From Acidocella aquatica (GTDB lineage: Bacteria; Pseudomonadota; Alphaproteobacteria; Acetobacterales; Acetobacteraceae): a DNA stretch of 64,000 nucleotides. Positions 1-64,000 of the stretch are shown one piece after another. Positions within the stretch are counted from its first letter, which is position 1. Every line of letters starts with the position of its first letter. The translations under genes and the position numbers were made by a program. Below the pieces are notes generated by a model that had not been told where the DNA came from, searched no databases, and saw only the letters and a program-made list of their open reading frames with translations. Where the stretch lies: positions 1 through 64,000 of the forward strand of contig NZ_BSOS01000006.1 in assembly GCF_030160635.1 (NCBI RefSeq), read 5' to 3'.

Positions 1-59
1 GCGGTTGTGCAGGGATGGCCAAAGAAATCAAACCAAAACAGCTTCGTGAATAATAGCGG

Positions 60-551
60 CTAGAAAATTCCCATCGCCAGCCCGGCGCCCAGCGAGGCGC
101 CAAGTTCCCGGCAGCGTGCCAGCGCGGCGGCGCTGATGGTTTTTGGCGCCAGGATCGCTTCGGGCGTTTGCGCGTGGGTGCAGATGATCAGCGGGTCCGC
201 CACAGCTTTCAGCCGCCAGCCGGTGGCGATGCGTTCAATCTGGCGCGCCGCGTTCTGGCCGTCGCTGCCGGCACAGATCAGCGTGGCGTAGGGGCGGCCG
301 TTGATGCGTTCCAGCGCGGGGTAATAGCTGCGGTCGAAGAAATCCTTCATCATGCCGGACATGGCGGCGAGATTCTCCGGCGTGGCGAAGATATAGCCGT
401 CCGCCGCCAGCACATCTTCAGGCTTGGTTGCCACCGCACTCTGCAACAATACGCGCAGCCCGCTCTCCGCCCGCGCACCGGCGGCAGCGGCCTGGGCCAT
501 CTGCCGGGTGCCGCCGGTGAGGGAGTGGAAGACGATCAGCAGAGTCTTCAT
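60..551 (-). CDS. flavodoxin-like NAD(P)H-dependent FMN reductase
   Basis: A 163-residue cytoplasmic flavodoxin-fold protein. The N-terminal strand is followed by the FMN-phosphate loop HSLTGGTRQMA (about residues 9-19), and the family signature ATPENLAAMSGMMKDFFDR (about 56-74) lines the flavin site. No membrane segment or signal peptide is seen. Proteins of this family usually reduce quinones, azo compounds or other electrophiles with NAD(P)H. The start lies 4 bases after the stop of the HlyD gene, so it is the last gene of the efflux operon. That suggests a role in handling the same (possibly quinone- or phenol-like) compounds the pump exports, which is inference from position. The substrate is unknown. 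Confidence 0.85.
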   Translation of the reverse strand: MKTLLIVFHSLTGGTRQMAQAAAAGARAESGLRVLLQSAVATKPEDVLAADGYIFATPENLAAMSGMMKDFFDRSYYPALERINGRPYATLICAGSDGQNAARQIERIATGWRLKAVADPLIICTHAQTPEAILAPKTISAAALARCRELGASLGAGLAMGIF

Positions 552-555
552 GGCG

Positions 556-1422
556 TTATTGCTGGTTTATGGCCACGGTGCAGGTCAACCCCGCCACCAG
601 CGGGGTGCCGGGGGGAACATGGTCGAGCGCGATGCGCACCGGCACGCGCTGCGCCAGGCGCACCCAGGTGAAGGTTGGGTTCACATTGGCCAGCAGGGTC
701 GGGCTGGGGCCGCGCTCGGCATCGCTGATGCCCGCCGCCAACCCGGTGACATGGCCGCTGATCGCCGGGCCGCCGCCCAGCAGTGTTACGGTGGCCTTGT
801 CGCCCACCGCGATGTGGCGCAGCTTGGTCTCCTCGAAATAGCCGTCCACATAGAGGGAATCGGTATCCACGATCGCCACGTCGGGCGTGCCCGCGCTCAC
901 GAAATCGCCCGGCTGCATCGAGAAATTGGTGACCACGCCGTTCACGGTGGCGAGCACCGTGCTGCGTTGCAGGTTGAGCTGCGCCACCGCCTCGTTGGCC
1001 TGTGCCTGCTGGTAGTCGGCGGCGGCCTCCATCGCGGCGGTGCCGGCGGTATCGCGCGTCAGGCTGGAGACGGCGTTGTTGGAGACGGCGGCATAGCGGC
1101 TGGCGGTGCGCTGCGCATCCTCCATCGCGGCCTTGGCTTTCAGCATTTGCGCCTGCGCCTGGGCCAGTGCGATGGTAAAGCGCGTGGGGTCGATCTGGAA
1201 CAGTTTATCCCCCGCCTTCACCACTTGGTTGTCCTGCACGAAGACCTGCACCACCGGGCCGGAGACATCGGGCGCCAGGGCCACGGTGTCGGCGCGGACG
1301 CGGCCATCGCGGGTCCAGGGGTCTTCCATGTAATAAATCCAGAGCTGCCAGCCGATCACGGCGGCGATCAGCACGATCACCAGGGTCACGAGGAAGCGGA
1401 GCGGAAACGATACGGTGTTCAT
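556..1422 (-). CDS. HlyD-family periplasmic adaptor of an AaeAB-type efflux pump
   Basis: A 288-residue membrane fusion protein. One N-terminal membrane anchor (about residues 8-30) is followed by WTRDGRVRAD, a typical start of the barrel domain in AaeA/EmrA-like adaptors. A lipoyl half-motif (PDVSGPVVQVFVQDNQVV), an alanine/glutamine-rich coiled-coil hairpin (about 85-165) and the second lipoyl half with a beta-barrel follow. It would link the inner-membrane FUSC protein to an outer-membrane channel in the periplasm. No TolC-like gene is in the window. It lies 12 bases downstream of the DUF1656 gene and shares its operon. AaeAB in E. coli exports hydroxylated aromatic acids; the substrate here is inferred by analogy only. 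Confidence 0.92.
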   Translation of the reverse strand: MNTVSFPLRFLVTLVIVLIAAVIGWQLWIYYMEDPWTRDGRVRADTVALAPDVSGPVVQVFVQDNQVVKAGDKLFQIDPTRFTIALAQAQAQMLKAKAAMEDAQRTASRYAAVSNNAVSSLTRDTAGTAAMEAAADYQQAQANEAVAQLNLQRSTVLATVNGVVTNFSMQPGDFVSAGTPDVAIVDTDSLYVDGYFEETKLRHIAVGDKATVTLLGGGPAISGHVTGLAAGISDAERGPSPTLLANVNPTFTWVRLAQRVPVRIALDHVPPGTPLVAGLTCTVAINQQ

Positions 1423-1434
1423 GGGGATCCGTTT

Positions 1435-1641
1435 CTAGAAAAAGCGGTTCATAACCAGGCTGACGCAGCCCAGCAGCACAATCAGCAGCGCCAGGTCAAA
1501 CAGGGGGCGGTGCCAGACGAAGCGGTAGAGGCCAAGGCGCTTGATTGCCGCGCGCAGCAGGGTGGAGAGCAGCAGGGCGATGCCGAGCCACACCAGCAAA
1601 GGGGGCATCAGCACGCCGTAAAAGTCGATCTCGCCGATCAT
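1435..1641 (-). CDS. DUF1656 small membrane protein (AaeX-like)
   Basis: A 68-residue protein with two membrane segments (about residues 9-30 and 48-66) separated by a basic loop. It begins with the family hallmark IGEIDFYGVLMPP. The ATG at 1641 is preferred over an in-frame GTG 12 bases upstream because it makes a 4-base ATGA overlap with the stop of the FUSC gene, a sign of translational coupling. Proteins of this family lie between FUSC pumps and HlyD adaptors in many proteobacteria. Their exact role in the pump is not known. Confidence 0.9.
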   Translation of the reverse strand: MIGEIDFYGVLMPPLLVWLGIALLLSTLLRAAIKRLGLYRFVWHRPLFDLALLIVLLGCVSLVMNRFF

Positions 1642-3641
1642 GGGCTGGTCCACCCCGCCAGCGCGGGCGGCGGGGCGGGGGCGAACAGCACGCTGCGCAG
1701 TCCCGATAACATCATCAGCGCCTCCTTGTGCACATGGGTATCAAATGCGGCGGCATGTGTCGCGGCATCAATGGCGGTGAGCAGGCCGGGCGGCGGCGGG
1801 GCCAGCGGGTTGCCCCGGTAGTGCGCGGCGACACCTTCCAGCACGGCGGCGCTCTGCGCCTGCGCCTGCGGAGAGAGCGTGGACATGCAGCGTTGCAGGC
1901 CGATCACGTTCAGCCCCACGCGCAGGTCTTGCAGCACGTCGGCGGTGGCGATGTCCGTCCCGGCGGGAATTGAAGCGAGCCTTGGCACCAGCAGGCCGAA
2001 GCGGTCCAGCATCCGCCCGCTGAGCACGGCGGGGTCGCCCGGCTCGCTGGCCCCGGCGGCGGCGGCGATGTCGCGCCAGCCGGCCTTGATGACGCGCCGC
2101 GCGCTCCAGGCCGCGCCCACGGAGCGGATCAGCCGGGTCACCACCAGCGCGGAGGTGATGCCGAGCAGCAAGGCGGCGGTGTTGTTGAGATAGGTGGCGA
2201 AATTGCCGGAATAGGTGTTGTCCAGCGCCAGATTGGTGGAGCCGATGGCGCCCAGCAGCATGCCGGTGCCAAAAGTGGCCGGGCGGGAGACGAGGATGCC
2301 GATGATGAGCCCGGCGGGCAGCAGCACCAGCACCAGCTCGGCGAAGGTCTCCATGCGCGGCAGCACCAAAAAGGTGTAGAAACCCGACCCCAGGGTGGCG
2401 ATCACCGCGTTGCGGCTCATCTGGGCGATGGCGGGGGCGGGGTCGTCCTGCGCCGCGAAAAACGAGCCGGCGACGGCGACCATCACGGCCGCCCCGGCGC
2501 CGGCGGGCCAGGCGGTGACGATCCAGACCGCGCAGACCAGCAAAATCGCCAATGCGGTGGAGAGGGCGGAGAAGAGCGCCAGCCCGTGGTCGCGCAGCTG
2601 CGCCGCCACGGCGATGAACTCCGCCTTTATCGCGGCGCTCTGCGGCGCCACGTCGCCCTCGAACACATGGCGGCGGATGGCGCGCTCATGGCGGATGATG
2701 CTCACCAGCTCGCCGAGCCGCATGGCGAGGCTGGCGCGCAGCAGCCCGGTCCAGGAGAGATCGGCATCCTCCAGCGCGTTGATCTGGCCGTGCAGGGCGT
2801 CAGCATCTTCCGGCCCGCCGATCTGGATCCAGGCGGCTGTGGCATCCAGCACTTTTTCCAGCGCCGGGGTGATGCCGCCGTGGCGGCGCAGCTGGGCCAC
2901 GCGGTCGCCGATGGAGCTGAGCACCGGCATCATGCTCAGCATGTAGATCCGCAGCTGGGCGATATAGGGCACGGCCGATTGCAGGTTCGAGGTGTCGTAG
3001 GCGAGCTGTGTCGTCATCATCGCCACATCGGTCGCCTCCACGGCCAGCTTGCGCCGCGCGGCATGAACCTCCGGGGCGTCGCCGCGGCCCTCGAGCGCCG
3101 CCGTTGCCCAGTCAATGCCCGGGCGCACCCAGCCGGCCACGCGCCGGGCCAGCACCGGCCCCAGCCCGCGCGGAAATATCACGGTGCCGACCACCGTGGT
3201 GCAGGCGATGCCGATGTAGATTTCCTCAACGCGGGTGAGGGCTGTTTCGAAGATGAGCCCGGGGGCGGCGACGCTAGGAAAGCCGATGATCCCGGCCGTG
3301 TAGCCCGCCAGCATGAACATATAGGCGCGCGGCGTGCGGTCCAGCAGGGAGAGATAGAGGCAGAAGCCGACCCAGAGCGCCATCGCCAGACTGGCCAGCA
3401 GCGGCGCGTTGACCAGATTGGGGATGATGGCCACAGCGGCGGTGGCGCCGACCAGCGTGCCGATGAAACGGTATACGGCCTTGGAGCGCATGGCCCCGGT
3501 GAGCGGTTGCGCGACGATGAAGGCGGTCGCCATCGCCCAATAGGGATTCTCAAGCCCCAGCCACAGCGAAATCCATAGCGCCGTCATCGCGCCGGCGAAG
3601 GTTTTCAGCGCAAAGAGTAATTCGTCAGTCTTGGGCATCAT
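1638..3641 (-). CDS. FUSC-family inner-membrane efflux protein (AaeB/YccS-like)
   Basis: A 667-residue protein with the duplicated FUSC layout. A first block of hydrophobic helices (about residues 10-165) contains the signature LENPYWAMATAFIVAQP. A soluble helical region (about 170-355), a second membrane block (about 360-500) and a cytoplasmic tail follow. It is the pump subunit of an efflux system for aromatic acids or similar organic anions. It heads the operon pump-DUF1656-HlyD-flavodoxin. Two adjacent ATGs (3641 and 3638) are possible starts and neither has a strong Shine-Dalgarno sequence. The family assignment is firm; the exported compound is unknown. Confidence 0.93.
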   Translation of the reverse strand: MMPKTDELLFALKTFAGAMTALWISLWLGLENPYWAMATAFIVAQPLTGAMRSKAVYRFIGTLVGATAAVAIIPNLVNAPLLASLAMALWVGFCLYLSLLDRTPRAYMFMLAGYTAGIIGFPSVAAPGLIFETALTRVEEIYIGIACTTVVGTVIFPRGLGPVLARRVAGWVRPGIDWATAALEGRGDAPEVHAARRKLAVEATDVAMMTTQLAYDTSNLQSAVPYIAQLRIYMLSMMPVLSSIGDRVAQLRRHGGITPALEKVLDATAAWIQIGGPEDADALHGQINALEDADLSWTGLLRASLAMRLGELVSIIRHERAIRRHVFEGDVAPQSAAIKAEFIAVAAQLRDHGLALFSALSTALAILLVCAVWIVTAWPAGAGAAVMVAVAGSFFAAQDDPAPAIAQMSRNAVIATLGSGFYTFLVLPRMETFAELVLVLLPAGLIIGILVSRPATFGTGMLLGAIGSTNLALDNTYSGNFATYLNNTAALLLGITSALVVTRLIRSVGAAWSARRVIKAGWRDIAAAAGASEPGDPAVLSGRMLDRFGLLVPRLASIPAGTDIATADVLQDLRVGLNVIGLQRCMSTLSPQAQAQSAAVLEGVAAHYRGNPLAPPPPGLLTAIDAATHAAAFDTHVHKEALMMLSGLRSVLFAPAPPPALAGWTSP

Positions 3642-3862
3642 CGGGAAGAAGCATGAAATTGCGCGGTAGAGATAGGCACAAACCGCATCGCGGCAATGCG
3701 GGGAGCCTGATCGGCGGCATGGTCAGGAGCCGCGCGGCGGCTCTCTGCCGTGGATCAGCGTGTTTGGCAGGCCGGGGTGGCGTTGTTGCGGGTTAGCGAG
3801 GGGTGGTTCAATTCCGCCCGCGGTGCGTCTGGCTGGTTTTCGGCCGGTTTCCGCGGCTGAGC

Positions 3863-4156
3863 TTAGCCGCCGATCAATACGGTGAAACAACCTAATACGA
3901 TCGAGCCGCCGTGGGCGCAGGAGTCGAGCATGCGCGCGGCGGGACGGCCGCCGATCAGGACGGTTGCGGAGCCTTTGACGATGGAATCCGGCGGGCCGAC
4001 GCAGGTGACGATATCGCCGAGGCAGGCGGCGGGGAGGCCGCCGATGAGGACGGTGGGGGCGCCCGGCGCGGTGATCGGGCCGCCGACATGCGGCACCAGG
4101 ACCGTCACCATCGGGCAGACGTGCATGTCAGTGAGGCGGGCTGCGGGAAATGCCAT
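3863..4156 (-). CDS. PAAR-domain protein, T6SS spike tip
   Basis: A 97-residue stand-alone PAAR protein built of glycine/proline-rich repeats (GGPITAPGAPTVLIGG, GSATVLIGGRPAARM, GSIVLGCFTVLIGG). These form the cone that caps VgrG. The Cys and His residues spread through it (MHVCP, CAHGG) fit the metal site at the tip. There is no toxin extension, so effectors would have to bind elsewhere. It is 14 kb from the tss operons, separated by the two-partner-secretion operon, but it is the only PAAR gene seen and probably serves this T6SS. Its start codon lies inside a perfect palindrome (4155-4169) and no Shine-Dalgarno is obvious. Confidence 0.9.
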   Translation of the reverse strand: MAFPAARLTDMHVCPMVTVLVPHVGGPITAPGAPTVLIGGLPAACLGDIVTCVGPPDSIVKGSATVLIGGRPAARMLDSCAHGGSIVLGCFTVLIGG

Positions 4157-4169
4157 ATTGTAACAATAT
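4155..4169. promoter_or_regulatory. 15-bp palindrome over the PAAR start codon
   Basis: ATATTGT-A-ACAATAT is a perfect inverted repeat that overlaps the PAAR ATG. The half-site ATTGTAAC also occurs at 29137-29144, and inverted at 29180-29187, just upstream of tssA. It may be an operator shared by T6SS genes. This is inference from the match alone. Confidence 0.35.
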
Positions 4170-4285
4170 CATTTTCAATCAGGGGCGTCACCTGATATAC
4201 AGGAGAACATGTAGAGAGTGTTAAAAATCGGAAGTGCATAAGGCCGAAGTGGCTTTGGGCTGAATTTATGTGACGGGTGGGGTGG

Positions 4286-6040
4286 ATGCGAGAAACGGAC
4301 GGTCTTCCTTTGCGCGTTCCTGAAGCCGTTAGACTGGCTGCTGGCGCCCTGTTGCTGATGTTGGCTGGTGCGCATAAGGCGGCGGCGCAGAGCGCTGTGC
4401 CGAGTTTTCCCCAGGCATCGCCGTTGCCGCATATCGTGCCGCAGAGCCCGCCGCAGCTGGGGGCGGGGCTGCCGAGTTTTCAGGCGCCGGCGGCGGAAGG
4501 GGCGCTGCCCAGCGCGGTGATCCAGGTCCGTTCGGTCACGATCATCGGGGCGACGGCCTTCCCGCAGGCGCGGTTGGACGGATTGACCGGCGGGCTGGCG
4601 GGGCAGAGCGTCACGTTGCAGAAAATTGCGGCGGCGCGGCGGGCGTTGCTGGATTTGTACCGCAGCCATGGATTTATCCTGACGACTGTTTCGCTCGATA
4701 TCGATGCGGCGGGCAATGTGCGGTTCATTGTCACCGAGGGGCGGATCGTGGAGGTGAAGCTCTCGCAGGATATCGGCCCGGCCGGGACGATGGTGCTGCG
4801 GTTTCTCGACCATCTGACCACGGAGCGGCCGTTGCGCGAGGCGTCACTGGAGCGGTGGTTGCTGCTGGCGCAGCAGGTGCCGGGGGTTTCAGTGCATGCG
4901 GTGCTGCAATCAGGCAGTGATGACCCGGGCGCGCTGACCCTGGTGGCGGAGGTGAGCAAGCAGAGTGTCTCCGGGGTGGTGACGGCGGATAATCGCGGCT
5001 TCAAGGCGGCGGGGCCGGTGGAAGGGCTGGCGGTGGCTGATCTGAACAGCATGACCGCGCAGGGCGACCAGACCGAGATTTCAATGTTTCATACCGACGT
5101 CGGCACCGATAATTTTGGCCAGATCGCGGAGAGTTTTTTTGTTGGTAATGATGGCCTGCGGTTGAAATTTTATGGTGGCGCCGGGCGGGCGAACCCCAAT
5201 GGCGTGCTGGGCACGGTGCATTATCAGAGTTCCATCACAGTGTTCGGCGCGATGGCGAGTTATCCGCTGATTCTGCGGCGCAATCAGGCGTTGAATCTGA
5301 TGCTGCATTTTGATGGCGTCGAGGATGCAATCAGCATAGCGGGGATTCCGACCAGTTATGACAGCCTGCGGGTGGCGCGGCTGGGGGGGCAATATGCCTG
5401 GCAGGATTTATGGGCGGGCAATGCGCGCGATGCGCTGAGTGTGCTGAACCTGCAGGTGTCGGAGGGAGTTCCGTATTTTGGCGCCTCGCCGGATGGAAGG
5501 ACAGCGCCGCCGGCCGGGCGCAGCGAGGAGAAGTTTGATTTTTGGAAGGTGGGCGGCTCGATCAGCCGGACGCAGACGTTGTTCTCGCCGTTTACCGGCG
5601 CCACGGTGGCGCTGCGCACAGAGGCGGGGGGGCAGTATGCCAGCGAAATTTTGCCCTCGGAGGAGGAGTTTTATCTCGGTGGCAACCGGTTCACCCGCGG
5701 GTTTTATTCCGGCCAGGTGGTGGGCGACAAAGCCCTGTATGCGACGGCGGAACTGCAGCTCAACACCGGGTATGATTTTTCGGTGCTCAGCCGGGACATT
5801 GACCTGGGGACGCAGTTTTATGGGTTTTATGATTGGGGTGAGACCTGGTCGAACCTGCACACCGACCTTGAACATCGGGTCAGGTCTGTGGGCGGCGGGG
5901 TGCGGATGGGGCTGACCCGGTATCTGGAGATGGACGGCGAGGTGACGGAACGCCTGACGACGCGGCTGGAGCCGGCGGCGACCAAGCTGAGGCCGTTGGC
6001 GGAGACCGTGGTCTATTGGGGTGTTACGGCCCGTTATTGA
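4286..6040 (+). CDS. TpsB/FhaC-type outer-membrane transporter of two-partner secretion
   Basis: About 584 residues. A signal peptide ends near AHKAAAQS. A linker and POTRA domains follow (from about residue 75, VRSVTIIGATAFPQARLDG, to about 235), then a 16-strand barrel. Within the barrel, GGNRFTRGFYSGQVVG carries the R-G-F motif of the L6 loop that is essential in FhaC. The protein would recognise the TPS domain of the TpsA encoded next and thread it across the outer membrane. An in-frame GTG at 4277 is an alternative start; the ATG was chosen because a GGGTGGGG stretch precedes it. It heads a plus-strand operon with TpsA, a CHAT protein and a kinase. Confidence 0.93.
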   Translation: MRETDGLPLRVPEAVRLAAGALLLMLAGAHKAAAQSAVPSFPQASPLPHIVPQSPPQLGAGLPSFQAPAAEGALPSAVIQVRSVTIIGATAFPQARLDGLTGGLAGQSVTLQKIAAARRALLDLYRSHGFILTTVSLDIDAAGNVRFIVTEGRIVEVKLSQDIGPAGTMVLRFLDHLTTERPLREASLERWLLLAQQVPGVSVHAVLQSGSDDPGALTLVAEVSKQSVSGVVTADNRGFKAAGPVEGLAVADLNSMTAQGDQTEISMFHTDVGTDNFGQIAESFFVGNDGLRLKFYGGAGRANPNGVLGTVHYQSSITVFGAMASYPLILRRNQALNLMLHFDGVEDAISIAGIPTSYDSLRVARLGGQYAWQDLWAGNARDALSVLNLQVSEGVPYFGASPDGRTAPPAGRSEEKFDFWKVGGSISRTQTLFSPFTGATVALRTEAGGQYASEILPSEEEFYLGGNRFTRGFYSGQVVGDKALYATAELQLNTGYDFSVLSRDIDLGTQFYGFYDWGETWSNLHTDLEHRVRSVGGGVRMGLTRYLEMDGEVTERLTTRLEPAATKLRPLAETVVYWGVTARY

Positions 6041-6103
6041 ATGTTGCCGTCGCCGCGGCGTTGGATATGCGCGCGATATGAAAGCGCGATGTGAGAGGGT
6101 GTG

Positions 6104-9100
6104 ATGGAACGCAAAACACAGCGGTTGGCAGGGGCTGGGGCGAACGGGCGCATTGCGCGCGCGGCTTGGCTGGCGACAACGGCGCTGACGGCGATTCTGT
6201 TTGTTCCGGGCGCATTGCGGGCACAGACGGCGCTGGCGCCCGCAACGACCCCGCAGGGCGGCGTGGTGGTGGGCGGCAGCGCCACCATTACGCAAGGCAC
6301 GGGCAGCACCACGATTGACCAGGGCAGCCAGCTTACCGCGATCAACTGGCAGAGCTTCAACGTGGGCAGCGCGGCGACGGTGCAGTTCAATCAGCCCTCC
6401 TCCAGCGCGATTGCGCTGAACCGGGTGGTGACGCCCGAGCCTTCGGTGATCGCCGGGAAGATCAACGCCAACGGGCAGATCGTGCTGGTCAATCAGTCCG
6501 GGGTGGTGTTCACCAAAGGCTCGCAGGTGAATGCGGAGAGCATTGTCGTCTCGACCTCCAACGTGGCGACCAAGGATTTCATGGCGGGGAAACTGGTGTT
6601 TTCCGGGGCGCCGAATCCGGGGGCGAAAATTATCAATGATGGGGCGTTAACCGCGCGCCAGGCGGGGCTGGTGGGGCTGGTGGCGCCGCAGGTGGCCAAT
6701 AACGGGGTGATAACGGCGCAGCTGGGCCAGGTGGTGCTGGCCGGGGCGAGTGCGTTCACGCTCGATTTGTACGGCGACCGGCTGGTCTCGCTGGATGTAA
6801 CGCAGGCGGTGCGCGCGGTGGATGTGGGCGGCAGGCTGGTGCCGGCGCTGGTGACCAACAGCGGGTTGATTCTGGCCGATGGCGGCAAGGTTACACTCAC
6901 GGCGCAGGATGCTGACGCGCTGGTGACGCAGCTGATCAACGCTGGCGGGACGATCCGCACGAATACGGTGGGGGCGAATACGGGGACGATTTCCATCCAG
7001 GGGGTGGGCGGTGATATTCAGATCGCCGGGAATCTTCTGGCGCAAGGGACGCAGGCCGGAAGCAAGGGCGGCGCGGTCGAGGTGTTGACGACAGGCACGG
7101 TGAGCGTGGCGCCGGGAGCGGTGATCAACGCCTCGGGCGATGCGGGCGGCGGCGTGGTGGCGTTGGGCACGGATTTGCAACGGGCCACGGCGGGAGCCGT
7201 GGATACAACGGCGCCGCGCGCGGCGGCGGTGGTGGTGGCGGCTGGCGCGGTGGTGAAGGCCGATGCCACGGGCAGCGGCAATGGCGGCAGGGTGACGCTG
7301 CTGAGTTCGCAGGCGACGAATTTTGCCGGGGCGATTTCGGCGCAGGGCGGGCCGCAGGGCGGCAATGGCGGAATGGTCGAGATTTCCAGCGACGGGGTGA
7401 TTTCGCTGGGCGGCACGGTGGTTGATACCGCGCTCAATGGCCAGCCCGGCGAGATATTGCTCGACCCGCAGACGCTGATCGTGAGCAGTTCGGGAACCAG
7501 CAGCGGGCAGACGACTTATATCGATCCGGCTTCGCTGGTAAGCCTGGCCGGCTCCATCGTGCTGAGCGCGAACAAGCTGGTGGATGTGGCGAGCGCGGTC
7601 AACCTGACCGGGGCCTCGGTTCTGACGTTGAGTTCGGGCGGCGATGTGACCATCGGTGCGTCAATTGATACGGTTGGTTCCTTGGAGATCGATGCGGCTG
7701 GGACGCTGTTGGTGGGGGCGGGGCTGACGGCCGGAAGCATTGCGTTGCTGGATCCTGGCGCCAAGACCTTGATTGATATCGGTGCGCCGGTTGTGGGGAC
7801 GGCGCTGGTGGCGTTGGAGAGCGGCGGCGGGATCAGTGAAACCACCGGAGGCGTTATCGCTACGGCTTCGCTGGTGAGCGGCGCGGCGAATAGCGGTAAC
7901 GATATGCTGGGCGGGGCGAACAGTGTGACCTCGCTGGGCGTGTTCACCTTGGGCGGCGCCGGGACGCTGACCTTTGCCGATACCGGATCGCTGAATGTGG
8001 CGGGCACGGTGAGCGCGGCAGATATGATTCTGGAGAGCAGCGGCGCGGTGAGCGAAGTCGCGGGTGGCACGCTGAACGTCGGCAGGCTGGGCAGCGGCGG
8101 CACGACGATTGGCGGGGCGGTGTCGCTGGGAAATGGCAATAATATCGGCACGCTGGGGGCGTTCGCGGCGGCGGGGGATATTCTGCTGGCTGACAGCACC
8201 GCGCTGGATATTGCCGGTGTGGTGCAAACGCCGGGGTTGTTGACGCTGCAGGATGGCGGGGCGGTGAGCGAAGCGAGTGGCGGCACGCTGAACGTGGGGA
8301 CGCTGAGCAGCGGCGGCACGGCGATTGGCGGGGCGGTGTCGCTGGGCAATGGCAATAATATCGGCACGCTGGGGGCGTTCGCGGCGGCGGGGAATATCCT
8401 GCTGGCGGACAGCACCGCGCTGAATATTGCCGGTGTGGTGCAAACGCCGGGGCAACTCAAGCTGCAGGATGGCGGGACGGTGAGCGAGATCACTGGCGGC
8501 ACGCTGAACGTGGGCACGCTGAGCGGCGTTGGGACTTTTGGCGGCGATGTGTTGCTGACCAATGGTAACAGCATCGGCACGCTGGGGAATATGACGCTGA
8601 GCGGCACGCATGTTCTGGCCGTGAGCGATGCCGGGTCTCTGAATGTGGCGGGCACGGTAGTTGCGCCGGCCGCGACTCTGAGCGCCGGAACGCTGGTTTT
8701 GGCGGGGCCGGTGTTGGTGACCAACGGCTTGGCGCTGGAGGCGGGCAGCGGCGGCATCAGCGAGGCAGCGGGCGGTACGCTGAATACCGGCACGCTGAGC
8801 AGCGGCGGCACGACGATTGGCGGTGCGGTGTCGCTGGGCAATGGCAATAATATCGGCACGCTGGGGGCGTTCGCGGCGGCGGGGAATATTCTGCTGGCGG
8901 ACAGCACCGCGCTGAATATTGCCGGTGTGGTGCAAACGCCGGGGCAACTCAAGCTGCAGGATGGCGGGACGGTGAGCGAGATCACTGGCGGCACGCTGAA
9001 CGTGGGCACGCTGAGCGGCGTTGGAATTTTTGGCGGCGATGTGTTGCTGACCAATGGCAACAGTATCGGCACGCTGGGGAATATGACGCTGAGCGGTACG

Positions 9101-12100
9101 CATGTTCTGGCCGTGAGCGATGCCGGGTCTCTGAATGTGGCGGGCACGGTGGTTGCGCCGGGCGCGACTCTGAGCGCCGGAACGCTGGTTTTGGCGGGGC
9201 CTGTCTCGGTGACCAACGGGCTGGCGCTGGAGGCGGGCAGCGGCGGCATCAGCGAAGTCGCAGGCGGCGCGTTGAATACCGGCACGCTGAGCAGCGGCGG
9301 CACGACGATTGGCGGTGCGGTGTCGCTGGGCAACAGCAACAATATCGGCACGCTGGGCGCATTTGCGGCGCTGGGGAATATTCTGCTGGCTGATAGCGGC
9401 GCGCTGGATATTGCCGGTGTGGTGCAAACGCCGGGGTTGTTGACGCTGCAGGATGGCGGGGCGGTGAGCGAGATCACCGGCGGCACGCTGAATGTGGGGA
9501 CGTTGGGCAGCGGCGGCACGACGATTGGCGGCGATGTGTTGCTGACCAATGGAAACAGCATCGGCACGCTGGGCAATCTGCTCGCGGCGGGGAATTTGGT
9601 CCTGGACAATGCGGGAAGTTTGACGGTGGCGGGGCCGGTGCAGGCCAATGCGGTGACGCTGGTTGATAACGGTACGGTGACGCTGGGCGGGTTGTTGCGG
9701 GCGACGGGCGGGCAGGTGGCGCTGGTGGCTGACGGGCTGCTTGAAGCGACGGGCGGCGCGGTGAGCGTGGGCAGCGGCGGGACCATTGATATCGCGCCCT
9801 ATATCGCCGGTGGGGTGGTTGATGTGGGTGGCACGGCGGCGGGCGGGCTGGAACTCTCCAGCCTGCTGTTAAGTGGGCTGGACCCGGCCGGGACGCTTGT
9901 CATCGGCAGCGCGGGCAGTTTTGGCGCGGGAAGTATCTACACTGAAGGGCTGCTGATTCTCTCCAACCCGGCGCTCGTGCTGGATGCCGCCGGGCCGATT
10001 ACCCAGACCGGGATTTTGATCGGCAAAGTGATTGATATGAGCGGGAGCAGCCTGGCGCTGGATGGCGGGCTGGAGGCGAACACGCTGAATCTGGCGAGCG
10101 GCGGTAATATTACTCAGCCCAGCACGGGTGAGTTGTATGTCGGCACGTTGAGCAGCGGCGGGACGACGATTGGCGGCGATGTGGCGCTGAACGGATCGCT
10201 GAATTTGGTGTTTACGCTGGGCGGTTTTGCGGATGCGGGGAATTTCAACCTTGTTGACGCCGCGGCGCTGGTGGTGGACGGGCCGGTGACCGCCCGCAAT
10301 ATTGCGTTGAGCGATGGTTCGACCAGTGCCAGCAGCCTGGCGATTAACGGTACGCTGGCGGTGGGTTCAGGCGGCACGATCAGCCTCGCCGCGAATTCCA
10401 TCACCTCCAGCGGCGCCAGCCTTGTGGCGCCCGGGGGAACCGTGGCGATTGCGCCTTACACCAGTGGCACGGCGATTGATCTGGGCGGCACGGCGGCGGG
10501 GTTGGACCTGAGCGGGGCGCTGCTGGGCGCGGTCAGCGGTTCGACATCGCTGGTGGATATCAGCACCACGGGCAGCATTGCCGCCGATGGCGCGGTGAGC
10601 GTGGCGGCGGGCGCGTTGTTGTTGAGCGGCAATGGCGTGACGTTTAATGGCACGCTGGCGGTTCCGGGGGCGCTGGAGCTGGCGAGCACGAACGGGGTGA
10701 CCACCTCCTCCGGGGAGTCGCTGAGCGTTGGCACATTGCTGGCGGGCGGTGCGATCAGCGGGCCGGTGAATATGGCGCTGGGCAATAATGTGATCGGGAC
10801 GCTGGGGGCTTTTTCGCTCTCGGGGGGCGATCTGGCACTGAGCAGCCAGACGCCATTGCTGGTGAACGGGGCCCTGAGCGCGGGCAATATCACCTTGAAT
10901 GCTGCTGGGCTGACGCTGGCCAGTGTTGTCAACGCCGCCTCGGCGGTGACGCTGAACAGCGGGGCCGGGGTGGTCGAGACCGGCGGCGGCGCGATTGACG
11001 CGCCAAGCCTGACCACCGGGGGCGCCACGATTACTGGCGCCGCGCTGCTGGGCGGGGCCAATACCATTGGCACTTTGGGCGGGTTCATGGCCAGCGGGGA
11101 TGTGCTGGTGAACGATGCCAGGGCATTGAGCGTGGCCGGGAGTGTGGCGGGGGCGGATATCACGCTTGATGCGGCCGGGCTGACCTTTGCAGGTGACGTT
11201 ACCACGCCCGGCCTGTTGGCTTTGGCGAGTAGCAGCGGGGTTACGCAGAGCGCCGGTACGATCAGCGCCGCGACGCTGAGCAGCAATGGGGGGACGATTG
11301 CCGGGGGCGTGGATATGGCCTTGGCTGGGAATGCGTTGCGCACGATCGCCGGGTTTGCCGCGAGCGGCGATGTGAGGCTGGTTGACACTGGCCCGCTAAG
11401 TGTGACCGGGCCGTTCAGCGCCGCGAATATCGCGCTCTCGGCGGCCGGTATTGCGGTGGATGGCGGGATTTCAACCGGATTGTTGCAGCTTGCGAGCAGC
11501 GCCGGGGTGAGTGAGGGCGCGGGTGGCCAGGTGAGGGCGGCGACGCTGAGTAGCGGTGGCACGACGATCGCGGGCGATGCCGTGTTGAATACAGCGGGCA
11601 ATCTGGTCAACACGCTGGGTGCTTTCGCCGCCACTGGCGGGTTGACCCTGAACAACGCCACGGACCTGACGTTAGCGGGGCCGGTGAGCCTGGGGGGGAC
11701 GCTGGCGCTGCTCGATACGGGCAATATCACGCAGACGGGCGGCGCGATTACGGCGGCGGCGCTGACCAGCGATGGCGGCACCATCGGCGGCAATGCGCTG
11801 TTTGGCGGGGCGGGCAATGCGATACCCGTGCTTGGCGCGTTCGCGGCGGGGGGCAATGTGCTGCTCAACGATACCGGGGCGATGACGCTTGAGGGGAATA
11901 TAAATGCCGGGAACATGCTCAGCCTGGATGCGGGCGGGGCCATCACGCAGGGCAGCGGCATTGTTTCCGCCGCGTTGCTGAATGCGGCTGCTGCGTCGCT
12001 GACGCTGCCGGATGCGAACCTGATTGGCGCGCTGGGCAGTGTGACGGCCAGCGGTGATATCAGCGCGGCGGGCGTTGGCGGCATCGCCGGGCCGGTGAGC

Positions 12101-13129
12101 GCGAATAACGCGACACTCTCCACCACGGGGAATTTCACGGAAACCGGCAATGCGCAGATCGCGAACGCGCTGTATGTGACCGCCGGGGGGAGTGTGATCC
12201 AGAGCGCGGGCAGCGTGAGCGCGCAGACCGCCACGCTTTCGGCCGGCGGGAGCATGAGCCTGTCTGGCACGACGGCGATAGCCAATGAGGTGGATTTGAT
12301 CGCGGCCAACAGCATTACGCATGCGGCGGGCGCACTGAGCGCGGCGACGCTGGTGGGCTCGGCTGGGACCCTGGCTTCATTCGGCGCGTATACGAATATC
12401 GGCACGCTGGGCAGCTTTATCATGCATGACAGCCTGTTCGCGCTGGCAAATGCCGGGGCGTTGACGATTGTGGGGCCGGTTGTCGCCAATACCGTGACGA
12501 TCACGGCGCAAGGGCCGATCACCCTGGCGGGGAGCGCCACGGGCGGGTTGTTCATAACGGGGACCATTGCCTCGAGCACGGCAACGGCGCCATCGCCGCT
12601 TGACTCGGTGATAAGCTCGAACGGAAGTGCGGCATCGATTTTGCAGACGGGAACCTTCCTGGTTAATTCAGGGCCGAATGCGCTGACCTACCTGAACAAT
12701 GCGAGCCAGCCAGCCACGCTCTTTCTCTATACGCAGCCCAGCGGGACCATGAATTTCGCGGCGAATACCGGCGGGAGCCTGTATGCGCCGAGTTTGGATC
12801 TGGTGTTGGCGGCGGGGGCGGCCGGTGTGGTGACGGGCAATGTCAATCTTCAGCATCTCGAGGTTTTGAGCGCGCTCTCGGTTAATCTGAATGGGACGAT
12901 CGCCGGTATTCCAGGGCCGACGGCGGCGGGCGGCGGCACGGCCTTTCCGTTCCCGCAGCCGGGTTACCGGTTTAATACGTGCCCGATCGGTTCGGTGAAT
13001 TGTACGATTTTGCCGATCGAGATGCTGCCCGAGGGCAATCCGCTGGAGAATTTTGATATCTCGCCGCGCAAGCGCAAGCGGCTTGACCATGGTGTCCAGC
13101 TTCCCGGCATTGCGACACGCGATTTTTGA
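6104..13129 (+). CDS. TpsA exoprotein, filamentous-haemagglutinin type
   Basis: A 2341-residue secreted protein. A long signal peptide ends at about residue 41 (GALRAQT). The TPS/haemagglutination-activity domain follows (about 42-300), with the usual INWQSFNVGS and NANGQIVLVNQSGVVF motifs. The rest is a glycine/serine/alanine-rich beta-helix of degenerate repeats, including near-identical 72- and 92-residue modules at 8090-9505. The C-terminus (CPIGSVNC, then a basic RKRKR patch, ending in DF) looks like that of other alphaproteobacterial TPS proteins and carries no toxin domain, so an adhesin or matrix protein is more likely than a contact-dependent inhibitor. It is 63 bases downstream of tpsB. 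An ATG preceded by GAGAGG was preferred over a GTG one codon earlier. Confidence 0.93.
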   Translation: MERKTQRLAGAGANGRIARAAWLATTALTAILFVPGALRAQTALAPATTPQGGVVVGGSATITQGTGSTTIDQGSQLTAINWQSFNVGSAATVQFNQPSSSAIALNRVVTPEPSVIAGKINANGQIVLVNQSGVVFTKGSQVNAESIVVSTSNVATKDFMAGKLVFSGAPNPGAKIINDGALTARQAGLVGLVAPQVANNGVITAQLGQVVLAGASAFTLDLYGDRLVSLDVTQAVRAVDVGGRLVPALVTNSGLILADGGKVTLTAQDADALVTQLINAGGTIRTNTVGANTGTISIQGVGGDIQIAGNLLAQGTQAGSKGGAVEVLTTGTVSVAPGAVINASGDAGGGVVALGTDLQRATAGAVDTTAPRAAAVVVAAGAVVKADATGSGNGGRVTLLSSQATNFAGAISAQGGPQGGNGGMVEISSDGVISLGGTVVDTALNGQPGEILLDPQTLIVSSSGTSSGQTTYIDPASLVSLAGSIVLSANKLVDVASAVNLTGASVLTLSSGGDVTIGASIDTVGSLEIDAAGTLLVGAGLTAGSIALLDPGAKTLIDIGAPVVGTALVALESGGGISETTGGVIATASLVSGAANSGNDMLGGANSVTSLGVFTLGGAGTLTFADTGSLNVAGTVSAADMILESSGAVSEVAGGTLNVGRLGSGGTTIGGAVSLGNGNNIGTLGAFAAAGDILLADSTALDIAGVVQTPGLLTLQDGGAVSEASGGTLNVGTLSSGGTAIGGAVSLGNGNNIGTLGAFAAAGNILLADSTALNIAGVVQTPGQLKLQDGGTVSEITGGTLNVGTLSGVGTFGGDVLLTNGNSIGTLGNMTLSGTHVLAVSDAGSLNVAGTVVAPAATLSAGTLVLAGPVLVTNGLALEAGSGGISEAAGGTLNTGTLSSGGTTIGGAVSLGNGNNIGTLGAFAAAGNILLADSTALNIAGVVQTPGQLKLQDGGTVSEITGGTLNVGTLSGVGIFGGDVLLTNGNSIGTLGNMTLSGTHVLAVSDAGSLNVAGTVVAPGATLSAGTLVLAGPVSVTNGLALEAGSGGISEVAGGALNTGTLSSGGTTIGGAVSLGNSNNIGTLGAFAALGNILLADSGALDIAGVVQTPGLLTLQDGGAVSEITGGTLNVGTLGSGGTTIGGDVLLTNGNSIGTLGNLLAAGNLVLDNAGSLTVAGPVQANAVTLVDNGTVTLGGLLRATGGQVALVADGLLEATGGAVSVGSGGTIDIAPYIAGGVVDVGGTAAGGLELSSLLLSGLDPAGTLVIGSAGSFGAGSIYTEGLLILSNPALVLDAAGPITQTGILIGKVIDMSGSSLALDGGLEANTLNLASGGNITQPSTGELYVGTLSSGGTTIGGDVALNGSLNLVFTLGGFADAGNFNLVDAAALVVDGPVTARNIALSDGSTSASSLAINGTLAVGSGGTISLAANSITSSGASLVAPGGTVAIAPYTSGTAIDLGGTAAGLDLSGALLGAVSGSTSLVDISTTGSIAADGAVSVAAGALLLSGNGVTFNGTLAVPGALELASTNGVTTSSGESLSVGTLLAGGAISGPVNMALGNNVIGTLGAFSLSGGDLALSSQTPLLVNGALSAGNITLNAAGLTLASVVNAASAVTLNSGAGVVETGGGAIDAPSLTTGGATITGAALLGGANTIGTLGGFMASGDVLVNDARALSVAGSVAGADITLDAAGLTFAGDVTTPGLLALASSSGVTQSAGTISAATLSSNGGTIAGGVDMALAGNALRTIAGFAASGDVRLVDTGPLSVTGPFSAANIALSAAGIAVDGGISTGLLQLASSAGVSEGAGGQVRAATLSSGGTTIAGDAVLNTAGNLVNTLGAFAATGGLTLNNATDLTLAGPVSLGGTLALLDTGNITQTGGAITAAALTSDGGTIGGNALFGGAGNAIPVLGAFAAGGNVLLNDTGAMTLEGNINAGNMLSLDAGGAITQGSGIVSAALLNAAAASLTLPDANLIGALGSVTASGDISAAGVGGIAGPVSANNATLSTTGNFTETGNAQIANALYVTAGGSVIQSAGSVSAQTATLSAGGSMSLSGTTAIANEVDLIAANSITHAAGALSAATLVGSAGTLASFGAYTNIGTLGSFIMHDSLFALANAGALTIVGPVVANTVTITAQGPITLAGSATGGLFITGTIASSTATAPSPLDSVISSNGSAASILQTGTFLVNSGPNALTYLNNASQPATLFLYTQPSGTMNFAANTGGSLYAPSLDLVLAAGAAGVVTGNVNLQHLEVLSALSVNLNGTIAGIPGPTAAGGGTAFPFPQPGYRFNTCPIGSVNCTILPIEMLPEGNPLENFDISPRKRKRLDHGVQLPGIATRDF
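8090..9505 (+). repeat. tandem modular repeats inside tpsA
   Basis: Two in-frame modules alternate: A (216 bp) and B (276 bp). The order is A 8090-8305, A 8306-8521, B 8522-8797, A 8798-9013, B 9014-9289, A 9290-9505. The A+B unit of 492 bp (164 codons) is repeated with few differences, and long stretches are identical. Landmarks are SSGGTTIGGAVSLGNGNNIG in A and GGDVLLTNGNSIGTLGN in B. A degenerate B-like segment follows at about 9530. Such repeats can expand or contract by recombination without breaking the reading frame. Confidence 0.9.
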
Positions 13130-13142
13130 AGGCAGGCAGCAG

Positions 13143-16100
13143 ATGACCGGTAAGCGGGTGAAATTGGTCAAGGCCGGGTTGGCAATGATGATGGGGCTGG
13201 CCCTGGCAAGTTGCGCCAGGCCGCCGGTGTCGGCCTATGATAATCCGGGCGGTGGCGCGAGTGCGGCTGCCAGCCTGCCGGTTGGGCAGAATACCGCGGG
13301 GGAGAGTTGCACGATCCAGCGCAGCGGCGATAGCGCCGATGTTTATTGCGGATCATGGGACCAGCCGAGCGCGCATGTGCGCAATGGCGGCCCGGCGGCG
13401 GCGGGGGATTTGGCGGCGCTGGCTGCGACCAGCACATGGCGGGCCTCACTGGAGGGCAGCTATGCCTGCAATGCGCCCACGCCGGCGACGATTTTGGATG
13501 GCGTGCCTGCCGAGGTGCTGGCCTGTACACAGCGTTTTGGCGGGTGGCCGCATGTGGCGGTGGCGAGCGTGATTAACGGCAATGTGTATTATGCCGATGG
13601 CGTGTTGCCAGCGCTGCCGCCGATGCAGCGGGCGATGGGCGTGATGAGCGGCAAGATCGCGGCGAGCGAGGCCGGGCAGGCAACGGTGGCGGCGTCTGAC
13701 CAGATATTGGCGCAGCGGCTGGCGGCGCAGGCGTTCAGCTCCGGCGATATCGGCCATTACGAGGCGCTGATGGCGCTGGGGACCAAGGCCAACCAGGCGG
13801 AGGATTTCCCCGCCGCGGTGATTGCGTATCGTGCCGCGCTGGCGTTGCAGCAGAAGAAAATCGGCGCGGATAATCCGGGCACGGTGGCGCCGATGCTGGA
13901 ACTGGCGCTGAACCTTTCGGACCAGGCGCAATATCCGCAGGCGGCGAATATGTTTGCGGCGGTGGCGAAGCTGGCGCCGCGGGCGAGTGACCCGACCGCG
14001 CAGGCGAGGCTGTTGCATTATGAGGGGCTGGACCAGTTGAACCAGAACCACCCGGCGCAGGCGCTGGATTTGCTGCGTCAGGCGGAGGCGCTCTACGCGG
14101 CGCTGCTGCCGCCGGAGTTGTTGCAGGCGCAGCCTGCGGCAAAGACCAATGAAGCGTTGTTCAGCGTGAGCGCGCAGCCAGGCATAAGTGGCCTGCTGGC
14201 GGAGCAGGCGACGTTGAATACCCCGGTGATGCAAAGCGCGCTGCTGGGGGTGATTGAAACGTGGCGTTATCAGGCCATCGCGCTTGATGCCAGCGGCGAC
14301 AAGGCCGGGAGCGCCAAGGCGATGGCGACGGCGAACCGGATTGCGCTGGCCAATGATATCGCGCCGCCGATGCTGAGCGGGAGACTGAACCGGACCAGCG
14401 CAACGCTGGCGGTGGCGCAGGGGCAGACCGGCAGCGCGGTGGATTATCTGCAGGGGGCGGCAACGGATTTTGCAACCGCGATACCGGGCTCGCGGCCGGT
14501 GGCGGAGACGGCGCTGTTGCAGGCCGCGGCGTTGCATGACGGGAAAGATGACAAGGCGGCGCTGGCGGCCTGCCGCAGCGGTATTAGCCTGTTGACGAAG
14601 TTGCAGCTCGGAACCTCGGCGAGGCTGATCACGCCGTGCCTGGATGTGTTCGCGGCGGTGGCGGCTGGGGATCAGCCGGATGCGCAGGCGCTTTACGGCG
14701 AGATGTTTGCCGCCGCCGAGCTGGCGCAGGGCAGTGTGACGGCGCAGGAAATTGCCGAGGCGGCGGCACGGCTTTCGACGAGTTCGTCCGACCCGAAAGT
14801 GGCGTCGGCGATCCGCGCGCAGCAGGATGCGCAGGCGGCTCTGGTGAGCCTGTATCAGCAGCGCGACGAGTTGGCACACACGACGGGGGCGGGCGCCACG
14901 GCGGCTTTGACCGCGCTGGACAAGAAAATCGCCGGGGCCAATGTGGATTTGCAGCAGGCGACGCTGGCGGAACAGGCGGCGGCGCCGAATTTCGGGCAGT
15001 TGGTGCAGCAGGTGGTGCCGGCCAAGGCGGTGTTGGCCTTGTTGCGGCCTGATGAGGCGTTTTTGGGAATTACGGCGGGGCCGGACCATAGCTGGCTGTT
15101 TTTTCTGCATGACGGCGCGATGCGGGTGGCACGCAGCCAGACCAATGATTTCAGCATGGCCACGCTGGTTTCCGCCGTGCGCGACAGTATCGAGCCGACG
15201 CAGGCGGGGCTGCCGGCGTTTGATATGGCGGATGCGGCGGCGATCTATCAAGCGACGGTGGGGCCGTTCGCGGATGATATGAAGAATGTGCATGAGTTGG
15301 TGGTCGCACCCTCCGGCCCGCTGCTGGCGCTGCCGTTCGCATTATTGCCCACCGGGCCGGCTAGCGCCACTGACCTGGAGAACGCGCCCTGGCTGGTCCG
15401 CGAGACCACGCTGGCTTATGTGCCGGCCGCGGCGAATTTCGTTTCATTGAGGAAAGTGGCGGGAACTTCGGCGGCGGCGAAGCCATGGTTCGGGTTTGGC
15501 GATTTCAGGCCGGTGACGCTGGCGCAGGCGCAGGGGACGTATAACGTGGCGGCTTGCCAGGATAGCGCGGCGCTGTTCGCGAATTTGCCGAATTTGCCGT
15601 ACGCGAAGCTCGAGCTGCAGGCGGCGGGCGCGATTTTTGGCGCCGGGCCGGGCGATGAGCTGTTGGGTACGAATTTTACGGTGCCGAATGTGGAAAAGGC
15701 GGACCTGAAGAATTTCAGAATTCTGCATTTTGCCACGCATGCGCTGCTGCCGACGGATCTGCCGTGCCAGAGCCAGCCCGCGATTGTGACATCGGCGCCG
15801 CCGGGTGCGGCCACGGCGGATGATGCGCTGCTGACCACCAGCGATGTGACGGGGCTGCATCTGGATGCCGATCTGGTGCTGCTCTCGGCCTGCAACACCG
15901 GGGGCGGAACGAATGGCGGCGAGGCGCTCTCGGGCCTGGCGCGCAGCTTCTTCTACGCAGGCGCGCGGGCGATGATGGTGACGCAATGGTCGGTGAACGA
16001 CCAGGTGTCGGCGTATCTGGTGGCTGACACGTTGAGCCGGATTCATGCGGGGGCGGATGGCGGCGTGGCGGGCAGTGTGCGGGCGGCACAGCTGGCGTTG

Positions 16101-16241
16101 ATCGCCGGGGCGGGGAAGGGGTTTCCGGCGGAGATCGCGGACCCGTTTTATTGGGCGGCGTTTTCGGTGATCGGCGACGGCGGCAATGCCGCCGATTTGC
16201 GGGAGTCGGCTCTATCCGGTTCGCCACAGACCGGACTATAA
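13143..16241 (+). CDS. TPR-CHAT protease-like lipoprotein
   Basis: About 1032 residues. The ATG at 13143 gives a lipoprotein signal with lipobox LALASC (Cys24), so the protein is probably anchored in the envelope. An in-frame start at 13053 would bury that signal. A Cys-containing N-terminal region (about 25-190) leads into TPR-like helical repeats (about 200-600), a helical linker, and a C-terminal CHAT domain (about 740-1025). The CHAT His-Cys dyad is present: HFATHALL (His866) and LLSACNTGGG (Cys917), followed by SGLARSFFYAGARAMMVTQW. CHAT domains are caspase/separase-like cysteine peptidases. The gene starts 13 bases after tpsA and ends 6 bases before the kinase, so it may process or sense the TpsA protein. 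That role is inference. Confidence 0.88.
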   Translation: MTGKRVKLVKAGLAMMMGLALASCARPPVSAYDNPGGGASAAASLPVGQNTAGESCTIQRSGDSADVYCGSWDQPSAHVRNGGPAAAGDLAALAATSTWRASLEGSYACNAPTPATILDGVPAEVLACTQRFGGWPHVAVASVINGNVYYADGVLPALPPMQRAMGVMSGKIAASEAGQATVAASDQILAQRLAAQAFSSGDIGHYEALMALGTKANQAEDFPAAVIAYRAALALQQKKIGADNPGTVAPMLELALNLSDQAQYPQAANMFAAVAKLAPRASDPTAQARLLHYEGLDQLNQNHPAQALDLLRQAEALYAALLPPELLQAQPAAKTNEALFSVSAQPGISGLLAEQATLNTPVMQSALLGVIETWRYQAIALDASGDKAGSAKAMATANRIALANDIAPPMLSGRLNRTSATLAVAQGQTGSAVDYLQGAATDFATAIPGSRPVAETALLQAAALHDGKDDKAALAACRSGISLLTKLQLGTSARLITPCLDVFAAVAAGDQPDAQALYGEMFAAAELAQGSVTAQEIAEAAARLSTSSSDPKVASAIRAQQDAQAALVSLYQQRDELAHTTGAGATAALTALDKKIAGANVDLQQATLAEQAAAPNFGQLVQQVVPAKAVLALLRPDEAFLGITAGPDHSWLFFLHDGAMRVARSQTNDFSMATLVSAVRDSIEPTQAGLPAFDMADAAAIYQATVGPFADDMKNVHELVVAPSGPLLALPFALLPTGPASATDLENAPWLVRETTLAYVPAAANFVSLRKVAGTSAAAKPWFGFGDFRPVTLAQAQGTYNVAACQDSAALFANLPNLPYAKLELQAAGAIFGAGPGDELLGTNFTVPNVEKADLKNFRILHFATHALLPTDLPCQSQPAIVTSAPPGAATADDALLTTSDVTGLHLDADLVLLSACNTGGGTNGGEALSGLARSFFYAGARAMMVTQWSVNDQVSAYLVADTLSRIHAGADGGVAGSVRAAQLALIAGAGKGFPAEIADPFYWAAFSVIGDGGNAADLRESALSGSPQTGL

Positions 16242-16247
16242 GCGTTT

Positions 16248-18056
16248 ATGGCCGATATGCTTGGAAAATATGAACTGCGGCAGGTGCTTGGCAAAGGCGC
16301 CATGGGCACGGTGTATGAGGGGTTTGATCCGGTTATTGCCCGGCGGGTGGCGATCAAGACCGTGCGGCTGCCCGACCCTGAGGATGTGGAAGCGCAGGAG
16401 GAGCTGGCGCGCTTCAAGCGTGAGGCGCAGGCCGCCGGGCGGTTGACGCATCCCAATATCGTCGGCGTGTTCGATTACGGCGAGACGCCGGAAATCGCCT
16501 ATATCGTGATGGAGTTTGTTGACGGCACGACGCTGAAACATGTCGTGGATAAAAAAGAGCGCTTCGAGCTGGCCGAGATCGTGCGGATCATGGAAGCGTT
16601 GATGGCCGGGCTGCAGTTCAGCCATGACCGCGGCGTTGTACACCGCGATATCAAGCCCGCGAATGTGATGTTGACGAAGGCGGGCGAGGTGAAGATCGCC
16701 GATTTCGGGATTGCGCGGATCGAGAGCAGCAGCATGACGCAGGCGGGCACCATGCTGGGGACACCCTCGTATATGTCGCCCGAACAGTTCATGGGCCAGA
16801 CAGTGGATTCGCGCACCGATATCTATTCCTCCGGCGTGATGCTTTATCAGCTGCTGACCGGAGAAAAACCGTTCGAGGGCGGGCTGACGGCGATTATGCA
16901 CAAGGTGCTCAATACCGAGCCGCCGCCGCCCTCGGCGTTATCGGTCACCGTGCCGCATGCGTTTGATGCGGTGGTGAAAAAGGCGATGGCGAAACGGCCG
17001 GAAGACCGTTTTGCCACCGCGAATGATTTTGCCAGGGCGTTGCGCGAGGCGTTCGAGGCCAAGGCGGCGGTGGAGGCCGGGGGGTTTGGCCTGGGGATTG
17101 CGGATTTTGGCGATGGCGAGGCCACGATGGTCGCGCCCAGCCGCCCGGCGGCGCAGGTGGCGGCACCCGCCAGGGCGATGCCGCAGCAGACCGCCGCGCC
17201 CCAGAAAAAAGGCGGTAATCTGGCGTTGATCGGCGGCGGCGCGGCGGTGGCCGTGGCGCTGTTGGGCGGCGGGGCGTATTTTTTGTTGGGCGGGCACAAC
17301 GCAAGCCGGCCGGCGCAGACCACGGCGGCGCCGGCTAGCGCGCCTGCCGCGCAACCCGCTGCTCCGCCAATGACGCAGGCGCAGCGTGAAGCGGCGTTCA
17401 CCTCGATATTGGGCTCGCTGCCGTGTACCCTGCTGAATGGCAACGATAGCGGCGCGGCGCCGGAGATCTCCGGCCTGGCCGGGGCGGGAGCGCCGCAGGC
17501 GGCGTTGAATGGGGCTGTGCAATCCTTGCCGGATGCGGGGATGCTGACCAATGACACGCAGACCATCGACGGGCCCTATTGCGATGCGCTGAACGCCATT
17601 CGCCCCTATCATCCGCTGTATGCGGGAGTGGGGGCGGTGTTGGGCCTCAGTCTGGCAGGCGGCAAGACCACGCTGCATGACGGCGATCTGATTACCGTGG
17701 CGGAGAAGATGCCGGGTTATGCCGGGTATTTGGAAACCGATTATTTCTCCAGCGACGGCAGCGTGCTGCATTTGTATCCGACGCCGACGGATGCTCAGAC
17801 GGTGCTGGCGGCAGGGTCTGCGAAGACGCTGGGGGACCCGAGCCATGGCGGGGCGAGCTGGCAGGTGAGTGCGCCTTATGGCACGGATATGATCATCTCC
17901 ATTGCCTCATCGGTGCCGCTGTTCACGAAGTTGCGGCCGCAGGATGAAAATGCCAGCGATTATCTGCCTGCATTGCGAGCCGCATTGCAGAATGCGGCGT
18001 CATCGGGGGCGAAAGTGGCGGTGGCCGCGTTGCCGGTTGTGACGCTGCCGAAATAG
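16248..18056 (+). CDS. transmembrane Ser/Thr protein kinase (PpkA-like)
   Basis: 602 residues. The kinase domain (about 8-275) has a glycine loop GKGAMGTV, Lys37 in VAIKT, HRDIKPANV (Asp134) and DFG (Asp152), so it should be active. A juxtamembrane stretch contains DGEATMVAP (Thr293). A single membrane helix (about 325-348) is followed by a periplasmic domain of about 250 residues that resembles the DUF4384-type domain of other alphaproteobacterial kinases. T6SS loci usually have a kinase (PpkA), a PP2C phosphatase and an FHA protein; the last two are at 33544 and 41674, and this is the only kinase in the window. Yet it is translationally close (6 bases) to the CHAT gene and belongs to the two-partner-secretion operon. 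It converges on the T6SS operon with a 26-base gap. Confidence 0.92.
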   Translation: MADMLGKYELRQVLGKGAMGTVYEGFDPVIARRVAIKTVRLPDPEDVEAQEELARFKREAQAAGRLTHPNIVGVFDYGETPEIAYIVMEFVDGTTLKHVVDKKERFELAEIVRIMEALMAGLQFSHDRGVVHRDIKPANVMLTKAGEVKIADFGIARIESSSMTQAGTMLGTPSYMSPEQFMGQTVDSRTDIYSSGVMLYQLLTGEKPFEGGLTAIMHKVLNTEPPPPSALSVTVPHAFDAVVKKAMAKRPEDRFATANDFARALREAFEAKAAVEAGGFGLGIADFGDGEATMVAPSRPAAQVAAPARAMPQQTAAPQKKGGNLALIGGGAAVAVALLGGGAYFLLGGHNASRPAQTTAAPASAPAAQPAAPPMTQAQREAAFTSILGSLPCTLLNGNDSGAAPEISGLAGAGAPQAALNGAVQSLPDAGMLTNDTQTIDGPYCDALNAIRPYHPLYAGVGAVLGLSLAGGKTTLHDGDLITVAEKMPGYAGYLETDYFSSDGSVLHLYPTPTDAQTVLAAGSAKTLGDPSHGGASWQVSAPYGTDMIISIASSVPLFTKLRPQDENASDYLPALRAALQNAASSGAKVAVAALPVVTLPK

Positions 18057-18082
18057 GCGGTGCGTTGTGCCCAGCTGCCGTT

Positions 18083-19090
18083 TCAGTTGGCGGCGAGACA
18101 GGCGGTTGCGGCCGCGGTTGACGGCAGGGGGGCGTTGGCCATCGGGGTTAGCCAGAAATTGGGCATCCCGGCGATATAGCCCGCGCGCAGCTGGCCGATC
18201 TCCGCTTGCGTCATGCCGACGGCATCAGCGTTAAAAAAGCGCGGATCCCTGGTGAAGATCAGGTAGGCCTGGGTTTCGTTCAGCATCAGCATGGTGTTGT
18301 TTGTGTCGTAGCCCTGGCGGCCGAGGAAGCTTGTGAAGGCGTCGCGGTCGGCTGCTGTCAGGCTGTACCAGAAGGACACCGCATATTGGCGGTAGGCGGG
18401 ATTTGTGTAGAAAGCGCCGTGCGAGATTTCGTGGTGCAGGATGACCGCGCGCATCTCCGGCGTTACCGCGCCGCCGGCCGCGGGCAGTGTGATGATCGCC
18501 CCGTTGGCGCCGGGTTTTAACCAGCCGAGTTGGGTGAGCAGGGTTTTGAGCCAACGCTCCTGCGGGTTGAGCCGGATGTTTTCCTGGGCCGCGAGCTGGA
18601 AGAATTCCGCGAGGTCGGCGGCTGGATAGTCATGGCCGTAGTAGTAACTCTCGACGGTATCGCCGTGGCTGGCGATGGCTGTGCGCAAGGCGGTATCATC
18701 AAGGAGCCGGTCGCGCGGGAGGCCGGCTTTTTCGGTTAGCGCGGCGACGCGGTCGAGCGCCAGGCCCTGGGTGAGCAGGCTTGGGAAGTCGATGACCACG
18801 ATGGCGTGGTCGGGCGCGAAGTAGGAGACCTGGATGTGGCACGGCTGGGTAGCGTCGATCTGCGCTTCGGTTTCAATGTCGATGGGGATGGCGGCGGGGC
18901 GGCTGAGGATGGCCCAGGCGGCGCCGATTGTCAGCAGCGACAAAACGGCGGCGCCAGCCATGAAAAGTCTCGCGCGGCGCGGGTTGTGCCGGGGCCGGGG
19001 GCCACCGGACGTTACGTGCTGAACCGTAACACCCCGGACCATGACGATGGTGTCATCGTCATGGGTTCCGGGTTTGCTCACTTCACGCAA
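18083..19090 (-). CDS. membrane-anchored zincin-like HExxH protein
   Basis: 335 residues, family not recognised. A cytoplasmic N-terminus of about 40 residues, with the acidic motif HDDDTIVMVRG (Thr14), precedes one membrane helix (about 42-62) and a periplasmic domain. That domain carries HHEISHG (His220, Glu221, His224) and, 48 residues on, NETQAYLIF (Glu272), a plausible third zinc ligand. It looks like a gluzincin-type metallopeptidase, though activity is inferred. It is the last gene of the tssA-to-tssG operon, 8 bases after the OmpA gene. A peptidoglycan or protein-processing role in assembling or exporting the T6SS is possible. The Thr motif resembles that of TssL. Confidence 0.72.
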   Translation of the reverse strand: MREVSKPGTHDDDTIVMVRGVTVQHVTSGGPRPRHNPRRARLFMAGAAVLSLLTIGAAWAILSRPAAIPIDIETEAQIDATQPCHIQVSYFAPDHAIVVIDFPSLLTQGLALDRVAALTEKAGLPRDRLLDDTALRTAIASHGDTVESYYYGHDYPAADLAEFFQLAAQENIRLNPQERWLKTLLTQLGWLKPGANGAIITLPAAGGAVTPEMRAVILHHEISHGAFYTNPAYRQYAVSFWYSLTAADRDAFTSFLGRQGYDTNNTMLMLNETQAYLIFTRDPRFFNADAVGMTQAEIGQLRAGYIAGMPNFWLTPMANAPLPSTAAATACLAAN

Positions 19091-19098
19091 CGATCAGT

Positions 19099-19740
19099 CT
19101 ATTGGCCGAGATTGATGATCTGGACGCGCCGGTTGCGCTGGTCGGGCGTGTTGGGCGGGGTGGGAACCAGGAGGTCGGACTCGCCGACGCCTTCGCTCTG
19201 CAGCCGGGTATCGGCTACCCCGAATTTGGTTTCGAGATAGGATTTCACCGCGGCGGCGCGCTGCTCGGAGAGGGTCTGGTTGGTGGCGGCATCGCCGGTG
19301 GTGTCGGTATGGCCGACGATTTTGAAGTTATAGGCGGCCAGATCGGCGCTGGTCAGCGCCTTGCCGAGCTGGTCGAGCGCGGCGGTGGCCTCGGGGGTCA
19401 GGCTGGCTGACCCGGAGCCGAACTGAATGTCCAGATTGGTGGAGGGGGCCGTAGCCGTGGCGGCTTGCGTGGGGGTGGCGGGCGTGGCGGCGGGGGCCAT
19501 GCTCATGTTGCTCATCGAGCTCGCGGCGGGGGTGACGGGCATGGCCGGTGCCACGGTGCCGCTGGGGCCGGGAGGCAGGGGCTTGATGCCGCGGGTGGTG
19601 TCGCTCAGCATGCCGCTTGGCTTCAACTGGTTGATGATCTGCTGGGCGGAGGGGTTGGTCTGCGCGGACGCGGCGCCGCAGAGGGCGGTTGTGGCGAGCA
19701 GGGCGCCCGCCAGGGCCGCGCGGAAGGATGGATTTCGCAT
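19099..19740 (-). CDS. OmpA-family peptidoglycan-binding protein
   Basis: 213 residues. A signal peptide (to about residue 26, AASAQT), a proline/alanine/methionine-rich linker (about 50-95) and a C-terminal OmpA domain (about 97-210). The domain has FKIVGHTDTTGDAATNQTLS and LSEQRAAAVKSYL, the residues that contact diaminopimelate in peptidoglycan. It is 84 bases downstream of tssG and 8 bases upstream of the HExxH gene. TssL here already has an OmpA domain of its own, so this would be a second cell-wall anchor for the T6SS or a separate envelope protein. Confidence 0.85.
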   Translation of the reverse strand: MRNPSFRAALAGALLATTALCGAASAQTNPSAQQIINQLKPSGMLSDTTRGIKPLPPGPSGTVAPAMPVTPAASSMSNMSMAPAATPATPTQAATATAPSTNLDIQFGSGSASLTPEATAALDQLGKALTSADLAAYNFKIVGHTDTTGDAATNQTLSEQRAAAVKSYLETKFGVADTRLQSEGVGESDLLVPTPPNTPDQRNRRVQIINLGQ

Positions 19741-19824
19741 GGTCGATGCTCCTTGAAATTTAGGTTGTGTATTAGCACGGTTTGGGAACGAGGGATATAA
19801 TTTAGGGCCGCGCCCGGCTTGGGG

Positions 19825-20868
19825 TCATGGTTGCAGGGCTTCTACCAGCGTGGCGCTGAAGATGGCTTCATCGGCGCTTTCCTGGCCGCGGATGGCGGCG
19901 CTTGGCGAGGGGAGCCAGGTGGTCCAGCCAAGCCTTGGTGCCGCTCCGGCGCTGGGGCCAGCGAGATGCAGGGGGGGGATTTCGGGTGCGGCGAGGACAA
20001 GATTGACGGCGAAGTCAGCCTCCCAGCCGGCATAGGCGCGGATCAGGGAGACCAGGGCGGGCAGAGTTTTTTGGTCTGGCAGCAGGGCCTCGAAAGCGGC
20101 GCGGTGCAGCGGCCCGACGCGGACGATGAAGCGGGCCTGTTGGTCCCATGCGCGGGTGCCGATGGCGGCGTTGACCCCCAGCTCGTGATAGGCGCCGGGC
20201 AGCCGCCCGCGCGGCAGGCGGCTTTGCTGGTCGGGCGGCAGGGTTAGCCAGGCACCGGCGAATTCGATGATGTCCACGCGGCGGCCGAGATAATCGGAGA
20301 CCATGGATGCCAGGCGGTCGGCCGAACGAGGGTGGGCGGCGAAAAACCCCGCATAATGGCGCAGGACATCGGCTCCGGCGGGGAGGCGGTCGGCCAGATG
20401 GGCGGTGCCGAAGCCGGTGAAGGCGAGCAGGGCGGCGCCGATGGGCTCCTCCGGTGAATTTTCCAGCAAGGCGGTCTCGGCTGAGCGGTGCAGCCGGTAT
20501 TTGATGCCGGCGCGGGCGAAGGCGGTGATGAAGCGTTGCGCCAGCAGGTCGAAAAAATCCACGATGCCGCGGGATTTGGCGCGGGCGGCCTGGGCGACGA
20601 GTTCGGTGTACCAGCGGGGCATCACGCCCGAGGGGCCGATGAGGCCGATCAGCGGTGTGGTCAGCTGGGCGCGCTTGCCCCCGGCCGGTGGTTCGGCGGT
20701 TGTGACCTCGGCGGCGGGTTGCGAGAGCAGAGGTGCCGCGATGAAGGCGATTTTATCGGTCTGGTGGGGCGAGGATTTGGAGGCGGCCAGAAGCAGCCGC
20801 ACCGCGGCGTCAAACTTGAAGGCCTGCGGCAGGGATTTGAGGCGCTCGAGTGGAGATTTCTCAGCCAT
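19825..20868 (-). CDS. tssG: T6SS baseplate subunit TssG
   Basis: 347 residues, typical for TssG (ImpH/VasB). It opens with SPLERLKSLPQAFKFDAAVRL, the usual N-terminal helix, and contains PRWYTELVAQAARAKSRGI and the C-terminal RVGPLHRAAFEALLP region. TssG binds TssF and TssE to form the wedge of the T6SS baseplate. The ATG at 20868 is chosen; the frame stays open upstream to 21192 but that part is only the shadow of tssF. It starts 13 bases after the tssF stop. Confidence 0.93.
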   Translation of the reverse strand: MAEKSPLERLKSLPQAFKFDAAVRLLLAASKSSPHQTDKIAFIAAPLLSQPAAEVTTAEPPAGGKRAQLTTPLIGLIGPSGVMPRWYTELVAQAARAKSRGIVDFFDLLAQRFITAFARAGIKYRLHRSAETALLENSPEEPIGAALLAFTGFGTAHLADRLPAGADVLRHYAGFFAAHPRSADRLASMVSDYLGRRVDIIEFAGAWLTLPPDQQSRLPRGRLPGAYHELGVNAAIGTRAWDQQARFIVRVGPLHRAAFEALLPDQKTLPALVSLIRAYAGWEADFAVNLVLAAPEIPPLHLAGPSAGAAPRLGWTTWLPSPSAAIRGQESADEAIFSATLVEALQP

Positions 20869-20881
20869 GGGCGGGGCCTGG

Positions 20882-22705
20882 TTACAGCAGCACGCGGGCG
20901 CCGGCGCGCGCGGGGAAGCGGATTTCAGGGTCCACCTTGCCGCGCAGCTTGACCGTGGTGCGCACGAAGGAGTTGACGCTGGCGTGCAGGGCGAGAAAGC
21001 GTTCCAGCACGGAGCTGAGAAGATATAACCCGGCGCCCTGGAAGGCGCGCGGCTCGAACTCCAGTTCGACGTCGAGCCCGCGGCAGAAGGCGCCCAGGCG
21101 CGAGCCGGGCACGCGGGCCGTGCCGGGCTTGGCGTTGACCGCCAGCAGGGCCTCCAGCGCGGCCCTGGTTTCGGCGGTGTCGCGCAGGTCATAGAGGCGG
21201 AGCACCTCTTTCAGCGCGGCGGCACCTGCGCCGCCGCCGGTTACCGAGAGATGGCCCAGCGAGAGATGCGAGATGAGCCGCCAGGCGCCGCGCGCGCGCA
21301 GCTCGGGCCGCAACGTGTTGGTCGGCGGGGTGATGCAGGCGATGGCGGCGAGGCCGGTGTGCGGGTTGAGGGCTTTGAGCGTGGGATGGCCGCCGCCGAA
21401 GGGCAGCTCGGAGGGGAGGTCGCGGTTGAGGCAAAGGGCTTCAACGGCCAGGACGCTGCCGGCATTTTGCGCTGGGTCGAAGCCGGTGTCGAAGGTGGCG
21501 AGGAAGGTATCGCCGCCGCCAATCGAGGGGTTGGCGGGGCGGCGGATCTCGTGGAAGGAGCCGCCCTCGCTGTTGGCCGAGGGGGTGGTTTCGCTCAGCC
21601 GGTAAAAGGGTTTCCAGGGGCGGGTTGTGGTGTCCTGCCGGACTTCGGTCACGCTGGTGACGCCCCAGACCTCCATGACGCTGGAGCGGCGCGCGTCTGG
21701 CAGGACGCGGTATTCGATGGTGGTGTGGTCGAGGTTGATGGGCTCGCAGCGCTGGGAGAACAGGTTGACGACCGGGGTGCAGCCAAGTTCGAACACCTCG
21801 GCGTTCACCGCGCGTTCCAGCTCGCCGGAGGTGCGGTTAAGGTAGATGAAGATCTCCAGCCTGTTGGAGTCATGCAGCAGGGTTTTCGCGGCCAGCCCGG
21901 AGATATCCAGGAACATGAATTTTTGGGGAAAGGCGAAATATTCGCTGAGCAGGCGGAAGCCGGAAAAACTGCGCGCGGGCCAGGGGAGGAGCGCGTCCTC
22001 CGGGGCGAAGCCGGCATCGCTGATCGCGGTTTTGGGCAGCAGGATGGGCGCGGGGTCGTTGGGGGTGTCGGCCAGGGCGACGCCCAGCGTGTGCCCGGCC
22101 AGAAGCTCGAACAAGGGGAGCGAGGTTGCGGGGCTGCCGCAGAGGAAGAGACGAAGCTGGTCCATGCCCAGGGCGCTGAACTTGACCTCGGGGTTCACCG
22201 TGGTGAGCACCAGGCGCAACACCGCCGTGGCGCCGTTGGCCAGGGTGTTCGCCGGGGCGGTGAAGGGCAAACCCATGAGGCGGGCGGATTCGATGCGTAT
22301 GGGCCACAAGGTGAGTTTGCTCGTGGTGCGGTAGCGGCAGGATTGGCCGCGGACGGCTTCGGTGTCGATCGCGAAGCCGGGTTGGACTTCAACCATTGTC
22401 TGCAGATCGGGTTTGGGGGTGAATTTGGCGATGGCGCAGGAGGGAAACGGCGCCAGGTAATGCGGGTAGAGCACGCCGAGGAGGGTGTCGGTCAGCTCGG
22501 GGAATTCATCATCCAGGCGGGCCTGCGCGCGCGCGGAGAGGAAGGCCACGCCGTCGAGCAGGCGGGCGACGTGGGGGTCGTCCACCGCATCCGGGCTGAG
22601 GCGCAGCCGGCCGGCGATTTTGGGGTGGGCCTTGGCGAATTCGGCCGCGAGCTGGCGGACCGCGACGAGTTCCTGGTTGAAATAGGGGAGCAGAGTGTCA
22701 GCCAC
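20882..22705 (-). CDS. tssF: T6SS baseplate subunit TssF
   Basis: About 607 residues, the usual TssF (ImpG/VasA) length. The N-terminal signature DTLLPYFNQELVAVRQLAAE, then KIAGRLRLSPDAVDDPHVARL, is diagnostic. With TssG and TssE it forms the wedge around the VgrG hub. A GTG at 22705 is the likely start because GGGAGG lies 5 bases before it; a TTG one codon earlier would be too close. The start overlaps the tssE stop by 8 bases. Confidence 0.93.
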   Translation of the reverse strand: MADTLLPYFNQELVAVRQLAAEFAKAHPKIAGRLRLSPDAVDDPHVARLLDGVAFLSARAQARLDDEFPELTDTLLGVLYPHYLAPFPSCAIAKFTPKPDLQTMVEVQPGFAIDTEAVRGQSCRYRTTSKLTLWPIRIESARLMGLPFTAPANTLANGATAVLRLVLTTVNPEVKFSALGMDQLRLFLCGSPATSLPLFELLAGHTLGVALADTPNDPAPILLPKTAISDAGFAPEDALLPWPARSFSGFRLLSEYFAFPQKFMFLDISGLAAKTLLHDSNRLEIFIYLNRTSGELERAVNAEVFELGCTPVVNLFSQRCEPINLDHTTIEYRVLPDARRSSVMEVWGVTSVTEVRQDTTTRPWKPFYRLSETTPSANSEGGSFHEIRRPANPSIGGGDTFLATFDTGFDPAQNAGSVLAVEALCLNRDLPSELPFGGGHPTLKALNPHTGLAAIACITPPTNTLRPELRARGAWRLISHLSLGHLSVTGGGAGAAALKEVLRLYDLRDTAETRAALEALLAVNAKPGTARVPGSRLGAFCRGLDVELEFEPRAFQGAGLYLLSSVLERFLALHASVNSFVRTTVKLRGKVDPEIRFPARAGARVLL

Positions 22706-23243
22706 CAAGACCTCCCGAGACTTCGATGTCGGTGGTCGCGGCGTTCACCACGGTATCGAAACTGATCGGTTCGGGGGCGGGGTCGGCATGCAGCAGGGCC
22801 TCGATACGGAAATGCAATGTGGTGTCCAGATCATCTTTGGGTTTCAGCATGATGACGCTGACCTGCACCAGGCGCGGTTCGAACTGGCGGATGCAGCGTT
22901 CAATCTCCTTGCGCAAGACCTCGCGCGAGGAGATCTCGCTCATGGCGCCGGAGGTGTAGTCGGGCAGGCCGAAGCTGAAGCTGGAATTGGCAAGCTCGGG
23001 GTAGGCCTGCGGAATGGAGGCGAAGCGGCGGCGCGCGTTCAGCAGGGCTTCCAGGTCGCGCCGGACGGCCCGGCGCAGCACGGTGAGCGCGTCGGTGGCG
23101 GAAAGGGGCCGGTCGCGCTCCATTTCGGGGGCGTCGTCGAGCAGGCGGTCGAGCACCGATAGCTTCACCCTGGCGCCGGAATCGCGCATCCGGTCCAGGA
23201 AGATATTGGCGCCGGATGCGCGGTTTAAGGTTTCATCGCTCAT
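22698..23243 (-). CDS. tssE: T6SS baseplate subunit TssE (gp25-like)
   Basis: 181 residues with a gp25/GPW-type fold. The N-terminal SVLDRLLDDAPE and the central RDLEALLNARRRF match TssE (ImpF), and the phage-gp25-like core follows at about 60-160. It nucleates the contractile sheath on the baseplate. It lies 31 bases after tagJ and overlaps tssF by 8 bases, so the two are translationally coupled. Confidence 0.92.
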   Translation of the reverse strand: MSDETLNRASGANIFLDRMRDSGARVKLSVLDRLLDDAPEMERDRPLSATDALTVLRRAVRRDLEALLNARRRFASIPQAYPELANSSFSFGLPDYTSGAMSEISSREVLRKEIERCIRQFEPRLVQVSVIMLKPKDDLDTTLHFRIEALLHADPAPEPISFDTVVNAATTDIEVSGGLGG

Positions 23244-23274
23244 GGGGTTGCGGTGTTATGGTGGGGGAACGGGT

Positions 23275-24081
23275 TCATTTGTTGAATTCAAGTACATCCA
23301 GGTCCATGATTCCGACGGCTTCCTCACCCATGAGGAAGACGCGCTGCCCGTTACCGCGCACGGGGCTGGCGGGGTCCTCGCTCCAGGAGGTGGCGCGGCC
23401 CAGGCGGTGGGCGTCGTCGGTGGTCTCCGTCTCGGCGAAATAGGTGACGGGGATGTAGACATCGCCGTCCGGGCCGTTGAGGACGCTCATCGAGCAGCGG
23501 CGCCAGGCCAGGTCGCGCGGGCGTTTGGGCGGGTGGAAGGCCATTGATTCGATGCGCGAGAGGGGAATCCAGTAATATTTACCGGTGGTGGTCAGGGTTT
23601 CGATGAAGCCGGGGAGCATGTCGTCAGCGTCGCGGAAGTCATCGAACACGGTGTTGCCGGCGGTGCCGGGGGCGCGTGGGCGCAGGGTTTCGGCCTGATC
23701 GGCCATGGCTTTTGCATTTGCCGTGTCGCCTGCGCGCAGGGAGACGAAGGCGGCCAGGGAGGCGCGCTCGGTTGCCTCGGGCTCGCCGAGGAACTCGGGC
23801 ACCCGGCCGTCGCGGTAGAGCTGGCGGCGGGCGGTTTCGGCGCGCAGCAGCTGCCGGAATTCGGAGACCACGATCAGCGCCGTGGGGTCGATCTGGCTGG
23901 CGGCATCGAGGATGATGTCAGCGCGCTCCAGATTGCCGCTGAAGAGGAGCAGTTCCGCCAGCAGGACGCGGGCGCCAAGATCGGTTGGCGTCTGCTTCAC
24001 CGCGGCGTTGGCGGCGGTGATAGCCTCGGTGAGTTTACCGGCGCGCAAGAGGCCGGCGGCCTGAAGATCGGTTTCTGCCAT
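23275..24081 (-). CDS. tagJ: T6SS accessory protein TagJ (ImpE family)
   Basis: 268 residues. The N-terminal half is TPR-like helices (AGLLRAGKLTEAITAANAAV, then DLGARVLLAELLLFSGNLER), and the C-terminal half has WIPLSRIESMAFHPPKRPRD, which is characteristic of ImpE. In other systems TagJ binds the N-terminus of TssB and modulates ClpV-driven sheath recycling. It sits between impD and tssE as in the imp locus of Rhizobium leguminosarum. Confidence 0.92.
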   Translation of the reverse strand: MAETDLQAAGLLRAGKLTEAITAANAAVKQTPTDLGARVLLAELLLFSGNLERADIILDAASQIDPTALIVVSEFRQLLRAETARRQLYRDGRVPEFLGEPEATERASLAAFVSLRAGDTANAKAMADQAETLRPRAPGTAGNTVFDDFRDADDMLPGFIETLTTTGKYYWIPLSRIESMAFHPPKRPRDLAWRRCSMSVLNGPDGDVYIPVTYFAETETTDDAHRLGRATSWSEDPASPVRGNGQRVFLMGEEAVGIMDLDVLEFNK

Positions 24082-24124
24082 GTTCGATGTCCTATTCCTG
24101 CAATGACGCGTTGGGTTATGAAGC

Positions 24125-25798
24125 TTAATGTTTGCCGGGAGCGGAGAGCTCCGTCATCAGACGGAACGATGCCGTGACATCGTCGAGTTGGAAATGCGGT
24201 TGCAATTGCACGATACAGCCAAAAACCCCCGGTTTTCCAGGGGATTCAGTGACGGTGACGGCAGCGCTGCGCAGCGGGTAGCGGGCCATGGTTTCAGGCC
24301 CGGCGCTGGTGTTGGCGTTGGCGAACTGCATGAGCCAGTTTTGTAGAATGCGTTGGATTTCGCTGCTGGTTTTGAGGGAGCCGACCATGTCGCGCCCCAT
24401 GATTTTAACATAATGGGCGAAGCGTGAGACGCAGACCATGCTGTTGAGCTGGGCCGAGAGCTGGGCGTTGGCGGCCGCGGCGGCGGCGTTGGGGCCGGCG
24501 TAGCGGGTGGCCGCGGCTTGCAGGCTGCGGGCGGCGCCCACGAGTGCCTGGCCGCCAAACGGCAGGGAGCTGACCGGTAGTAGCCCGGCGGCGACGAGGG
24601 CGCGCTCCTGGCGGTCGGTCAGCATGAGTTCGACCGCCGGGCGGTCGAGGCCGCCTGGGGGGTCGGTGGTGAACCAGGGCTCGGGCAGATCCTCAATGAT
24701 ACCGCCGCCGAGCCGGTCGATGTCGTAGCCGCGCATGTCGGCGGGCCAGGAGTAGTCCTCGAATGCGCGGATGACGCAGGCGGCCACCAGATACCCGGCA
24801 TTGCTGAAGACGCGGTCGGAGGCGGTGAGGATTGTTTCGCGGTAGCGAAAGCCGCGGTGGCGGTCGAGGGCTTCCTCCCAAGGCAGGCGGGCCAGGGTGC
24901 GCGGCAGGGCGACGGCGAGAAAGCGCGCGTCCTCAAGCGTGGAGAGGCGTTTCCATCGCTGGTATTCAGCGGAGGACAGGACGGATGCAGGGTCGGCCAC
25001 GCCGCTCAGCTCGGCGAACTCATCGACGCCCAGCAGGGCGGGGGAGGCGCCGACGACGATGGGGGCGAAAGCGGCGGCGGCGACGCTGGCCAGTGAGGTG
25101 AGGGCGGAGATATCGTCAGTGAGAGCGCCGGGACCGGGACGGTGGCGGACCTCGTGATCGGCGATCAGCAGGCCATAGGGTTCGCCGCCGGCGATGCCGA
25201 ATTCGTCTTCGTAGATGGAGCGGAAGAGCTGGCTCTGGTCAAACTCGGCGGCGCGCTCAAGGTCGCGGCAGATTTCCGCCCAGGAGACGTTGAGGATGCG
25301 CAGCTTGGTCCGGCCGGTGATGTTGAGGCGCGAGGTGAGCCAGGCGAGGCCCCGCCAGCTGCCCTCCAGGCGGCGCAGGCGCGGGTGGTGCAGGATGCTG
25401 TCGAGCTGGCGGGAGATCAGGGTGTCAATCGCCGCGATGTCGCGGGTGAGCAGGGCGATGAGGGTTGCCGGGTCGCGGGCAAGGGAAGATGCGGCCGCGG
25501 AGCCGAACCAGGCGTGCAGCGTATCGGCCTGGCCGGCGATGAGGCTGGCGAGACGTTCGGCTGTTTCGGCGTGGGCGCTGGTAAAATAGGCGCCGCGCAG
25601 CACGGCTTCACGCAATGGCGGCAGCGGGGGCGGGGGCGGGGCGGGTGGTTCGGTTGCCGCAGGTTCCTCCGTGGGCGGGGCCTGGGGCGGCGGCGAGGGT
25701 GGGGCGGCGGTTGCGGGCGCAGGTGTGGGCGGGGCGGGCGTTGTCCGCGCCACTACCCTGATGATTGTTGCGTCGGGATCCTCGTCATCGCTGGTCAT
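24125..25798 (-). CDS. second TssC-like sheath-related protein (ImpD type)
   Basis: 557 residues. The C-terminal 480 residues are TssC-like ([53 protein letters not shown]), about 30-40% similar by eye to the TssC encoded next. The N-terminus is different: an acidic segment with DEDPDATIIRVV (Thr11), then a proline/alanine-rich linker (about 20-65). It matches ImpD of imp-type T6SS, a TssC paralogue whose role is unclear. The Thr motif resembles the TssL site recognised by FHA proteins. The ATG at 25798 is chosen; the open frame upstream is a shadow. Confidence 0.87.
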   Translation of the reverse strand: MTSDDEDPDATIIRVVARTTPAPPTPAPATAAPPSPPPQAPPTEEPAATEPPAPPPPPLPPLREAVLRGAYFTSAHAETAERLASLIAGQADTLHAWFGSAAASSLARDPATLIALLTRDIAAIDTLISRQLDSILHHPRLRRLEGSWRGLAWLTSRLNITGRTKLRILNVSWAEICRDLERAAEFDQSQLFRSIYEDEFGIAGGEPYGLLIADHEVRHRPGPGALTDDISALTSLASVAAAAFAPIVVGASPALLGVDEFAELSGVADPASVLSSAEYQRWKRLSTLEDARFLAVALPRTLARLPWEEALDRHRGFRYRETILTASDRVFSNAGYLVAACVIRAFEDYSWPADMRGYDIDRLGGGIIEDLPEPWFTTDPPGGLDRPAVELMLTDRQERALVAAGLLPVSSLPFGGQALVGAARSLQAAATRYAGPNAAAAAANAQLSAQLNSMVCVSRFAHYVKIMGRDMVGSLKTSSEIQRILQNWLMQFANANTSAGPETMARYPLRSAAVTVTESPGKPGVFGCIVQLQPHFQLDDVTASFRLMTELSAPGKH

Positions 25799-25851
25799 GC
25801 TCTCTCCATCCTGACCGCGCGCCCCGCCGGGACGCGCGGCTGGGAGCGGAT

Positions 25852-27345
25852 TCAGGCCTTTTGCGGAATACGCGCGACCATGCGCATGCTGGTCGTGAGT
25901 TCTTCCATTTGCAGCCAGGGCCGCAGATAGGCCACGGCGTTGTAGGACCCGGGTTTGCCGGGGATTTCCTTCACCTCGATTTTGGCTTCGCGCAGCGGGT
26001 ATTTGGCCTTGGTTTCCGGTCCGGCATCGGGGTTGCCGCTGACGTAGTTGTTGATCCACCGGTTGAGCCATTTTTCGCACTCAGGGGCTTCCATGAAGCT
26101 GCCGATTTTGTCGCGCGCCATGACCTTGAGGAAGTGCGCGAAGCGGCTGGAGGCCATGATGTAGGGCAGGCGTGCCGAAATGGCGGCGTTCGCCGTGGCG
26201 TCCGGGCGGTCGTATTTCTTTGGCTTCTGTACGGTCTGCGCGCCGAAGAAAACGGCGTAGTCGGTGTTTTTGTAGTGGCAGAGCGGCAGGAAGCCAAGGT
26301 TGGACAGCTCAAACTCGCGGCGGTCGGTGATGCCGATTTCGGTCGGGCATTTGCCGTCCATGTCGCCATCGTCGGACTGAAAGAGATGCGTCGGCAGGTT
26401 CTCGACCTTGCCGCCGCCCTCGGCGCCGCGAATGGCGACGCAGAAGCCCGATTCAGCGAAGCTGGTGGTCATGCGCACACCCATGGTGTAGGCGGCGTTC
26501 ATCCAGCAATAGTTTTGGTGGTTGAGCGCCTGGGCGGCGCCGGTGGCGTCGTAGGGGGCTTCCTCGTAGCCGAATTCGTCAACCGGCTTGGTGGCCGCGC
26601 CGTAGGGGACGCGGGCGAGCACGCGCGGCATGACGAGCGAGACGAAGCGGGCGTCTTCAGTGTCGCGGAAACCGCGCCATTTGGTGTATTCGGCGGTGTC
26701 GAAAATCTTTGCCAGATCGCGCGGTTTGGTCAGTTCGGTCCAATCGTCGAAGCCGAACATGCCAGCGCCGGCGGCGGAGATGAACGGCGCGAAGGAGGCG
26801 GCGGCGACATTGGAGACCAGGCGCAGGGATTCGATGTCGTCAGGGTGGTTGACCCACTCATAGTCGCCGATCAACGAGCCGTAGGGTTCGCCGCCGGGGG
26901 TGCCGAACTCGTTCTCGTAGATTTTTTTGAACAGCTGGCTCTGGTCGAACTCGACGGCCTTGGTCAGGTCGCGGTTCAACTCGCGCTTGGTCATGTTCAG
27001 CACCTTGATCTTGAGGCTGGTGCCGGTCTCGGAGTTCATCACCAGATGGTGCAGGCCGCGCCAGCTGCCTTCCAGTTTCAGGAACTTCTCATTGTGCATC
27101 ACCGCGTTCAGTTGCGCCGACATTTTCTGGTCGATCGCGGCGATGGCCTTGTCGATCGTGCGGGTCAGGTTTTTGTCGAAGCTGATGGTGCCGGCCAGGG
27201 CCTGCTCGACCAGGTTTTTGACCAGGTCTTGCGCGCGGTCAGGCTCGGTCTGCTTGGTTGCGGAGACAACCTGATCGAGAAAGCTGACGCCTTCGGTGGT
27301 GGTGGTTGCCGCGCCGCCTTGGGGATTGGTTTGGGTTCCAGACAT
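25852..27345 (-). CDS. tssC: T6SS contractile sheath large subunit TssC
   Basis: 497 residues, the standard length for TssC (VipB/ImpC). It has [40 protein letters not shown] and [20 protein letters not shown]. With TssB it polymerises into the contractile sheath. A strong AAGGAGGG site that includes the tssB stop precedes the ATG (3-base gap), so translation is coupled. Confidence 0.96.
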
Positions 27346-27348
27346 GGT

Positions 27349-27858
27349 TCAGCCCTCCTTCTTGTCGAGGCCAAGCTCGCTGGAAAGCGCCTTCAGCTCA
27401 TCGTTGTTTTGCAGCACTTTTTCCAACAGGCCTTCCAGCTCGTCGGAACGGTCGGCCTTGCTCATCAGGTCACGCAGCTTGTTGCGTGTTTCCAGCAGGG
27501 ATTTCAACGCCGGGACCTGTTCGACGATGCGGGCGGGGTCGAAATCATCCATTGAGCTGAACTTAAGGTTCAGGGCCATTTCGCTGCCGTCGTCGGCGAG
27601 GGTGTTGTCAACCTTGATGTTCAGGCCGGGGTTCATACGGGCCATGACGTCGTTGAAATTGTCGCGGTCGATCTGGGTGAACTTGCGATCGGCCATCGGC
27701 CGCAGCGGCTGGGTGGGGTCGCCGGAAAAATCGCCCATGACGCCGACCACGAAAGGCAATTCACGCACAATCTGTGCGCCGTCGGTTTCCACTTCATATG
27801 TGATATGAACGCGGGGTTTGCGGACGCGGTTTAATTTGCTGTGTACGCTGCCACTCAT
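27349..27858 (-). CDS. tssB: T6SS contractile sheath small subunit TssB
   Basis: 169 residues, typical for TssB (VipA/ImpB). It starts [19 protein letters not shown] and has the conserved [15 protein letters not shown], followed by a C-terminal helical part (about 110-165) that carries the ClpV-recognised segment in homologues. An AGGAGA site precedes the ATG at 27858; the frame is open for 25 more codons upstream but lacks a better start. A 149-base gap separates it from tssA, enough for a promoter, though none is clear. Confidence 0.95.
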
Positions 27859-28007
27859 TTTTTGTCTCCTGAAAAGGCTTACAGTCAATTTAACGTAGGA
27901 AATATCCGGCGGTGCGGTCAGGGCAACGGCCATCAGGCCAAAGCGATTATTCCCCTAAAACGCCGCCGGGTTTCCCGGTCGAACAGGCGCGCTGACAATT
28001 TGCCAGG

Positions 28008-29111
28008 TTAATCCCCAGTCTTGATGCCAAGGCTGGTAAGAATATTGATCCGAACCTGGTCGTCCTTCACTAATTCGGCGATCAGTTCCGGCCAGGTCAA
28101 CCGGCCACGGCGGATGGCTTCGTCGATTGTGTAGGCCAAAGGAGACTGCGGTTCAGTACGGCGGAAATAGTCGGCGATTTCAGTCAGGCTGGCAAGAGCA
28201 TCCTCACGGGTGACGGCGCGTTTGGCTTTTGCCGGGGCGCCCGCGGTGCCGGTATCGGCTGTTTCTGATTGCGCGGTGGCGGTCTCGTCTGGTGTGTTCT
28301 CGTTGGTGGCGGCGGGGGGCGGGCCGTAACGGTTGACGATGGCCGCGACCTTGTCCAGCGTTTCGCTGATTCTGCGGGTCGGGGGGCTGTCGGCTCCGGC
28401 GGCTTTCTCAAATTGTTCACCCATGGCGGTCCAGGCGGCCTGGGCGGCCTCAAGATCCCGCCGCAGGGCCGCATAAACGCCCGCAGGGACCGCGCGGGCA
28501 GCGTTCTTCATTTTGTCATAAGGGATAACGCCGGCATTGATGCGCGCTTCGACACGTTTGGGGTCGGCGATGGTCTCGAGTTCGGCGGATTGCTCATACT
28601 GAAAAAGCATCACCGGTTGGCCATTGGCATCGTTGAACAGCGGCAATTTGAGGAGCGGCTGGCTGAGGGTGCCGTCGCCGCCTTCGCCGTTCAGGCCCGT
28701 TACCGGAGAGATGCGGGTTTCTATGCCGTCTTCATCGGGCATGGGGTAAAGATTGTCCCAGTAGCGCTCGACCAGGCCGCCGATCAGGCTGGCGCCAAAG
28801 GCGAGGCCGGCGAGGCCATCGCTGCGGACCAGGGCCTCGGTCAGCCAGGCGGCGGCTTCAAGATCCTTGGCTTGTTCGGTCAGGATTTTTAACGCCAGGG
28901 TGCGGACGTTGCGCCAGCTTTCAGGCGGGGCGGTGTCGCCGCCGGGGTTGGCGTCAGCCGCGCGTTCGGCGGCCCGGGCTTCGGCCCGGGCGTCGCGCAG
29001 CCGGAAATAGCTGGACGTTGGGGAGAAGTCGGTTCTGACATCATTCCCGGCGGGAGCGCTCTCGCTAATCGGCGCGAGCAACGATTCGAGATCCAACCCT
29101 TCTATGGCCAT
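28008..29111 (-). CDS. tssA: T6SS cap/baseplate assembly protein TssA
   Basis: 367 residues. The N-terminal ImpA_N domain starts LDLESLLAPISESAPAGNDV and includes LTEALVRSDGLAGLAFGASL and RYWDNLYPMPDEDG, both diagnostic for TssA. A variable middle and a C-terminal domain (about 300-360, EIADYFRRTEPQSPLAYTID) follow. It primes assembly of tube and sheath. It is the first gene of the minus operon and is divergent from clpV. The ATG at 29111 begins at the conserved N-terminus. Confidence 0.93.
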   Translation of the reverse strand: MAIEGLDLESLLAPISESAPAGNDVRTDFSPTSSYFRLRDARAEARAAERAADANPGGDTAPPESWRNVRTLALKILTEQAKDLEAAAWLTEALVRSDGLAGLAFGASLIGGLVERYWDNLYPMPDEDGIETRISPVTGLNGEGGDGTLSQPLLKLPLFNDANGQPVMLFQYEQSAELETIADPKRVEARINAGVIPYDKMKNAARAVPAGVYAALRRDLEAAQAAWTAMGEQFEKAAGADSPPTRRISETLDKVAAIVNRYGPPPAATNENTPDETATAQSETADTGTAGAPAKAKRAVTREDALASLTEIADYFRRTEPQSPLAYTIDEAIRRGRLTWPELIAELVKDDQVRINILTSLGIKTGD

Positions 29112-29351
29112 TACTTCATCCCCAGATACCAGAAAGATTGTAACGGCTTTATCCAGTTGCCACAATCGTTAAAGTTAGTGTAACAATCCTCCCGTCCTGG
29201 CGCCTCAAGCGATGACTGGACAGTTTTGGTTTGCTCAAGGTATCGATACTACCATGGGGAGAAGTGTGTTTCTCCGCCATAAGTTTGTTGCGCCGGAAAT
29301 AAATTAGCTGTGCCGATTTGATATGATTTCGTCAGCAGGCAAGGGGGGTAA
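29112..29351. promoter_or_regulatory. divergent T6SS control region between tssA and clpV
   Basis: A 240-base region without a gene that must hold the promoters of both operons. It contains ATTGTAAC at 29137-29144, its inverse GTAACAAT at 29180-29187, and a perfect palindrome GTATCGATAC at 29240-29249. A clear consensus promoter was not found; TATGAT near 29319 is a possible -10 for clpV. If the T6SS uses sigma-54, no typical GG-N10-GC element was obvious. Confidence 0.5.
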
Positions 29352-31994
29352 ATGGTCGCAATTGATCTTAAATCTTTGATCAACCGGTTGGACGATCATT
29401 GCCGCCGCGCATTGGAGGCGGCTGCCGGGCTGACATTGTCGCGGACGCATTATAACGTTGAGATCGAGCACTGGCTGATCAAGCTGGCGGAGGGGACGGA
29501 CACCGATATCGCGGCGATATTTCGCCAATATGATATCGACCATGGCCGGTTTTTGAGTGATCTGAACCGTGGCCTTGATAAAATGAAAACCGGCAACGCG
29601 CGGGCGCCCGCACTTTCGCCGGAAATTGTTGACCTGGGCAAGCAGGCCTGGTTGCTGGCTTCGGTTGAGCAGGGCTTGTCGCGCGTGCGGTCCGGCCATT
29701 TGCTCTGGGCGCTGCTGGCGGATGAGACGCTGGCGCGCCGCGCGCGGGAAGCTTCAGGGCAATTGCTGAAGATTCAACCGGATATTTTGAAACGCGACAT
29801 GGCGGTGATTACCGCCAACAGCATTGAGGCGCAGAGTGCGCCGGCGGTGGTTGATGGTCCGGGGCCTAATGGCGCGGGCGCGGATGGAATGGCGCGGCCG
29901 GCGGGAACCGGGGCGTTGGATTTGTATACTTACGACCTGACCGCGCGGGCGAGGGCTGGCAAGATCGACCCGATTTTGGGCCGGGATTTTGAGATACGGC
30001 AGGCGATCGATATTTTAACCCGGCGGCGGCAGAATAATCCGATTTTGACCGGCGAGGCGGGCGTGGGCAAGACCGCGGTTGTCGAGGGGCTGGCGCTGAA
30101 GATCGCCGAGGGCGATGTGCCGGAGTCGATGAAGAACGTGACGTTGCGCACGCTCGACCTGGCCTTGCTGCAAGCGGGCGCCGGGATGAAAGGCGAATTC
30201 GAGCAGCGGCTGAAGTCGGTGATCGACGAGGTCAAGGCAAGCCCGAAGCCGATTATTGTTTTTATCGACGAGGCGCATACGCTGATTGGCGCCGGTGGGC
30301 AGGCGGGGCAGAACGATGCCGCGAACTTGCTGAAACCGGCGCTGGCCCGCGGCGAGTTGCGCACGATCGCGGCGACGACCTGGGCGGAATATAAGAAATA
30401 TTTCGAGAAGGACGCAGCCCTGACGCGGCGCTTCCAGGTCGTGAAGGTTGAGGAACCATCTGAGCCGATGGCGATTGCGATGATCCGGGGTCTGACGGAT
30501 ACGCTGGAGAAGCACCACAAGGTGCGCATTCTCGATGAGGCGCTTTCGGAGGCCGTGCGGCTCTCCGCGCGGTTCATTCCAAGCCGCCAACTGCCTGATA
30601 AGGCGATCAGCCTGATCGATACCGCCTGTGCGCGTGTGGCGATGAGCCAGGCCGCTGTGCCGGCTCCGATTGAGGATTTGCGGCGGCGGATTGATCTGAT
30701 TGATACCGAGCTTGGGATTTTGGATCGTGAGATGGCGACCGGCGGCGCGCATGAGGCGCGGGTGGCCGAGATTAGCGAAGAAAAGGCCAGGGCGCAGGTT
30801 GATCTTGCTGCGCTGGAGGTTCGTTTTGAGGAAGAAAAGAAGCTGGCGGCGGAAATTGCCGGCGTGCGCGGCCAGATAGAGGATAAAGAAAACGCCGAGG
30901 ACAAGGGCGAATTGCGGAACCGGCTGAATAGACTGCATGAAGATTTGAAGACGTTGCAGGGCGAGACGCCGCTGATCTTTCCGGTGGTGGATGGCCAGGC
31001 GGTGGCGGAGATTGTGGAAAGCTGGACCGGCATTCCGGCTGGGCGGATGCAGTCCAACGAGATAAATACAGTGCTGAACCTGAAGACGGCGATGGAGGAG
31101 CGCATTGTTGGCCAGCCGCATGCGCTGGAGGCGGTGGCGCAGTCGATCCGTACCTCGCGGGCGAAACTGACTGATCCGCGCAAGCCGATCGGGGTGTTTT
31201 TGATGGTTGGAACGTCGGGCACGGGCAAGACCGAGACCGCACTGACATTGGCAAACCTGCTGTATGGCGGCGAGCAAAATCTTACGACCATCAACATGAC
31301 CGAGTTCAAGGAAGAACATAAGGTCTCGCTGTTGATGGGCAGCCCGCCGGGTTATGTGGGCTATGGCGAGGGCGGTATCCTCACCGAGGCGGTGCGGCGG
31401 CGGCCTTATTCGGTGATTTTGCTGGATGAGATGGAAAAGGCGCATCCCGGTGTGCAGGATGTGTTCTTCCAGGTGTTCGACAAGGGCAATATGAAGGACG
31501 GTGAAGGCCGGGACATCGACTTTAAGAACACCGTGCTGATCATGACCTCCAACGCCGGAACCGAGCTGATCGACAAATTGTTCGCCGATCCGGAGACCGC
31601 GCCCGATGCCGCGCAACTGGCGGAAGCGTTGCGGCCGGAGTTGATGAAATATTTCAAGCCGGCGTTTTTGGGGCGGGTGACGATCGTACCCTACTTCCCG
31701 CTGTCGGAAGATGTCATCAAGCAGATCGTGCGGCTGCAACTTAACAAAATTGTCAAGCGTGTGCGGGATGGTTATAAGGCAACATTTGCCTATGCGCCGG
31801 AATTGGTGGACGTGATTGCGGCGCGCTGCAAGGAATCTTCGTCAGGGGCACGAAATGTCGAGAATATTCTTTCGCGCACATTATTGCCTGAATTGTCGTC
31901 CGAGGTGCTGAGCCGCCTGGCGGCGGGGGATGCGATCTCGCATGTGTCTGTCGGGATCGGCCCGGAAGGGGCGTTCCAGTACGAGCTTAGCTGA
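29352..31994 (+). CDS. tssH: T6SS AAA+ ATPase TssH (ClpV)
   Basis: 880 residues with the ClpB-like layout: N-domain (about 1-160), first AAA+ module with Walker A GEAGVGKT (about 233) and Walker B IVFIDEAHTL, a coiled-coil M domain (about 400-530), and second AAA+ module with GTSGTGKTE (about 620) and VILLDEMEKAHP. The N-terminal LKSLINRLDDHCRRALEAAA is typical of ClpV, which unfolds the contracted TssB-TssC sheath. AAGGGGGG precedes the ATG. It is divergent from tssA and followed by hcp 34 bases downstream. Confidence 0.96.
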   Translation: MVAIDLKSLINRLDDHCRRALEAAAGLTLSRTHYNVEIEHWLIKLAEGTDTDIAAIFRQYDIDHGRFLSDLNRGLDKMKTGNARAPALSPEIVDLGKQAWLLASVEQGLSRVRSGHLLWALLADETLARRAREASGQLLKIQPDILKRDMAVITANSIEAQSAPAVVDGPGPNGAGADGMARPAGTGALDLYTYDLTARARAGKIDPILGRDFEIRQAIDILTRRRQNNPILTGEAGVGKTAVVEGLALKIAEGDVPESMKNVTLRTLDLALLQAGAGMKGEFEQRLKSVIDEVKASPKPIIVFIDEAHTLIGAGGQAGQNDAANLLKPALARGELRTIAATTWAEYKKYFEKDAALTRRFQVVKVEEPSEPMAIAMIRGLTDTLEKHHKVRILDEALSEAVRLSARFIPSRQLPDKAISLIDTACARVAMSQAAVPAPIEDLRRRIDLIDTELGILDREMATGGAHEARVAEISEEKARAQVDLAALEVRFEEEKKLAAEIAGVRGQIEDKENAEDKGELRNRLNRLHEDLKTLQGETPLIFPVVDGQAVAEIVESWTGIPAGRMQSNEINTVLNLKTAMEERIVGQPHALEAVAQSIRTSRAKLTDPRKPIGVFLMVGTSGTGKTETALTLANLLYGGEQNLTTINMTEFKEEHKVSLLMGSPPGYVGYGEGGILTEAVRRRPYSVILLDEMEKAHPGVQDVFFQVFDKGNMKDGEGRDIDFKNTVLIMTSNAGTELIDKLFADPETAPDAAQLAEALRPELMKYFKPAFLGRVTIVPYFPLSEDVIKQIVRLQLNKIVKRVRDGYKATFAYAPELVDVIAARCKESSSGARNVENILSRTLLPELSSEVLSRLAAGDAISHVSVGIGPEGAFQYELS

Positions 31995-32028
31995 ACATTT
32001 TCACTTAAAACCACGAGGAGTCTAAATT

Positions 32029-32514
32029 ATGGCGATCTATGTAAAATACACCTCCCCAGCGATCGACGGCGGTGTGACCACAAAAGGCTATGAAAAACAG
32101 TTCGAGGTTAATTCCTTTCAGTTCGGTATTGGCCGTGGTGTTGGTTCGCCAACTGGCGGGTCGAGCAACCGTGAAGCCTCGACGCCCAGCGTGTCGGAAA
32201 TCGTGTTGACGAAGGTCCTCGACGAGGCCTCAGGAAATCTGATCAAGGAAGCCTATAGCGGCGCTGGTAAGGCGACCGCGGTGATCTCGTTCGTGCGGAC
32301 CGATGGCGGCGGCGGCGTAACCTATCTGGAGTACACGCTCTCGGACGTGATGCTCTCCGGCTACAGTATCAGCAGCGGCGGGGACAAACCCTCGGAGTCG
32401 ATTTCGCTCAACTTTACCAAGATCGAAACCAAGATCATTCCGCAGAATTCGGACGGCACCGCCGGTACCGCGTTCCCTGTCACCTACGACCTTGCAACGC
32501 AGGTCATGAGCTGA
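32029..32514 (+). CDS. tssD: T6SS tube protein Hcp (TssD)
   Basis: 161 residues, close to the usual Hcp length. The start IYVKYTSPAIDGGVTTKGYEK and the core FQFGIGRGVGSPTGG and DEASGNLIKEAYSG fit Hcp1-type tube proteins that stack as hexameric rings. GAGGAG lies 8-9 bases before the ATG. It shares the clpV operon, and a hairpin with a T-run follows the stop, so most transcripts probably end here. Confidence 0.95.
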   Translation: MAIYVKYTSPAIDGGVTTKGYEKQFEVNSFQFGIGRGVGSPTGGSSNREASTPSVSEIVLTKVLDEASGNLIKEAYSGAGKATAVISFVRTDGGGGVTYLEYTLSDVMLSGYSISSGGDKPSESISLNFTKIETKIIPQNSDGTAGTAFPVTYDLATQVMS

Positions 32515-32530
32515 TTCCAATCGAGAGCGG

Positions 32531-32552
32531 CCGGCGCGAAAGCGCCGGTTTT
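32531..32552 (+). terminator. intrinsic terminator after hcp
   Basis: CCGGCGC, a GAAA tetraloop, GCGCCGG and TTTT lie 16 bases after the hcp stop. Partial read-through would give lower expression of the effector gene downstream. Confidence 0.8.
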
Positions 32553-32611
32553 CTCGTGTTTCATCAACCTGATCGTAAGATTGAAGCCGATTAAAGCAAA
32601 GGGGTGTCGTG

Positions 32612-33274
32612 ATGGGTACCGTTAGTAAAAAATTACCCGAATTCCCGGGCTTTGCCGTGCAGTATGATCCCTCTGCAAAACCGTTTTTTGTGTCTCAGGT
32701 TGTTGAGGACCTCAGGCGCATCGCGACAAGAGAAGTCGGCCGGGAACTCCTTAAGCAAATTGCTGATGCAAGACCTCGTAGCCGGTCAGCCCTTGGGAAT
32801 GCCAGCGCTGAGGTCAAGGCCATCAAATTCAGTAAAGGCATTAATGTGGTGATGGTGCCAACATCGGTGGCCTTCACCCAGTCAGGCTACAAAATGGCCT
32901 TCACGGGCAGGGGGATGGAAAAATCCCTGACGGCTTCCACGGCAGCTTCACATAATATCCAGGACTGTCCGTTTCATATCGCTGGTGGCAGTTGCGCCGA
33001 AGCTGTGGATATCATGGCGGCAGGCAATGGTACCGGCACCGTCTCGATCATGAAATATACGAATGCGCAGATTATAACAGGCAAGGGTGAGGCAACATCC
33101 TCGTTTATCGTGCTTGCGCACGAGTTGATCCACTCACTTCATCATGTGACCGGGACACGTAAGGATAATGTCGAGGAGCTCTGGACAACCGGCCTTGGCA
33201 TCTACGCGGATGAATTAATGACGGAGAACACGTTCCGTAAGATGTTTGGTCTGCCGCCGCGGATAGATTACTAG
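32612..33274 (+). CDS. M91 (NleD-like) zinc metallopeptidase, candidate T6SS effector
   Basis: 220 residues, no signal peptide. The C-terminal third has the zinc motif LAHELIHSLHHVTG (His170, Glu171, His174), then NVEELWTTGLGIYADE and TENTFRKMFGLPPRIDY. This order (HExxH, EE-x-x-T-x-GL, TEN-x-x-R-x-x-x-GLP-x-R) is what I recognise as the peptidase M91 family, whose founder NleD cleaves host JNK and p38 kinases. It follows hcp by 97 bases with a terminator between. The gene is visibly less GC-rich than its neighbours, as for many acquired effectors. No immunity gene follows. AAGGGG lies 7 bases before the ATG; a GTG one codon earlier is the alternative. Confidence 0.8.
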   Translation: MGTVSKKLPEFPGFAVQYDPSAKPFFVSQVVEDLRRIATREVGRELLKQIADARPRSRSALGNASAEVKAIKFSKGINVVMVPTSVAFTQSGYKMAFTGRGMEKSLTASTAASHNIQDCPFHIAGGSCAEAVDIMAAGNGTGTVSIMKYTNAQIITGKGEATSSFIVLAHELIHSLHHVTGTRKDNVEELWTTGLGIYADELMTENTFRKMFGLPPRIDY

Positions 33275-33355
33275 GGCGTGGTCGCTATAGAGCAATATGC
33301 GTTTGGATTGACGCAGAGCGTTCAAGCTAAACGTATGAAATTGCGCGCTCAAACA

Positions 33356-33398
33356 CAAACTTAGAGTATTCATCTATTCGCTGAATGCTCTAAGTTTG
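33356..33398. terminator. 17-bp inverted repeat between convergent genes
   Basis: Arms 33356-33372 and 33382-33398 are complementary over 17 bp with one G-T pair and a 9-base loop. It lies in an AT-richer 269-base gap between the convergent effector and PP2C genes, so it could end transcription in both directions. There is no T-run, and the surrounding sequence (from about 33285) resembles dispersed intergenic elements, so it may instead be a repeat element. Confidence 0.5.
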
Positions 33399-33543
33399 AT
33401 CATTCTCCAGCCATTTTTCTGAGGACGATTCACGTTTTGGCCCGCTCATGCGGGGCAACTTCATGTGATCGCGCTCTGGAGCCGCGGATAGAGCAGGCCG
33501 GTTATGTTTTGAGCCGGTTTTCCTTATGTGGCGACTCGATATT

Positions 33544-34263
33544 TTAAAAAACTTCCACCACAACGGCCGTCACATTATCATTCACCCGATGCGCCAACGC
33601 CGCCGCGATGAGCAGTTCCGGCGGCGGAACGCCGTCTGGCGCGCCGAGCAGTTGGGTGATTTCGGCTTCGGACAAGGTTTTGCTCAGGCCGTCGCTGCAG
33701 AGCAAAAACCTGTCGCCGGGTTCGGTCTGGCCGATTACCTTGTCGAGGTCCAGCGTGTCGGAGTCTGAGCCGACGGCGCGGGTGATGACGTTGGCATGGG
33801 GGTGGCGTTCGGCGTCCTCGGGGGCGAGGTTGCCGCTGTCGACCAGCTCCTGCACCAGGCTGTGGTCGCGGCTGATTTGTTGGAGCACGCCGCCGCGCAG
33901 CAGGTAGGCGCGGGAGTCACCGGCCCAGAGGCAGGCGAAATGCCGGTCGCGGATGATCAGCGCGACAAAGGTGGAGGCGATCATGCTATGGCCGCCGCGC
34001 TGGGCGGCTTGCGCGCGCAGGGCAGCGTGAACGCTGCTGATCGTGAGCCGCACTTCGGACAATAATTCGGAGCTGGTGAGATGTGCTGGCAGGCGCGCGA
34101 GTTCATCGACGATCATGCCGGAGGCGACTTCGCCGGAATCGTGCCCGCCGGCGCCGTCGGCGACGACCCAGAGGCCGAGGTCCGGCCGGGAGAGCATGTT
34201 GTCCTCGTTATGTTTGCGGACGGCGCCGGTGTCGGTCATGGCCCAGGATCTGGTTGTGGACAT
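33544..34263 (-). CDS. PP2C-family Ser/Thr phosphatase of the T6SS (PppA-like)
   Basis: 239 residues, a soluble PP2C with all metal-site motifs: RKHNEDNML, VVADGAGGHDSGEVAS, LWAGDSRAYLL, LLCSDGLSKTL and NDNVTAVVVEV. It should remove phosphate from threonines placed by the kinase at 16248, counteracting FHA-dependent activation of the T6SS, as PppA does in Pseudomonas aeruginosa. It is the last gene of the vgrG-to-tagF operon, 6 bases after tagF, at the position of impN. Confidence 0.93.
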   Translation of the reverse strand: MSTTRSWAMTDTGAVRKHNEDNMLSRPDLGLWVVADGAGGHDSGEVASGMIVDELARLPAHLTSSELLSEVRLTISSVHAALRAQAAQRGGHSMIASTFVALIIRDRHFACLWAGDSRAYLLRGGVLQQISRDHSLVQELVDSGNLAPEDAERHPHANVITRAVGSDSDTLDLDKVIGQTEPGDRFLLCSDGLSKTLSEAEITQLLGAPDGVPPPELLIAAALAHRVNDNVTAVVVEVF

Positions 34264-34269
34264 GATGGT

Positions 34270-34836
34270 TCAGGACTCCGCCGGTTCTGGGTCACGCAAC
34301 ATCGCGCCGGACTGGCCGGGCGGCAGCAGGCCGGAAATTTCGAACCGCCGGGGTTTGACGAGAGGGCTGCCCTCGGTCCACCAGCCGGGTGCCGGCAGGG
34401 TGCTGTCCGCCACGGGCATTTGCAGGATGCGGGCGATGGTGCCGTGGGGGGTGTCCTCGACGATCCCGGATAATCCCGCTGCCTCGGCGGCATCGGCCCA
34501 AAGGCCGCCGGTTTCAAGCTCGGTGGTTGAGGGGGCCAGGGCGCAGAGGATGAAGGGGTAGTGACGGCCGGCTTTGTCAACGCTGGGGAGCCAGACGCCG
34601 AGCACGGCCTGAGCGCCGCAGGCGCCGGGGGGGAGGAGAAAGCGCCAGATGGGCGCGGTCATCCAGGCGGTTTCCCAGCTCTCGCCCAATGCCTGGCGGG
34701 AGGCGGCGAGGCATTCACGGCACCAGGTGTCGAGCGGGGCGATGAAATCCTCCGGCAGGTTGGCGCGGACAAAATCGCCCTTGGCGGGCAGCTTGCCGAA
34801 AAAGCCGGTGCTGGCGGGGCGGAAATTTCCCATCAT
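34270..34836 (-). CDS. tagF: T6SS-associated protein TagF (ImpM)
   Basis: 188 residues. The start STGFFGKLPAKGDFVRANLP and the central ESWETAWMTAPIWRFLL followed by VLGVWLPSVDKAGRHYPF are diagnostic for TagF. TagF is a negative post-translational regulator of the T6SS in Pseudomonas and Agrobacterium, where it acts with PppA and Fha. It lies 1 base after tssM and 6 bases before the phosphatase gene. Confidence 0.93.
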   Translation of the reverse strand: MMGNFRPASTGFFGKLPAKGDFVRANLPEDFIAPLDTWCRECLAASRQALGESWETAWMTAPIWRFLLPPGACGAQAVLGVWLPSVDKAGRHYPFILCALAPSTTELETGGLWADAAEAAGLSGIVEDTPHGTIARILQMPVADSTLPAPGWWTEGSPLVKPRRFEISGLLPPGQSGAMLRDPEPAES

Positions 34837-34837
34837 C

Positions 34838-37800
34838 TCATCCGTGCAGGCTCGGGCAACGGAAATCGGTGAGGACGCCGGGGGCGAAGGGGTTGAGCAC
34901 GGAGTTGGCGCTGATGCTGAAGCTGGCGGTGTGGCCGCCCTGGTTGAAGGTGAGCGTATATTGGTCGGAGGAGCCGGCCTCGGTCAGGCTGCCCTGTGCA
35001 AACAGGCGGAAGAGGGCCCAGGGGCCGGAGGCGTCGATCTCAACCGGGTTGCCGCCAGCGGCCGGGGTGATGATGAGGCGGGCGGTTTGCATCCCGTCGG
35101 TTCCCGGCCAGGAAATCTGCGTGGGGACCGGCGGGCCGTGGGCGTAGCTGACCGTGAGGGCGCCGAGTTCGATGGAGACCTGGGCGGCGCCGGCATCGAG
35201 AGAGGTGGGGGTGATGCTGAACTGCACCGCGGGTTGCGCGCTGGAGGCGAAGAAGAGTTGCTTGATGTTTTCGGCCCGCTGGAATTCAGCCAGGGCGCCC
35301 TGGCTGATCGGCGGGGTGACACCGTTGACCGCCTGAATACGCCAGGTGGGACCTGACATGTCAACGAACTGGCGCACCTGCTGGGAGAAGAAGGTGTCGA
35401 TCATGCCGTTGGGGGCAAAGAGGTGCGAGAAATCGCCCAGGGGGATGTCGGTGCTGGAGGATGGCACGAACGGGTAGCGCCCGGCGACGGCCTGTACGCA
35501 AAGCTGGCCGGGGCCACCGGCACCGTTGAAGGCCGCCGCCGCCGCCTGGGCGGCGCTGCCGCCGCGCAGGGCATTGGCGTTGGCGACCAGCGTTTGCAGC
35601 CAGCGCGAGACGGGCTGCGGATCGTTCACGGCCTCGCCCTGGAGCAGGGATGCGGGGTCGCCCCCGGCGGCCGGGGCGGCTGGCGCGCCGCTGCCGGGAA
35701 CGCTGGCGGCAAGCTGCGCCAGTTGTTGCTGCAGGCTGTTCATCAGGTTGAGGGTGAGCGAAATCGGCGCGCCGGTGCCGGTGCCGACGTAGTTGATCAG
35801 CGGTGCGTAATAGGCATCAACCTCCGCGCCCGGCAGCGCGGGGGCGGCGCCGGTGGCGGCGGGGGTCATCAGGCCTTGCAGAGCCGCGGTTTCGGCGCTG
35901 ACCGCCGAGGCGCCGGGCAGGGCCTTGGTGGCGGCGGCCTGCGCGCCGGCAGGCAGGGCCGGGGCTTTGGAGAGCTGGAGTTGGGTGACGATGCTGCTCA
36001 GCAGCTTTTGCATTGGCGATTGCGGGGATGAAAGCACATAGAGGTTCTGCGTTGCCTGGCCAATGTTGCTGGCGGGGGCGAGGTTGAGGTCACCCAGCAT
36101 GGCGTTCCACTGGGTCTCGTAATCCTGTTCGTAGAGCTTGATGACGTTTTGTTCGAGGTTGAGCATGTCAGGGCTGTTGGGGTCGACCTGTTGCGTGGTG
36201 CCGAGCACCCAGCTTTCATTCGCCACATCCTGCGCGGCGTGGGTGAGGGCGGGCAGCAGCACGAGGTGGAAGCCGGTGGGGGTGTAGAAGCCGGGGACGC
36301 CCTCGGTCAGCGGTTTGCCGGAGGCGCGGGTGAACAGCCCGGCGCCGGCGGCGCCCATGGCATCGCCTGGAACCCAGGGCGCCATTTGCGCGGCGGCGGC
36401 GGAGTCACGGATGCGCGAATAGACGCGCTCGGCCACGGAGACGCGGCTGAAGGTGGCGCGCGCGGATTCCACCAGCGCGCCGTCCAGCGGGACCGGCGGC
36501 AGCGGGGCGCCAAGCAGGGCGACGAGGTGCTGCATCAGGTCATCGCGCACCGGCTGAGCGGCGAGGCCGGGGTAGAGCCGTTGCCAATCCAGTTTCATCC
36601 AGGCTTCGACGAGGGTTTTGTCGAGCGGGCCCTGGCCGCCCAGCATCAGGTAGACGCGGGTGGCCTGATAGAGGAACTCCGGCCGGTCGAAGCCGCCGCG
36701 CATTTCGGATTCGAGCTGGAGGATCAGCCGGGGCAGCATCGCGTTGTCGAGCGCGTTGTGATAGAGCGCGGAGGCGCCCGCGCGGAGCTTGCCGCTCTGG
36801 TTCAGCCCGAAACCCATGCCGCCGTGGGCGCTGGTGTCACCCTGGCTGAAGGGCATGTCTCGTGCCTGGTCCAGCATGGGCAGGATGGTGAGCATGTTGG
36901 GGTCCTGCACCGGGTTCAGCGGCAGAGCCTGGGCGGTCGTGGTGTAGGTGGCCAGTGCCGCGTTGCTGGCGGCGATGGCGCTGGCGTTATGCGCGCGGCT
37001 GACCACCAGGCCGGCGAGCAGGCCGAGAAACACCATCCCGACGGCGGCGAAGCCTCCGGCGCGCAGCATGAGGCGTTTGCGCGTGGCGGCTGGGTTGGCG
37101 CTACCCAGCATCGCCTCGTTGAAAATGACATCGCGCAGCAGGCGGCTGAGGAAATAGCTGCGTCCGGAGGCGGCGCGCAGGCTTGGCGCACGGCGTTGGT
37201 CAATGCCGAAGGCGCGGGCGAGGGCGCCGGTGAGGCGGTCGATCGGAGTGCCTTCCTGGGTGCCGGAGGTCATGTAAACGCCGCGCAGATAGGGGGCGGG
37301 GTCGAGTGAGGAGCCGCCGAAGGCTTCCTGCATGAACTCGTTCAGTGGCGCGGCCAGGCTGGCGACCTGGGCGGGGAAACCGGCGATGAGGGCGCGGCGG
37401 TCCGGGCTGCGCTCGCCTTGCAGCAGGTCGATCAGGCGTTCGTCCAGCCTTGCGGCCAGGGCGCTGAATTCGCCGGCGAAGGCACCGGCGGGACCGGATT
37501 GGCCGCCGCCTTCCGCCGGGAAGGTGACACCCCAGACCTGGCCGCGTTTTTCAGCGTCCAGATTGTCGAAGAATTCGGTGAAGCCGGCCAGAAGGTCGGC
37601 CTTGGTGAGCAGTGCGTAGACCGGCAGCTTCAGGTTCAGGCGCTCGGTGATCTCCTTGATGCGCTTGCGGATGGCGCGCGCATGGGCCAAGCGCTCCTCG
37701 CGCGGGGCGGAGGCGATGTCGGCCAGGGAGATGGCGACCATGACGCCGTTGAGGGCCTGGCGCTCGCGGGTGCGCTTGAGCAGGTCGAGGAAGCCTTCCC

Positions 37801-38377
37801 ATCCGGCCTTATCGACGCTGGCATCGGAATCCTGGGTGGTGTAGCGGCCGGCGGTGTCGATCAGCACCGCGTCCTCGGTGAACCACCAGTCGCACAGCCG
37901 CGTGCCGCCGACCCCGGCGACCGCGCCCTGGCCAAGCTCTGCCGCGAGCGGGAATTTGAGGCCGGCGTTGAGCAGGGCCGTGGTTTTGCCGGCGCCCGGC
38001 GGGCCGATGATGACGTACCAGGGCTGCTCATAGATGTAGCCTTTGGTGCCGCGCGCCTTGCGCAGCAGCGCCAGCGAGGTTTTGAGCTTCTCGCCCATGG
38101 CCGCGAGTTCCTCGGCGGCGGCGGTGTCCCGCGCGGCGGGGCCGGTGGCGGCGACGCCTGCCGCCAGCTGGGCCTCACGCATGGCGCGGCGGCGGCTGAG
38201 CAGCAGGTTGATGCCAAGCCAGACGGCGAAAATGACCAGTATGATGACAAGGCGGATGACCCACCCGGCCAGCGCCGCGACGAATGGCGCGAAGAACCAG
38301 ACCAGCGCCGCCAGCACGGCGGCGCCGATGAAGCTGAGGAACCAGCGGGAGGCAAGAAAACTCAAGACTTTGCTCAT
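34838..38377 (-). CDS. tssM: T6SS inner-membrane complex protein TssM (IcmF)
   Basis: 1179 residues. Two N-terminal membrane helices (about 10-32 and 36-60) are followed by a cytoplasmic GTPase-like domain with Walker A GPPGAGKT (125-132) and WWFTEDAVLIDTAGRY, a third membrane helix (about 440-460), and a large periplasmic domain with an alanine/glycine/proline-rich stretch (about 830-960) and a C-terminal beta domain that binds TssJ. TssM spans the envelope with TssL and TssJ. It starts 8 bases after tssL. Confidence 0.95.
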   Translation of the reverse strand: MSKVLSFLASRWFLSFIGAAVLAALVWFFAPFVAALAGWVIRLVIILVIFAVWLGINLLLSRRRAMREAQLAAGVAATGPAARDTAAAEELAAMGEKLKTSLALLRKARGTKGYIYEQPWYVIIGPPGAGKTTALLNAGLKFPLAAELGQGAVAGVGGTRLCDWWFTEDAVLIDTAGRYTTQDSDASVDKAGWEGFLDLLKRTRERQALNGVMVAISLADIASAPREERLAHARAIRKRIKEITERLNLKLPVYALLTKADLLAGFTEFFDNLDAEKRGQVWGVTFPAEGGGQSGPAGAFAGEFSALAARLDERLIDLLQGERSPDRRALIAGFPAQVASLAAPLNEFMQEAFGGSSLDPAPYLRGVYMTSGTQEGTPIDRLTGALARAFGIDQRRAPSLRAASGRSYFLSRLLRDVIFNEAMLGSANPAATRKRLMLRAGGFAAVGMVFLGLLAGLVVSRAHNASAIAASNAALATYTTTAQALPLNPVQDPNMLTILPMLDQARDMPFSQGDTSAHGGMGFGLNQSGKLRAGASALYHNALDNAMLPRLILQLESEMRGGFDRPEFLYQATRVYLMLGGQGPLDKTLVEAWMKLDWQRLYPGLAAQPVRDDLMQHLVALLGAPLPPVPLDGALVESARATFSRVSVAERVYSRIRDSAAAAQMAPWVPGDAMGAAGAGLFTRASGKPLTEGVPGFYTPTGFHLVLLPALTHAAQDVANESWVLGTTQQVDPNSPDMLNLEQNVIKLYEQDYETQWNAMLGDLNLAPASNIGQATQNLYVLSSPQSPMQKLLSSIVTQLQLSKAPALPAGAQAAATKALPGASAVSAETAALQGLMTPAATGAAPALPGAEVDAYYAPLINYVGTGTGAPISLTLNLMNSLQQQLAQLAASVPGSGAPAAPAAGGDPASLLQGEAVNDPQPVSRWLQTLVANANALRGGSAAQAAAAAFNGAGGPGQLCVQAVAGRYPFVPSSSTDIPLGDFSHLFAPNGMIDTFFSQQVRQFVDMSGPTWRIQAVNGVTPPISQGALAEFQRAENIKQLFFASSAQPAVQFSITPTSLDAGAAQVSIELGALTVSYAHGPPVPTQISWPGTDGMQTARLIITPAAGGNPVEIDASGPWALFRLFAQGSLTEAGSSDQYTLTFNQGGHTASFSISANSVLNPFAPGVLTDFRCPSLHG

Positions 38378-38385
38378 GGGTTCGC

Positions 38386-39792
38386 TCAGTTCTGGATGGC
38401 GTGGTTAAGCACGATTTCGATGCGGCGGTTTTGTGCCCGGCCGGCCGCGGTGCCGTTCGGCGCGACGGGGTCGGCGGCGCCCATGCCTTTCGCGGTGATG
38501 CGGCTCTGATCGCCGATGGTCTGGTCCATGATCGCGGCGGCGGCCTGCGCGCGGGCGGTGGAGAGTTCGAAATTGGAGGGGAATTGCAGGGTGTGGATCG
38601 GCTGGTTGTCAGTGTAGCCGGTGACCACCACCGTGCCGGTCTCGCGGCCCAGGGCCGTGCCGATTTTTTGCAGCAGGGGCACATCGTCATCCTCAACCAC
38701 GGCGCTGCCGCTGCCGAAGAGGCCCTGGTTGTTGATGCGCACGACCGGCGTGTTGACGGTGCCGAGCACGCTGACCTTGCCGGCGGCGATCTCGGGCGAG
38801 AGGAAGCCGCTGATGCGGTCGAGGATGGTGGGGCCGGGGGCGGCGGGTTCAACCGGCGCCACCACCGGCTGCGCGCGCACGATGGCGGGCAGGGCGCTGG
38901 GCGGGGCAGTGACGGCGGCTTCGAACTGGGCGTCCGACTGGCGGCCGAGAGACAACAGGAAGGCGCCGTAGAGGATTGCGAGGACGCCGAGAGCGGCGAC
39001 GCCGGCCAGCCAGACGGGAACGGAGAAGCGGCTGGGCCGGTAGGGGGCGGTGACACCTTGCCAGTGCGGCGAGAGGGCGGCTTCGCCGGCGGGGCGGAGG
39101 CGGCGGATGACGGCGTAGGTATCCTCACGCAATTTGTCGATTTCAGCGGGGCCGCGGGGCGAGAGCCGGTAGCGGCCCATGTAGCCGAGCGAGAGGCAGA
39201 AATACATCAGCTCCAGAACGGGGAGGAAGTTGCCGGGGTTTTGGCGCAACTGGGTCAGTACGTCGAAAAACCTTTCGCCGCTGCGCACTTCCTGGTGGAA
39301 GGTGGAGACCATGGAGCGCGCGGCCCAGGCGCCCTGGCTGCCCCAGGGAGTGGCAAGCACCACATCATCCAGGCTGGCGCACAATGCGTAATGGGCGGGG
39401 CGGAGCTGTTCCATCGGGATGTTCTGGGCGCGGGCGGCCTCCTCGAACCGGCGGATCTCGCGGGCCGCGCGTTCGCGCAGGTCGCCGGAGTCGGGTGCGT
39501 TCAGGGTGTTGCGCAGCCGGGCCAGCAATTGCAGCAGCGGGCCGGCGGCGGCGATGAGCGGCGAGCCGCCCATGCCGATGCTCTCCGGCGCGTCGCTGGC
39601 CGCGCGGGGGGCGGGCTGGGGCGCGTATTGCGGCGCGGCGGGCTGTTGCGCCGCATAGGGGGCGGCTGGCGCATCAAACGGTGAGGCGCCGGGTGGTGGC
39701 GCTGCGGGGGCCGCGGGTTTTTTGCCGCCGGGCATCGGGCGGATGATCGTGCGGTCGGAATCTTCCGGTTCGGAGAAGGGATTATCGGTCAT
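38386..39792 (-). CDS. tssL: T6SS inner-membrane complex protein TssL with OmpA domain
   Basis: 468 residues. The cytoplasmic N-terminus has EDSDRTIIRPMPGG (Thr15), then a proline/alanine linker (about 27-72), a DotU/IcmH domain (about 75-265, RPAHYALCASLDDVVLATPW), one membrane helix (about 280-303) and a periplasmic OmpA/MotB domain (about 345-465, VVVTGYTDNQPIHTLQFPSN). In Agrobacterium tumefaciens the kinase PpkA phosphorylates TssL at Thr14 and Fha binds the phosphothreonine; Thr15 here lies in an equivalent place. It is an evolved TssL that anchors to peptidoglycan by itself. Confidence 0.95.
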   Translation of the reverse strand: MTDNPFSEPEDSDRTIIRPMPGGKKPAAPAAPPPGASPFDAPAAPYAAQQPAAPQYAPQPAPRAASDAPESIGMGGSPLIAAAGPLLQLLARLRNTLNAPDSGDLRERAAREIRRFEEAARAQNIPMEQLRPAHYALCASLDDVVLATPWGSQGAWAARSMVSTFHQEVRSGERFFDVLTQLRQNPGNFLPVLELMYFCLSLGYMGRYRLSPRGPAEIDKLREDTYAVIRRLRPAGEAALSPHWQGVTAPYRPSRFSVPVWLAGVAALGVLAILYGAFLLSLGRQSDAQFEAAVTAPPSALPAIVRAQPVVAPVEPAAPGPTILDRISGFLSPEIAAGKVSVLGTVNTPVVRINNQGLFGSGSAVVEDDDVPLLQKIGTALGRETGTVVVTGYTDNQPIHTLQFPSNFELSTARAQAAAAIMDQTIGDQSRITAKGMGAADPVAPNGTAAGRAQNRRIEIVLNHAIQN

Positions 39793-39836
39793 CGTCTTAC
39801 AATCCTCGTCGATGCACGCGTTTACGTTTTAAAAGC

Positions 39837-41168
39837 TCAGCCTTTGATCGCCCAAAGTTCCATGCGCAGGTTGGGGAATTCGCCGGAAACATGAATGGCG
39901 AAGCCGCCGGAGGTTTGCATCTGCTGCCAATGGGGGCTGTTGCGGTCCAGCTCGAAATAGGTGGCCCCGGCGTAAAAGGGGATCTGCCGGGGGGCGACAG
40001 GCATCGGCCGCACGGCGATGCCGGGCAACGCGACGTTCACCAGCTCGCGAATATGCTCGACCGCGCCGATTTTGACCTGCGCGGGGAACAGACGGCGCAA
40101 GGTTTCGGTGGGGACATCGGCCTGGACGCTGAGCACGAAATTGGCCGCGCGCAGCACGTTGCGGTCGTTGATGGGGCCGACATGCACGCCGTGACGGCGC
40201 TCCTGCAACGGGATCGCCACCGCGTTTTGTTCGATGACCGAGGAGAGCGAACGCCGCAGATCGGCGATGACCGGGGCGAAGCTGCGCTGCAGATCCTCGT
40301 GGCGGTAGCCGGGGTAGGCGTTGGGGCGGCGGTTCGCATCGGTGAAGGTGGCGAACTCAGCGGCCATTTCAACGTAGGCGGCGTAGAGTGTCTCGGGGTG
40401 GATGTTGGCGGCGTCGGCCCAGTGCTGCAGCAGCGCCTGCCAGCGGTTGATGGCCTGCAGCAGCATGAAATCAGCGACCTCGGCGACGCCGCGCGCGCCC
40501 GGCGCGTTCACCCGCGCCGCCAGCGCCTCGCCGCGCTGGTTGATCATGCCGGCGAATTCGGTGATCAGCCCGGCCAGCGGCGGGACGGCATTGCAGACCA
40601 GCGCGGGTGGTAGCCAGTTGTCATCCAGGGTTACGCGCTTGTCGGAGGAGACCTCCATGATGCGGGCGAGGGGGATGCAAAGATAACCGCCGCGGTCGTC
40701 GGTATCGAGCAGGTAGCGCAGCTTGAGCCGCCCGACGAGCAGTTCGGCGGCCTGGGGTGAGCTGGAATGGGTGTCGTAGGCTTCGAAGGATTGCGCCTTG
40801 TAGCGGCCCTCGGCGCTGCCATCGGCGGCGGCGATTTCCACAGCGCCGTTCTGGCGGATTGGCAGGGCCAGATGGATCAGCACGCCGCGCGTGTTGTCGG
40901 GCACCTCGAAGGGGGCGGGGTGTTCGGTCTCGCCGGGGAGGGAGAAGGGTGTGCCATCCTCGAACACGCCGGCGGCGGCGGCGATGGCAAAGCGCCCGGT
41001 GCCGAGCAGGTCTTTATCGAGCGTGATCTGCGTCAGCCCCCAGGGATGGGGCCGCAGCGCCGCGACACGGCCGCGCACGAAGGCTTCCAGCCAGCGATCC
41101 TGCTGTTGGAAATGCTGCGAGCGGAGGAACATCCCCTCCTGCCATACAACGCGGTTGGTCCAGCTCAC
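39837..41168 (-). CDS. tssK: T6SS baseplate-membrane connector TssK
   Basis: 443 residues, the expected TssK (ImpJ) length. The start NRVVWQEGMFLRSQHFQQQD is diagnostic, and the central AEVADFMLLQAINRWQALLQ and the C-terminal IPFYAGATYFELDRNSP fit. TssK joins the baseplate wedge to TssL and TssM. A GTG start with GAGG 7 bases before it fits the conserved N-terminus. Confidence 0.95.
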   Translation of the reverse strand: MSWTNRVVWQEGMFLRSQHFQQQDRWLEAFVRGRVAALRPHPWGLTQITLDKDLLGTGRFAIAAAAGVFEDGTPFSLPGETEHPAPFEVPDNTRGVLIHLALPIRQNGAVEIAAADGSAEGRYKAQSFEAYDTHSSSPQAAELLVGRLKLRYLLDTDDRGGYLCIPLARIMEVSSDKRVTLDDNWLPPALVCNAVPPLAGLITEFAGMINQRGEALAARVNAPGARGVAEVADFMLLQAINRWQALLQHWADAANIHPETLYAAYVEMAAEFATFTDANRRPNAYPGYRHEDLQRSFAPVIADLRRSLSSVIEQNAVAIPLQERRHGVHVGPINDRNVLRAANFVLSVQADVPTETLRRLFPAQVKIGAVEHIRELVNVALPGIAVRPMPVAPRQIPFYAGATYFELDRNSPHWQQMQTSGGFAIHVSGEFPNLRMELWAIKG

Positions 41169-41230
41169 GGGCGGCCTCGCATAAAGTTCAAATCCCCTTA
41201 AATTTACCGTTCAGCCGGTCAATTCATTAC

Positions 41231-41677
41231 TTATTGCAGTGTCGCGGTTAATCCATTTATTCGCAAGGTCAAAGCGGTGGTGCCGCTGGGGGCGAGAGGC
41301 GCCACCAGTTTCCAGGTGGAATGGTTGATGTCGCGGAAGAGAACCGCCACGCCGAGCGAGGTGACGGTTGGTTTCAGGCTGCGTGTTTCGCTCAGGCTTT
41401 GTCCGGGCGCGAGCAAAATCTGTTCGGAGGCGCCGGCTTCATCGGTGCCGAGTACAGTGGATTCCTGGTTCATCAGGGAATAGACATCGGTGGATTGAAA
41501 CTTGCCGGTGGCGGTTAGCTGGTAGAGCCGGATGGCCACGGCGGTGCCGTGACCGGCGGGGTCAGGGTTCTGCCCGGCGCTGCCGGTGATGGTGAGCGAC
41601 AAAACCGCCGGTGGGGGTGGCGGCGCGGCGCAACCGGCCAGCGCCAGGAGAAGCAGGCCGGCGATGAGCTTTTTCAT
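41231..41677 (-). CDS. tssJ: T6SS outer-membrane lipoprotein TssJ
   Basis: 148 residues. The lipoprotein signal ends at LALAGC (Cys16), then a short proline linker and a beta-sandwich domain with AVAIRLYQLTATGKFQSTDV and LGVAVLFRDINHSTWKL, as in TssJ (SciN/VasD). It anchors TssM to the outer membrane. Its ATG overlaps the tagH stop by 4 bases (ATGA). TssJ is missing from some alphaproteobacterial T6SS loci, so its presence completes a full trans-envelope complex here. Confidence 0.93.
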   Translation of the reverse strand: MKKLIAGLLLLALAGCAAPPPPPAVLSLTITGSAGQNPDPAGHGTAVAIRLYQLTATGKFQSTDVYSLMNQESTVLGTDEAGASEQILLAPGQSLSETRSLKPTVTSLGVAVLFRDINHSTWKLVAPLAPSGTTALTLRINGLTATLQ

Positions 41678-43197
41678 GATGGCTCCCTGGCGCTGATGTC
41701 CCGCAGAGCAGTCTCGTAGGCGCGGGCGAAGGTTTTGCCGAATACGCTGTCGAAATCATCGGCGAGCGCGCGTGTGACGCTATCGTGAAGTTTCTCGTAT
41801 GCCTCGAAAGCACGGGCCTTTTTTTGTGTGGGCAGCACGGCGAGGCCGCCTTGTTCATCGGCTTCGGCGCGCAGGCGGGCTGGGTCGAGCTGCGCCAGCA
41901 GGGCGCGCACTGCATCCTGCATGGCGGCCATGGTTGCCAGTTCGTGCAGGCGCATGTCGCGCAGAGCATCGGCGACGGCGGCCTCGGGCTTCATGTCGAT
42001 CCGGCGGCCGATGCCGAGCAGGGCGCTCAGCGCGTCGTCGTCATCGGCGGAGAATTTCAGGGGGTTGTTGCCGCGCGAGCGGATCATGGTCTGCTCGATG
42101 CGGAAGCCGCCTTTGATTTCGGCGCGGGCGATGAGCGCCTGGCGGATGCCCGAGACGGTGGCGCGGAAGGCGGCGCCGATGGCGCGCATGGTGCTCTCGG
42201 CATTCTCCGGCCGCGCGCCGTGCATCCCGGCACCTTCGAGGAAGGCGGTGAGCGCTGCATCTGGCGTAGCTGACGCAATGGGCTGCGCCAGGGTGATGAC
42301 CGGCGCGGCGGGGGGCGCCTGCGGGGGCTGTGCCGGAGGCTGGGCCTGGGGCTGAGCCTTAGGTGCGAAGGGGTCTTCCTCGAACGGGTTGGGTTGCGGC
42401 GGCGCTGCGGGTATTGGCGCGGGCGGCGCGGCAGGCTCGGCGAAGGGAGACGCGCTGCCGCCAAAGCCGCTGTCAGGGCCGGTATCAAGTGAGGTGAACA
42501 TGCGCTCAGGCGGCGGCGGTGGTGCTGGCGGCTGGCTGGGCGCAGCGGCGGGAAAGCCGAGGTCCCAGTCGTCATCGGGCAGCAACTGTTGCTTGACCGG
42601 GGGCGGCTTGAACGCATCGCTGAAGGATTGCGAATGATCGGGCTGTGTCGGCGCGCTGAAGAAATCATCGTCCGATGCCGGGGCCAGGGGGTCGAACTGG
42701 TTGGGCATGGTGACCGAATTGCGCGGCGGCGGGCCACCGAACAGCGGGTCGTTGCCGAAGGCCGATGAGGTGAAGGTCTCGGCGGGTGCTGGTTTTTGGG
42801 CAAAGACGTCGTCACCGAAAGGGTCGTCGAACGGGGATGATGATTTGGCGCCGAAACCGGGCGCGGCGCCAAAGCCCTGTTCCTCGGCGATGCGCACCTC
42901 GATCTCGTAGGCGCCGAGCCGGATGCGGTCGCCATCAGCAAGATTGCGGATCTGGCCCTGGCCGATGGGGTCAGGCTCGTTGTTGAGGAAGGTGCCGTTG
43001 GTGCTGGTGTCGGCGATTGCCCAGCCGCCGTTGCGGTAGGCGATGACGCAATGTTTTTTGGAGAGCATGCGCTCGGGGTCCGGCATGATCCAGTCGTTAT
43101 CGTGACCGCGGCCGATGCGCAGCTCGCCGCCCGTGATGCGCTTGGTTTCCGGGGGAACGGTGTCAGGGCATCGTAGAACGCTGAGTGTGAGGGTCAT
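41674..43197 (-). CDS. tagH: FHA-domain T6SS regulator TagH (ImpI/Fha)
   Basis: 507 residues. An N-terminal FHA domain (about 20-100) has all phosphothreonine-binding marks: LRIGRGHDND, LSKKHC and STNGTFLNN. A long proline-, aspartate- and phenylalanine-rich linker (about 110-320) leads to a C-terminal helical domain (about 325-505) typical of T6SS FHA proteins. It should read phosphothreonines made by the kinase at 16248, TssL Thr15 being the obvious partner. The ATG at 43197 begins at the FHA domain and overlaps the previous gene by 4 bases. Confidence 0.93.
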   Translation of the reverse strand: MTLTLSVLRCPDTVPPETKRITGGELRIGRGHDNDWIMPDPERMLSKKHCVIAYRNGGWAIADTSTNGTFLNNEPDPIGQGQIRNLADGDRIRLGAYEIEVRIAEEQGFGAAPGFGAKSSSPFDDPFGDDVFAQKPAPAETFTSSAFGNDPLFGGPPPRNSVTMPNQFDPLAPASDDDFFSAPTQPDHSQSFSDAFKPPPVKQQLLPDDDWDLGFPAAAPSQPPAPPPPPERMFTSLDTGPDSGFGGSASPFAEPAAPPAPIPAAPPQPNPFEEDPFAPKAQPQAQPPAQPPQAPPAAPVITLAQPIASATPDAALTAFLEGAGMHGARPENAESTMRAIGAAFRATVSGIRQALIARAEIKGGFRIEQTMIRSRGNNPLKFSADDDDALSALLGIGRRIDMKPEAAVADALRDMRLHELATMAAMQDAVRALLAQLDPARLRAEADEQGGLAVLPTQKKARAFEAYEKLHDSVTRALADDFDSVFGKTFARAYETALRDISAREPS

Positions 43198-43787
43198 GCC
43201 GCCTCCACGGGCAGCCGGCCTGGGCCGCCGCCGGCGATATCTTGGGCCGACTGCAGGAACAGCGCAAGGCGTTGCCGCTGGCGGTTGGGCTCGCCGCGCA
43301 CGGAAGCCAGCGCCACCGCGCCAGCGACGGCGACGCCGGTGAGATGCGGCGGGGCGGGAACGGGGGGCGTGTTGAGGGGCGTAACCGAATCGCCGCTCCA
43401 GAACGCGGCGACGGCGGCCCAGGATTCCGGGCTTTTGAAGCCGGCGCGTTTGGCTTCCTCCATGCCGGCCCGGCGGACCTCGTCGCTTTGCTGGCGCACC
43501 CAGGTTTCGGCGAGTTCGCGCATCTTTATGTCCTGCGGGGGGATTTGCGCGGCGGGGGTGTGGGTTGCGCACATGCAGGCCCACCACACGGCCTCGCGTT
43601 TGGGCAGCGCATGAGCGAACACGCGGGTGGCCTCGATCAGAAAGCCGGCGTTGGCCAGGGATTGGATGATGCTCATGAGATCGCCCAGGCCCGCGGTCAG
43701 CACCTCGGCCTCGGGCGGCAGGCTGCAGCGTTGCAGCACGCTGGAGACTTCGGCGGCGGAGAGCTTGTTGGTTTTTGTGGCACTCAT
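43194..43787 (-). CDS. uncharacterised T6SS-locus protein (DUF6931-like)
   Basis: 197 residues, cytoplasmic, mostly helical. It has LPKREAVWWACMCATHTP and, further on, FKSPESWAAVAAFWSGDS followed by a glycine/alanine-rich segment (about 148-165) that could be a weak hydrophobic helix. It resembles the small proteins annotated DUF6931 that occur beside FHA genes of T6SS clusters; this family call is from memory and uncertain. The position between vgrG and tagH, with a 4-base overlap with tagH, indicates co-expression and perhaps a complex with the FHA protein. Confidence 0.75.
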   Translation of the reverse strand: MSATKTNKLSAAEVSSVLQRCSLPPEAEVLTAGLGDLMSIIQSLANAGFLIEATRVFAHALPKREAVWWACMCATHTPAAQIPPQDIKMRELAETWVRQQSDEVRRAGMEEAKRAGFKSPESWAAVAAFWSGDSVTPLNTPPVPAPPHLTGVAVAGAVALASVRGEPNRQRQRLALFLQSAQDIAGGGPGRLPVEAA

Positions 43788-43808
43788 GGCGTCCTCAAAC
43801 TGCTATCG

Positions 43809-45752
43809 TCATGAATTGATGTTCACCAGGCCGCCGGTCAGATTCAGCATGCCGGTACCGGTGACGCCGGTTGAGGCCTGGCCGGTGATGTTGACCTGGA
43901 TGCCGTTGATGGTGACGCCGGATTCAGAGAGTTGAACCGAGTTGGCGCCGACGGTGAGGGTAATGCCGGAGGTATTGATGACCAGCGTGTTGCCGCCGAC
44001 CTGAAGTGTGATGGATTGCCCGGCTGTGTGCGAGATGGAGCCGGTACTCACGGTGAGGGATTCATTGCCCTGGCTGACCGTGGTGGAGAGATTGCCCTCG
44101 CTGACCGTGAGGGTATGGTCGCCTTTGACCGTGTCGGTTTTTTTGCCGTCGATTTTGACCGTTTCGTCCTTGGTGACGGTGAGATTGCGGTCGTTCTGGA
44201 TTGTCAGGGTCTGGTCGTGTTCGACTTCCAGTTTGTAATCTTTCTCGGCGTGCAGGAAGAAAACCTCGCTGCCCATTGTGTCGTCGAATGAAAGTTCGTT
44301 GAAATTGCTGGTGCCGCCGCCTTTGGTTGAATGCGTGCGCAGGCCGCTTTTGTTTTTATCGGCGGCGGCGAAGGTTGGCGAATTGTCGCTGTTGTAGAGG
44401 CAGCCGACTGCCACGGGGTGATTGACGTCACCTTCCATGAAGGCAATGGCAACCTCCATGCCGATACGCGGAATAAACTGCATGCCCCAGTTATTGCCCG
44501 CCCATGATTGCACAACCCGCACCCAGAGGGTTTTCTCGGTGGTGATGTCGCCCTGGTTGTCGGCGGGGAACTGCACCTGGATGCGGCCAAAATCATCGGT
44601 ATCGGTGTAGATCTCCTCGCTCGAAGCCCCGATCACTTTGGCCGAATAGAGCCCGGACATGATGGGCGGCGCGACCGTGGGCTCGGCGCGGTAGGGCGTT
44701 GCCGCGGGGATGGCCCGGCAGCTCATGGCAATGGAGCTGCCGCCGCTGCCGCTGGAGCCGTCTGAGGTGTCGCTCACCTGATAGGAGACCGAATGGATGA
44801 TATAGTCGCTGGGATCGCCGTTGTTGAGCGGATCGTTGGTGAGTGAGAACTTACCCCCGGAGATGAAATGCGGCATCTGGCCGCTGCCGCTCAGCGTCTG
44901 CGCCGCCGCCTCGGCCGCGAGCATGCGCCATTTGGCGCGCGCCTGGGCATCCTGCGTGGTGCCGCGCACCGCCGGCCAGGTGTAATGCGTGCGCTGGTTT
45001 GCCGCGCTGGCCTTGAGCACGGTGGTCTCGGTTCCCGTGATCGCGCCGGGGGCCAGGCTGTTGGTATCCATGCGGTAGTCATCGACACGGACGGAGCCGA
45101 TGGCTGTGCTGTCAGTTTGTTCCCAGGTGTTCATCGTGCCGAAGCCCTGGCCGGTTTGATCCAGGATGACCGAGGGCAGGGTGATCGGCTGAAACGCGGT
45201 GTTGCTGTCGGCCAGTATCAGCGTGTGGCCGCTGGCATCATGCGTGAAAAAATAGAAAATCCCCTCGTCTTCCAGCATGCGCTGAACGAAATCGAGGTAG
45301 GATTCGTTGAATTGTACGGTATAGTCGCGCGCGGTGTAGGTGTTTTGCAGCTTCGAGGTGTAGGTGACGTTGAATTTCCCGAAAATCACCGCCATGATGT
45401 CTGGCACGGTCATTTTTTGGTAGAAACGGCAATCCTGCGTCTGCCCGAGGAACCAGAGCTTGGGGACGACGGTGAGCTGGTAGCGCCATAGAGCATTTGA
45501 AGCATAGGGCATCTGGCGGACCGAGGAGACGATGCCGCTGATATAGCGGCCATGCCCCTCGGGGTTGGCCAGCGTGATGGTGACCGGCTGGTCCAGCAGG
45601 CTGTTGGGGTCGAGCAGGGCGGTTCCCGAGTGCAGGCTCACCGTATAGCTGAAGGGGCGGTTCAGCTCTTCCTCGCCGCTGATGCCCGATACCCCGAAAG
45701 AGGTGGCGGGGAGCGGCGTCGTGATCGAGAGGATGTCTATGGTGGCGCTCAT
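43809..45752 (-). CDS. tssI: T6SS spike protein VgrG (TssI)
   Basis: 647 residues. A gp27-like N-terminal part (about 5-350, LVDQ-like LLDQPVTITL, YTVQFNESYLDFVQRMLEDE), a gp5-like OB fold (about 375-450, DDFGRIQVQFPADNQGD, then WGMQFIPRIGMEVAIAFMEG) and a C-terminal beta-helix of T/V-rich repeats (about 500-647). There is no extra effector domain at the C-terminus. It would be tipped by the PAAR protein at 3863. It heads the second minus operon, with AGGGA before the ATG. Confidence 0.96.
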   Translation of the reverse strand: MSATIDILSITTPLPATSFGVSGISGEEELNRPFSYTVSLHSGTALLDPNSLLDQPVTITLANPEGHGRYISGIVSSVRQMPYASNALWRYQLTVVPKLWFLGQTQDCRFYQKMTVPDIMAVIFGKFNVTYTSKLQNTYTARDYTVQFNESYLDFVQRMLEDEGIFYFFTHDASGHTLILADSNTAFQPITLPSVILDQTGQGFGTMNTWEQTDSTAIGSVRVDDYRMDTNSLAPGAITGTETTVLKASAANQRTHYTWPAVRGTTQDAQARAKWRMLAAEAAAQTLSGSGQMPHFISGGKFSLTNDPLNNGDPSDYIIHSVSYQVSDTSDGSSGSGGSSIAMSCRAIPAATPYRAEPTVAPPIMSGLYSAKVIGASSEEIYTDTDDFGRIQVQFPADNQGDITTEKTLWVRVVQSWAGNNWGMQFIPRIGMEVAIAFMEGDVNHPVAVGCLYNSDNSPTFAAADKNKSGLRTHSTKGGGTSNFNELSFDDTMGSEVFFLHAEKDYKLEVEHDQTLTIQNDRNLTVTKDETVKIDGKKTDTVKGDHTLTVSEGNLSTTVSQGNESLTVSTGSISHTAGQSITLQVGGNTLVINTSGITLTVGANSVQLSESGVTINGIQVNITGQASTGVTGTGMLNLTGGLVNINS

Positions 45753-45917
45753 ATTTCATCCCTGCATCAATGATCCGGGGGCGGTGAGCTGCCCCAGGAT
45801 TTCGCGTTAAACTCTCCTAAACGGTAACATAAAGCAAGGACCACGTTGAGGGGAAGTTTTGGCGGCCAGGCGGAGCGCGGCTGGCAGGGCACCGGCGGCG
45901 TAATGGATGTTATGAAA

Positions 45918-45949
45918 AGAGCGCGATGATTTTGCCATCATCGCGCTCT
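45918..45949 (-). terminator. intrinsic terminator of the acyl-CoA dehydrogenase operon
   Basis: A perfect 13-bp stem (45918-45930 with 45937-45949) and a 6-base loop lie about 25 bases after the stop of the last gene. On the minus strand the stem is followed by TTTTCATAA. Confidence 0.82.
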
Positions 45950-45974
45950 GGCTCATGTGGGGCGGGGGCGGGTA

Positions 45975-47129
45975 TTACTTGATATAGGCACGGCCCATCA
46001 GGGATTTTTGCAGCTCGGTGGCGCCAGCATAGATGCGTTGGACGCGCGCGGCGGTGAACATGCGCGAGATCGGGTTTGAGTCCATCCAGCCGTTGCCGCC
46101 CCAGAGCTGCACGCAGGTGTCCAGGGTGCGGAACTCCATTTCGGGGAACCAGATTTTGGCGCGCCAGCCGTCGCGGTCGTCAAACGTGCCTTTTTGGTAT
46201 TTGCGCACCAGATCGTCCATGTAGGCGCGGCCGATGGCAAGGTCGGTTTCGATTTCGGCTAGTTTGAACTGGGTATTCTGGAAGTCGATGATACGCTGGC
46301 CGAAGATTTTGCGGTTGCGGACATATTCCAGAGTCATCTCAAAAGCCTGGTTGGCGGCGCCGAGCGAGCGTGAGCAGACCTGCATGCGATCGAGCGCCAT
46401 CTGGGTCTGGAAGATGCGCAGCGCGCCGCCTTCTGGCCCGAGGAGGTTGGCGGTGGGGACGCGGACGTTGTCGAGAAAGATCTCGCCAGTGTCGCCGCCG
46501 GCGTAGCCCATGGTCTTCATGCGGCGCTGGGTAAGGCCGGGGGTGCCGGTGGGGACAAGGATGATGCTCATGCCCTTGGCGCGGGCGGCGGGGTCGGTTT
46601 TGGCGATGATGTAGAGCAGGTCGGCCTTGGCGCCGTTGGAGATGAAGCATTTGGAGCCGTTGATGACGTAGTCGCCGCCGTCGCGCACGGCCGTGGTGCG
46701 GATGGCGACGGCATCGCTGCCCGATTCTGGTTCGGTCATGCCCATGCATTGCACGGTGTCGCCGGAGATGATGGTGGGGAACCAGCGTTGTTTTTGTTCT
46801 TCCGTGCCGTGGCTGGCGAGGAAGAGGGTGCAGATATCTGTGCCAAGGAAGGCACCGGCCGAGGCGCCGGCGGGGGAGTAGCCGAGTTCCTCGGCGCCGA
46901 TGACGATGGAGAGGCCCTTATCGCCAGCGCCGCCGTATTCCTCGGGAACGCAGGTGCCGAGCAGGCCGGCGGCGCCAGCCTTGCGCCAGATGTCATGGCC
47001 GACGCCGTCGACCTCGAAGTTTTTGACGTTCGGCTCGACTTCGCGGCGGTAGAACGCGCGCAAGGTGTCGCGGAACATTTCCAGATCTTCGCCGTAGACG
47101 CTCTCTGTGGCGCTTGTGAGAAGACTCAT
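45975..47129 (-). CDS. acyl-CoA dehydrogenase family protein lacking the usual catalytic Glu
   Basis: 384 residues with the full ACAD fold: N-terminal helices, the FAD-binding beta domain with MGMTEPESGSDA, and the C-terminal helical domain with QLWGGNGWMDSNPISRMF. At the place where most ACADs have the catalytic base (IYEG) this protein has IYAG (Ala368), and at the alternative isovaleryl-CoA-dehydrogenase position it has Asp (Asp247 in ALDRMQV). It may use Asp247 or be the non-catalytic partner of the ACAD encoded 64 bases upstream. The second of two ATGs is chosen because AGGGG lies 8 bases before it and only 2 before the first. Last gene of the ALDH-ADH-ACAD-ACAD operon. Confidence 0.92.
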   Translation of the reverse strand: MSLLTSATESVYGEDLEMFRDTLRAFYRREVEPNVKNFEVDGVGHDIWRKAGAAGLLGTCVPEEYGGAGDKGLSIVIGAEELGYSPAGASAGAFLGTDICTLFLASHGTEEQKQRWFPTIISGDTVQCMGMTEPESGSDAVAIRTTAVRDGGDYVINGSKCFISNGAKADLLYIIAKTDPAARAKGMSIILVPTGTPGLTQRRMKTMGYAGGDTGEIFLDNVRVPTANLLGPEGGALRIFQTQMALDRMQVCSRSLGAANQAFEMTLEYVRNRKIFGQRIIDFQNTQFKLAEIETDLAIGRAYMDDLVRKYQKGTFDDRDGWRAKIWFPEMEFRTLDTCVQLWGGNGWMDSNPISRMFTAARVQRIYAGATELQKSLMGRAYIK

Positions 47130-47193
47130 ACCCATTTCCCCTGTTCATGCCCGGCGGGACGCCGCCGGTTTGGTTGGCTTTTGAAGCTTTGAG

Positions 47194-48414
47194 TTATTGT
47201 GCGGCGGGCTTGCTGGCGGCGCGGAAGGCGCGCTGGCGGGTGAGTTCGAATTTGCCGACCAGTTCGCGGTGGACTTCGTCAGCGCCTTCGCCAATTCGCA
47301 CGGTGCGCTGGTGCGCCCACATTTCAGCGAGCGGCGTGTCATAGCTGAAGCCGGCGCCGCCGTGGAACTGCATGGCGCGGTCGATGACCCGTACGGCCAT
47401 TTCGGGGGCGAGGACCTTGGCCTGGGAGACTTCAGAGCGGGCGGCCTTGATGCCCTGGGTCTGGACGAGATTGGCGGTGTAGACGAGGAAGGCGCGGGCC
47501 TGGTCAATTTCGATGCGCGAGCGGGCGATGGCATCCATGACGACGCCGCGTTCCACCAGCGGGCGGCCGCCGATGACGCGGGTTTCCACCCAGCTGCACA
47601 TTTCCTGCAAGGCGCGCTCGGCGGCGCCGACGCAGCCCATGCCGAGCTGGATGCGGCCGACGCCGAGCGTGGTTTGGACCAGGGCAAAGCCTTCGCCCTC
47701 GTTGCCGAGGCGGTTGGTGACGGGGACGCGCACGTTGTCGAAAATGAGGTCGCAATGGCCGTAGGGGGCGTCATCGAAACCCATCACGGTCTCGATGCGG
47801 CCCTTGGTGAGGCCGGGCGCATTGGCGGGGACGAGGATGAGGGAGTGGCGCGCATGGCGGGCGGCTTCTGGCGCGGTGGCGCCGAGCAGGAGGATGAATT
47901 CGCATTCTTCCATGGCCGCACCGGTGGCCCAGGATTTCACGCCGTTCAGCACATAGTCATCGCCGTTGCGGGTGACGGCGAATTTAAGGTCGGTGGGGTC
48001 GGAGGAGGGAACGTCGCGCTCGGTGATGCTGATGCAGGAGCGGGCATCACCGGCCAGCAGGCGGGAGAGGTAGCGGTCTTTCAGCTCGGCGCTGGCGGTC
48101 TGGTCCAGGATGGTGGCGTTCGAGATGGTGCCGGAATAGCAGTTGAAAATGTCCGGGCCGTAGTTGGACCAGTTCATGCGTTCGGCCAGCGGGGCGTATT
48201 CGGTAAGGCTGAGCCCCTTGCCGCCGAGGCGCTCGGGCAGCGGGAACAGCCAAAGGCCGCGCGCCTTGGCCTCGGCGCGCAGCTCGCGCATGACCTGCGG
48301 GTAGGTCCAGCGGTTTTTCGCGGCCGCCAGCTGGTGGTGGATGGTGGGCTCAGCGGGGATGACCCGTGAGACCATGAAGTCTTCCAGTTCCTTGACCAGC
48401 GCGTTGGTTGTCAT
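47194..48414 (-). CDS. acyl-CoA dehydrogenase family protein (ACAD10/11-like)
   Basis: 406 residues. The N-terminal helical domain is followed by ISITERDVPSSDPTDL and the C-terminal FAD-binding motif HGGAGFSYDTPLAEMW. The catalytic base is in place: RIGEGADE, Glu376. The look is of the long ACAD10/11-like bacterial branch that acts on bulky or branched acyl-CoAs. The ATG at 48414 starts the conserved N-terminus; an upstream in-frame extension only shadows the ADH gene. It lies 46 bases after the alcohol dehydrogenase and 64 bases before a second ACAD that lacks the base. Confidence 0.92.
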   Translation of the reverse strand: MTTNALVKELEDFMVSRVIPAEPTIHHQLAAAKNRWTYPQVMRELRAEAKARGLWLFPLPERLGGKGLSLTEYAPLAERMNWSNYGPDIFNCYSGTISNATILDQTASAELKDRYLSRLLAGDARSCISITERDVPSSDPTDLKFAVTRNGDDYVLNGVKSWATGAAMEECEFILLLGATAPEAARHARHSLILVPANAPGLTKGRIETVMGFDDAPYGHCDLIFDNVRVPVTNRLGNEGEGFALVQTTLGVGRIQLGMGCVGAAERALQEMCSWVETRVIGGRPLVERGVVMDAIARSRIEIDQARAFLVYTANLVQTQGIKAARSEVSQAKVLAPEMAVRVIDRAMQFHGGAGFSYDTPLAEMWAHQRTVRIGEGADEVHRELVGKFELTRQRAFRAASKPAAQ

Positions 48415-48460
48415 ACGGCGTTTACCCTTTTCGTCTTGTGGCAGGCTTTGGTTGAATGAT

Positions 48461-49549
48461 TCAGAAACGGATGATCGGTTTGATGGTTTTGCCAGACTGG
48501 GAGTCGGCGAAGGCCTGGTTGATTTCAGCCAGTGAGTAGAAGGCGCAGAGCTGGTCGAAAGGGAAGGTGCCGGCCAGGTACATGTCAACCAGTTTTGGGA
48601 TGAGCTCCTGCGGGTCGCAATCGCCGTTGGTGACGCCGCGGATGGAGCGGCCGGAGATGAGGGGCAGGACGCTGAGGTGAAGGTCAGACTCCGAGCTGGC
48701 ACCCAGCACGGCGCAGGTGCCGCGGACTTTGAGGGCGGCGACGGCGGCTTCGATGAGTTTGGGCACGCCGGAGGTGTCCATCGCGAAGTCCACGCCGCCC
48801 AGCGCTTTAAGGGCGTCGGCGAGGTTTTGCCGGGAGGTATCGACGGTGTCCGACGCGCCGAGTTTGCGGGCAAGTTCCAGACGGCTGGCGACGCGGTCGA
48901 TCGCAATGATGCGTTTCACGCCGAGCGATTTGGCGGCCATGATGGCGGCGCAGCCCAGCGCGCCGGTGCCGAAGATGGCGATGGTGGTGTCCGGCGTGGG
49001 TTTGGCGACGTTGAAGATGGTGCCAGCGCCGGTGGAGAGGCCGCAGCCGAGCGGCCCGAGGAGTTCCAGCGGGGCATCTTTGCGGACTTTGACCACGTTG
49101 CTCTGGGAGGCCAGCGCGTGGGTGGCGAAGGAGGATTGCGCGAAGAAGGCGCCGCCGATGGCGCTACCGGAGGCGTCGGTGATGGTGGGGGTGCCGTCGG
49201 GGCGGCGGGTGCCGAAGTTGAGCGGGGCGTAGTGGTCGCAATAGGAGGGGTGGTGGTCCGCGCATTGGTGGCAGTGGCCGCAGCTGGCGAAGGTGAGGAC
49301 GACGTGGTCACCCACCGCGATGCCTTTGACGTTGGCGCCAACTTCCTCGACGATGCCCGCACCTTCATGACCGAGCACGAGCGGCAAGGGGAGTGGCATG
49401 ATCTGTTCGATGATGGCCTGGTCAGTGTGGCAGACGCCGGTGGCGGCGAGCCTGACCAGGATTTCGTCAGCGGTGGGGCTGGCGAGGTTGACGGTTTCAA
49501 CGGAGAGCTTGCCGTGGATTTCACGCGCGACGGCGGCCTGGATTTGCAT
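48461..49549 (-). CDS. zinc-dependent aryl/allylic alcohol dehydrogenase
   Basis: 362 residues of the medium-chain zinc ADH family. Catalytic-zinc residues Cys40 and His61 (GHEGAGIVEEVG) and structural-zinc cysteines 90, 93, 96 and 104 are present. The Rossmann motif is GTGALGCAA (about 194-202), with Asp at the end of the second strand (IAID), so NAD is likely. It resembles XylB/AreB benzyl-alcohol and GeoA geraniol dehydrogenases. It is 23 bases after the aldehyde dehydrogenase gene, so the pair would take an alcohol to an acid, which then needs a CoA ligase not seen in this window. Confidence 0.9.
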   Translation of the reverse strand: MQIQAAVAREIHGKLSVETVNLASPTADEILVRLAATGVCHTDQAIIEQIMPLPLPLVLGHEGAGIVEEVGANVKGIAVGDHVVLTFASCGHCHQCADHHPSYCDHYAPLNFGTRRPDGTPTITDASGSAIGGAFFAQSSFATHALASQSNVVKVRKDAPLELLGPLGCGLSTGAGTIFNVAKPTPDTTIAIFGTGALGCAAIMAAKSLGVKRIIAIDRVASRLELARKLGASDTVDTSRQNLADALKALGGVDFAMDTSGVPKLIEAAVAALKVRGTCAVLGASSESDLHLSVLPLISGRSIRGVTNGDCDPQELIPKLVDMYLAGTFPFDQLCAFYSLAEINQAFADSQSGKTIKPIIRF

Positions 49550-49572
49550 CGGCTGTTCCCTGGTTTTTGATT

Positions 49573-51024
49573 TTAGAGTTCGGCGAAGACGGATTTGGTT
49601 TGCAGGAAGGCATCGACGCCTTCGTAACCATTCTCGCGGCCCCAGCCGGATTGCTTGTAGCCGCCAAAAGGCATGCTGAGGTCGTTGGCGAGCTGGCAGT
49701 TGAGCCAGACGGTGCCGGCCTGGAGTTTTTTGGCGAGGCGGTGGGCGCGGCCGATGTCGCGGGTCCAGACGCCTGCGGCCAGGCCGTAGGAGGTGTCGTT
49801 GGCGATACGCAGTGCCTCGGCCTCGTCGTCAAACGCCATGATGGCGAGGACGGGTCCAAAGATTTCCTCGCGGAAGAGGCGCATGTCCTCACGCACGTTG
49901 GTGATGATTGTGGGTTCGACGAAATAGCCGGGACGCTCCACGCGGTGGCCGCCGGTGACGATTTGCGCACCTTCCGCACGGCCATCCTCGATGTAGGACA
50001 TGACCCGGCCGGCCTGCTTGGCGGTGATGAGCGGGCCGAGATGGGTGGAGGGGTCGAGACCGCTGCCGAGCACCATGGATTGGGCGATGGCGGAAATGCC
50101 GGCGACCACCTGGTCATACACCTTGCGGTGGACGAAGAGGCGTGAGCCGACGATGCAGGCCTGGCCGGAGTTGGCGAAAATGCCCATGGCGGCGCCGGGG
50201 ATGGCCTTGCTGAGATCGGCGTCGTCAAAAATCAGGATGGGCGATTTGCCGCCGAGTTCCAGGGTGACTTTTTTGAGATTGCCGGTGGCGGCCTTGACGA
50301 TGAGCTTGCCGACCTCGGTGGAGCCGGTGAAGGCGATTTTGTTGACGTCCGGGTGGGCGGCGAGGGCGGCGCCGGCGGTGTGGCCGTAGCCGGTGACGAG
50401 GTTGACGACGCCCGCGGGGATTCCGGCCTCATGCAGGATTTCGACGATTTTGATGGTGGTGAGCGGAGTTTCCTCGGCGGGTTTGATGATGACGCTGCAC
50501 CCTGCGGCCAGCGCCGGGGCGAGCTTGGCGCAGGCCATGCCGATGGGGACGTTCCAGGGGGTGATGAGACCGGCCACACCCATCGGCTCCTTGCGGGTAT
50601 AGGCGTGGTATTCGGTGCGGCCGCCGCCGATGGCGCCGTCGGTGACGACGTCGGCGGTGAGGCCGTGGATTTTGGTGCACCAGCCGGCGTTGTAACGGAA
50701 GGTCTCCGCGCCGTTGCGGATGGTGTATTGGGCGAGGGGGAGGGGCATGCCGTTGTTGCGGGTCTCCAGGGTGACGAGTTCATCGAGGCGGGCCTCGATG
50801 AGATCAGCCGCGCGCCAGAGGATACGGGCTTTGGCCGCGCCGCTGAGGCCGCTCCAGATACCAGAGTCGAAGCTGACGCGCGCAGCCCGCACGGCGGCGT
50901 TGATTTCGGCTTCACCGCAGCCGGGGACGGCGCCGATTTTCTCACCCGTGGCGGGGTCGAAAACCTCGATCATGCCATTAACCAGCAAATCCTCGGGCTG
51001 TTCGGAAACGATGACGTCGGGCAT
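49573..51024 (-). CDS. NAD(P)-dependent aldehyde dehydrogenase
   Basis: 483 residues of the classical ALDH superfamily. It has the cofactor motif FTGSTEVGK, catalytic Glu256 in TLELGGKSP and Cys290 in NSGQACIVGSR. It oxidises an aldehyde, presumably the product of the alcohol dehydrogenase encoded next. The ATG at 51024 is chosen; a TTG ten codons upstream is possible but weak. A promoter-like element at 51137-51165 suggests it is the first gene of its operon. Confidence 0.93.
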   Translation of the reverse strand: MPDVIVSEQPEDLLVNGMIEVFDPATGEKIGAVPGCGEAEINAAVRAARVSFDSGIWSGLSGAAKARILWRAADLIEARLDELVTLETRNNGMPLPLAQYTIRNGAETFRYNAGWCTKIHGLTADVVTDGAIGGGRTEYHAYTRKEPMGVAGLITPWNVPIGMACAKLAPALAAGCSVIIKPAEETPLTTIKIVEILHEAGIPAGVVNLVTGYGHTAGAALAAHPDVNKIAFTGSTEVGKLIVKAATGNLKKVTLELGGKSPILIFDDADLSKAIPGAAMGIFANSGQACIVGSRLFVHRKVYDQVVAGISAIAQSMVLGSGLDPSTHLGPLITAKQAGRVMSYIEDGRAEGAQIVTGGHRVERPGYFVEPTIITNVREDMRLFREEIFGPVLAIMAFDDEAEALRIANDTSYGLAAGVWTRDIGRAHRLAKKLQAGTVWLNCQLANDLSMPFGGYKQSGWGRENGYEGVDAFLQTKSVFAEL

Positions 51025-51136
51025 TGGCGTTGGTTCCCTAAAAATAAGGTTCAATTAGGCGGTGGCGTGGACGGCTTTACCGCCAGGGGGGTCGTTCATC
51101 CGGCGATTTCCGCGGTTTTGTTTTTCGGGCGTAAAA

Positions 51137-51165
51137 TTCATACACCAGCATACAAAATGGGTCAA
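51137..51165 (-). promoter_or_regulatory. sigma-70-type promoter candidate for the ALDH operon
   Basis: Read on the minus strand: TTGACC (51165-51160), 17 bases, TATGAA (51142-51137). It lies in an AT-rich 281-base gap. Three GTATG repeats around it (one upstream of, two inside the spacer and -10) could be operator half-sites. The leader to the ATG would be about 105 bases. Confidence 0.5.
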
Positions 51166-51305
51166 TAATACATACATCAACTCATAGTTAGGTAGTGTTC
51201 TTTTGTGATGGACTGGCGGCGGCGCGTGTCCTAATCAGCCGGTTGGAGGCCGCCCGCGTAAGGCAGCGAAATGCCGGTGAGCATGAGAGGCGCGGGTGGA
51301 GCGGG

Positions 51306-51899
51306 TCAGCCGAGGGTTTGGACTTTTTGCCAGGCGGGGCGGGCGAGGCATTTGTCGAGCCAGGATTTGGCGGCGGGGAAGGCTGACATGTCCAGCAAGG
51401 CTGCTCCCATGGCGAGCGCGGAGGCGGCGTTAATGTCACCGATGGTGAAGGTGGCGCCGGCGGCGTATGCGCTGGCGGCGAGGTGGCGCTCCAGCGGGGT
51501 GAGGGATACGGCTGCATTTTCGAGGTATTTGGTCATAAGCGCGGCATCGGCATTGCCGCGTTTTTCGCGAATCCACATGGTAAGGTGGAACTCCAGCTCC
51601 GTGGTGGCCCAGCTTGACCATTGATAGATGCGGGCGCGGGCTTGCAGGTCATCGGGCCAGAGCGGCGTGGGCTGAAGAGAGGCGAGATAATAGCAGATGG
51701 CGACCGACTCGGTGAGTATGAAGTCACCATCAGTCAGGGTGGGGACTTTGCCGAGCGGGTTGAGCTTGAGATAGGCCGCGGTGCGGGTGCCGCCGGTGTG
51801 GGGGGTTACCGGGTTGTGCTGGTAGGCGAGCCCGAACTCCTCCAGCGCCCATAGGCACCGCCCGGCGCGGCTTTGTTTGGTTCCGTAGATAGTTAGCAT
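51306..51899 (-). CDS. glutathione S-transferase family protein
   Basis: 197 residues, two GST domains: thioredoxin-like (about 1-78) with LNPLGKVPTL and the glutathione-contacting TESVAICYYL, and helical (about 85-195) with FTIGDINAASAL. It could conjugate or isomerise an electrophilic intermediate of the neighbouring catabolic pathway. It is 18 bases after the SDR gene at 51918 and shares its operon. The substrate is unknown. Confidence 0.9.
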   Translation of the reverse strand: MLTIYGTKQSRAGRCLWALEEFGLAYQHNPVTPHTGGTRTAAYLKLNPLGKVPTLTDGDFILTESVAICYYLASLQPTPLWPDDLQARARIYQWSSWATTELEFHLTMWIREKRGNADAALMTKYLENAAVSLTPLERHLAASAYAAGATFTIGDINAASALAMGAALLDMSAFPAAKSWLDKCLARPAWQKVQTLG

Positions 51900-51917
51900 G
51901 GTGCCTCCGTTGATGTT

Positions 51918-52703
51918 TTAAAGATGCATGCCGCCGTCGATGACCAGGGTGGCGCCGGTGATGAAGCTGGCGCGCTCGGAGGAGACGAAGACGACGCCTT
52001 CGGCGACCTCGGTGGGGGTGCCCAGGCGCTTGAGCGGAATTTGGGCGACGATGGATTTCAGGGCTTCCTCGTTCAACTGCCCCTCGATGCCGTCTGAGAT
52101 TTGCCCCGCCATGACCCAGCCGGACTGGATGACGTTGGCGCGGATTTTGAAGCGGGCGTTTTCCTTCGCGGTGGCGAAAAAGAGGGCCTCGACCGCGGCT
52201 TTTGGCGCGGCGGAGAGGACGCCGCGGACCTCGGGGCGGAATTTTTGCGAGGAGGTGATGGCGGTGATGGAGCCTGCGGATTTGGCGCTGATTGGGTGGG
52301 CCTTGAGGAAGGCCAGCGCCGCCTTGACGAAACTGAAGCAGGCGATGGTGTCATGCTCGAAAATGTTGCGCCAGTTTTCGACCGTGAGGTCGCTGACGTA
52401 GCCAACATTGACGGTGGGGCCAGAGGCGTAAACGAAGCTGTGGATTTTGCGGCCGCTCGTGGCGATTTCGGTTAACACGGCATCCAGCGAGGCGGGGTCT
52501 TCAAGTTTGACCTGGCGCATCTCGACCTTGACGCCGTGTTTGGCGGCGCGCTCGGCGACCGCCTGCGCGCGTTCAACACCGTTGCGGTAGGTGAACACGA
52601 CATCCGAACCGGCGCGGGCGAATGCCTCGACAATGGCGCCGCCGATGCCGCCGCTCCCGCCGGTGACGAAGGCGATACCCGCCGGGAAATCCTCATTGGC
52701 CAT
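51918..52703 (-). CDS. SDR-family protein lacking the catalytic tyrosine
   Basis: 261 residues with a Rossmann fold: cofactor loop TGGSGGIGG (residues 14-22) and a glycine-rich C-terminus GATLVIDGGMHL, as in FabG- and enoyl-reductase-like SDRs. The catalytic motif YxxxK is altered: the Lys is there (Lys168 in LSAAPKAA) but Ser164 takes the place of Tyr. That is seen in some divergent enoyl-ACP-reductase-like SDRs, so reductase activity is uncertain. GAGGGGGG lies 8 bases before the ATG at 52703. Divergent from the racemase gene. Confidence 0.87.
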   Translation of the reverse strand: MANEDFPAGIAFVTGGSGGIGGAIVEAFARAGSDVVFTYRNGVERAQAVAERAAKHGVKVEMRQVKLEDPASLDAVLTEIATSGRKIHSFVYASGPTVNVGYVSDLTVENWRNIFEHDTIACFSFVKAALAFLKAHPISAKSAGSITAITSSQKFRPEVRGVLSAAPKAAVEALFFATAKENARFKIRANVIQSGWVMAGQISDGIEGQLNEEALKSIVAQIPLKRLGTPTEVAEGVVFVSSERASFITGATLVIDGGMHL

Positions 52704-52888
52704 TTTTGTAACCCCCCTCGATGTAGGCGGCGCGCGGGCCGCGACGTGATTTTTATGCCGAACTTCTTCCGCGGGTCCGTAATCGGATAATTTCGGGGCG
52801 GCGGATATTGCTCTAATGGTTTTTGCGATTAACATGGATGTGTAAAGTGCGCTAGCGTAGTAATTGAGATCGGCTTGGGGGGAATAGA

Positions 52889-54028
52889 ATGCTGGAGAGG
52901 TCGGGGCCGTTGAAGGGATTCCGCGTGCTGGAGATTGCCAGTGTTGGCCCGGGGCCGTTCTGCGCGATGATGCTGGCGGATATGGGGGCTGATGTGTTGC
53001 GGATTGAACGCGCCGGGGCGCCGCCGAATGTGCCGCCGATTGATCCGGTGAAAAATGTGCTGCACCGGGGGCGGCGGGCGATTACCATCAATCTGAAAGA
53101 TGCGCGCGGTGTGGACACGGTGCTGCGGCTGGTGGAAGAGGCCGATGTGCTGCTGGAGGGGTATCGCCCCGGTGTGATGGAGAAACTGGGCGTGGGGCCG
53201 GAACCTTGCCAGGCGCGCAACCCGAAGCTGGTGTATGCGCGCATGACGGGTTGGGGGCAGACCGGGCCGATGGCGCATATGGCCGGGCACGATATCAACT
53301 ACTTCGCGATTTCCGGCAGCCTGCATATGTGTGGCAAAGCCGGGGAGCCGCCGCACCCGAATTTGAATATGGTGGCGGATATGGGCGGTGGTGGCATGAT
53401 GATGGCCTACGGGATTACCTGTGCGCTGTTGGAGGCCGGACGCTCGGGCAAAGGGCAGATTGTCGATGCCGCCATGGAGGAAGGCACCGCACTGCTGGCC
53501 GCGATGATCCATGGCTACCGCGCGATGAACCGCTGGCCGGGCGCGCGGGGGGAGAATCTGCTGGACGGCGGGGCGCCATTTTATAACGTGTACGAGACCG
53601 CTGACGGTGGCTACATGGCTGTGGGTTCAATTGAACCACAATTCTATGCGCTGCTGATCAAAGGACTTGGGGTGGACACCAGCGGCCTCCCCCTGCAGCA
53701 CGATCGCGCGGCCTGGCCGGCGATGAAGCTGCGCTTCGCTGAAATTTTCAAGAGTAAAACCCGTAAGGAATGGGAAGCCATCTACGACGGCACCGATGCC
53801 TGCGTGACCCCCGTGCTGACCCCCGACGAAGCCGCAAATTACCCGCATAACCTGGCCCGCCAAAGCTTCGCGGCTCCCGGTGGTGTGCAACAACCCATGC
53901 CCGCGCCCAGGTTCAGCCGGACCCCCGGCGCCATCGCCGCGCCCCCCCCAACGGACGACAGCGGCGGTCTTGCCGCCTTCCGCGACTGGGGGCTGAGCGA
54001 GGGTGAGATTAAAGACCTCGGCTGGTAA
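52889..54028 (+). CDS. alpha-methylacyl-CoA racemase (CaiB/BaiF family)
   Basis: 379 residues. Catalytic residues of the racemase branch are all present: His134 in AGHDINYFAISG, Asp164 in VADMGGGGM and Glu249 in VGSIEPQFYALLIKGLG. These match His126, Asp156 and Glu241 of the Mycobacterium tuberculosis enzyme. It would interconvert (2R)- and (2S)-methyl-branched acyl-CoAs so that beta-oxidation can go on, fitting the ACADs around it. The last third (from about 53690) uses C-ending codons (GCC, ACC, CCC) while the first two thirds use GCG, GTG and CCG, which suggests a recombinant gene. A GGGGGG stretch precedes the ATG. Confidence 0.92.
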   Translation: MLERSGPLKGFRVLEIASVGPGPFCAMMLADMGADVLRIERAGAPPNVPPIDPVKNVLHRGRRAITINLKDARGVDTVLRLVEEADVLLEGYRPGVMEKLGVGPEPCQARNPKLVYARMTGWGQTGPMAHMAGHDINYFAISGSLHMCGKAGEPPHPNLNMVADMGGGGMMMAYGITCALLEAGRSGKGQIVDAAMEEGTALLAAMIHGYRAMNRWPGARGENLLDGGAPFYNVYETADGGYMAVGSIEPQFYALLIKGLGVDTSGLPLQHDRAAWPAMKLRFAEIFKSKTRKEWEAIYDGTDACVTPVLTPDEAANYPHNLARQSFAAPGGVQQPMPAPRFSRTPGAIAAPPPTDDSGGLAAFRDWGLSEGEIKDLGW

Positions 54029-54038
54029 GGGAGAGTCA

Positions 54039-54070
54039 GTAAGGCCAAGGGGCAAAGCCCCTGGCCTTGC
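54039..54070. terminator. bidirectional terminator between convergent genes
   Basis: A stem of 14 pairs (54039-54053 with 54057-54070, one bulged A, AAA loop) lies directly between the racemase stop and the stop of the DUF1330 gene. It can end transcription from both sides, though a long T-run is missing. Confidence 0.75.
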
Positions 54071-54406
54071 TTACTTCCCGCTAACCGGCAGAAGTCTTTG
54101 TTCCACCGGCACGTTACCGCCGCCGTCGACGAAGATGGTTAGGAAGTTCGCACCTTCGTGGCGGAGTTTTTTGAAGGGGGCGTAGGCGGCGCTGTTGTAC
54201 CAGGTTTTGGCGTTTTCGTAGGTGTCGAATTCGGCGATGACGACGGCTTGGAATTCTTCGTCGCCTTCGACAATTTCGAAATCTTTGTAGGCGCTGAGCA
54301 TTTTGACGTTGTAGCCGGCGAAGGAGGATTTGGCGGTGGCCCAGTATTCCACGAGTTTGGTGCGGTCGTGGACGGATTTGACGAGGAACAGGCAGTAGGC
54401 GGGCAT
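54071..54406 (-). CDS. DUF1330-like small dimeric alpha/beta-barrel protein
   Basis: 111 residues, cytoplasmic. The ferredoxin-like fold is suggested by AYCLFLVKSVHDRTKLVEYW at the start and by VVIAEFDTYENAKTWYNSAA, the typical DUF1330/ABM core. Such proteins are often monooxygenase- or isomerase-like, but this family has no settled function. Last gene of the five-gene minus operon that starts at 58109. Confidence 0.82.
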   Translation of the reverse strand: MPAYCLFLVKSVHDRTKLVEYWATAKSSFAGYNVKMLSAYKDFEIVEGDEEFQAVVIAEFDTYENAKTWYNSAAYAPFKKLRHEGANFLTIFVDGGGNVPVEQRLLPVSGK

Positions 54407-54427
54407 GCTGGGTGCTCCGTTGGGCTT

Positions 54428-55183
54428 TTAGAGGATGGCGGGGCCTTGTTTGAAGCCCTGGACGCGGGTTGGGCCTTCGCCGGAGAGGCCGGGGTGGCCG
54501 GTGTTGTCGCGGCGCGTCATGCGCCAGATGGTGCCGGGGAAGGCGGCGGGGTCGGTGAGCATGGCGGCGACTTGTTCGCCGATTTCAGTCTCGGTCACCC
54601 AGAGCGGGTGGGCGTCGGCGCGGGTGCTGACACTGTTGACGACCGAGGCGATGGTGAGTTCTTTAAGGGTGATCGGCTGGCCGTCCAGTTCGTGGGCGAT
54701 GCCGCGGTAGAGCATGCGCAGGCCGGCCTGGGCGGCGGAGAGGTGGACGCCGCCTTCGAGGATGAAATCGGCCGAGCCGCCGCCGATGGCGAGGTAGACG
54801 CCACCGGGCGCGATGGCGGGGATGAAGCAGCGCGCGGCGGTGAAATGGGTGACGAGATCCTGGGCGATGAGGGCGGCGAAGTCATTGGAGGAGTGGCTGA
54901 GGACATCGGCGGTGGCGCGCGGGCCGTTGACGGAGACGACGACGCCGTCAATGCGGGGGAAGGTGTCGCGGAGGGATTCGAGCAGGATTTGCGCGGTGGC
55001 GTCGGTTTTGAGCGAGCCGGTTATGGTGCGCAAGTTAGCCGGGTCACCGAGTTCCGCGGCGAGGGTGGCCAGGCGGCTGGCATTTTGGCCGATGGCGGCG
55101 ACCTTGAAGCCGTGGGTGAGCAGGACGGAGGTGATGCCGCGGCCGACTTCACCGCTGGCGCCGATGACGGCGATGTATTCCAT
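54428..55183 (-). CDS. divergent SDR-like protein without catalytic Tyr and Lys
   Basis: 251 residues with a Rossmann start VIGASGEVGRG, so NAD(P) binding is likely. The YxxxK motif is replaced: in HLSAAQAG, Leu148 stands at the Tyr place and Gln152 at the Lys place. It may be a binding protein, an isomerase, or a reductase with another mechanism. It lies 66 bases after the ACAD gene and 21 bases before the DUF1330 gene. Confidence 0.82.
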   Translation of the reverse strand: MEYIAVIGASGEVGRGITSVLLTHGFKVAAIGQNASRLATLAAELGDPANLRTITGSLKTDATAQILLESLRDTFPRIDGVVVSVNGPRATADVLSHSSNDFAALIAQDLVTHFTAARCFIPAIAPGGVYLAIGGGSADFILEGGVHLSAAQAGLRMLYRGIAHELDGQPITLKELTIASVVNSVSTRADAHPLWVTETEIGEQVAAMLTDPAAFPGTIWRMTRRDNTGHPGLSGEGPTRVQGFKQGPAIL

Positions 55184-55249
55184 GTTGTTTCACTCCCGAT
55201 AGGTAGGCACGCGGGTCAGGGTGGTGCCTCCTTCCTGACCCGCGCGGTA

Positions 55250-56392
55250 TCAGGCGAAGACTTTGCGGCTGATGATGTCGCGCATGACTTCCGACGAGCC
55301 ACCGGCGATTTTGCGGATGCGGGCGTCGAGGTAGGCGTGCGCGATCTGGTATTCCATCATGTAGCCGTAGCCGCCGTAGAATTGCAGGCATTCGTCGGCG
55401 ACTTTGCATTGTAACTCGCCGGCCAGCATTTTGGCCATGGCGGCTTCGGTGGAGTCGAGTTTCTTCTCGACGGCCAGCTCGACGCAGCGGTCGACGAAGA
55501 CGCGCAGGGCCTGGGTTTGCGCGGCGAGCTCGGCGATTTTGAATTTGGTGTTCTGGAAGTCGGAGACGGTCTGGCCAAAAACCTTGCGTTCCTTGGTGTA
55601 GGCGACGGTGTATTCAAGGATGCCCTCGCAGGCGCCGATGGCGGAGACGGCGATGGAGAGGCGTTCCTCGGCGAGGTTGTGCATGGCGATGGCGAAGCCC
55701 TTGCCCTCGGCGCCGATGCGGTTGGTGACGGGGACACGCACATCGGTGAAGAACAGCTCGGAGGTATCCTGCGCCTTCAGGCCGAGTTTTTCGAGGTTGC
55801 GGCCGCGCTCGAAACCCTTGCGGGTGGTCTCGACGATGATGAAGGTCATGCCCTTGGCACCGGCGGCGGGGTCGGTTTTGCAGGCGAGGATAACGATGTC
55901 GCAAAGCTGGCCGTTGGAGATGTAGACTTTTTGGCCGTTGATGACGTAGTCCTCGCCGTCACGGATGGCGGTGGTGCGGATGGCTTTGAGGTCGGAGCCG
56001 GCGCCGGGTTCGGTGAGGCCAAGGGCGGCGATGACTTCGCCGGAGGCCATTTTGGGCAGCCACTGCTTTTTTTGTTCTTCGCTGCCGAAGTTGAGGATGT
56101 AGGCGGCGGCCATGTCCGAGTGGACGCCAAAGCCGGGGCCGGTGATGCCCGCGCGGCCGAGTTCCTCGGTGAAGATGGCGTTGTATTTGAAGTCCACGCC
56201 AGCGCCGCCGTATTCTTCCGGGGCGTTGGAGCAGAGGAAGCCGTTGGCGCCGGCTTTCAGCCAGACTTCGCGCGAGACCTTGCCGTCTTTTTCCCACTGG
56301 CGGTGATAGGGGGTGACTTCCGCGGCGATGAATTTTTTGACGGAGTCACGGAACTGTTCATGTTCTTCAGTGTAGATATATCTCGGGATCAT
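55250..56392 (-). CDS. acyl-CoA dehydrogenase (isovaleryl/long-chain type)
   Basis: 380 residues. The typical motifs ALGLTEPGAGSD, YISNG and QFYGGYGYMMEYQIAHAY are present. The catalytic base sits on the helix position used by isovaleryl- and long-chain acyl-CoA dehydrogenases (Glu243 in LAEERLSIAV), while the IYEG position is IAGG. It introduces a 2,3-double bond into an acyl-CoA with electrons passed to ETF. It shares the operon with an epoxide-hydrolase-like gene upstream and a divergent SDR downstream. Confidence 0.93.
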   Translation of the reverse strand: MIPRYIYTEEHEQFRDSVKKFIAAEVTPYHRQWEKDGKVSREVWLKAGANGFLCSNAPEEYGGAGVDFKYNAIFTEELGRAGITGPGFGVHSDMAAAYILNFGSEEQKKQWLPKMASGEVIAALGLTEPGAGSDLKAIRTTAIRDGEDYVINGQKVYISNGQLCDIVILACKTDPAAGAKGMTFIIVETTRKGFERGRNLEKLGLKAQDTSELFFTDVRVPVTNRIGAEGKGFAIAMHNLAEERLSIAVSAIGACEGILEYTVAYTKERKVFGQTVSDFQNTKFKIAELAAQTQALRVFVDRCVELAVEKKLDSTEAAMAKMLAGELQCKVADECLQFYGGYGYMMEYQIAHAYLDARIRKIAGGSSEVMRDIISRKVFA

Positions 56393-56469
56393 GTGATCTG
56401 ACGGGCTCCCAGGTGGGGGTTAGGTTGGTTGAGGTATAGTAAACAAGCGAACCATGTCAACGTATGGGG

Positions 56470-56871
56470 TCAACTTGCGGGCGGTGGGCCGCCGCGCTGG
56501 GCGTTGACGGCGGCGAGGTCGAAATAGTCGCGGATGGATGTGATAAGCCCGTTTTCCACGGTGACGGCGCCGGCGCAGGGGATTTCCAGGCGTTTGCCGT
56601 CTTTCCACATGTAATCCAGGCGTTCGTTGAGCACGGTGCGGCCGTCGGCGGCGGTGGCGAGGCTGAGCACGTCAAATCGGAAGGCGTCATAAGCGGTGAA
56701 ATATTGCGCGAACAGGGCGCGGATGGCGGGAGCGCCGGTGGTGGTGTTGATGGTGCCGTTGATGAAGACGCAGTCCGGGCCGAGGTGGCGCATGATGGTG
56801 TTGAGGTCGTGCGTGGCCCAGGCGGCGAAATAGGCCTGGGTGATTTCCTCTGGGGTGAGGGGCTGGCTCAT
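56470..56871 (-). CDS. limonene-1,2-epoxide hydrolase-like (SnoaL/NTF2 fold) protein
   Basis: 133 residues of the NTF2-like fold. It keeps the Arg-Asp-Asp set of limonene-1,2-epoxide hydrolase: LNERLDYM (Arg84, Asp86) and SIRDYFDL (Asp115). This makes epoxide hydrolysis a real possibility, but the fold is used for many tasks and the identity is low by eye. Its ATG overlaps the stop of the upstream gene by 4 bases, so the two proteins are made together. Confidence 0.78.
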   Translation of the reverse strand: MSQPLTPEEITQAYFAAWATHDLNTIMRHLGPDCVFINGTINTTTGAPAIRALFAQYFTAYDAFRFDVLSLATAADGRTVLNERLDYMWKDGKRLEIPCAGAVTVENGLITSIRDYFDLAAVNAQRGGPPPAS

Positions 56872-58109
56872 GCGATGCCGCGGCCGGTGAGGCCGCCGTG
56901 GACGGACTGGGCTTCGAAGCCATAGGGGCTGTAGCGGCCGTTTAGGAAGATTTCGATCTGGGCGCGGCCTTTGCTGATTTTGCCGTTGGGGGCGGTGACG
57001 GTGACATTGGCCAGATGCTCGACGCCGAAAACCTTACGAGTCTCGCCGTTGCCCGGAAAAATGTGGTCGCAGGGCTGGGTGGAGAAATCGAACTCGTCCC
57101 ATTCCAGGGCCGGGCTGGCGCCGTGGTAGGTGTGGATGGTGCCGCCGTCGCGCCAGGCGCCGACGTGGTAGCCGACCTGGCCGAGGACGTGCGGCGGGTG
57201 GGGGACGTGCATGTCCAGCAGCCATTTTCCGCCGTTGGCGTCGGTGAGGGTGAGGGTGCCGCCGGTCATGGAGCGGGTGCCGGGGCGCCAGGTGAGTTGG
57301 TGTTTGGCGGCGGTGAGGGGCAGGGCCGGGCCGTCCCAGCCGAAATTGATCCAGCCTTCGAAAGGGGTGCCGAAGGCGTCGTTGAGGTAGACGTTTTCAC
57401 CGTCCGGGCCTTCGTGCAGGTGGAAATAGGAGGAGAATCCATCGCCTTCCAGGAAGCAGGAGAAGCGCAGCGCGCGGGGAATGGCGGGCGGCGGGGCGGG
57501 GGGAAGGTAATGCGCGGCGGCGGCCAGCGGCGGGCGGCTTTCGTACAGACCCCAGGAGCGGTCGCGCACGCCGCCCCAGGGGGCGTTTTCGGGGAGTTCG
57601 TAGCGCCGGCCGTCGATCTCGATCCAGCCGGTGGCGGTGCCGACCTGGTTGAAGCGGCTTTGGTCGGTGGTGTAGCGGCCGTTGCGGGTGGCGCGGTGGT
57701 GCGCGGAGAGATGCGGCGGGGCGAGGCCGCGCCAGGTGACATCGTAGCTCATGCCCGATTCGTTGGGCTCCAGCACCATGCGGGTGGTGCGCAGGGGCTC
57801 GATGAACTCGTAGCGGAGCGGCCCGATCGACACGCTGAAATCATCGCGCCAGATGCGGCTGAGGCGCAGGGTGCGCTGCACGCCGTTGATGTTGAGCGAG
57901 CTGTGGCCGCCGATCATGTTGCTGTTGGGGGCGATGCGCATGCCGTTGATGAGGAAGACGCCGCTCTCGAGGTCGTAGACGCCGTAGTAGTAGCCGTCGT
58001 CCCACGCGGGGTCTGACGCTGGGATGTAGCTCATGGGGTAGGCGGTGGCGTGGACCGGGTATTCATCATACGGGGTCAGCGGCATTTTTTCGAAATCTTG
58101 TTCGGACAA
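56868..58109 (-). CDS. uncharacterised lipocalin-like protein (DUF7064/DUF7065 type)
   Basis: 413 residues, no signal peptide. A duplicated beta-rich architecture with MPLTPYDEYPVHAT, FIEPLRTTRMVLEPNESGMS, GTATGWIEIDGRRYEL and GVRDRSWGLYE. This arrangement, ending in R-D-R-S-W-G, is what I recall for DUF7064/DUF7065 proteins found among steroid and aromatic degradation genes of actinobacteria and sphingomonads; the fold may resemble CrtC/AttH-type hydratases. The start is likely the TTG at 58109, with GGAGGA 8-9 bases before it; an ATG at 58085 is the alternative. First gene of a five-gene operon. Confidence 0.78.
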   Translation of the reverse strand: MSEQDFEKMPLTPYDEYPVHATAYPMSYIPASDPAWDDGYYYGVYDLESGVFLINGMRIAPNSNMIGGHSSLNINGVQRTLRLSRIWRDDFSVSIGPLRYEFIEPLRTTRMVLEPNESGMSYDVTWRGLAPPHLSAHHRATRNGRYTTDQSRFNQVGTATGWIEIDGRRYELPENAPWGGVRDRSWGLYESRPPLAAAAHYLPPAPPPAIPRALRFSCFLEGDGFSSYFHLHEGPDGENVYLNDAFGTPFEGWINFGWDGPALPLTAAKHQLTWRPGTRSMTGGTLTLTDANGGKWLLDMHVPHPPHVLGQVGYHVGAWRDGGTIHTYHGASPALEWDEFDFSTQPCDHIFPGNGETRKVFGVEHLANVTVTAPNGKISKGRAQIEIFLNGRYSPYGFEAQSVHGGLTGRGIA

Positions 58110-58191
58110 TTTTGCCGTTCCTCCGGGCTTTTTGCTGAAATTCCAAGACTGCCGCGTGGTTTGGCGCGCGTGCGCCATGGTGGGGAATAAG

Positions 58192-58218
58192 TTGACACTT
58201 GGCGAGGCGGGTTATAAT
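58192..58218 (+). promoter_or_regulatory. near-consensus promoter boxes upstream of the SDR/MDR operon
   Basis: TTGACA (58192-58197) and TATAAT (58213-58218) are both perfect but only 15 bases apart, which normally weakens a promoter and is typical of sites needing a MerR-like or other activator when the spacing departs from 17. A TATTATAC element (58244-58251) lies 26 bases downstream and recurs at 60212-60219. Confidence 0.5.
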
Positions 58219-58305
58219 CCGAGATCTAATTAGTGTGCAACTGTATTATACATATCCTTGCAAACTGCGGCAGGCAGTTGCGGGGTAGGCAGGGGAGGCC
58301 GCGAT

Positions 58306-59205
58306 ATGGGGATTTGCGACGGGCGGGTGGCGATTGTGACAGGCGGCGGGCGCGGTGTGGGCCGTGCCTATGCGCTGATGCTGGCCTCGCAGGGGGCGAA
58401 GGTCGTGGTTAACGATCTGGGCGCCGCCGCGAACGGCGTGGGGGCGGATTTGTCACCGGCGCAGGAAGTGGTGAACGAGATCGTTGCCAAGGGCGGCGAG
58501 GCGATTGTGAACGGCTCTGACGTGTCCGACTGGGCGCAGGCGCATGCGATGGTGCAGGGCGCGGTGGACCAGTTTGGGCATCTGGACATCCTGATCAACA
58601 ATGCCGGCATTCTGCGTGACCGCATGATGGTGAATATGACCGAGGATGACTGGGATGCGGTCATCAAGGTGCATTTGAAGGGCACGTTTGCGCCCGCGCA
58701 CCACGCGGCGAATTATTGGCGCACGGAGAGCAAGGCAGGGCGGCAGCGCGATGCGCGGATTATCAACACCAGCTCCGGCTCCGGGCTGTTTGGCAACATT
58801 GGCCAGGCGAATTATGCGGCGGCGAAGGGCGGGATTGCCTCGTTCACCATCGTGATTGCGCGTGAGCTGGCGCGGATTGGCGTGACGGTGAATGCGATCG
58901 CGCCGCGTGCGCAGACGCGCATGACGGAGAATTTACGCGAGGTTTCCGGCGAGGCGCTGTTGCGGCGCGACCCAGAATGGATTGCCGCACTGGTGACATG
59001 GCTGGCCAGCCCGGCCGCGCGTGATGTGACCGGGCGGGTGTTTGAGGCCTGGGGCTTTGGCTACTCGGTGGCGGGTGGCTGGACGCATGGGCCGATTACC
59101 GAGGCCTCGCGCGACCCGGCGACGGTGGAGGACGGGGTGCGCCACATATTGGCGGCGGCGCGCTACAATGCCGGGATCGACCGCGATACCTGGCTGAATC
59201 CATAG
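58306..59205 (+). CDS. SDR dehydrogenase, 17-beta-HSD4 / (3R)-hydroxyacyl-CoA dehydrogenase type
   Basis: 299 residues, canonical SDR: TGGGRGVGRAYAL at the N-terminus, NNAG (about 100-103), Ser in NTSSGSGLFGN, and YAAAK with both catalytic Tyr and Lys. The long insert after the cofactor loop (VVNDLGAAANGVGADLSPAQ) is typical of the dehydrogenase domain of multifunctional enzyme type 2 and related beta-oxidation SDRs. It would oxidise a 3-hydroxyacyl-CoA or a ring hydroxyl. AGGGGAGG precedes the ATG at 58306; an earlier in-frame start has no such site. Confidence 0.91.
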   Translation: MGICDGRVAIVTGGGRGVGRAYALMLASQGAKVVVNDLGAAANGVGADLSPAQEVVNEIVAKGGEAIVNGSDVSDWAQAHAMVQGAVDQFGHLDILINNAGILRDRMMVNMTEDDWDAVIKVHLKGTFAPAHHAANYWRTESKAGRQRDARIINTSSGSGLFGNIGQANYAAAKGGIASFTIVIARELARIGVTVNAIAPRAQTRMTENLREVSGEALLRRDPEWIAALVTWLASPAARDVTGRVFEAWGFGYSVAGGWTHGPITEASRDPATVEDGVRHILAAARYNAGIDRDTWLNP

Positions 59206-59224
59206 ATATTACGGAGGAAAATCC

Positions 59225-60148
59225 ATGAAGCGCGTTAGCATTCACGATTACGGCGGACCCGAGCAGCTGGTTTATGAAGACGCCGCGGCGCCGGTGGCGG
59301 GGCCAGGGCAGTTGCTGGTGAAGGTGGCGGCGAGCAGCGTCAACCCGGTGGATTGGAAGATCCGCAGCGGGGCAACGCGGGCGATGATGGATTTTCCCAT
59401 GCCGCTGGTGCTGGGGGGCGATATTGCAGGCACGGTGGTGGCGGTTGGCGAGGGCGTGAGCGGCTGGGCCGTGGGCGAGGAAGTGTTCGCGTTGATCGGG
59501 CTGGTGGGGGCGTATGCCGAATATGTGGCGGTGAATGCCGCGATTGTGGCGCGCAAGCCTGTGGGGTTGAGCTTTGAGGCGGCGGCGGCGCTGCCGCTGG
59601 TGGCGCTGACCGCGTGGCAGGCTTTGGCCGAGGATGGGCGCGAGCTGAAGGGCAAGCATGTGTTGGTGCATAATGCCTCCGGCGGTGTTGGCACCATGGC
59701 CGTGCAACTGGCCAAGGCGGCGGGAGCGCGGGTGACGGCGAGTGCTTCGGCGAAAAATGCGGCGCTTGTGCGTGGGCTGGGAGCCGATTTGGTGGTGGAC
59801 TTCCGGGCGTCGCCTGTGGATGTGGTGGCCAAGGATGTGGATATTCTGCTCGATTGCGTGGGCAATAGTGCTGCGTTTGCGTTGTGGCCGCTGGTGCGGG
59901 CGGGTGGTTCGATGATCCGGCTGGGTGGCGGGGCGGATGATGCCAAGCCGGCGGAAGCGGCGGGCGTGCGGATTTTGAAAATACGGGTACGGCCGGATGC
60001 GGCGCAACTGCGTGAGATCGCCGCACTGGTGGAAGCGGGCAAGCTGCGCCCGGTGGTGGGTGAGGTGCTGCCATTGGCCGAGGTGGCGAAGGCGCATGTG
60101 GCGAGCCAGGGCGGGCATGTGCTCGGAAAAATAGTGCTGAAGATGTGA
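59225..60148 (+). CDS. zinc-free MDR oxidoreductase (quinone oxidoreductase-like)
   Basis: 307 residues of the medium-chain reductase family without zinc ligands. The N-terminal GroES-like domain has KVAASSVNPVDWKIRSG and the Rossmann domain has HNASGGVGTMAVQLAKAAGA. NADPH is the usual cofactor; substrates are quinones or alpha,beta-unsaturated carbonyls. A strong GGAGG site is 9 bases before the ATG. It follows the SDR gene by 19 bases. Confidence 0.92.
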   Translation: MKRVSIHDYGGPEQLVYEDAAAPVAGPGQLLVKVAASSVNPVDWKIRSGATRAMMDFPMPLVLGGDIAGTVVAVGEGVSGWAVGEEVFALIGLVGAYAEYVAVNAAIVARKPVGLSFEAAAALPLVALTAWQALAEDGRELKGKHVLVHNASGGVGTMAVQLAKAAGARVTASASAKNAALVRGLGADLVVDFRASPVDVVAKDVDILLDCVGNSAAFALWPLVRAGGSMIRLGGGADDAKPAEAAGVRILKIRVRPDAAQLREIAALVEAGKLRPVVGEVLPLAEVAKAHVASQGGHVLGKIVLKM

Positions 60149-60185
60149 AGTTGGCGCGGGTGGCTTCCATTGCTTGCTATGGGGG

Positions 60186-60219
60186 TTGACGTGCGGTAAT
60201 ATGCTCTAGCTTATTATAC
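60186..60219 (+). promoter_or_regulatory. possible promoter of the ring-cleavage operon
   Basis: TTGACG (60186-60191) followed by an AT-rich stretch with TATTAT (60212-60217), spacing 20 bases, in a 126-base gap. The fit is weak. The TATTATAC octamer is shared with the region before the SDR operon (58244-58251), suggesting a common regulator. Confidence 0.3.
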
Positions 60220-60274
60220 GCAACTATTAATTTGCCTCTTTGAGGGGCGCAAATTGCGGCGGGGAATGAAAATC

Positions 60275-61603
60275 ATGCCATTGGATAATTCGCTACAGGC
60301 TGCCTTGGTCCAGGCGAACGCGGAGAAGGGGTCCTTTCGGGTGAACCGCGCCGCATACAAGAGCCGGGAAGTATTCGAGCGGGAAAAAAAGCTAATTTTC
60401 GAGAAATGCTGGCTGTACCTCGGGCATGGCACGGAGTTGAAGAAAAAAGGCGATTTTGCCTCGCGCCGGGTGGGTGGTCGCGATATCATTTTTATCAGAG
60501 ACCGTAACGACCAGGTGGCGGCATTCTATAATAGCTGCACGCATCGCGGCGCGAAGATTTGCCGGGAGCATAATGGAAATGCGAGGACTTTTGCTTGTCC
60601 GTATCATGGCTGGGTGTTCAATTCCGAAGGCAAGCTGGTCTCGCAGAATGCCAGCAGCGGTTATGTGGAAAACCTGAACGCCGATGGCCATCTGGATTTG
60701 CTGCCGGTGCCGCGGCTGGAGCATTACCGGGATTTCTATTTCCTGAATTATAATCAGAAGGCGATCAGCCTGCATGATTATCTGGCGGGCGCGCGCGATG
60801 CGATCGACGCGATCTGCGACCAGACCGAAGACAAGCAGATTATTCTGGCAGGTGAGCATAGCTACAGCGTGCGCGCCAACTATAAGTTCATGGCCGAGAA
60901 CAGCTATGATGGGTATCATCTCTTGCCCGTTCATGCCTCGTTCTTTGACCATTTACGTGACCAGTATGCGGGGACCTCGGCCGCGCATGTCGTGGATGAA
61001 ACCATTGCGAGTTATAACACGCGTGGCGCGGTGCGCGGCCTGGGGATGGGGCACGCGGTGCTGGATTCCTATGTGCCGACCGGCCGCCCTGTGGCGCAAT
61101 GGCTACCCTCGATGGGGGCGGCGTTAAAGCCGGAGATCGAAGCGAAATACGCGCGGCTGGTTGAGCGGTTTGGTAAGGAACGAGCGGACTATATTGCGGA
61201 GACGCAGAAGAATCTGGTGATTTTCCCGAATCTGGTGATCAACGATATTCTCTCGACCACGGTGCGTTATGTTGAGCCGGAAGGGCCGGATATGATGCGG
61301 ATAACCGCCTGGGCCTTGGGGCCGAATGATGAAAGTCCGGCACTGCGAGCTATGCGCCTGGATAATTTCGTGTCGTTTCTGGGGCCGGCGGGGTTTGGCT
61401 CGCCCGACGATATTGAAATGTTGGAGATATGTCAGACAGCGCTTGAACATACGCCTATTGAGTGGAATGAAATTTCCAAAGGCATGGCGCCAGGCGGGGA
61501 TCGGCGGACGATTGCTGGTGCTCCGGATGATGAAATTCAGATGCAGGCTTATTGGACACAATGGGATTTGATCATGCGGGGCATTGAGACCTTGGAGACA
61601 TGA
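60275..61603 (+). CDS. Rieske aromatic-ring-hydroxylating oxygenase, alpha subunit
   Basis: 442 residues from the ATG at 60275. The Rieske [2Fe-2S] site is SCTHRGAKIC...CPYHGW (Cys88, His90, Cys108, His111). The mononuclear iron site is AENSYDGYHLLPVH (bridging Asp212, His215, His220). It should dihydroxylate or demethylate an aromatic or similar substrate; the family members nearest by eye act on substituted benzoates and cinnamates, but the substrate is not clear. Starts at TTG 60254 and ATG 60266 are alternatives. No ferredoxin or reductase gene is in the window. The DNA is less GC-rich than upstream. Confidence 0.9.
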   Translation: MPLDNSLQAALVQANAEKGSFRVNRAAYKSREVFEREKKLIFEKCWLYLGHGTELKKKGDFASRRVGGRDIIFIRDRNDQVAAFYNSCTHRGAKICREHNGNARTFACPYHGWVFNSEGKLVSQNASSGYVENLNADGHLDLLPVPRLEHYRDFYFLNYNQKAISLHDYLAGARDAIDAICDQTEDKQIILAGEHSYSVRANYKFMAENSYDGYHLLPVHASFFDHLRDQYAGTSAAHVVDETIASYNTRGAVRGLGMGHAVLDSYVPTGRPVAQWLPSMGAALKPEIEAKYARLVERFGKERADYIAETQKNLVIFPNLVINDILSTTVRYVEPEGPDMMRITAWALGPNDESPALRAMRLDNFVSFLGPAGFGSPDDIEMLEICQTALEHTPIEWNEISKGMAPGGDRRTIAGAPDDEIQMQAYWTQWDLIMRGIETLET

Positions 61604-61714
61604 CAAGGTTTTGCCTTGGGCAGAGTGGATTGAGGACCAAAAGAGCGAATGGCACGATACCGGTAAGTATCCGGCCTGAATAAAAAATTAGGCTGCAAGG
61701 AGGGAATTAATTGT

Positions 61715-62209
61715 ATGCCATCTATATTGACACGGACCGAAGCCGAAGACTTTTTGTTCCATGAAGCTGAATTACTCGATGACTGGCGGATGCCGGAATG
61801 GGCGGCGTTGTATACTGAAGGCGCGCTGTATGAAGTGACGTCGCCGGCATCGCCCGATCCTGTAGCGTCCAATGCGGCAAACAGTCTGTTTTTAATCTCA
61901 GATCATATCGACAGAATTCGTGGCCGCGCCAACAGGCTTATGAAAAAGAGTGCCCATGCGGAGTTTCCACGCTCAAAGACGCGCCATCTGGTGACGAATG
62001 TGCGTATTGTGGGTGAGGAGGATGGCGGGACGCGGCTGCGTGCGAATATCGCAGTTTACCGGACCAAGGAAGATACCAGCACCGTGTTTATGGGCGAGGC
62101 CTGGTATACGATCGTGAATGAAGGTGGGACACTTAAAATTCATCGCAAGCGGATCATTCTTGATCTGAACAGCCTTTATAACCAAGGCCGTCTGACAATT
62201 ATTTTATAA
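61715..62209 (+). CDS. Rieske aromatic-ring-hydroxylating oxygenase, beta subunit
   Basis: 164 residues of the NTF2-like fold of small oxygenase subunits. It has EAEDFLFHEAELLDDWRMPE at the N-terminus, ISDHIDRIRGRANRLMKKSA and KTRHLVTNVRIVGEEDGGTR, then the C-terminal LKIHRKRIILDLNSL. It would assemble as alpha3-beta3 with the preceding subunit. AAGGAGGG lies upstream of the ATG. A 111-base gap with no gene separates it from the alpha subunit. Confidence 0.92.
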   Translation: MPSILTRTEAEDFLFHEAELLDDWRMPEWAALYTEGALYEVTSPASPDPVASNAANSLFLISDHIDRIRGRANRLMKKSAHAEFPRSKTRHLVTNVRIVGEEDGGTRLRANIAVYRTKEDTSTVFMGEAWYTIVNEGGTLKIHRKRIILDLNSLYNQGRLTIIL

Positions 62210-62231
62210 CTCTGATGGTGGGGCAAAAAAA

Positions 62232-63146
62232 ATGGCCGTAAATTTCCGCTATAGAAGGCTTGGCTACGTTGCATTGAATGTAATTGATGTTGAAAAATCA
62301 ACGAAATTTGCAACAGACGTGTTTGGGCTTGACTGTGTTGGCGAGGGGCCAAACGGGGCGCGGTTTTTCCGCTCTGGGACGTCGCATCATGATATTATCC
62401 TGACCCCAGCCGCGAGCCCCGCGTTTGTACGCAGCTCCTGGGAGCTTGAGACGGAGGAGGATCTTGACCGGGCGTTCAGGCATTATCAAGGGCTCGGTTT
62501 GAACCCGGTGTGGCTGGGTGCTGGCGAGAGCGCGGATTTGAAATTGGAGCGAGCCTTCCGGATGATTGAACCGGTGCTCGGCACGACCTGGGAATATTAT
62601 GCGCGGATGACGTATTTGACATCACCGCGGCAGAATCGGCTGACCAAGTTCCAGGGCGGGAAGCATTATGGGCTTGTGGTGCCCGACTGCAAGAAGATGA
62701 ACGACTATATGGTCGAAAACATGGGCTTCCTGGTGTCGGACTATATGGAAGGGTGGTTCGCCTCGTTGCTGCGGGCGTTCCCGAATCCGAACCATCATAG
62801 CTTTGCGCCGCTGCAGTTTCCCTCGCCTAAGCCGGTGTTTCACCATGTGGCGTTTATGGTTGATGAAATCGACGATATTGGAAAATTGCTGAACCGCGCT
62901 AAGCAGTTTGATGTGAAGATTCAGTTTGGCATTGGCCGGCATCCGACATCAGGCAGCATTCATCTGTATCTGTACGATCCGGACTATTTTGTGTGGGAAT
63001 ACACGCTGGGCATGGAGCAGTTCCCCGAGGCGGGCGCGCGCGAGCCAAGACGGATGTCGTCGTTGCCGGAAAATCTTGACCTGTGGCAGGCGGTGCCGGA
63101 TCGGGAACATTTCAGCAAAATGCCGCCGATTATACAGGCGCTCTGA
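62232..63146 (+). CDS. extradiol (VOC-fold) ring-cleavage dioxygenase
   Basis: 304 residues, two VOC modules, as in catechol 2,3-dioxygenases and BphC-type enzymes. The iron ligands are plausible: His145 (GGKHYGLVV), His204 or His205 (PVFHHVAFMV) and Glu256 (YFVWEYTLG). It should cleave a catechol-like diol next to the hydroxyls. It fits directly after the ring-hydroxylating oxygenase in a pathway. The gap to the beta subunit is 22 bases, and its stop is immediately followed by the next ATG. Confidence 0.9.
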   Translation: MAVNFRYRRLGYVALNVIDVEKSTKFATDVFGLDCVGEGPNGARFFRSGTSHHDIILTPAASPAFVRSSWELETEEDLDRAFRHYQGLGLNPVWLGAGESADLKLERAFRMIEPVLGTTWEYYARMTYLTSPRQNRLTKFQGGKHYGLVVPDCKKMNDYMVENMGFLVSDYMEGWFASLLRAFPNPNHHSFAPLQFPSPKPVFHHVAFMVDEIDDIGKLLNRAKQFDVKIQFGIGRHPTSGSIHLYLYDPDYFVWEYTLGMEQFPEAGAREPRRMSSLPENLDLWQAVPDREHFSKMPPIIQAL

Positions 63147-64000
63147 ATGCTGATTGATTTCCATAGCCATTTCATTCCGGGTTCTTTCCCTGAATTACCG
63201 CAGGGAATTGAGGAGCCGGCCTGGCCCCGGCTGGAACTGGATGGCCAAGGGCATGGCACGATGTTTACCGGTGCGCGGAAGTTCCGGGCGTTTGATGATA
63301 TCTACTGGGATGTTCCCAGGCGCCTTGCGGTGATGGATGCGGCTGGGCTTGATATGCAGGTGATATCCCCGTTGCCGGAAACGTTGTCCTACTGGCTTGA
63401 TGCGGCGGCGGCGGTTGTGTTGACTGATGCAATGAATGAAGCCTGCGCTGCGATGGTGGCGCAGGCGCCGCTGCGGTTGAAGGGGTTTGGCGCGGTGGCG
63501 CTGCAGAATCCTGAAGCGGCGATTAGGCAGGTTGCTGATGTCGCGCGGATGCCGGGGATGGTGGGCATTTTTGTGGGCAGCCATGTCAACGGAAAGTCGA
63601 TTGCTTCGTCCGAGTTTCATCTGGTGTTCGCAGCGGCGGAAAAGGCCGGACTGTTGGTGTTTGTGCATGGGATTAAGCCAGATATTTTGGGCAAGGTGGC
63701 GGGACCGCCGCTGCTGGAGGCCGTTTTAGGTATCCCGCAGGAAAATGCGCTGGCTCTGGCCTCGTTTATTTCCACGGATATTCTGGGGAAATTTCCAGAG
63801 TTAAAGTTGGTTTTTAGCCATGGCGGCGGAACCATTGGGGCGGTGATTGACCGCATGACCTTGGTTTGGGAAAAATTCGCGGATATGCGTGTGGCGATAA
63901 AAATCCCGCCGCTCGAATATGCGCGGCGATTTTGGTACGATACTGTCGTATTCAGCCCGGAGTATCTCGGCTATCTGATCGCGCGGTTGGGGGCTGATCG
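63147..64000 (+). CDS. amidohydrolase family protein (ACMSD-like), 3' end outside the window
   Basis: The first 284 residues of an amidohydrolase-2 protein; the frame is still open at the window end. Metal ligands of the barrel are visible: IDFHSHF (His6, His8), LLVFVHG (about 168-174) and LVFSHGGG (about 224-231). The family includes decarboxylases of 2-amino-3-carboxymuconate semialdehyde and of dihydroxybenzoates, and hydrolases of ring-cleavage products. After an extradiol dioxygenase it would act on the cleavage product or remove a carboxyl group. The ATG directly follows the stop of the upstream gene. Confidence 0.85.
   Translation, partial: MLIDFHSHFIPGSFPELPQGIEEPAWPRLELDGQGHGTMFTGARKFRAFDDIYWDVPRRLAVMDAAGLDMQVISPLPETLSYWLDAAAAVVLTDAMNEACAAMVAQAPLRLKGFGAVALQNPEAAIRQVADVARMPGMVGIFVGSHVNGKSIASSEFHLVFAAAEKAGLLVFVHGIKPDILGKVAGPPLLEAVLGIPQENALALASFISTDILGKFPELKLVFSHGGGTIGAVIDRMTLVWEKFADMRVAIKIPPLEYARRFWYDTVVFSPEYLGYLIARLGAD

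Follow-up and report, generated by a model that had tools for sequence, protein, structure and literature searches.

A two-partner secretion operon encoding a predicted caspase-like lipoprotein and a PpkA-like kinase within a type VI secretion locus of Acidocella aquatica

A threonine-phosphorylation pathway (TPP) consisting of PpkA, PppA and Fha is known from the type VI secretion systems (T6SSs) of Pseudomonas, Serratia, Agrobacterium and Acidovorax. When and where a T6SS fires is an open question, and the inputs to PpkA in the literature consulted are TagQRST and RtkS, which act together with PpkA ectodomains (PMC6082577), and TssW, which acts together with the PpkA ectodomain (PMC12607579). 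In the part of PMC3953482 consulted, TssL of A. tumefaciens phosphorylated at Thr14 (DLPpTVVEI) is bound by Fha.

Two-partner secretion (TPS) systems provide a second point of comparison. The sections of PMC5422565 consulted describe HMW1 and HxuA, in which TpsA carries a disulfide near its C-terminus and is retained in TpsB by a knob on the periplasmic side, as well as CdrA of P. aeruginosa, a TPS adhesin whose periplasmic tail is cut by the periplasmic protease LapG. In Bordetella, the C-terminal part of the TpsA protein FhaB is processed by the surface and periplasmic proteases SphB1, CtpA and DegP (PMC8263021, in part), and SphB1 is encoded away from the fhaB-fhaC locus (PMC5422565, in part).

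The locus described here lies in 64,000 nucleotides of the Acidocella aquatica genome (contig NZ_BSOS01000006.1, positions 1 to 64,000; hereafter the window), and its features are listed in Table 1. The gene coordinates confirm the original prediction for this DNA, that tpsB, tpsA, a CHAT gene and a kinase gene follow one another on the + strand with intergenic gaps of 63, 13 and 6 bases. The operon had been placed beside the T6SS; it sits rather within the T6SS locus, because a PAAR gene that had been overlooked diverges from tpsB on the far side, and T6SS genes on the - strand converge on it from downstream. PAAR also lies upstream of tpsB in all three other Acidocella genomes with DNA there (G032, G012 and G004), and in none of six comparable loci of other Acetobacteraceae genera. 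A scan of positions 3600-19800 for sigma-70-like promoters gave no matches on the + strand and two on the - strand (chance expectation 3.6), a result compatible with internal promoters as well as with their absence, and the yield of the promoter and terminator scans was not above chance. The four-gene set was not known as a described system when first noticed, and this still holds for the literature searched, parts of PMC3482391 and PMC8283722 included, in which there was no paper on the set and none joining CHAT with TPS.

Table 1. Features of the tpsB-tpsA-CHAT-kinase operon and the surrounding T6SS locus (window positions; values are E-values of profile matches)
Feature	Position	Strand	Evidence or detail
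PAAR spike-tip protein, 97 aa	3863..4156	-	PF05488 2e-25; divergent from tpsB
tpsB, TPS outer-membrane transporter	4286..6040	+	ShlB 1.7e-16, POTRA_2 8.1e-10 (Pfam)
tpsA, exoprotein, 2341 aa, N-terminal TPS domain	6104..13129	+	TPS domain 8.8e-31 (Pfam)
C-x6-C pair near TpsA C-terminus, candidate disulfide anchor	12980..13003	+	
TpsA extreme C-terminus, LPGIATRDF	13100..13126	+	common family form (L/I/V)P(N/D/G)(V/I)(A/S)xx(D/E)(Y/F)
TPR-CHAT caspase-like lipoprotein	13143..16241	+	CHAT (PF12770) 4.7e-46; TPR_12 below cut-off
CHAT lipobox LASC, Cys 24	13212-13214	+	
CHAT H866 (HFATH)	15738-15740	+	
CHAT C917 (LLSACNTG)	15891-15893	+	
Hanks-type Ser/Thr kinase, PpkA-like	16248..18056	+	Pkinase 1.2e-53, DUF4384 8.3e-8
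Kinase domain	16269-17015	+	Pfam
DUF4384 of kinase	17682-17918	+	Pfam
Kinase juxtamembrane Thr (GEATMVAP)	17124-17126	+	
HExxH protein, predicted membrane-anchored metallopeptidase	18083..19090	-	HEISH 18419-18433; Thr of DDDTIVM 19049-19051
Exported OmpA-domain protein, HExxH block	19099..19740	-	OmpA 2.8e-20
TssG, TssF, TssE, ImpE, TssC2, TssC, TssB, TssA	19825..29165	-	T6SS genes
T6SS ClpV and Hcp	29352..32514	+	
PP2C phosphatase, PppA-like counterpart of kinase	33544..34263	-	PP2C_2 2.1e-13
TagF, TssM, TssL, TssK	34270..41168	-	TssL N-terminal SDRTIIRP, Thr 39748-39750
TagH, FHA-domain protein, putative phosphothreonine reader	41674..43587	-	VI_FHA 5.4e-91, FHA 1.1e-15
VgrG	43809..45752	-	Phage_GPD 1.5e-74

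TpsA and TpsB form a type Vb pair, with a TPS-domain exoprotein encoded next to a POTRA/ShlB-type transporter, and Pfam and NCBIfam scans found no toxin domain in TpsA. The C-x6-C pair supplies the only two cysteines of the window TpsA, 48 and 41 residues before its end, and as in HMW1 and HxuA (PMC5422565, in part) a disulfide knob is expected; the locus differs from those systems in the C-x6-C spacing combined with a conserved extreme C-terminus, and in having a protease-like lipoprotein as the next gene. Among CHAT-linked Acetobacteraceae TpsA tails the pair is present near the end in 79 of 87 and the C-terminal motif, a pattern drawn up after inspection of the data, in 71 of 87, versus 0 of 17 control tails for both; the 87 exclude 12 of 99 CHAT loci with no TpsA-like frame (several begin at a contig end) and eight loci from outside the family, the controls were 20 hand-picked TpsA from contigs without a CHAT match, three of which ran past the contig end, and frames were picked by a low R+H+C+W fraction, a criterion biased against cysteine-rich frames. 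It is likely that TpsA is tethered with its tail in the periplasm, and since the pair and tail motif resemble the HMW1/HxuA periplasmic anchor, the CHAT protein could act on that tail, a step that we favour with some reserve.

The CHAT protein has both the lipobox and the intact His-Cys dyad originally predicted for it, although its peptidase activity is itself a prediction, and CHAT was the sole peptidase-like match in Pfam, with no other peptidase family found. H866 and C917 are present in all 98 Acetobacteraceae CHAT frames, the window included, and C24 in 96, the other two being gaps; the conserved lipobox and invariant cysteines point to export. LapG is a cysteine protease. The arrangement departs from that of CdrA and LapG in its CHAT domain, lipobox and link to a Ser/Thr kinase gene, and in place of a LapG-type protease the neighbour protein matches CHAT and, below threshold, TPR in Pfam. 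SphB1, CtpA and DegP, the proteases of FhaB, likewise belong to families other than CHAT.

The kinase has VAIK, HRD and DFG motifs (by eye), and we infer that the portion beyond its hydrophobic segment is periplasmic. Its setting is that of a T6SS PpkA, with TagF, PP2C and TagH – whose FHA residues GR..SxxH..NGT are present by eye – in the same locus; this combination with a Hanks kinase bearing a predicted C-terminal ectodomain is that of the TPP, and the protein is very probably the TPP kinase of this T6SS. The claim that it is the only kinase available to the T6SS was too strong, as the genome has a second Pkinase match, located on contig C47. A further likeness is the acidic-Thr-(I/V) motif near residue 15 of the window TssL, which resembles the Thr14 region of A. 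tumefaciens TssL (PMC3953482, in part). Unlike described TPPs, the ectodomain here holds DUF4384, genes for a TPS fibre and a CHAT lipoprotein stand ahead of the kinase gene, and there are new candidate substrates, namely the HExxH protein and TssC2. The kinase probably switches on the T6SS in Acidocella and many relatives, and the locus points to a possible role of the fibre in signalling to the cell when firing is due.

We tentatively propose, at somewhat less than even confidence, that the TpsA-CHAT operon serves the TPP of this T6SS as an input module specific to the lineage. TpsB would export TpsA as a long fibre on the cell surface, and a disulfide knob at the C-terminus would fix it to the outer membrane; judging from the cysteine pair, the last 40-50 residues of TpsA would then remain in the periplasm. 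The lipid-anchored CHAT cysteine protease would recognise or cut this tail once the fibre is engaged or pulled, and the DUF4384 ectodomain of the kinase, acting as the PpkA of the locus, would read the state of CHAT or TpsA; that TpsA and CHAT signal to the kinase at all we regard as slightly less likely than not. The kinase is predicted to phosphorylate the N-terminal acidic-Thr motifs of three proteins, TssL, TssC2 and the HExxH protein, together with its own juxtamembrane motif; TagH would bind the phosphothreonines through FHA and promote assembly, PP2C would reverse the process, and the membrane-anchored HExxH protein, once recruited, would place a periplasmic peptidase where firing takes place. 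A stricter and improbable version is a contact-gated trigger, in which TpsA is a tethered probe and its periplasmic tail the fuse of a relay from CHAT to DUF4384, kinase and TagH: binding or pulling of the fibre would lead CHAT to cut or capture the tail, the ectodomain would pass this to the kinase, and, by way of phosphorylated TssL, TssC2 and a new membrane metallopeptidase, TagH would draw together sheath, membrane complex and an enzyme that cuts wall or tail where the contact was made. If true, this would be a relay from surface adhesin to T6SS with a caspase-like protease in its middle. The locus offers a new candidate input to PpkA, composed of a TPS fibre and a caspase-like lipoprotein, suggests a plausible substrate for a bacterial CHAT protein, and supplies exact candidate residues – the tail cysteines, the tail end, CHAT C917 and predicted phosphothreonines on three T6SS-locus proteins.

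The cytoplasmic tail of the HExxH protein has a threonine motif in common with TssL and TssC2. It was seen in all four TssL N-termini read and in nine of eleven TssC2 proteins among the matches listed, the window included in both; the true start of the window TssC2 is probably 25798, which gives the N-terminus DPDATIIRV. In the HExxH protein the motif is present in 37 of 42 TssG-bearing genomes (39 with two variants) versus one of seven without TssG, in a table that omits loci L087-L166, several of which are contigs already in it; of omitted loci not clearly duplicates, the motif occurs in L092, L093 and L104 and is missing from L095. Exceptions include G022, which keeps the motif with TssG and VipB not found and a contig that stops beside OmpA, and G006, which lacks it despite a T6SS on another contig. 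The linker flanking the motif is retained in G110 when set against G195. Three T6SS losses are suggested because G052 and G110 belong to genera other than that of the Acidocella group, an argument from genus and not from a tree, and T6SS-less relatives whose HExxH protein lacks the threonine are natural experiments. By similarity, the T6SS-less Acidocella genomes G009, G017, G027 and G031 look like one group and may represent one event.

Among 200 Acetobacteraceae genomes, CHAT and kinase are both present in 74, CHAT alone in 9, kinase alone in 12 and neither in 105, as raw tallies uncorrected for shared ancestry. Absence of the gene set from related genomes had been named beforehand as grounds for refutation, and is not what is seen: a CHAT-kinase tandem is present at 51 of 102 CHAT matches, in 51 of the 83 CHAT-bearing genomes. 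In G028, which has no CHAT match, TssG or VipB, the PP2C gene immediately adjoins the kinase gene.

It is conceivable, if somewhat doubtful, that two systems independent of each other have a promoter or neighbourhood in common: TpsB-TpsA-CHAT would be a self-contained adhesin with its own protease for retention or shedding, the kinase would be the T6SS PpkA, and the tandem would merely co-regulate surface attachment and T6SS. The parts do occur separately, with TPS-CHAT lacking this kinase and T6SS genes in the neighbouring DNA of other Alphaproteobacteria (sphingomonads, Caulobacterales and Niveispirillum) and lacking this kinase in that of L046, L050, L052 and L053, and with the kinase 3.7-6.1 kb from TssG on a contig without CHAT in five cases (G132, G179, G250, G163 and G175). 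In G019 the two are apart, the kinase gene adjoining PAAR-VgrG-TagH and divergent from PAAR with tpsB-tpsA-CHAT absent between them, and the CHAT gene, truncated where its contig stops, adjoining Hcp/ClpV. Separate systems would fit less well with a tandem followed by convergent TssG at no more than 10.5 kb in 18 genomes from nine genera (G226, with TssG upstream, is not counted), with a CHAT-kinase gap that measures 6 bases at 11 of the 13 Acidocella loci, the window included (7 in G004, 16 in G037), or with a Nitrospirales genome (L140) in which CHAT is followed by two DUF4384 proteins. Eight of the 51 tandem genomes keep the tandem without TssG, which also sits poorly with separate systems; VipB is likewise absent from all 14 TssG-less genomes rechecked, so there CHAT-kinase would serve something else; of the coupling first proposed, the set of four genes and its link to the T6SS stand up across genera, but a fixed coupling is not supported.

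That the signal runs in reverse seems unlikely to us: the kinase, with PP2C, would sense stress via DUF4384 and, via the HExxH protein and CHAT, set whether TpsA is kept or shed, with the T6SS an optional second output. LapG cutting the periplasmic tail of CdrA (PMC5422565, in part) offers a parallel, and CHAT, kinase, HExxH and OmpA genes stand together in G017, G031, G009 and G052, where TssG and VipB were not found. In a second family the HExxH gene heads tpsB-tpsA(-CHAT), and three of the four genomes read (G274, G400 and G572) have no kinase or T6SS gene nearby. The route from kinase to HExxH protein in this reversed scheme would be the threonine motif, which the HExxH protein usually lacks in genomes without a T6SS. 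From the second family, G274 with HExxH-tpsB-tpsA-CHAT in one row and G496 with TssF-TssG-kinase-HExxH-tpsB-tpsA on a single strand speak for the input module; the different ectodomain of the G496 kinase speaks against it, as does the lack of a visible threonine motif ahead of the hydrophobic segment in the HExxH proteins of G274, G400, G572 and, beside a T6SS, G496 (start unclear). Far less probable is a weapon or defence – CDI-like toxin delivery, or a caspase-type suicide protein in a T6SS island by chance – in spite of the location and of the fact that CHAT proteins function in other bacterial immunity systems. A CdiA/CdiB/CdiI reading was dropped because TpsA lacks a toxin domain and its C-terminus is conserved, not polymorphic; the next gene, moreover, is CHAT, whose lipobox and cysteines point outward. 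A defence system was rejected as well, PADLOC on six proteins having given no matches beyond generic kinase models for the kinase and a weak one for the OmpA domain, with nothing for TpsB, TpsA or CHAT.

The HExxH protein has no Pfam matches, no known metallopeptidase family was identified for it, and its best PDB sequence match (E 0.18) is an unrelated molecule, with no convincing relative there; it represents an unnamed family linked to TPS and T6SS. The convergent HExxH and OmpA-like genes, unmentioned in the original prediction, belong to the same conserved block as the operon, and the OmpA-domain gene adjoins the HExxH gene in many relatives.

The genes tpsB, tpsA, CHAT and kinase lie on one strand with spacings of 63, 13 and 6 bases, as the original prediction had it, and the CHAT product, claimed to be a lipoprotein with an intact His-Cys dyad, has both a lipobox (LASC) and the dyad. 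The four genes had been placed beside a type VI secretion system (T6SS) and their kinase described as the only one available to it. A second Pkinase match is present in the genome on contig C47, and the operon sits inside the T6SS locus rather than next to it, because the PAAR gene is divergent from tpsB, and the genes for the HExxH protein (a predicted membrane-anchored metallopeptidase), an OmpA-domain protein and TssG converge on the kinase gene. The locus also encodes TssF, TssE, ImpE, two TssC-like proteins, TssB, TssA, ClpV and Hcp, together with PP2C, TagF, TssM, TssL, TssK, TagH with an FHA domain, and VgrG. On a contig of Acidocella facilis ATCC 35904 (L040, L089), the end of tpsA, CHAT, kinase, the HExxH gene, OmpA and T6SS genes are arranged in the same way.

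Genes of the operon and of the surrounding T6SS locus
Gene	Position	Strand	Remarks
PAAR	3863-4156	-	
tpsB	4286-6040	+	Pfam ShlB/POTRA_2
tpsA	6104-13129	+	Pfam TPS
CHAT	13143-16241	+	Pfam CHAT; TPR match under cut-off
kinase	16248-18056	+	Pfam Pkinase and DUF4384
HExxH protein	18083-19090	-	
OmpA-domain protein	19099-19740	-	
TssC-like	24125-26080	-	TssC2, second TssC-like sheath protein of the same T6SS, with an N-terminal DPDATIIRV site; true start probably at 25798
small protein after Hcp	32609-33274	+	Peptidase_M91 match (PF14891, 4.2e-9); stretch of lower GC; looks like a T6SS cargo gene

The TpsA protein of the window (2341 residues) has two cysteines in all, arranged as C-x6-C at 48 and 41 residues from its end. 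A TpsA-like frame lies upstream at 87 of the 99 Acetobacteraceae CHAT loci read, and C-x6-C is present within the last 90 residues of 79 of these 87 tails (starting at a median of 49 residues before the end), an end motif resembling LPGIATRDF, LPNVSDEDY or LPDVSSRDY in 71, and one or the other in all 87. Neither was seen in any of the 17 tails readable to the end among 20 control TpsA genes, taken from Acetobacteraceae contigs without a CHAT match, a comparison that is descriptive only because the pattern was defined after inspection of the data. The genome of the window has two more TPS-domain genes away from CHAT (C3:55490-56227 and C6:138819-139574), the former with neither C-x6-C nor the tail motif. 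A TpsA-like frame immediately precedes CHAT in sphingomonads, a Phenylobacterium and others as well (L108, L118, L137, L147, L149, L150, L154 and L157). Outside Acetobacteraceae, 7 of 10 CHAT-linked tails are of a second type, with a GN(E/P)-type motif close to the end.

In PMC5422565, HMW1 and HxuA are described as having a C-terminal disulfide knob that keeps the end locked into the TpsB pore, the end itself being periplasmic, and CdrA as a TPS adhesin whose periplasmic tail is cut by LapG. CHAT residues H866 and C917 are invariant in 98 of 98 open frames from 88 Acetobacteraceae genomes including that of the window; 96 of the frames also have the lipid cysteine, and the remaining two have a gap there. 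Lipid-anchored CHAT with its invariant cysteines would face a periplasmic TpsA tail of this kind, which it may cut.

The HExxH protein has one clear hydrophobic segment, and its HExxH motif and downstream glutamate (NExxA) are invariant in 10 aligned sequences; neither a Pfam family nor a convincing PDB relative was found for it, and it is the one part of the set that is not of a known kind. Its short N-terminus, predicted to be cytoplasmic, reads HDDDTIVMVRG. Similar acidic-Thr-(I/V) sites lie near the N-termini of TssL (SDRTIIRP, in four of four readable N-termini, window included) and TssC2 (DPDATIIRV, in 9 of the 11 proteins listed, window included; one of the other two is cut, and the part read of the second shows no motif), and a site of this type, GEATMVAP, adjoins the hydrophobic segment of the kinase. 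Fha of A. tumefaciens binds phosphorylated TssL at DLPpTVVEI (PMC3953482).

Presence of the HExxH threonine site was scored in 49 genomes with the protein, 42 with TssG and seven without. It is present in 37 of the 42; the others have a threonine variant (G132, G135), a cut N-terminus (G043), or no site, with TssG on another contig (G006, G039). Six of the seven genomes without TssG lack it, the exception being G022, where the site is kept, TssG and VipB were not found, and the contig stops beside the OmpA gene. In G110, by comparison with G195 and G246 of the same genus, the site is gone and the adjoining linker kept.

The best reading of these observed gene orders, residues, and patterns of conservation and motif presence or absence is that the operon serves the T6SS threonine phosphorylation pathway (TPP) as an input module: with the predicted topology, TpsA would be tethered, and TpsA and the action of CHAT would send a signal to the kinase, with phosphorylation of the threonine sites. 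Of the outputs of such a module, the T6SS can be just one. That TPS-CHAT and the T6SS kinase are independent systems sharing a neighbourhood remains a strong alternative, and the main weakness of the input-module reading is that a fair number of genomes retain TPS-CHAT, or CHAT-kinase, where a T6SS was not found. Among 100 relatives CHAT was present in 38, the kinase in 31 (E <= 1e-60) and TssG in 36. Among 200 Acetobacteraceae genomes drawn evenly (CHAT E <= 1e-60, kinase E <= 1e-75, TPS domain E <= 1e-10), the numbers were 83 for CHAT, 86 for the kinase, 96 for TssG and 106 for the TPS domain. With shared ancestry ignored, CHAT and kinase occur together in 74 of the 200, CHAT alone in 9, kinase alone in 12 and neither in 105; the corresponding numbers are 67, 16, 29 and 88 for CHAT and TssG, and 71, 15, 25 and 89 for kinase and TssG. 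The kinase directly follows CHAT at 51 of 102 CHAT matches, in 51 genomes, and in Acidocella the spacing is 6 bases at 11 of 13 loci, and 7 and 16 at the remaining two. In 22 of the 51 tandem genomes TssG shares the contig and lies no more than 40 kb away; in 18 of those 22 (nine genera) it is downstream and convergent within 10.5 kb. In eight of the 51 it was not found anywhere in the genome.

The two linkages also occur apart. The kinase lies 3.7-6.1 kb from TssG on a contig without CHAT in five genomes (G132, G179, G250, G163 and G175), and CHAT, kinase, HExxH protein and OmpA are kept in G017, G031, G009 (Acidocella) and G052, where TssG and VipB were not found. G019 is a natural dissection of the two: one side has TssG-OmpA-HExxH and the kinase, the other PAAR-VgrG-TagH-TssK-TssL-TssM, and tpsB-tpsA-CHAT is missing from the interval that separates kinase from PAAR. 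A CHAT gene of G019, broken by a contig end, adjoins Hcp and ClpV. In G028, a genome without a CHAT match, TssG or VipB, PP2C adjoins the kinase. The kinase is therefore common to the T6SS phosphorylation switch and the TPS-CHAT module. G052, an Acetobacteraceae genome, also has three separate TpsA-CHAT pairs (L049, L052, L053), and the kinase comes after just one of these.

Known inputs to PpkA include TagQRST and RtkS (PMC6082577) and TssW (PMC12607579), and because these vary by lineage, a new lineage-specific PpkA input is, by analogy, not implausible. RtkS was discovered through linkage of a gene for a periplasmic protein to TPP genes, with binding to the PpkA ectodomain then shown (PMC6082577); this logic is applicable to the tpsB-tpsA-CHAT-kinase locus. 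The combination of TPS, CHAT, PpkA-like kinase and T6SS was not found in the published literature searched.

The HExxH protein is present in 6 of 385 class-level genomes: the window's own, one of family f3 and four of family f42. Within f42, G274 has HExxH-tpsB-tpsA-CHAT in a single row, G400 and G572 have HExxH-tpsB-tpsA with the DNA stopping before a possible CHAT, and G496 has TssF-TssG-kinase-HExxH-tpsB-tpsA on a single strand, the kinase having a different, repeat-containing ectodomain. No threonine motif was seen before the hydrophobic segment of the f42 HExxH proteins, including that of G496, whose start is uncertain. Thus, in f42 the same parts are joined again in another order, and the predicted phosphosite is not carried over. 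On a Nitrospirales contig (L140, 11606-14320), a trypsin-DUF4384 protein comes after CHAT, and then a second DUF4384 protein; DUF4384 recurs as an accessory domain in cyanobacterial orthocaspases, with 23 of 316 in a table of PMC8283722.
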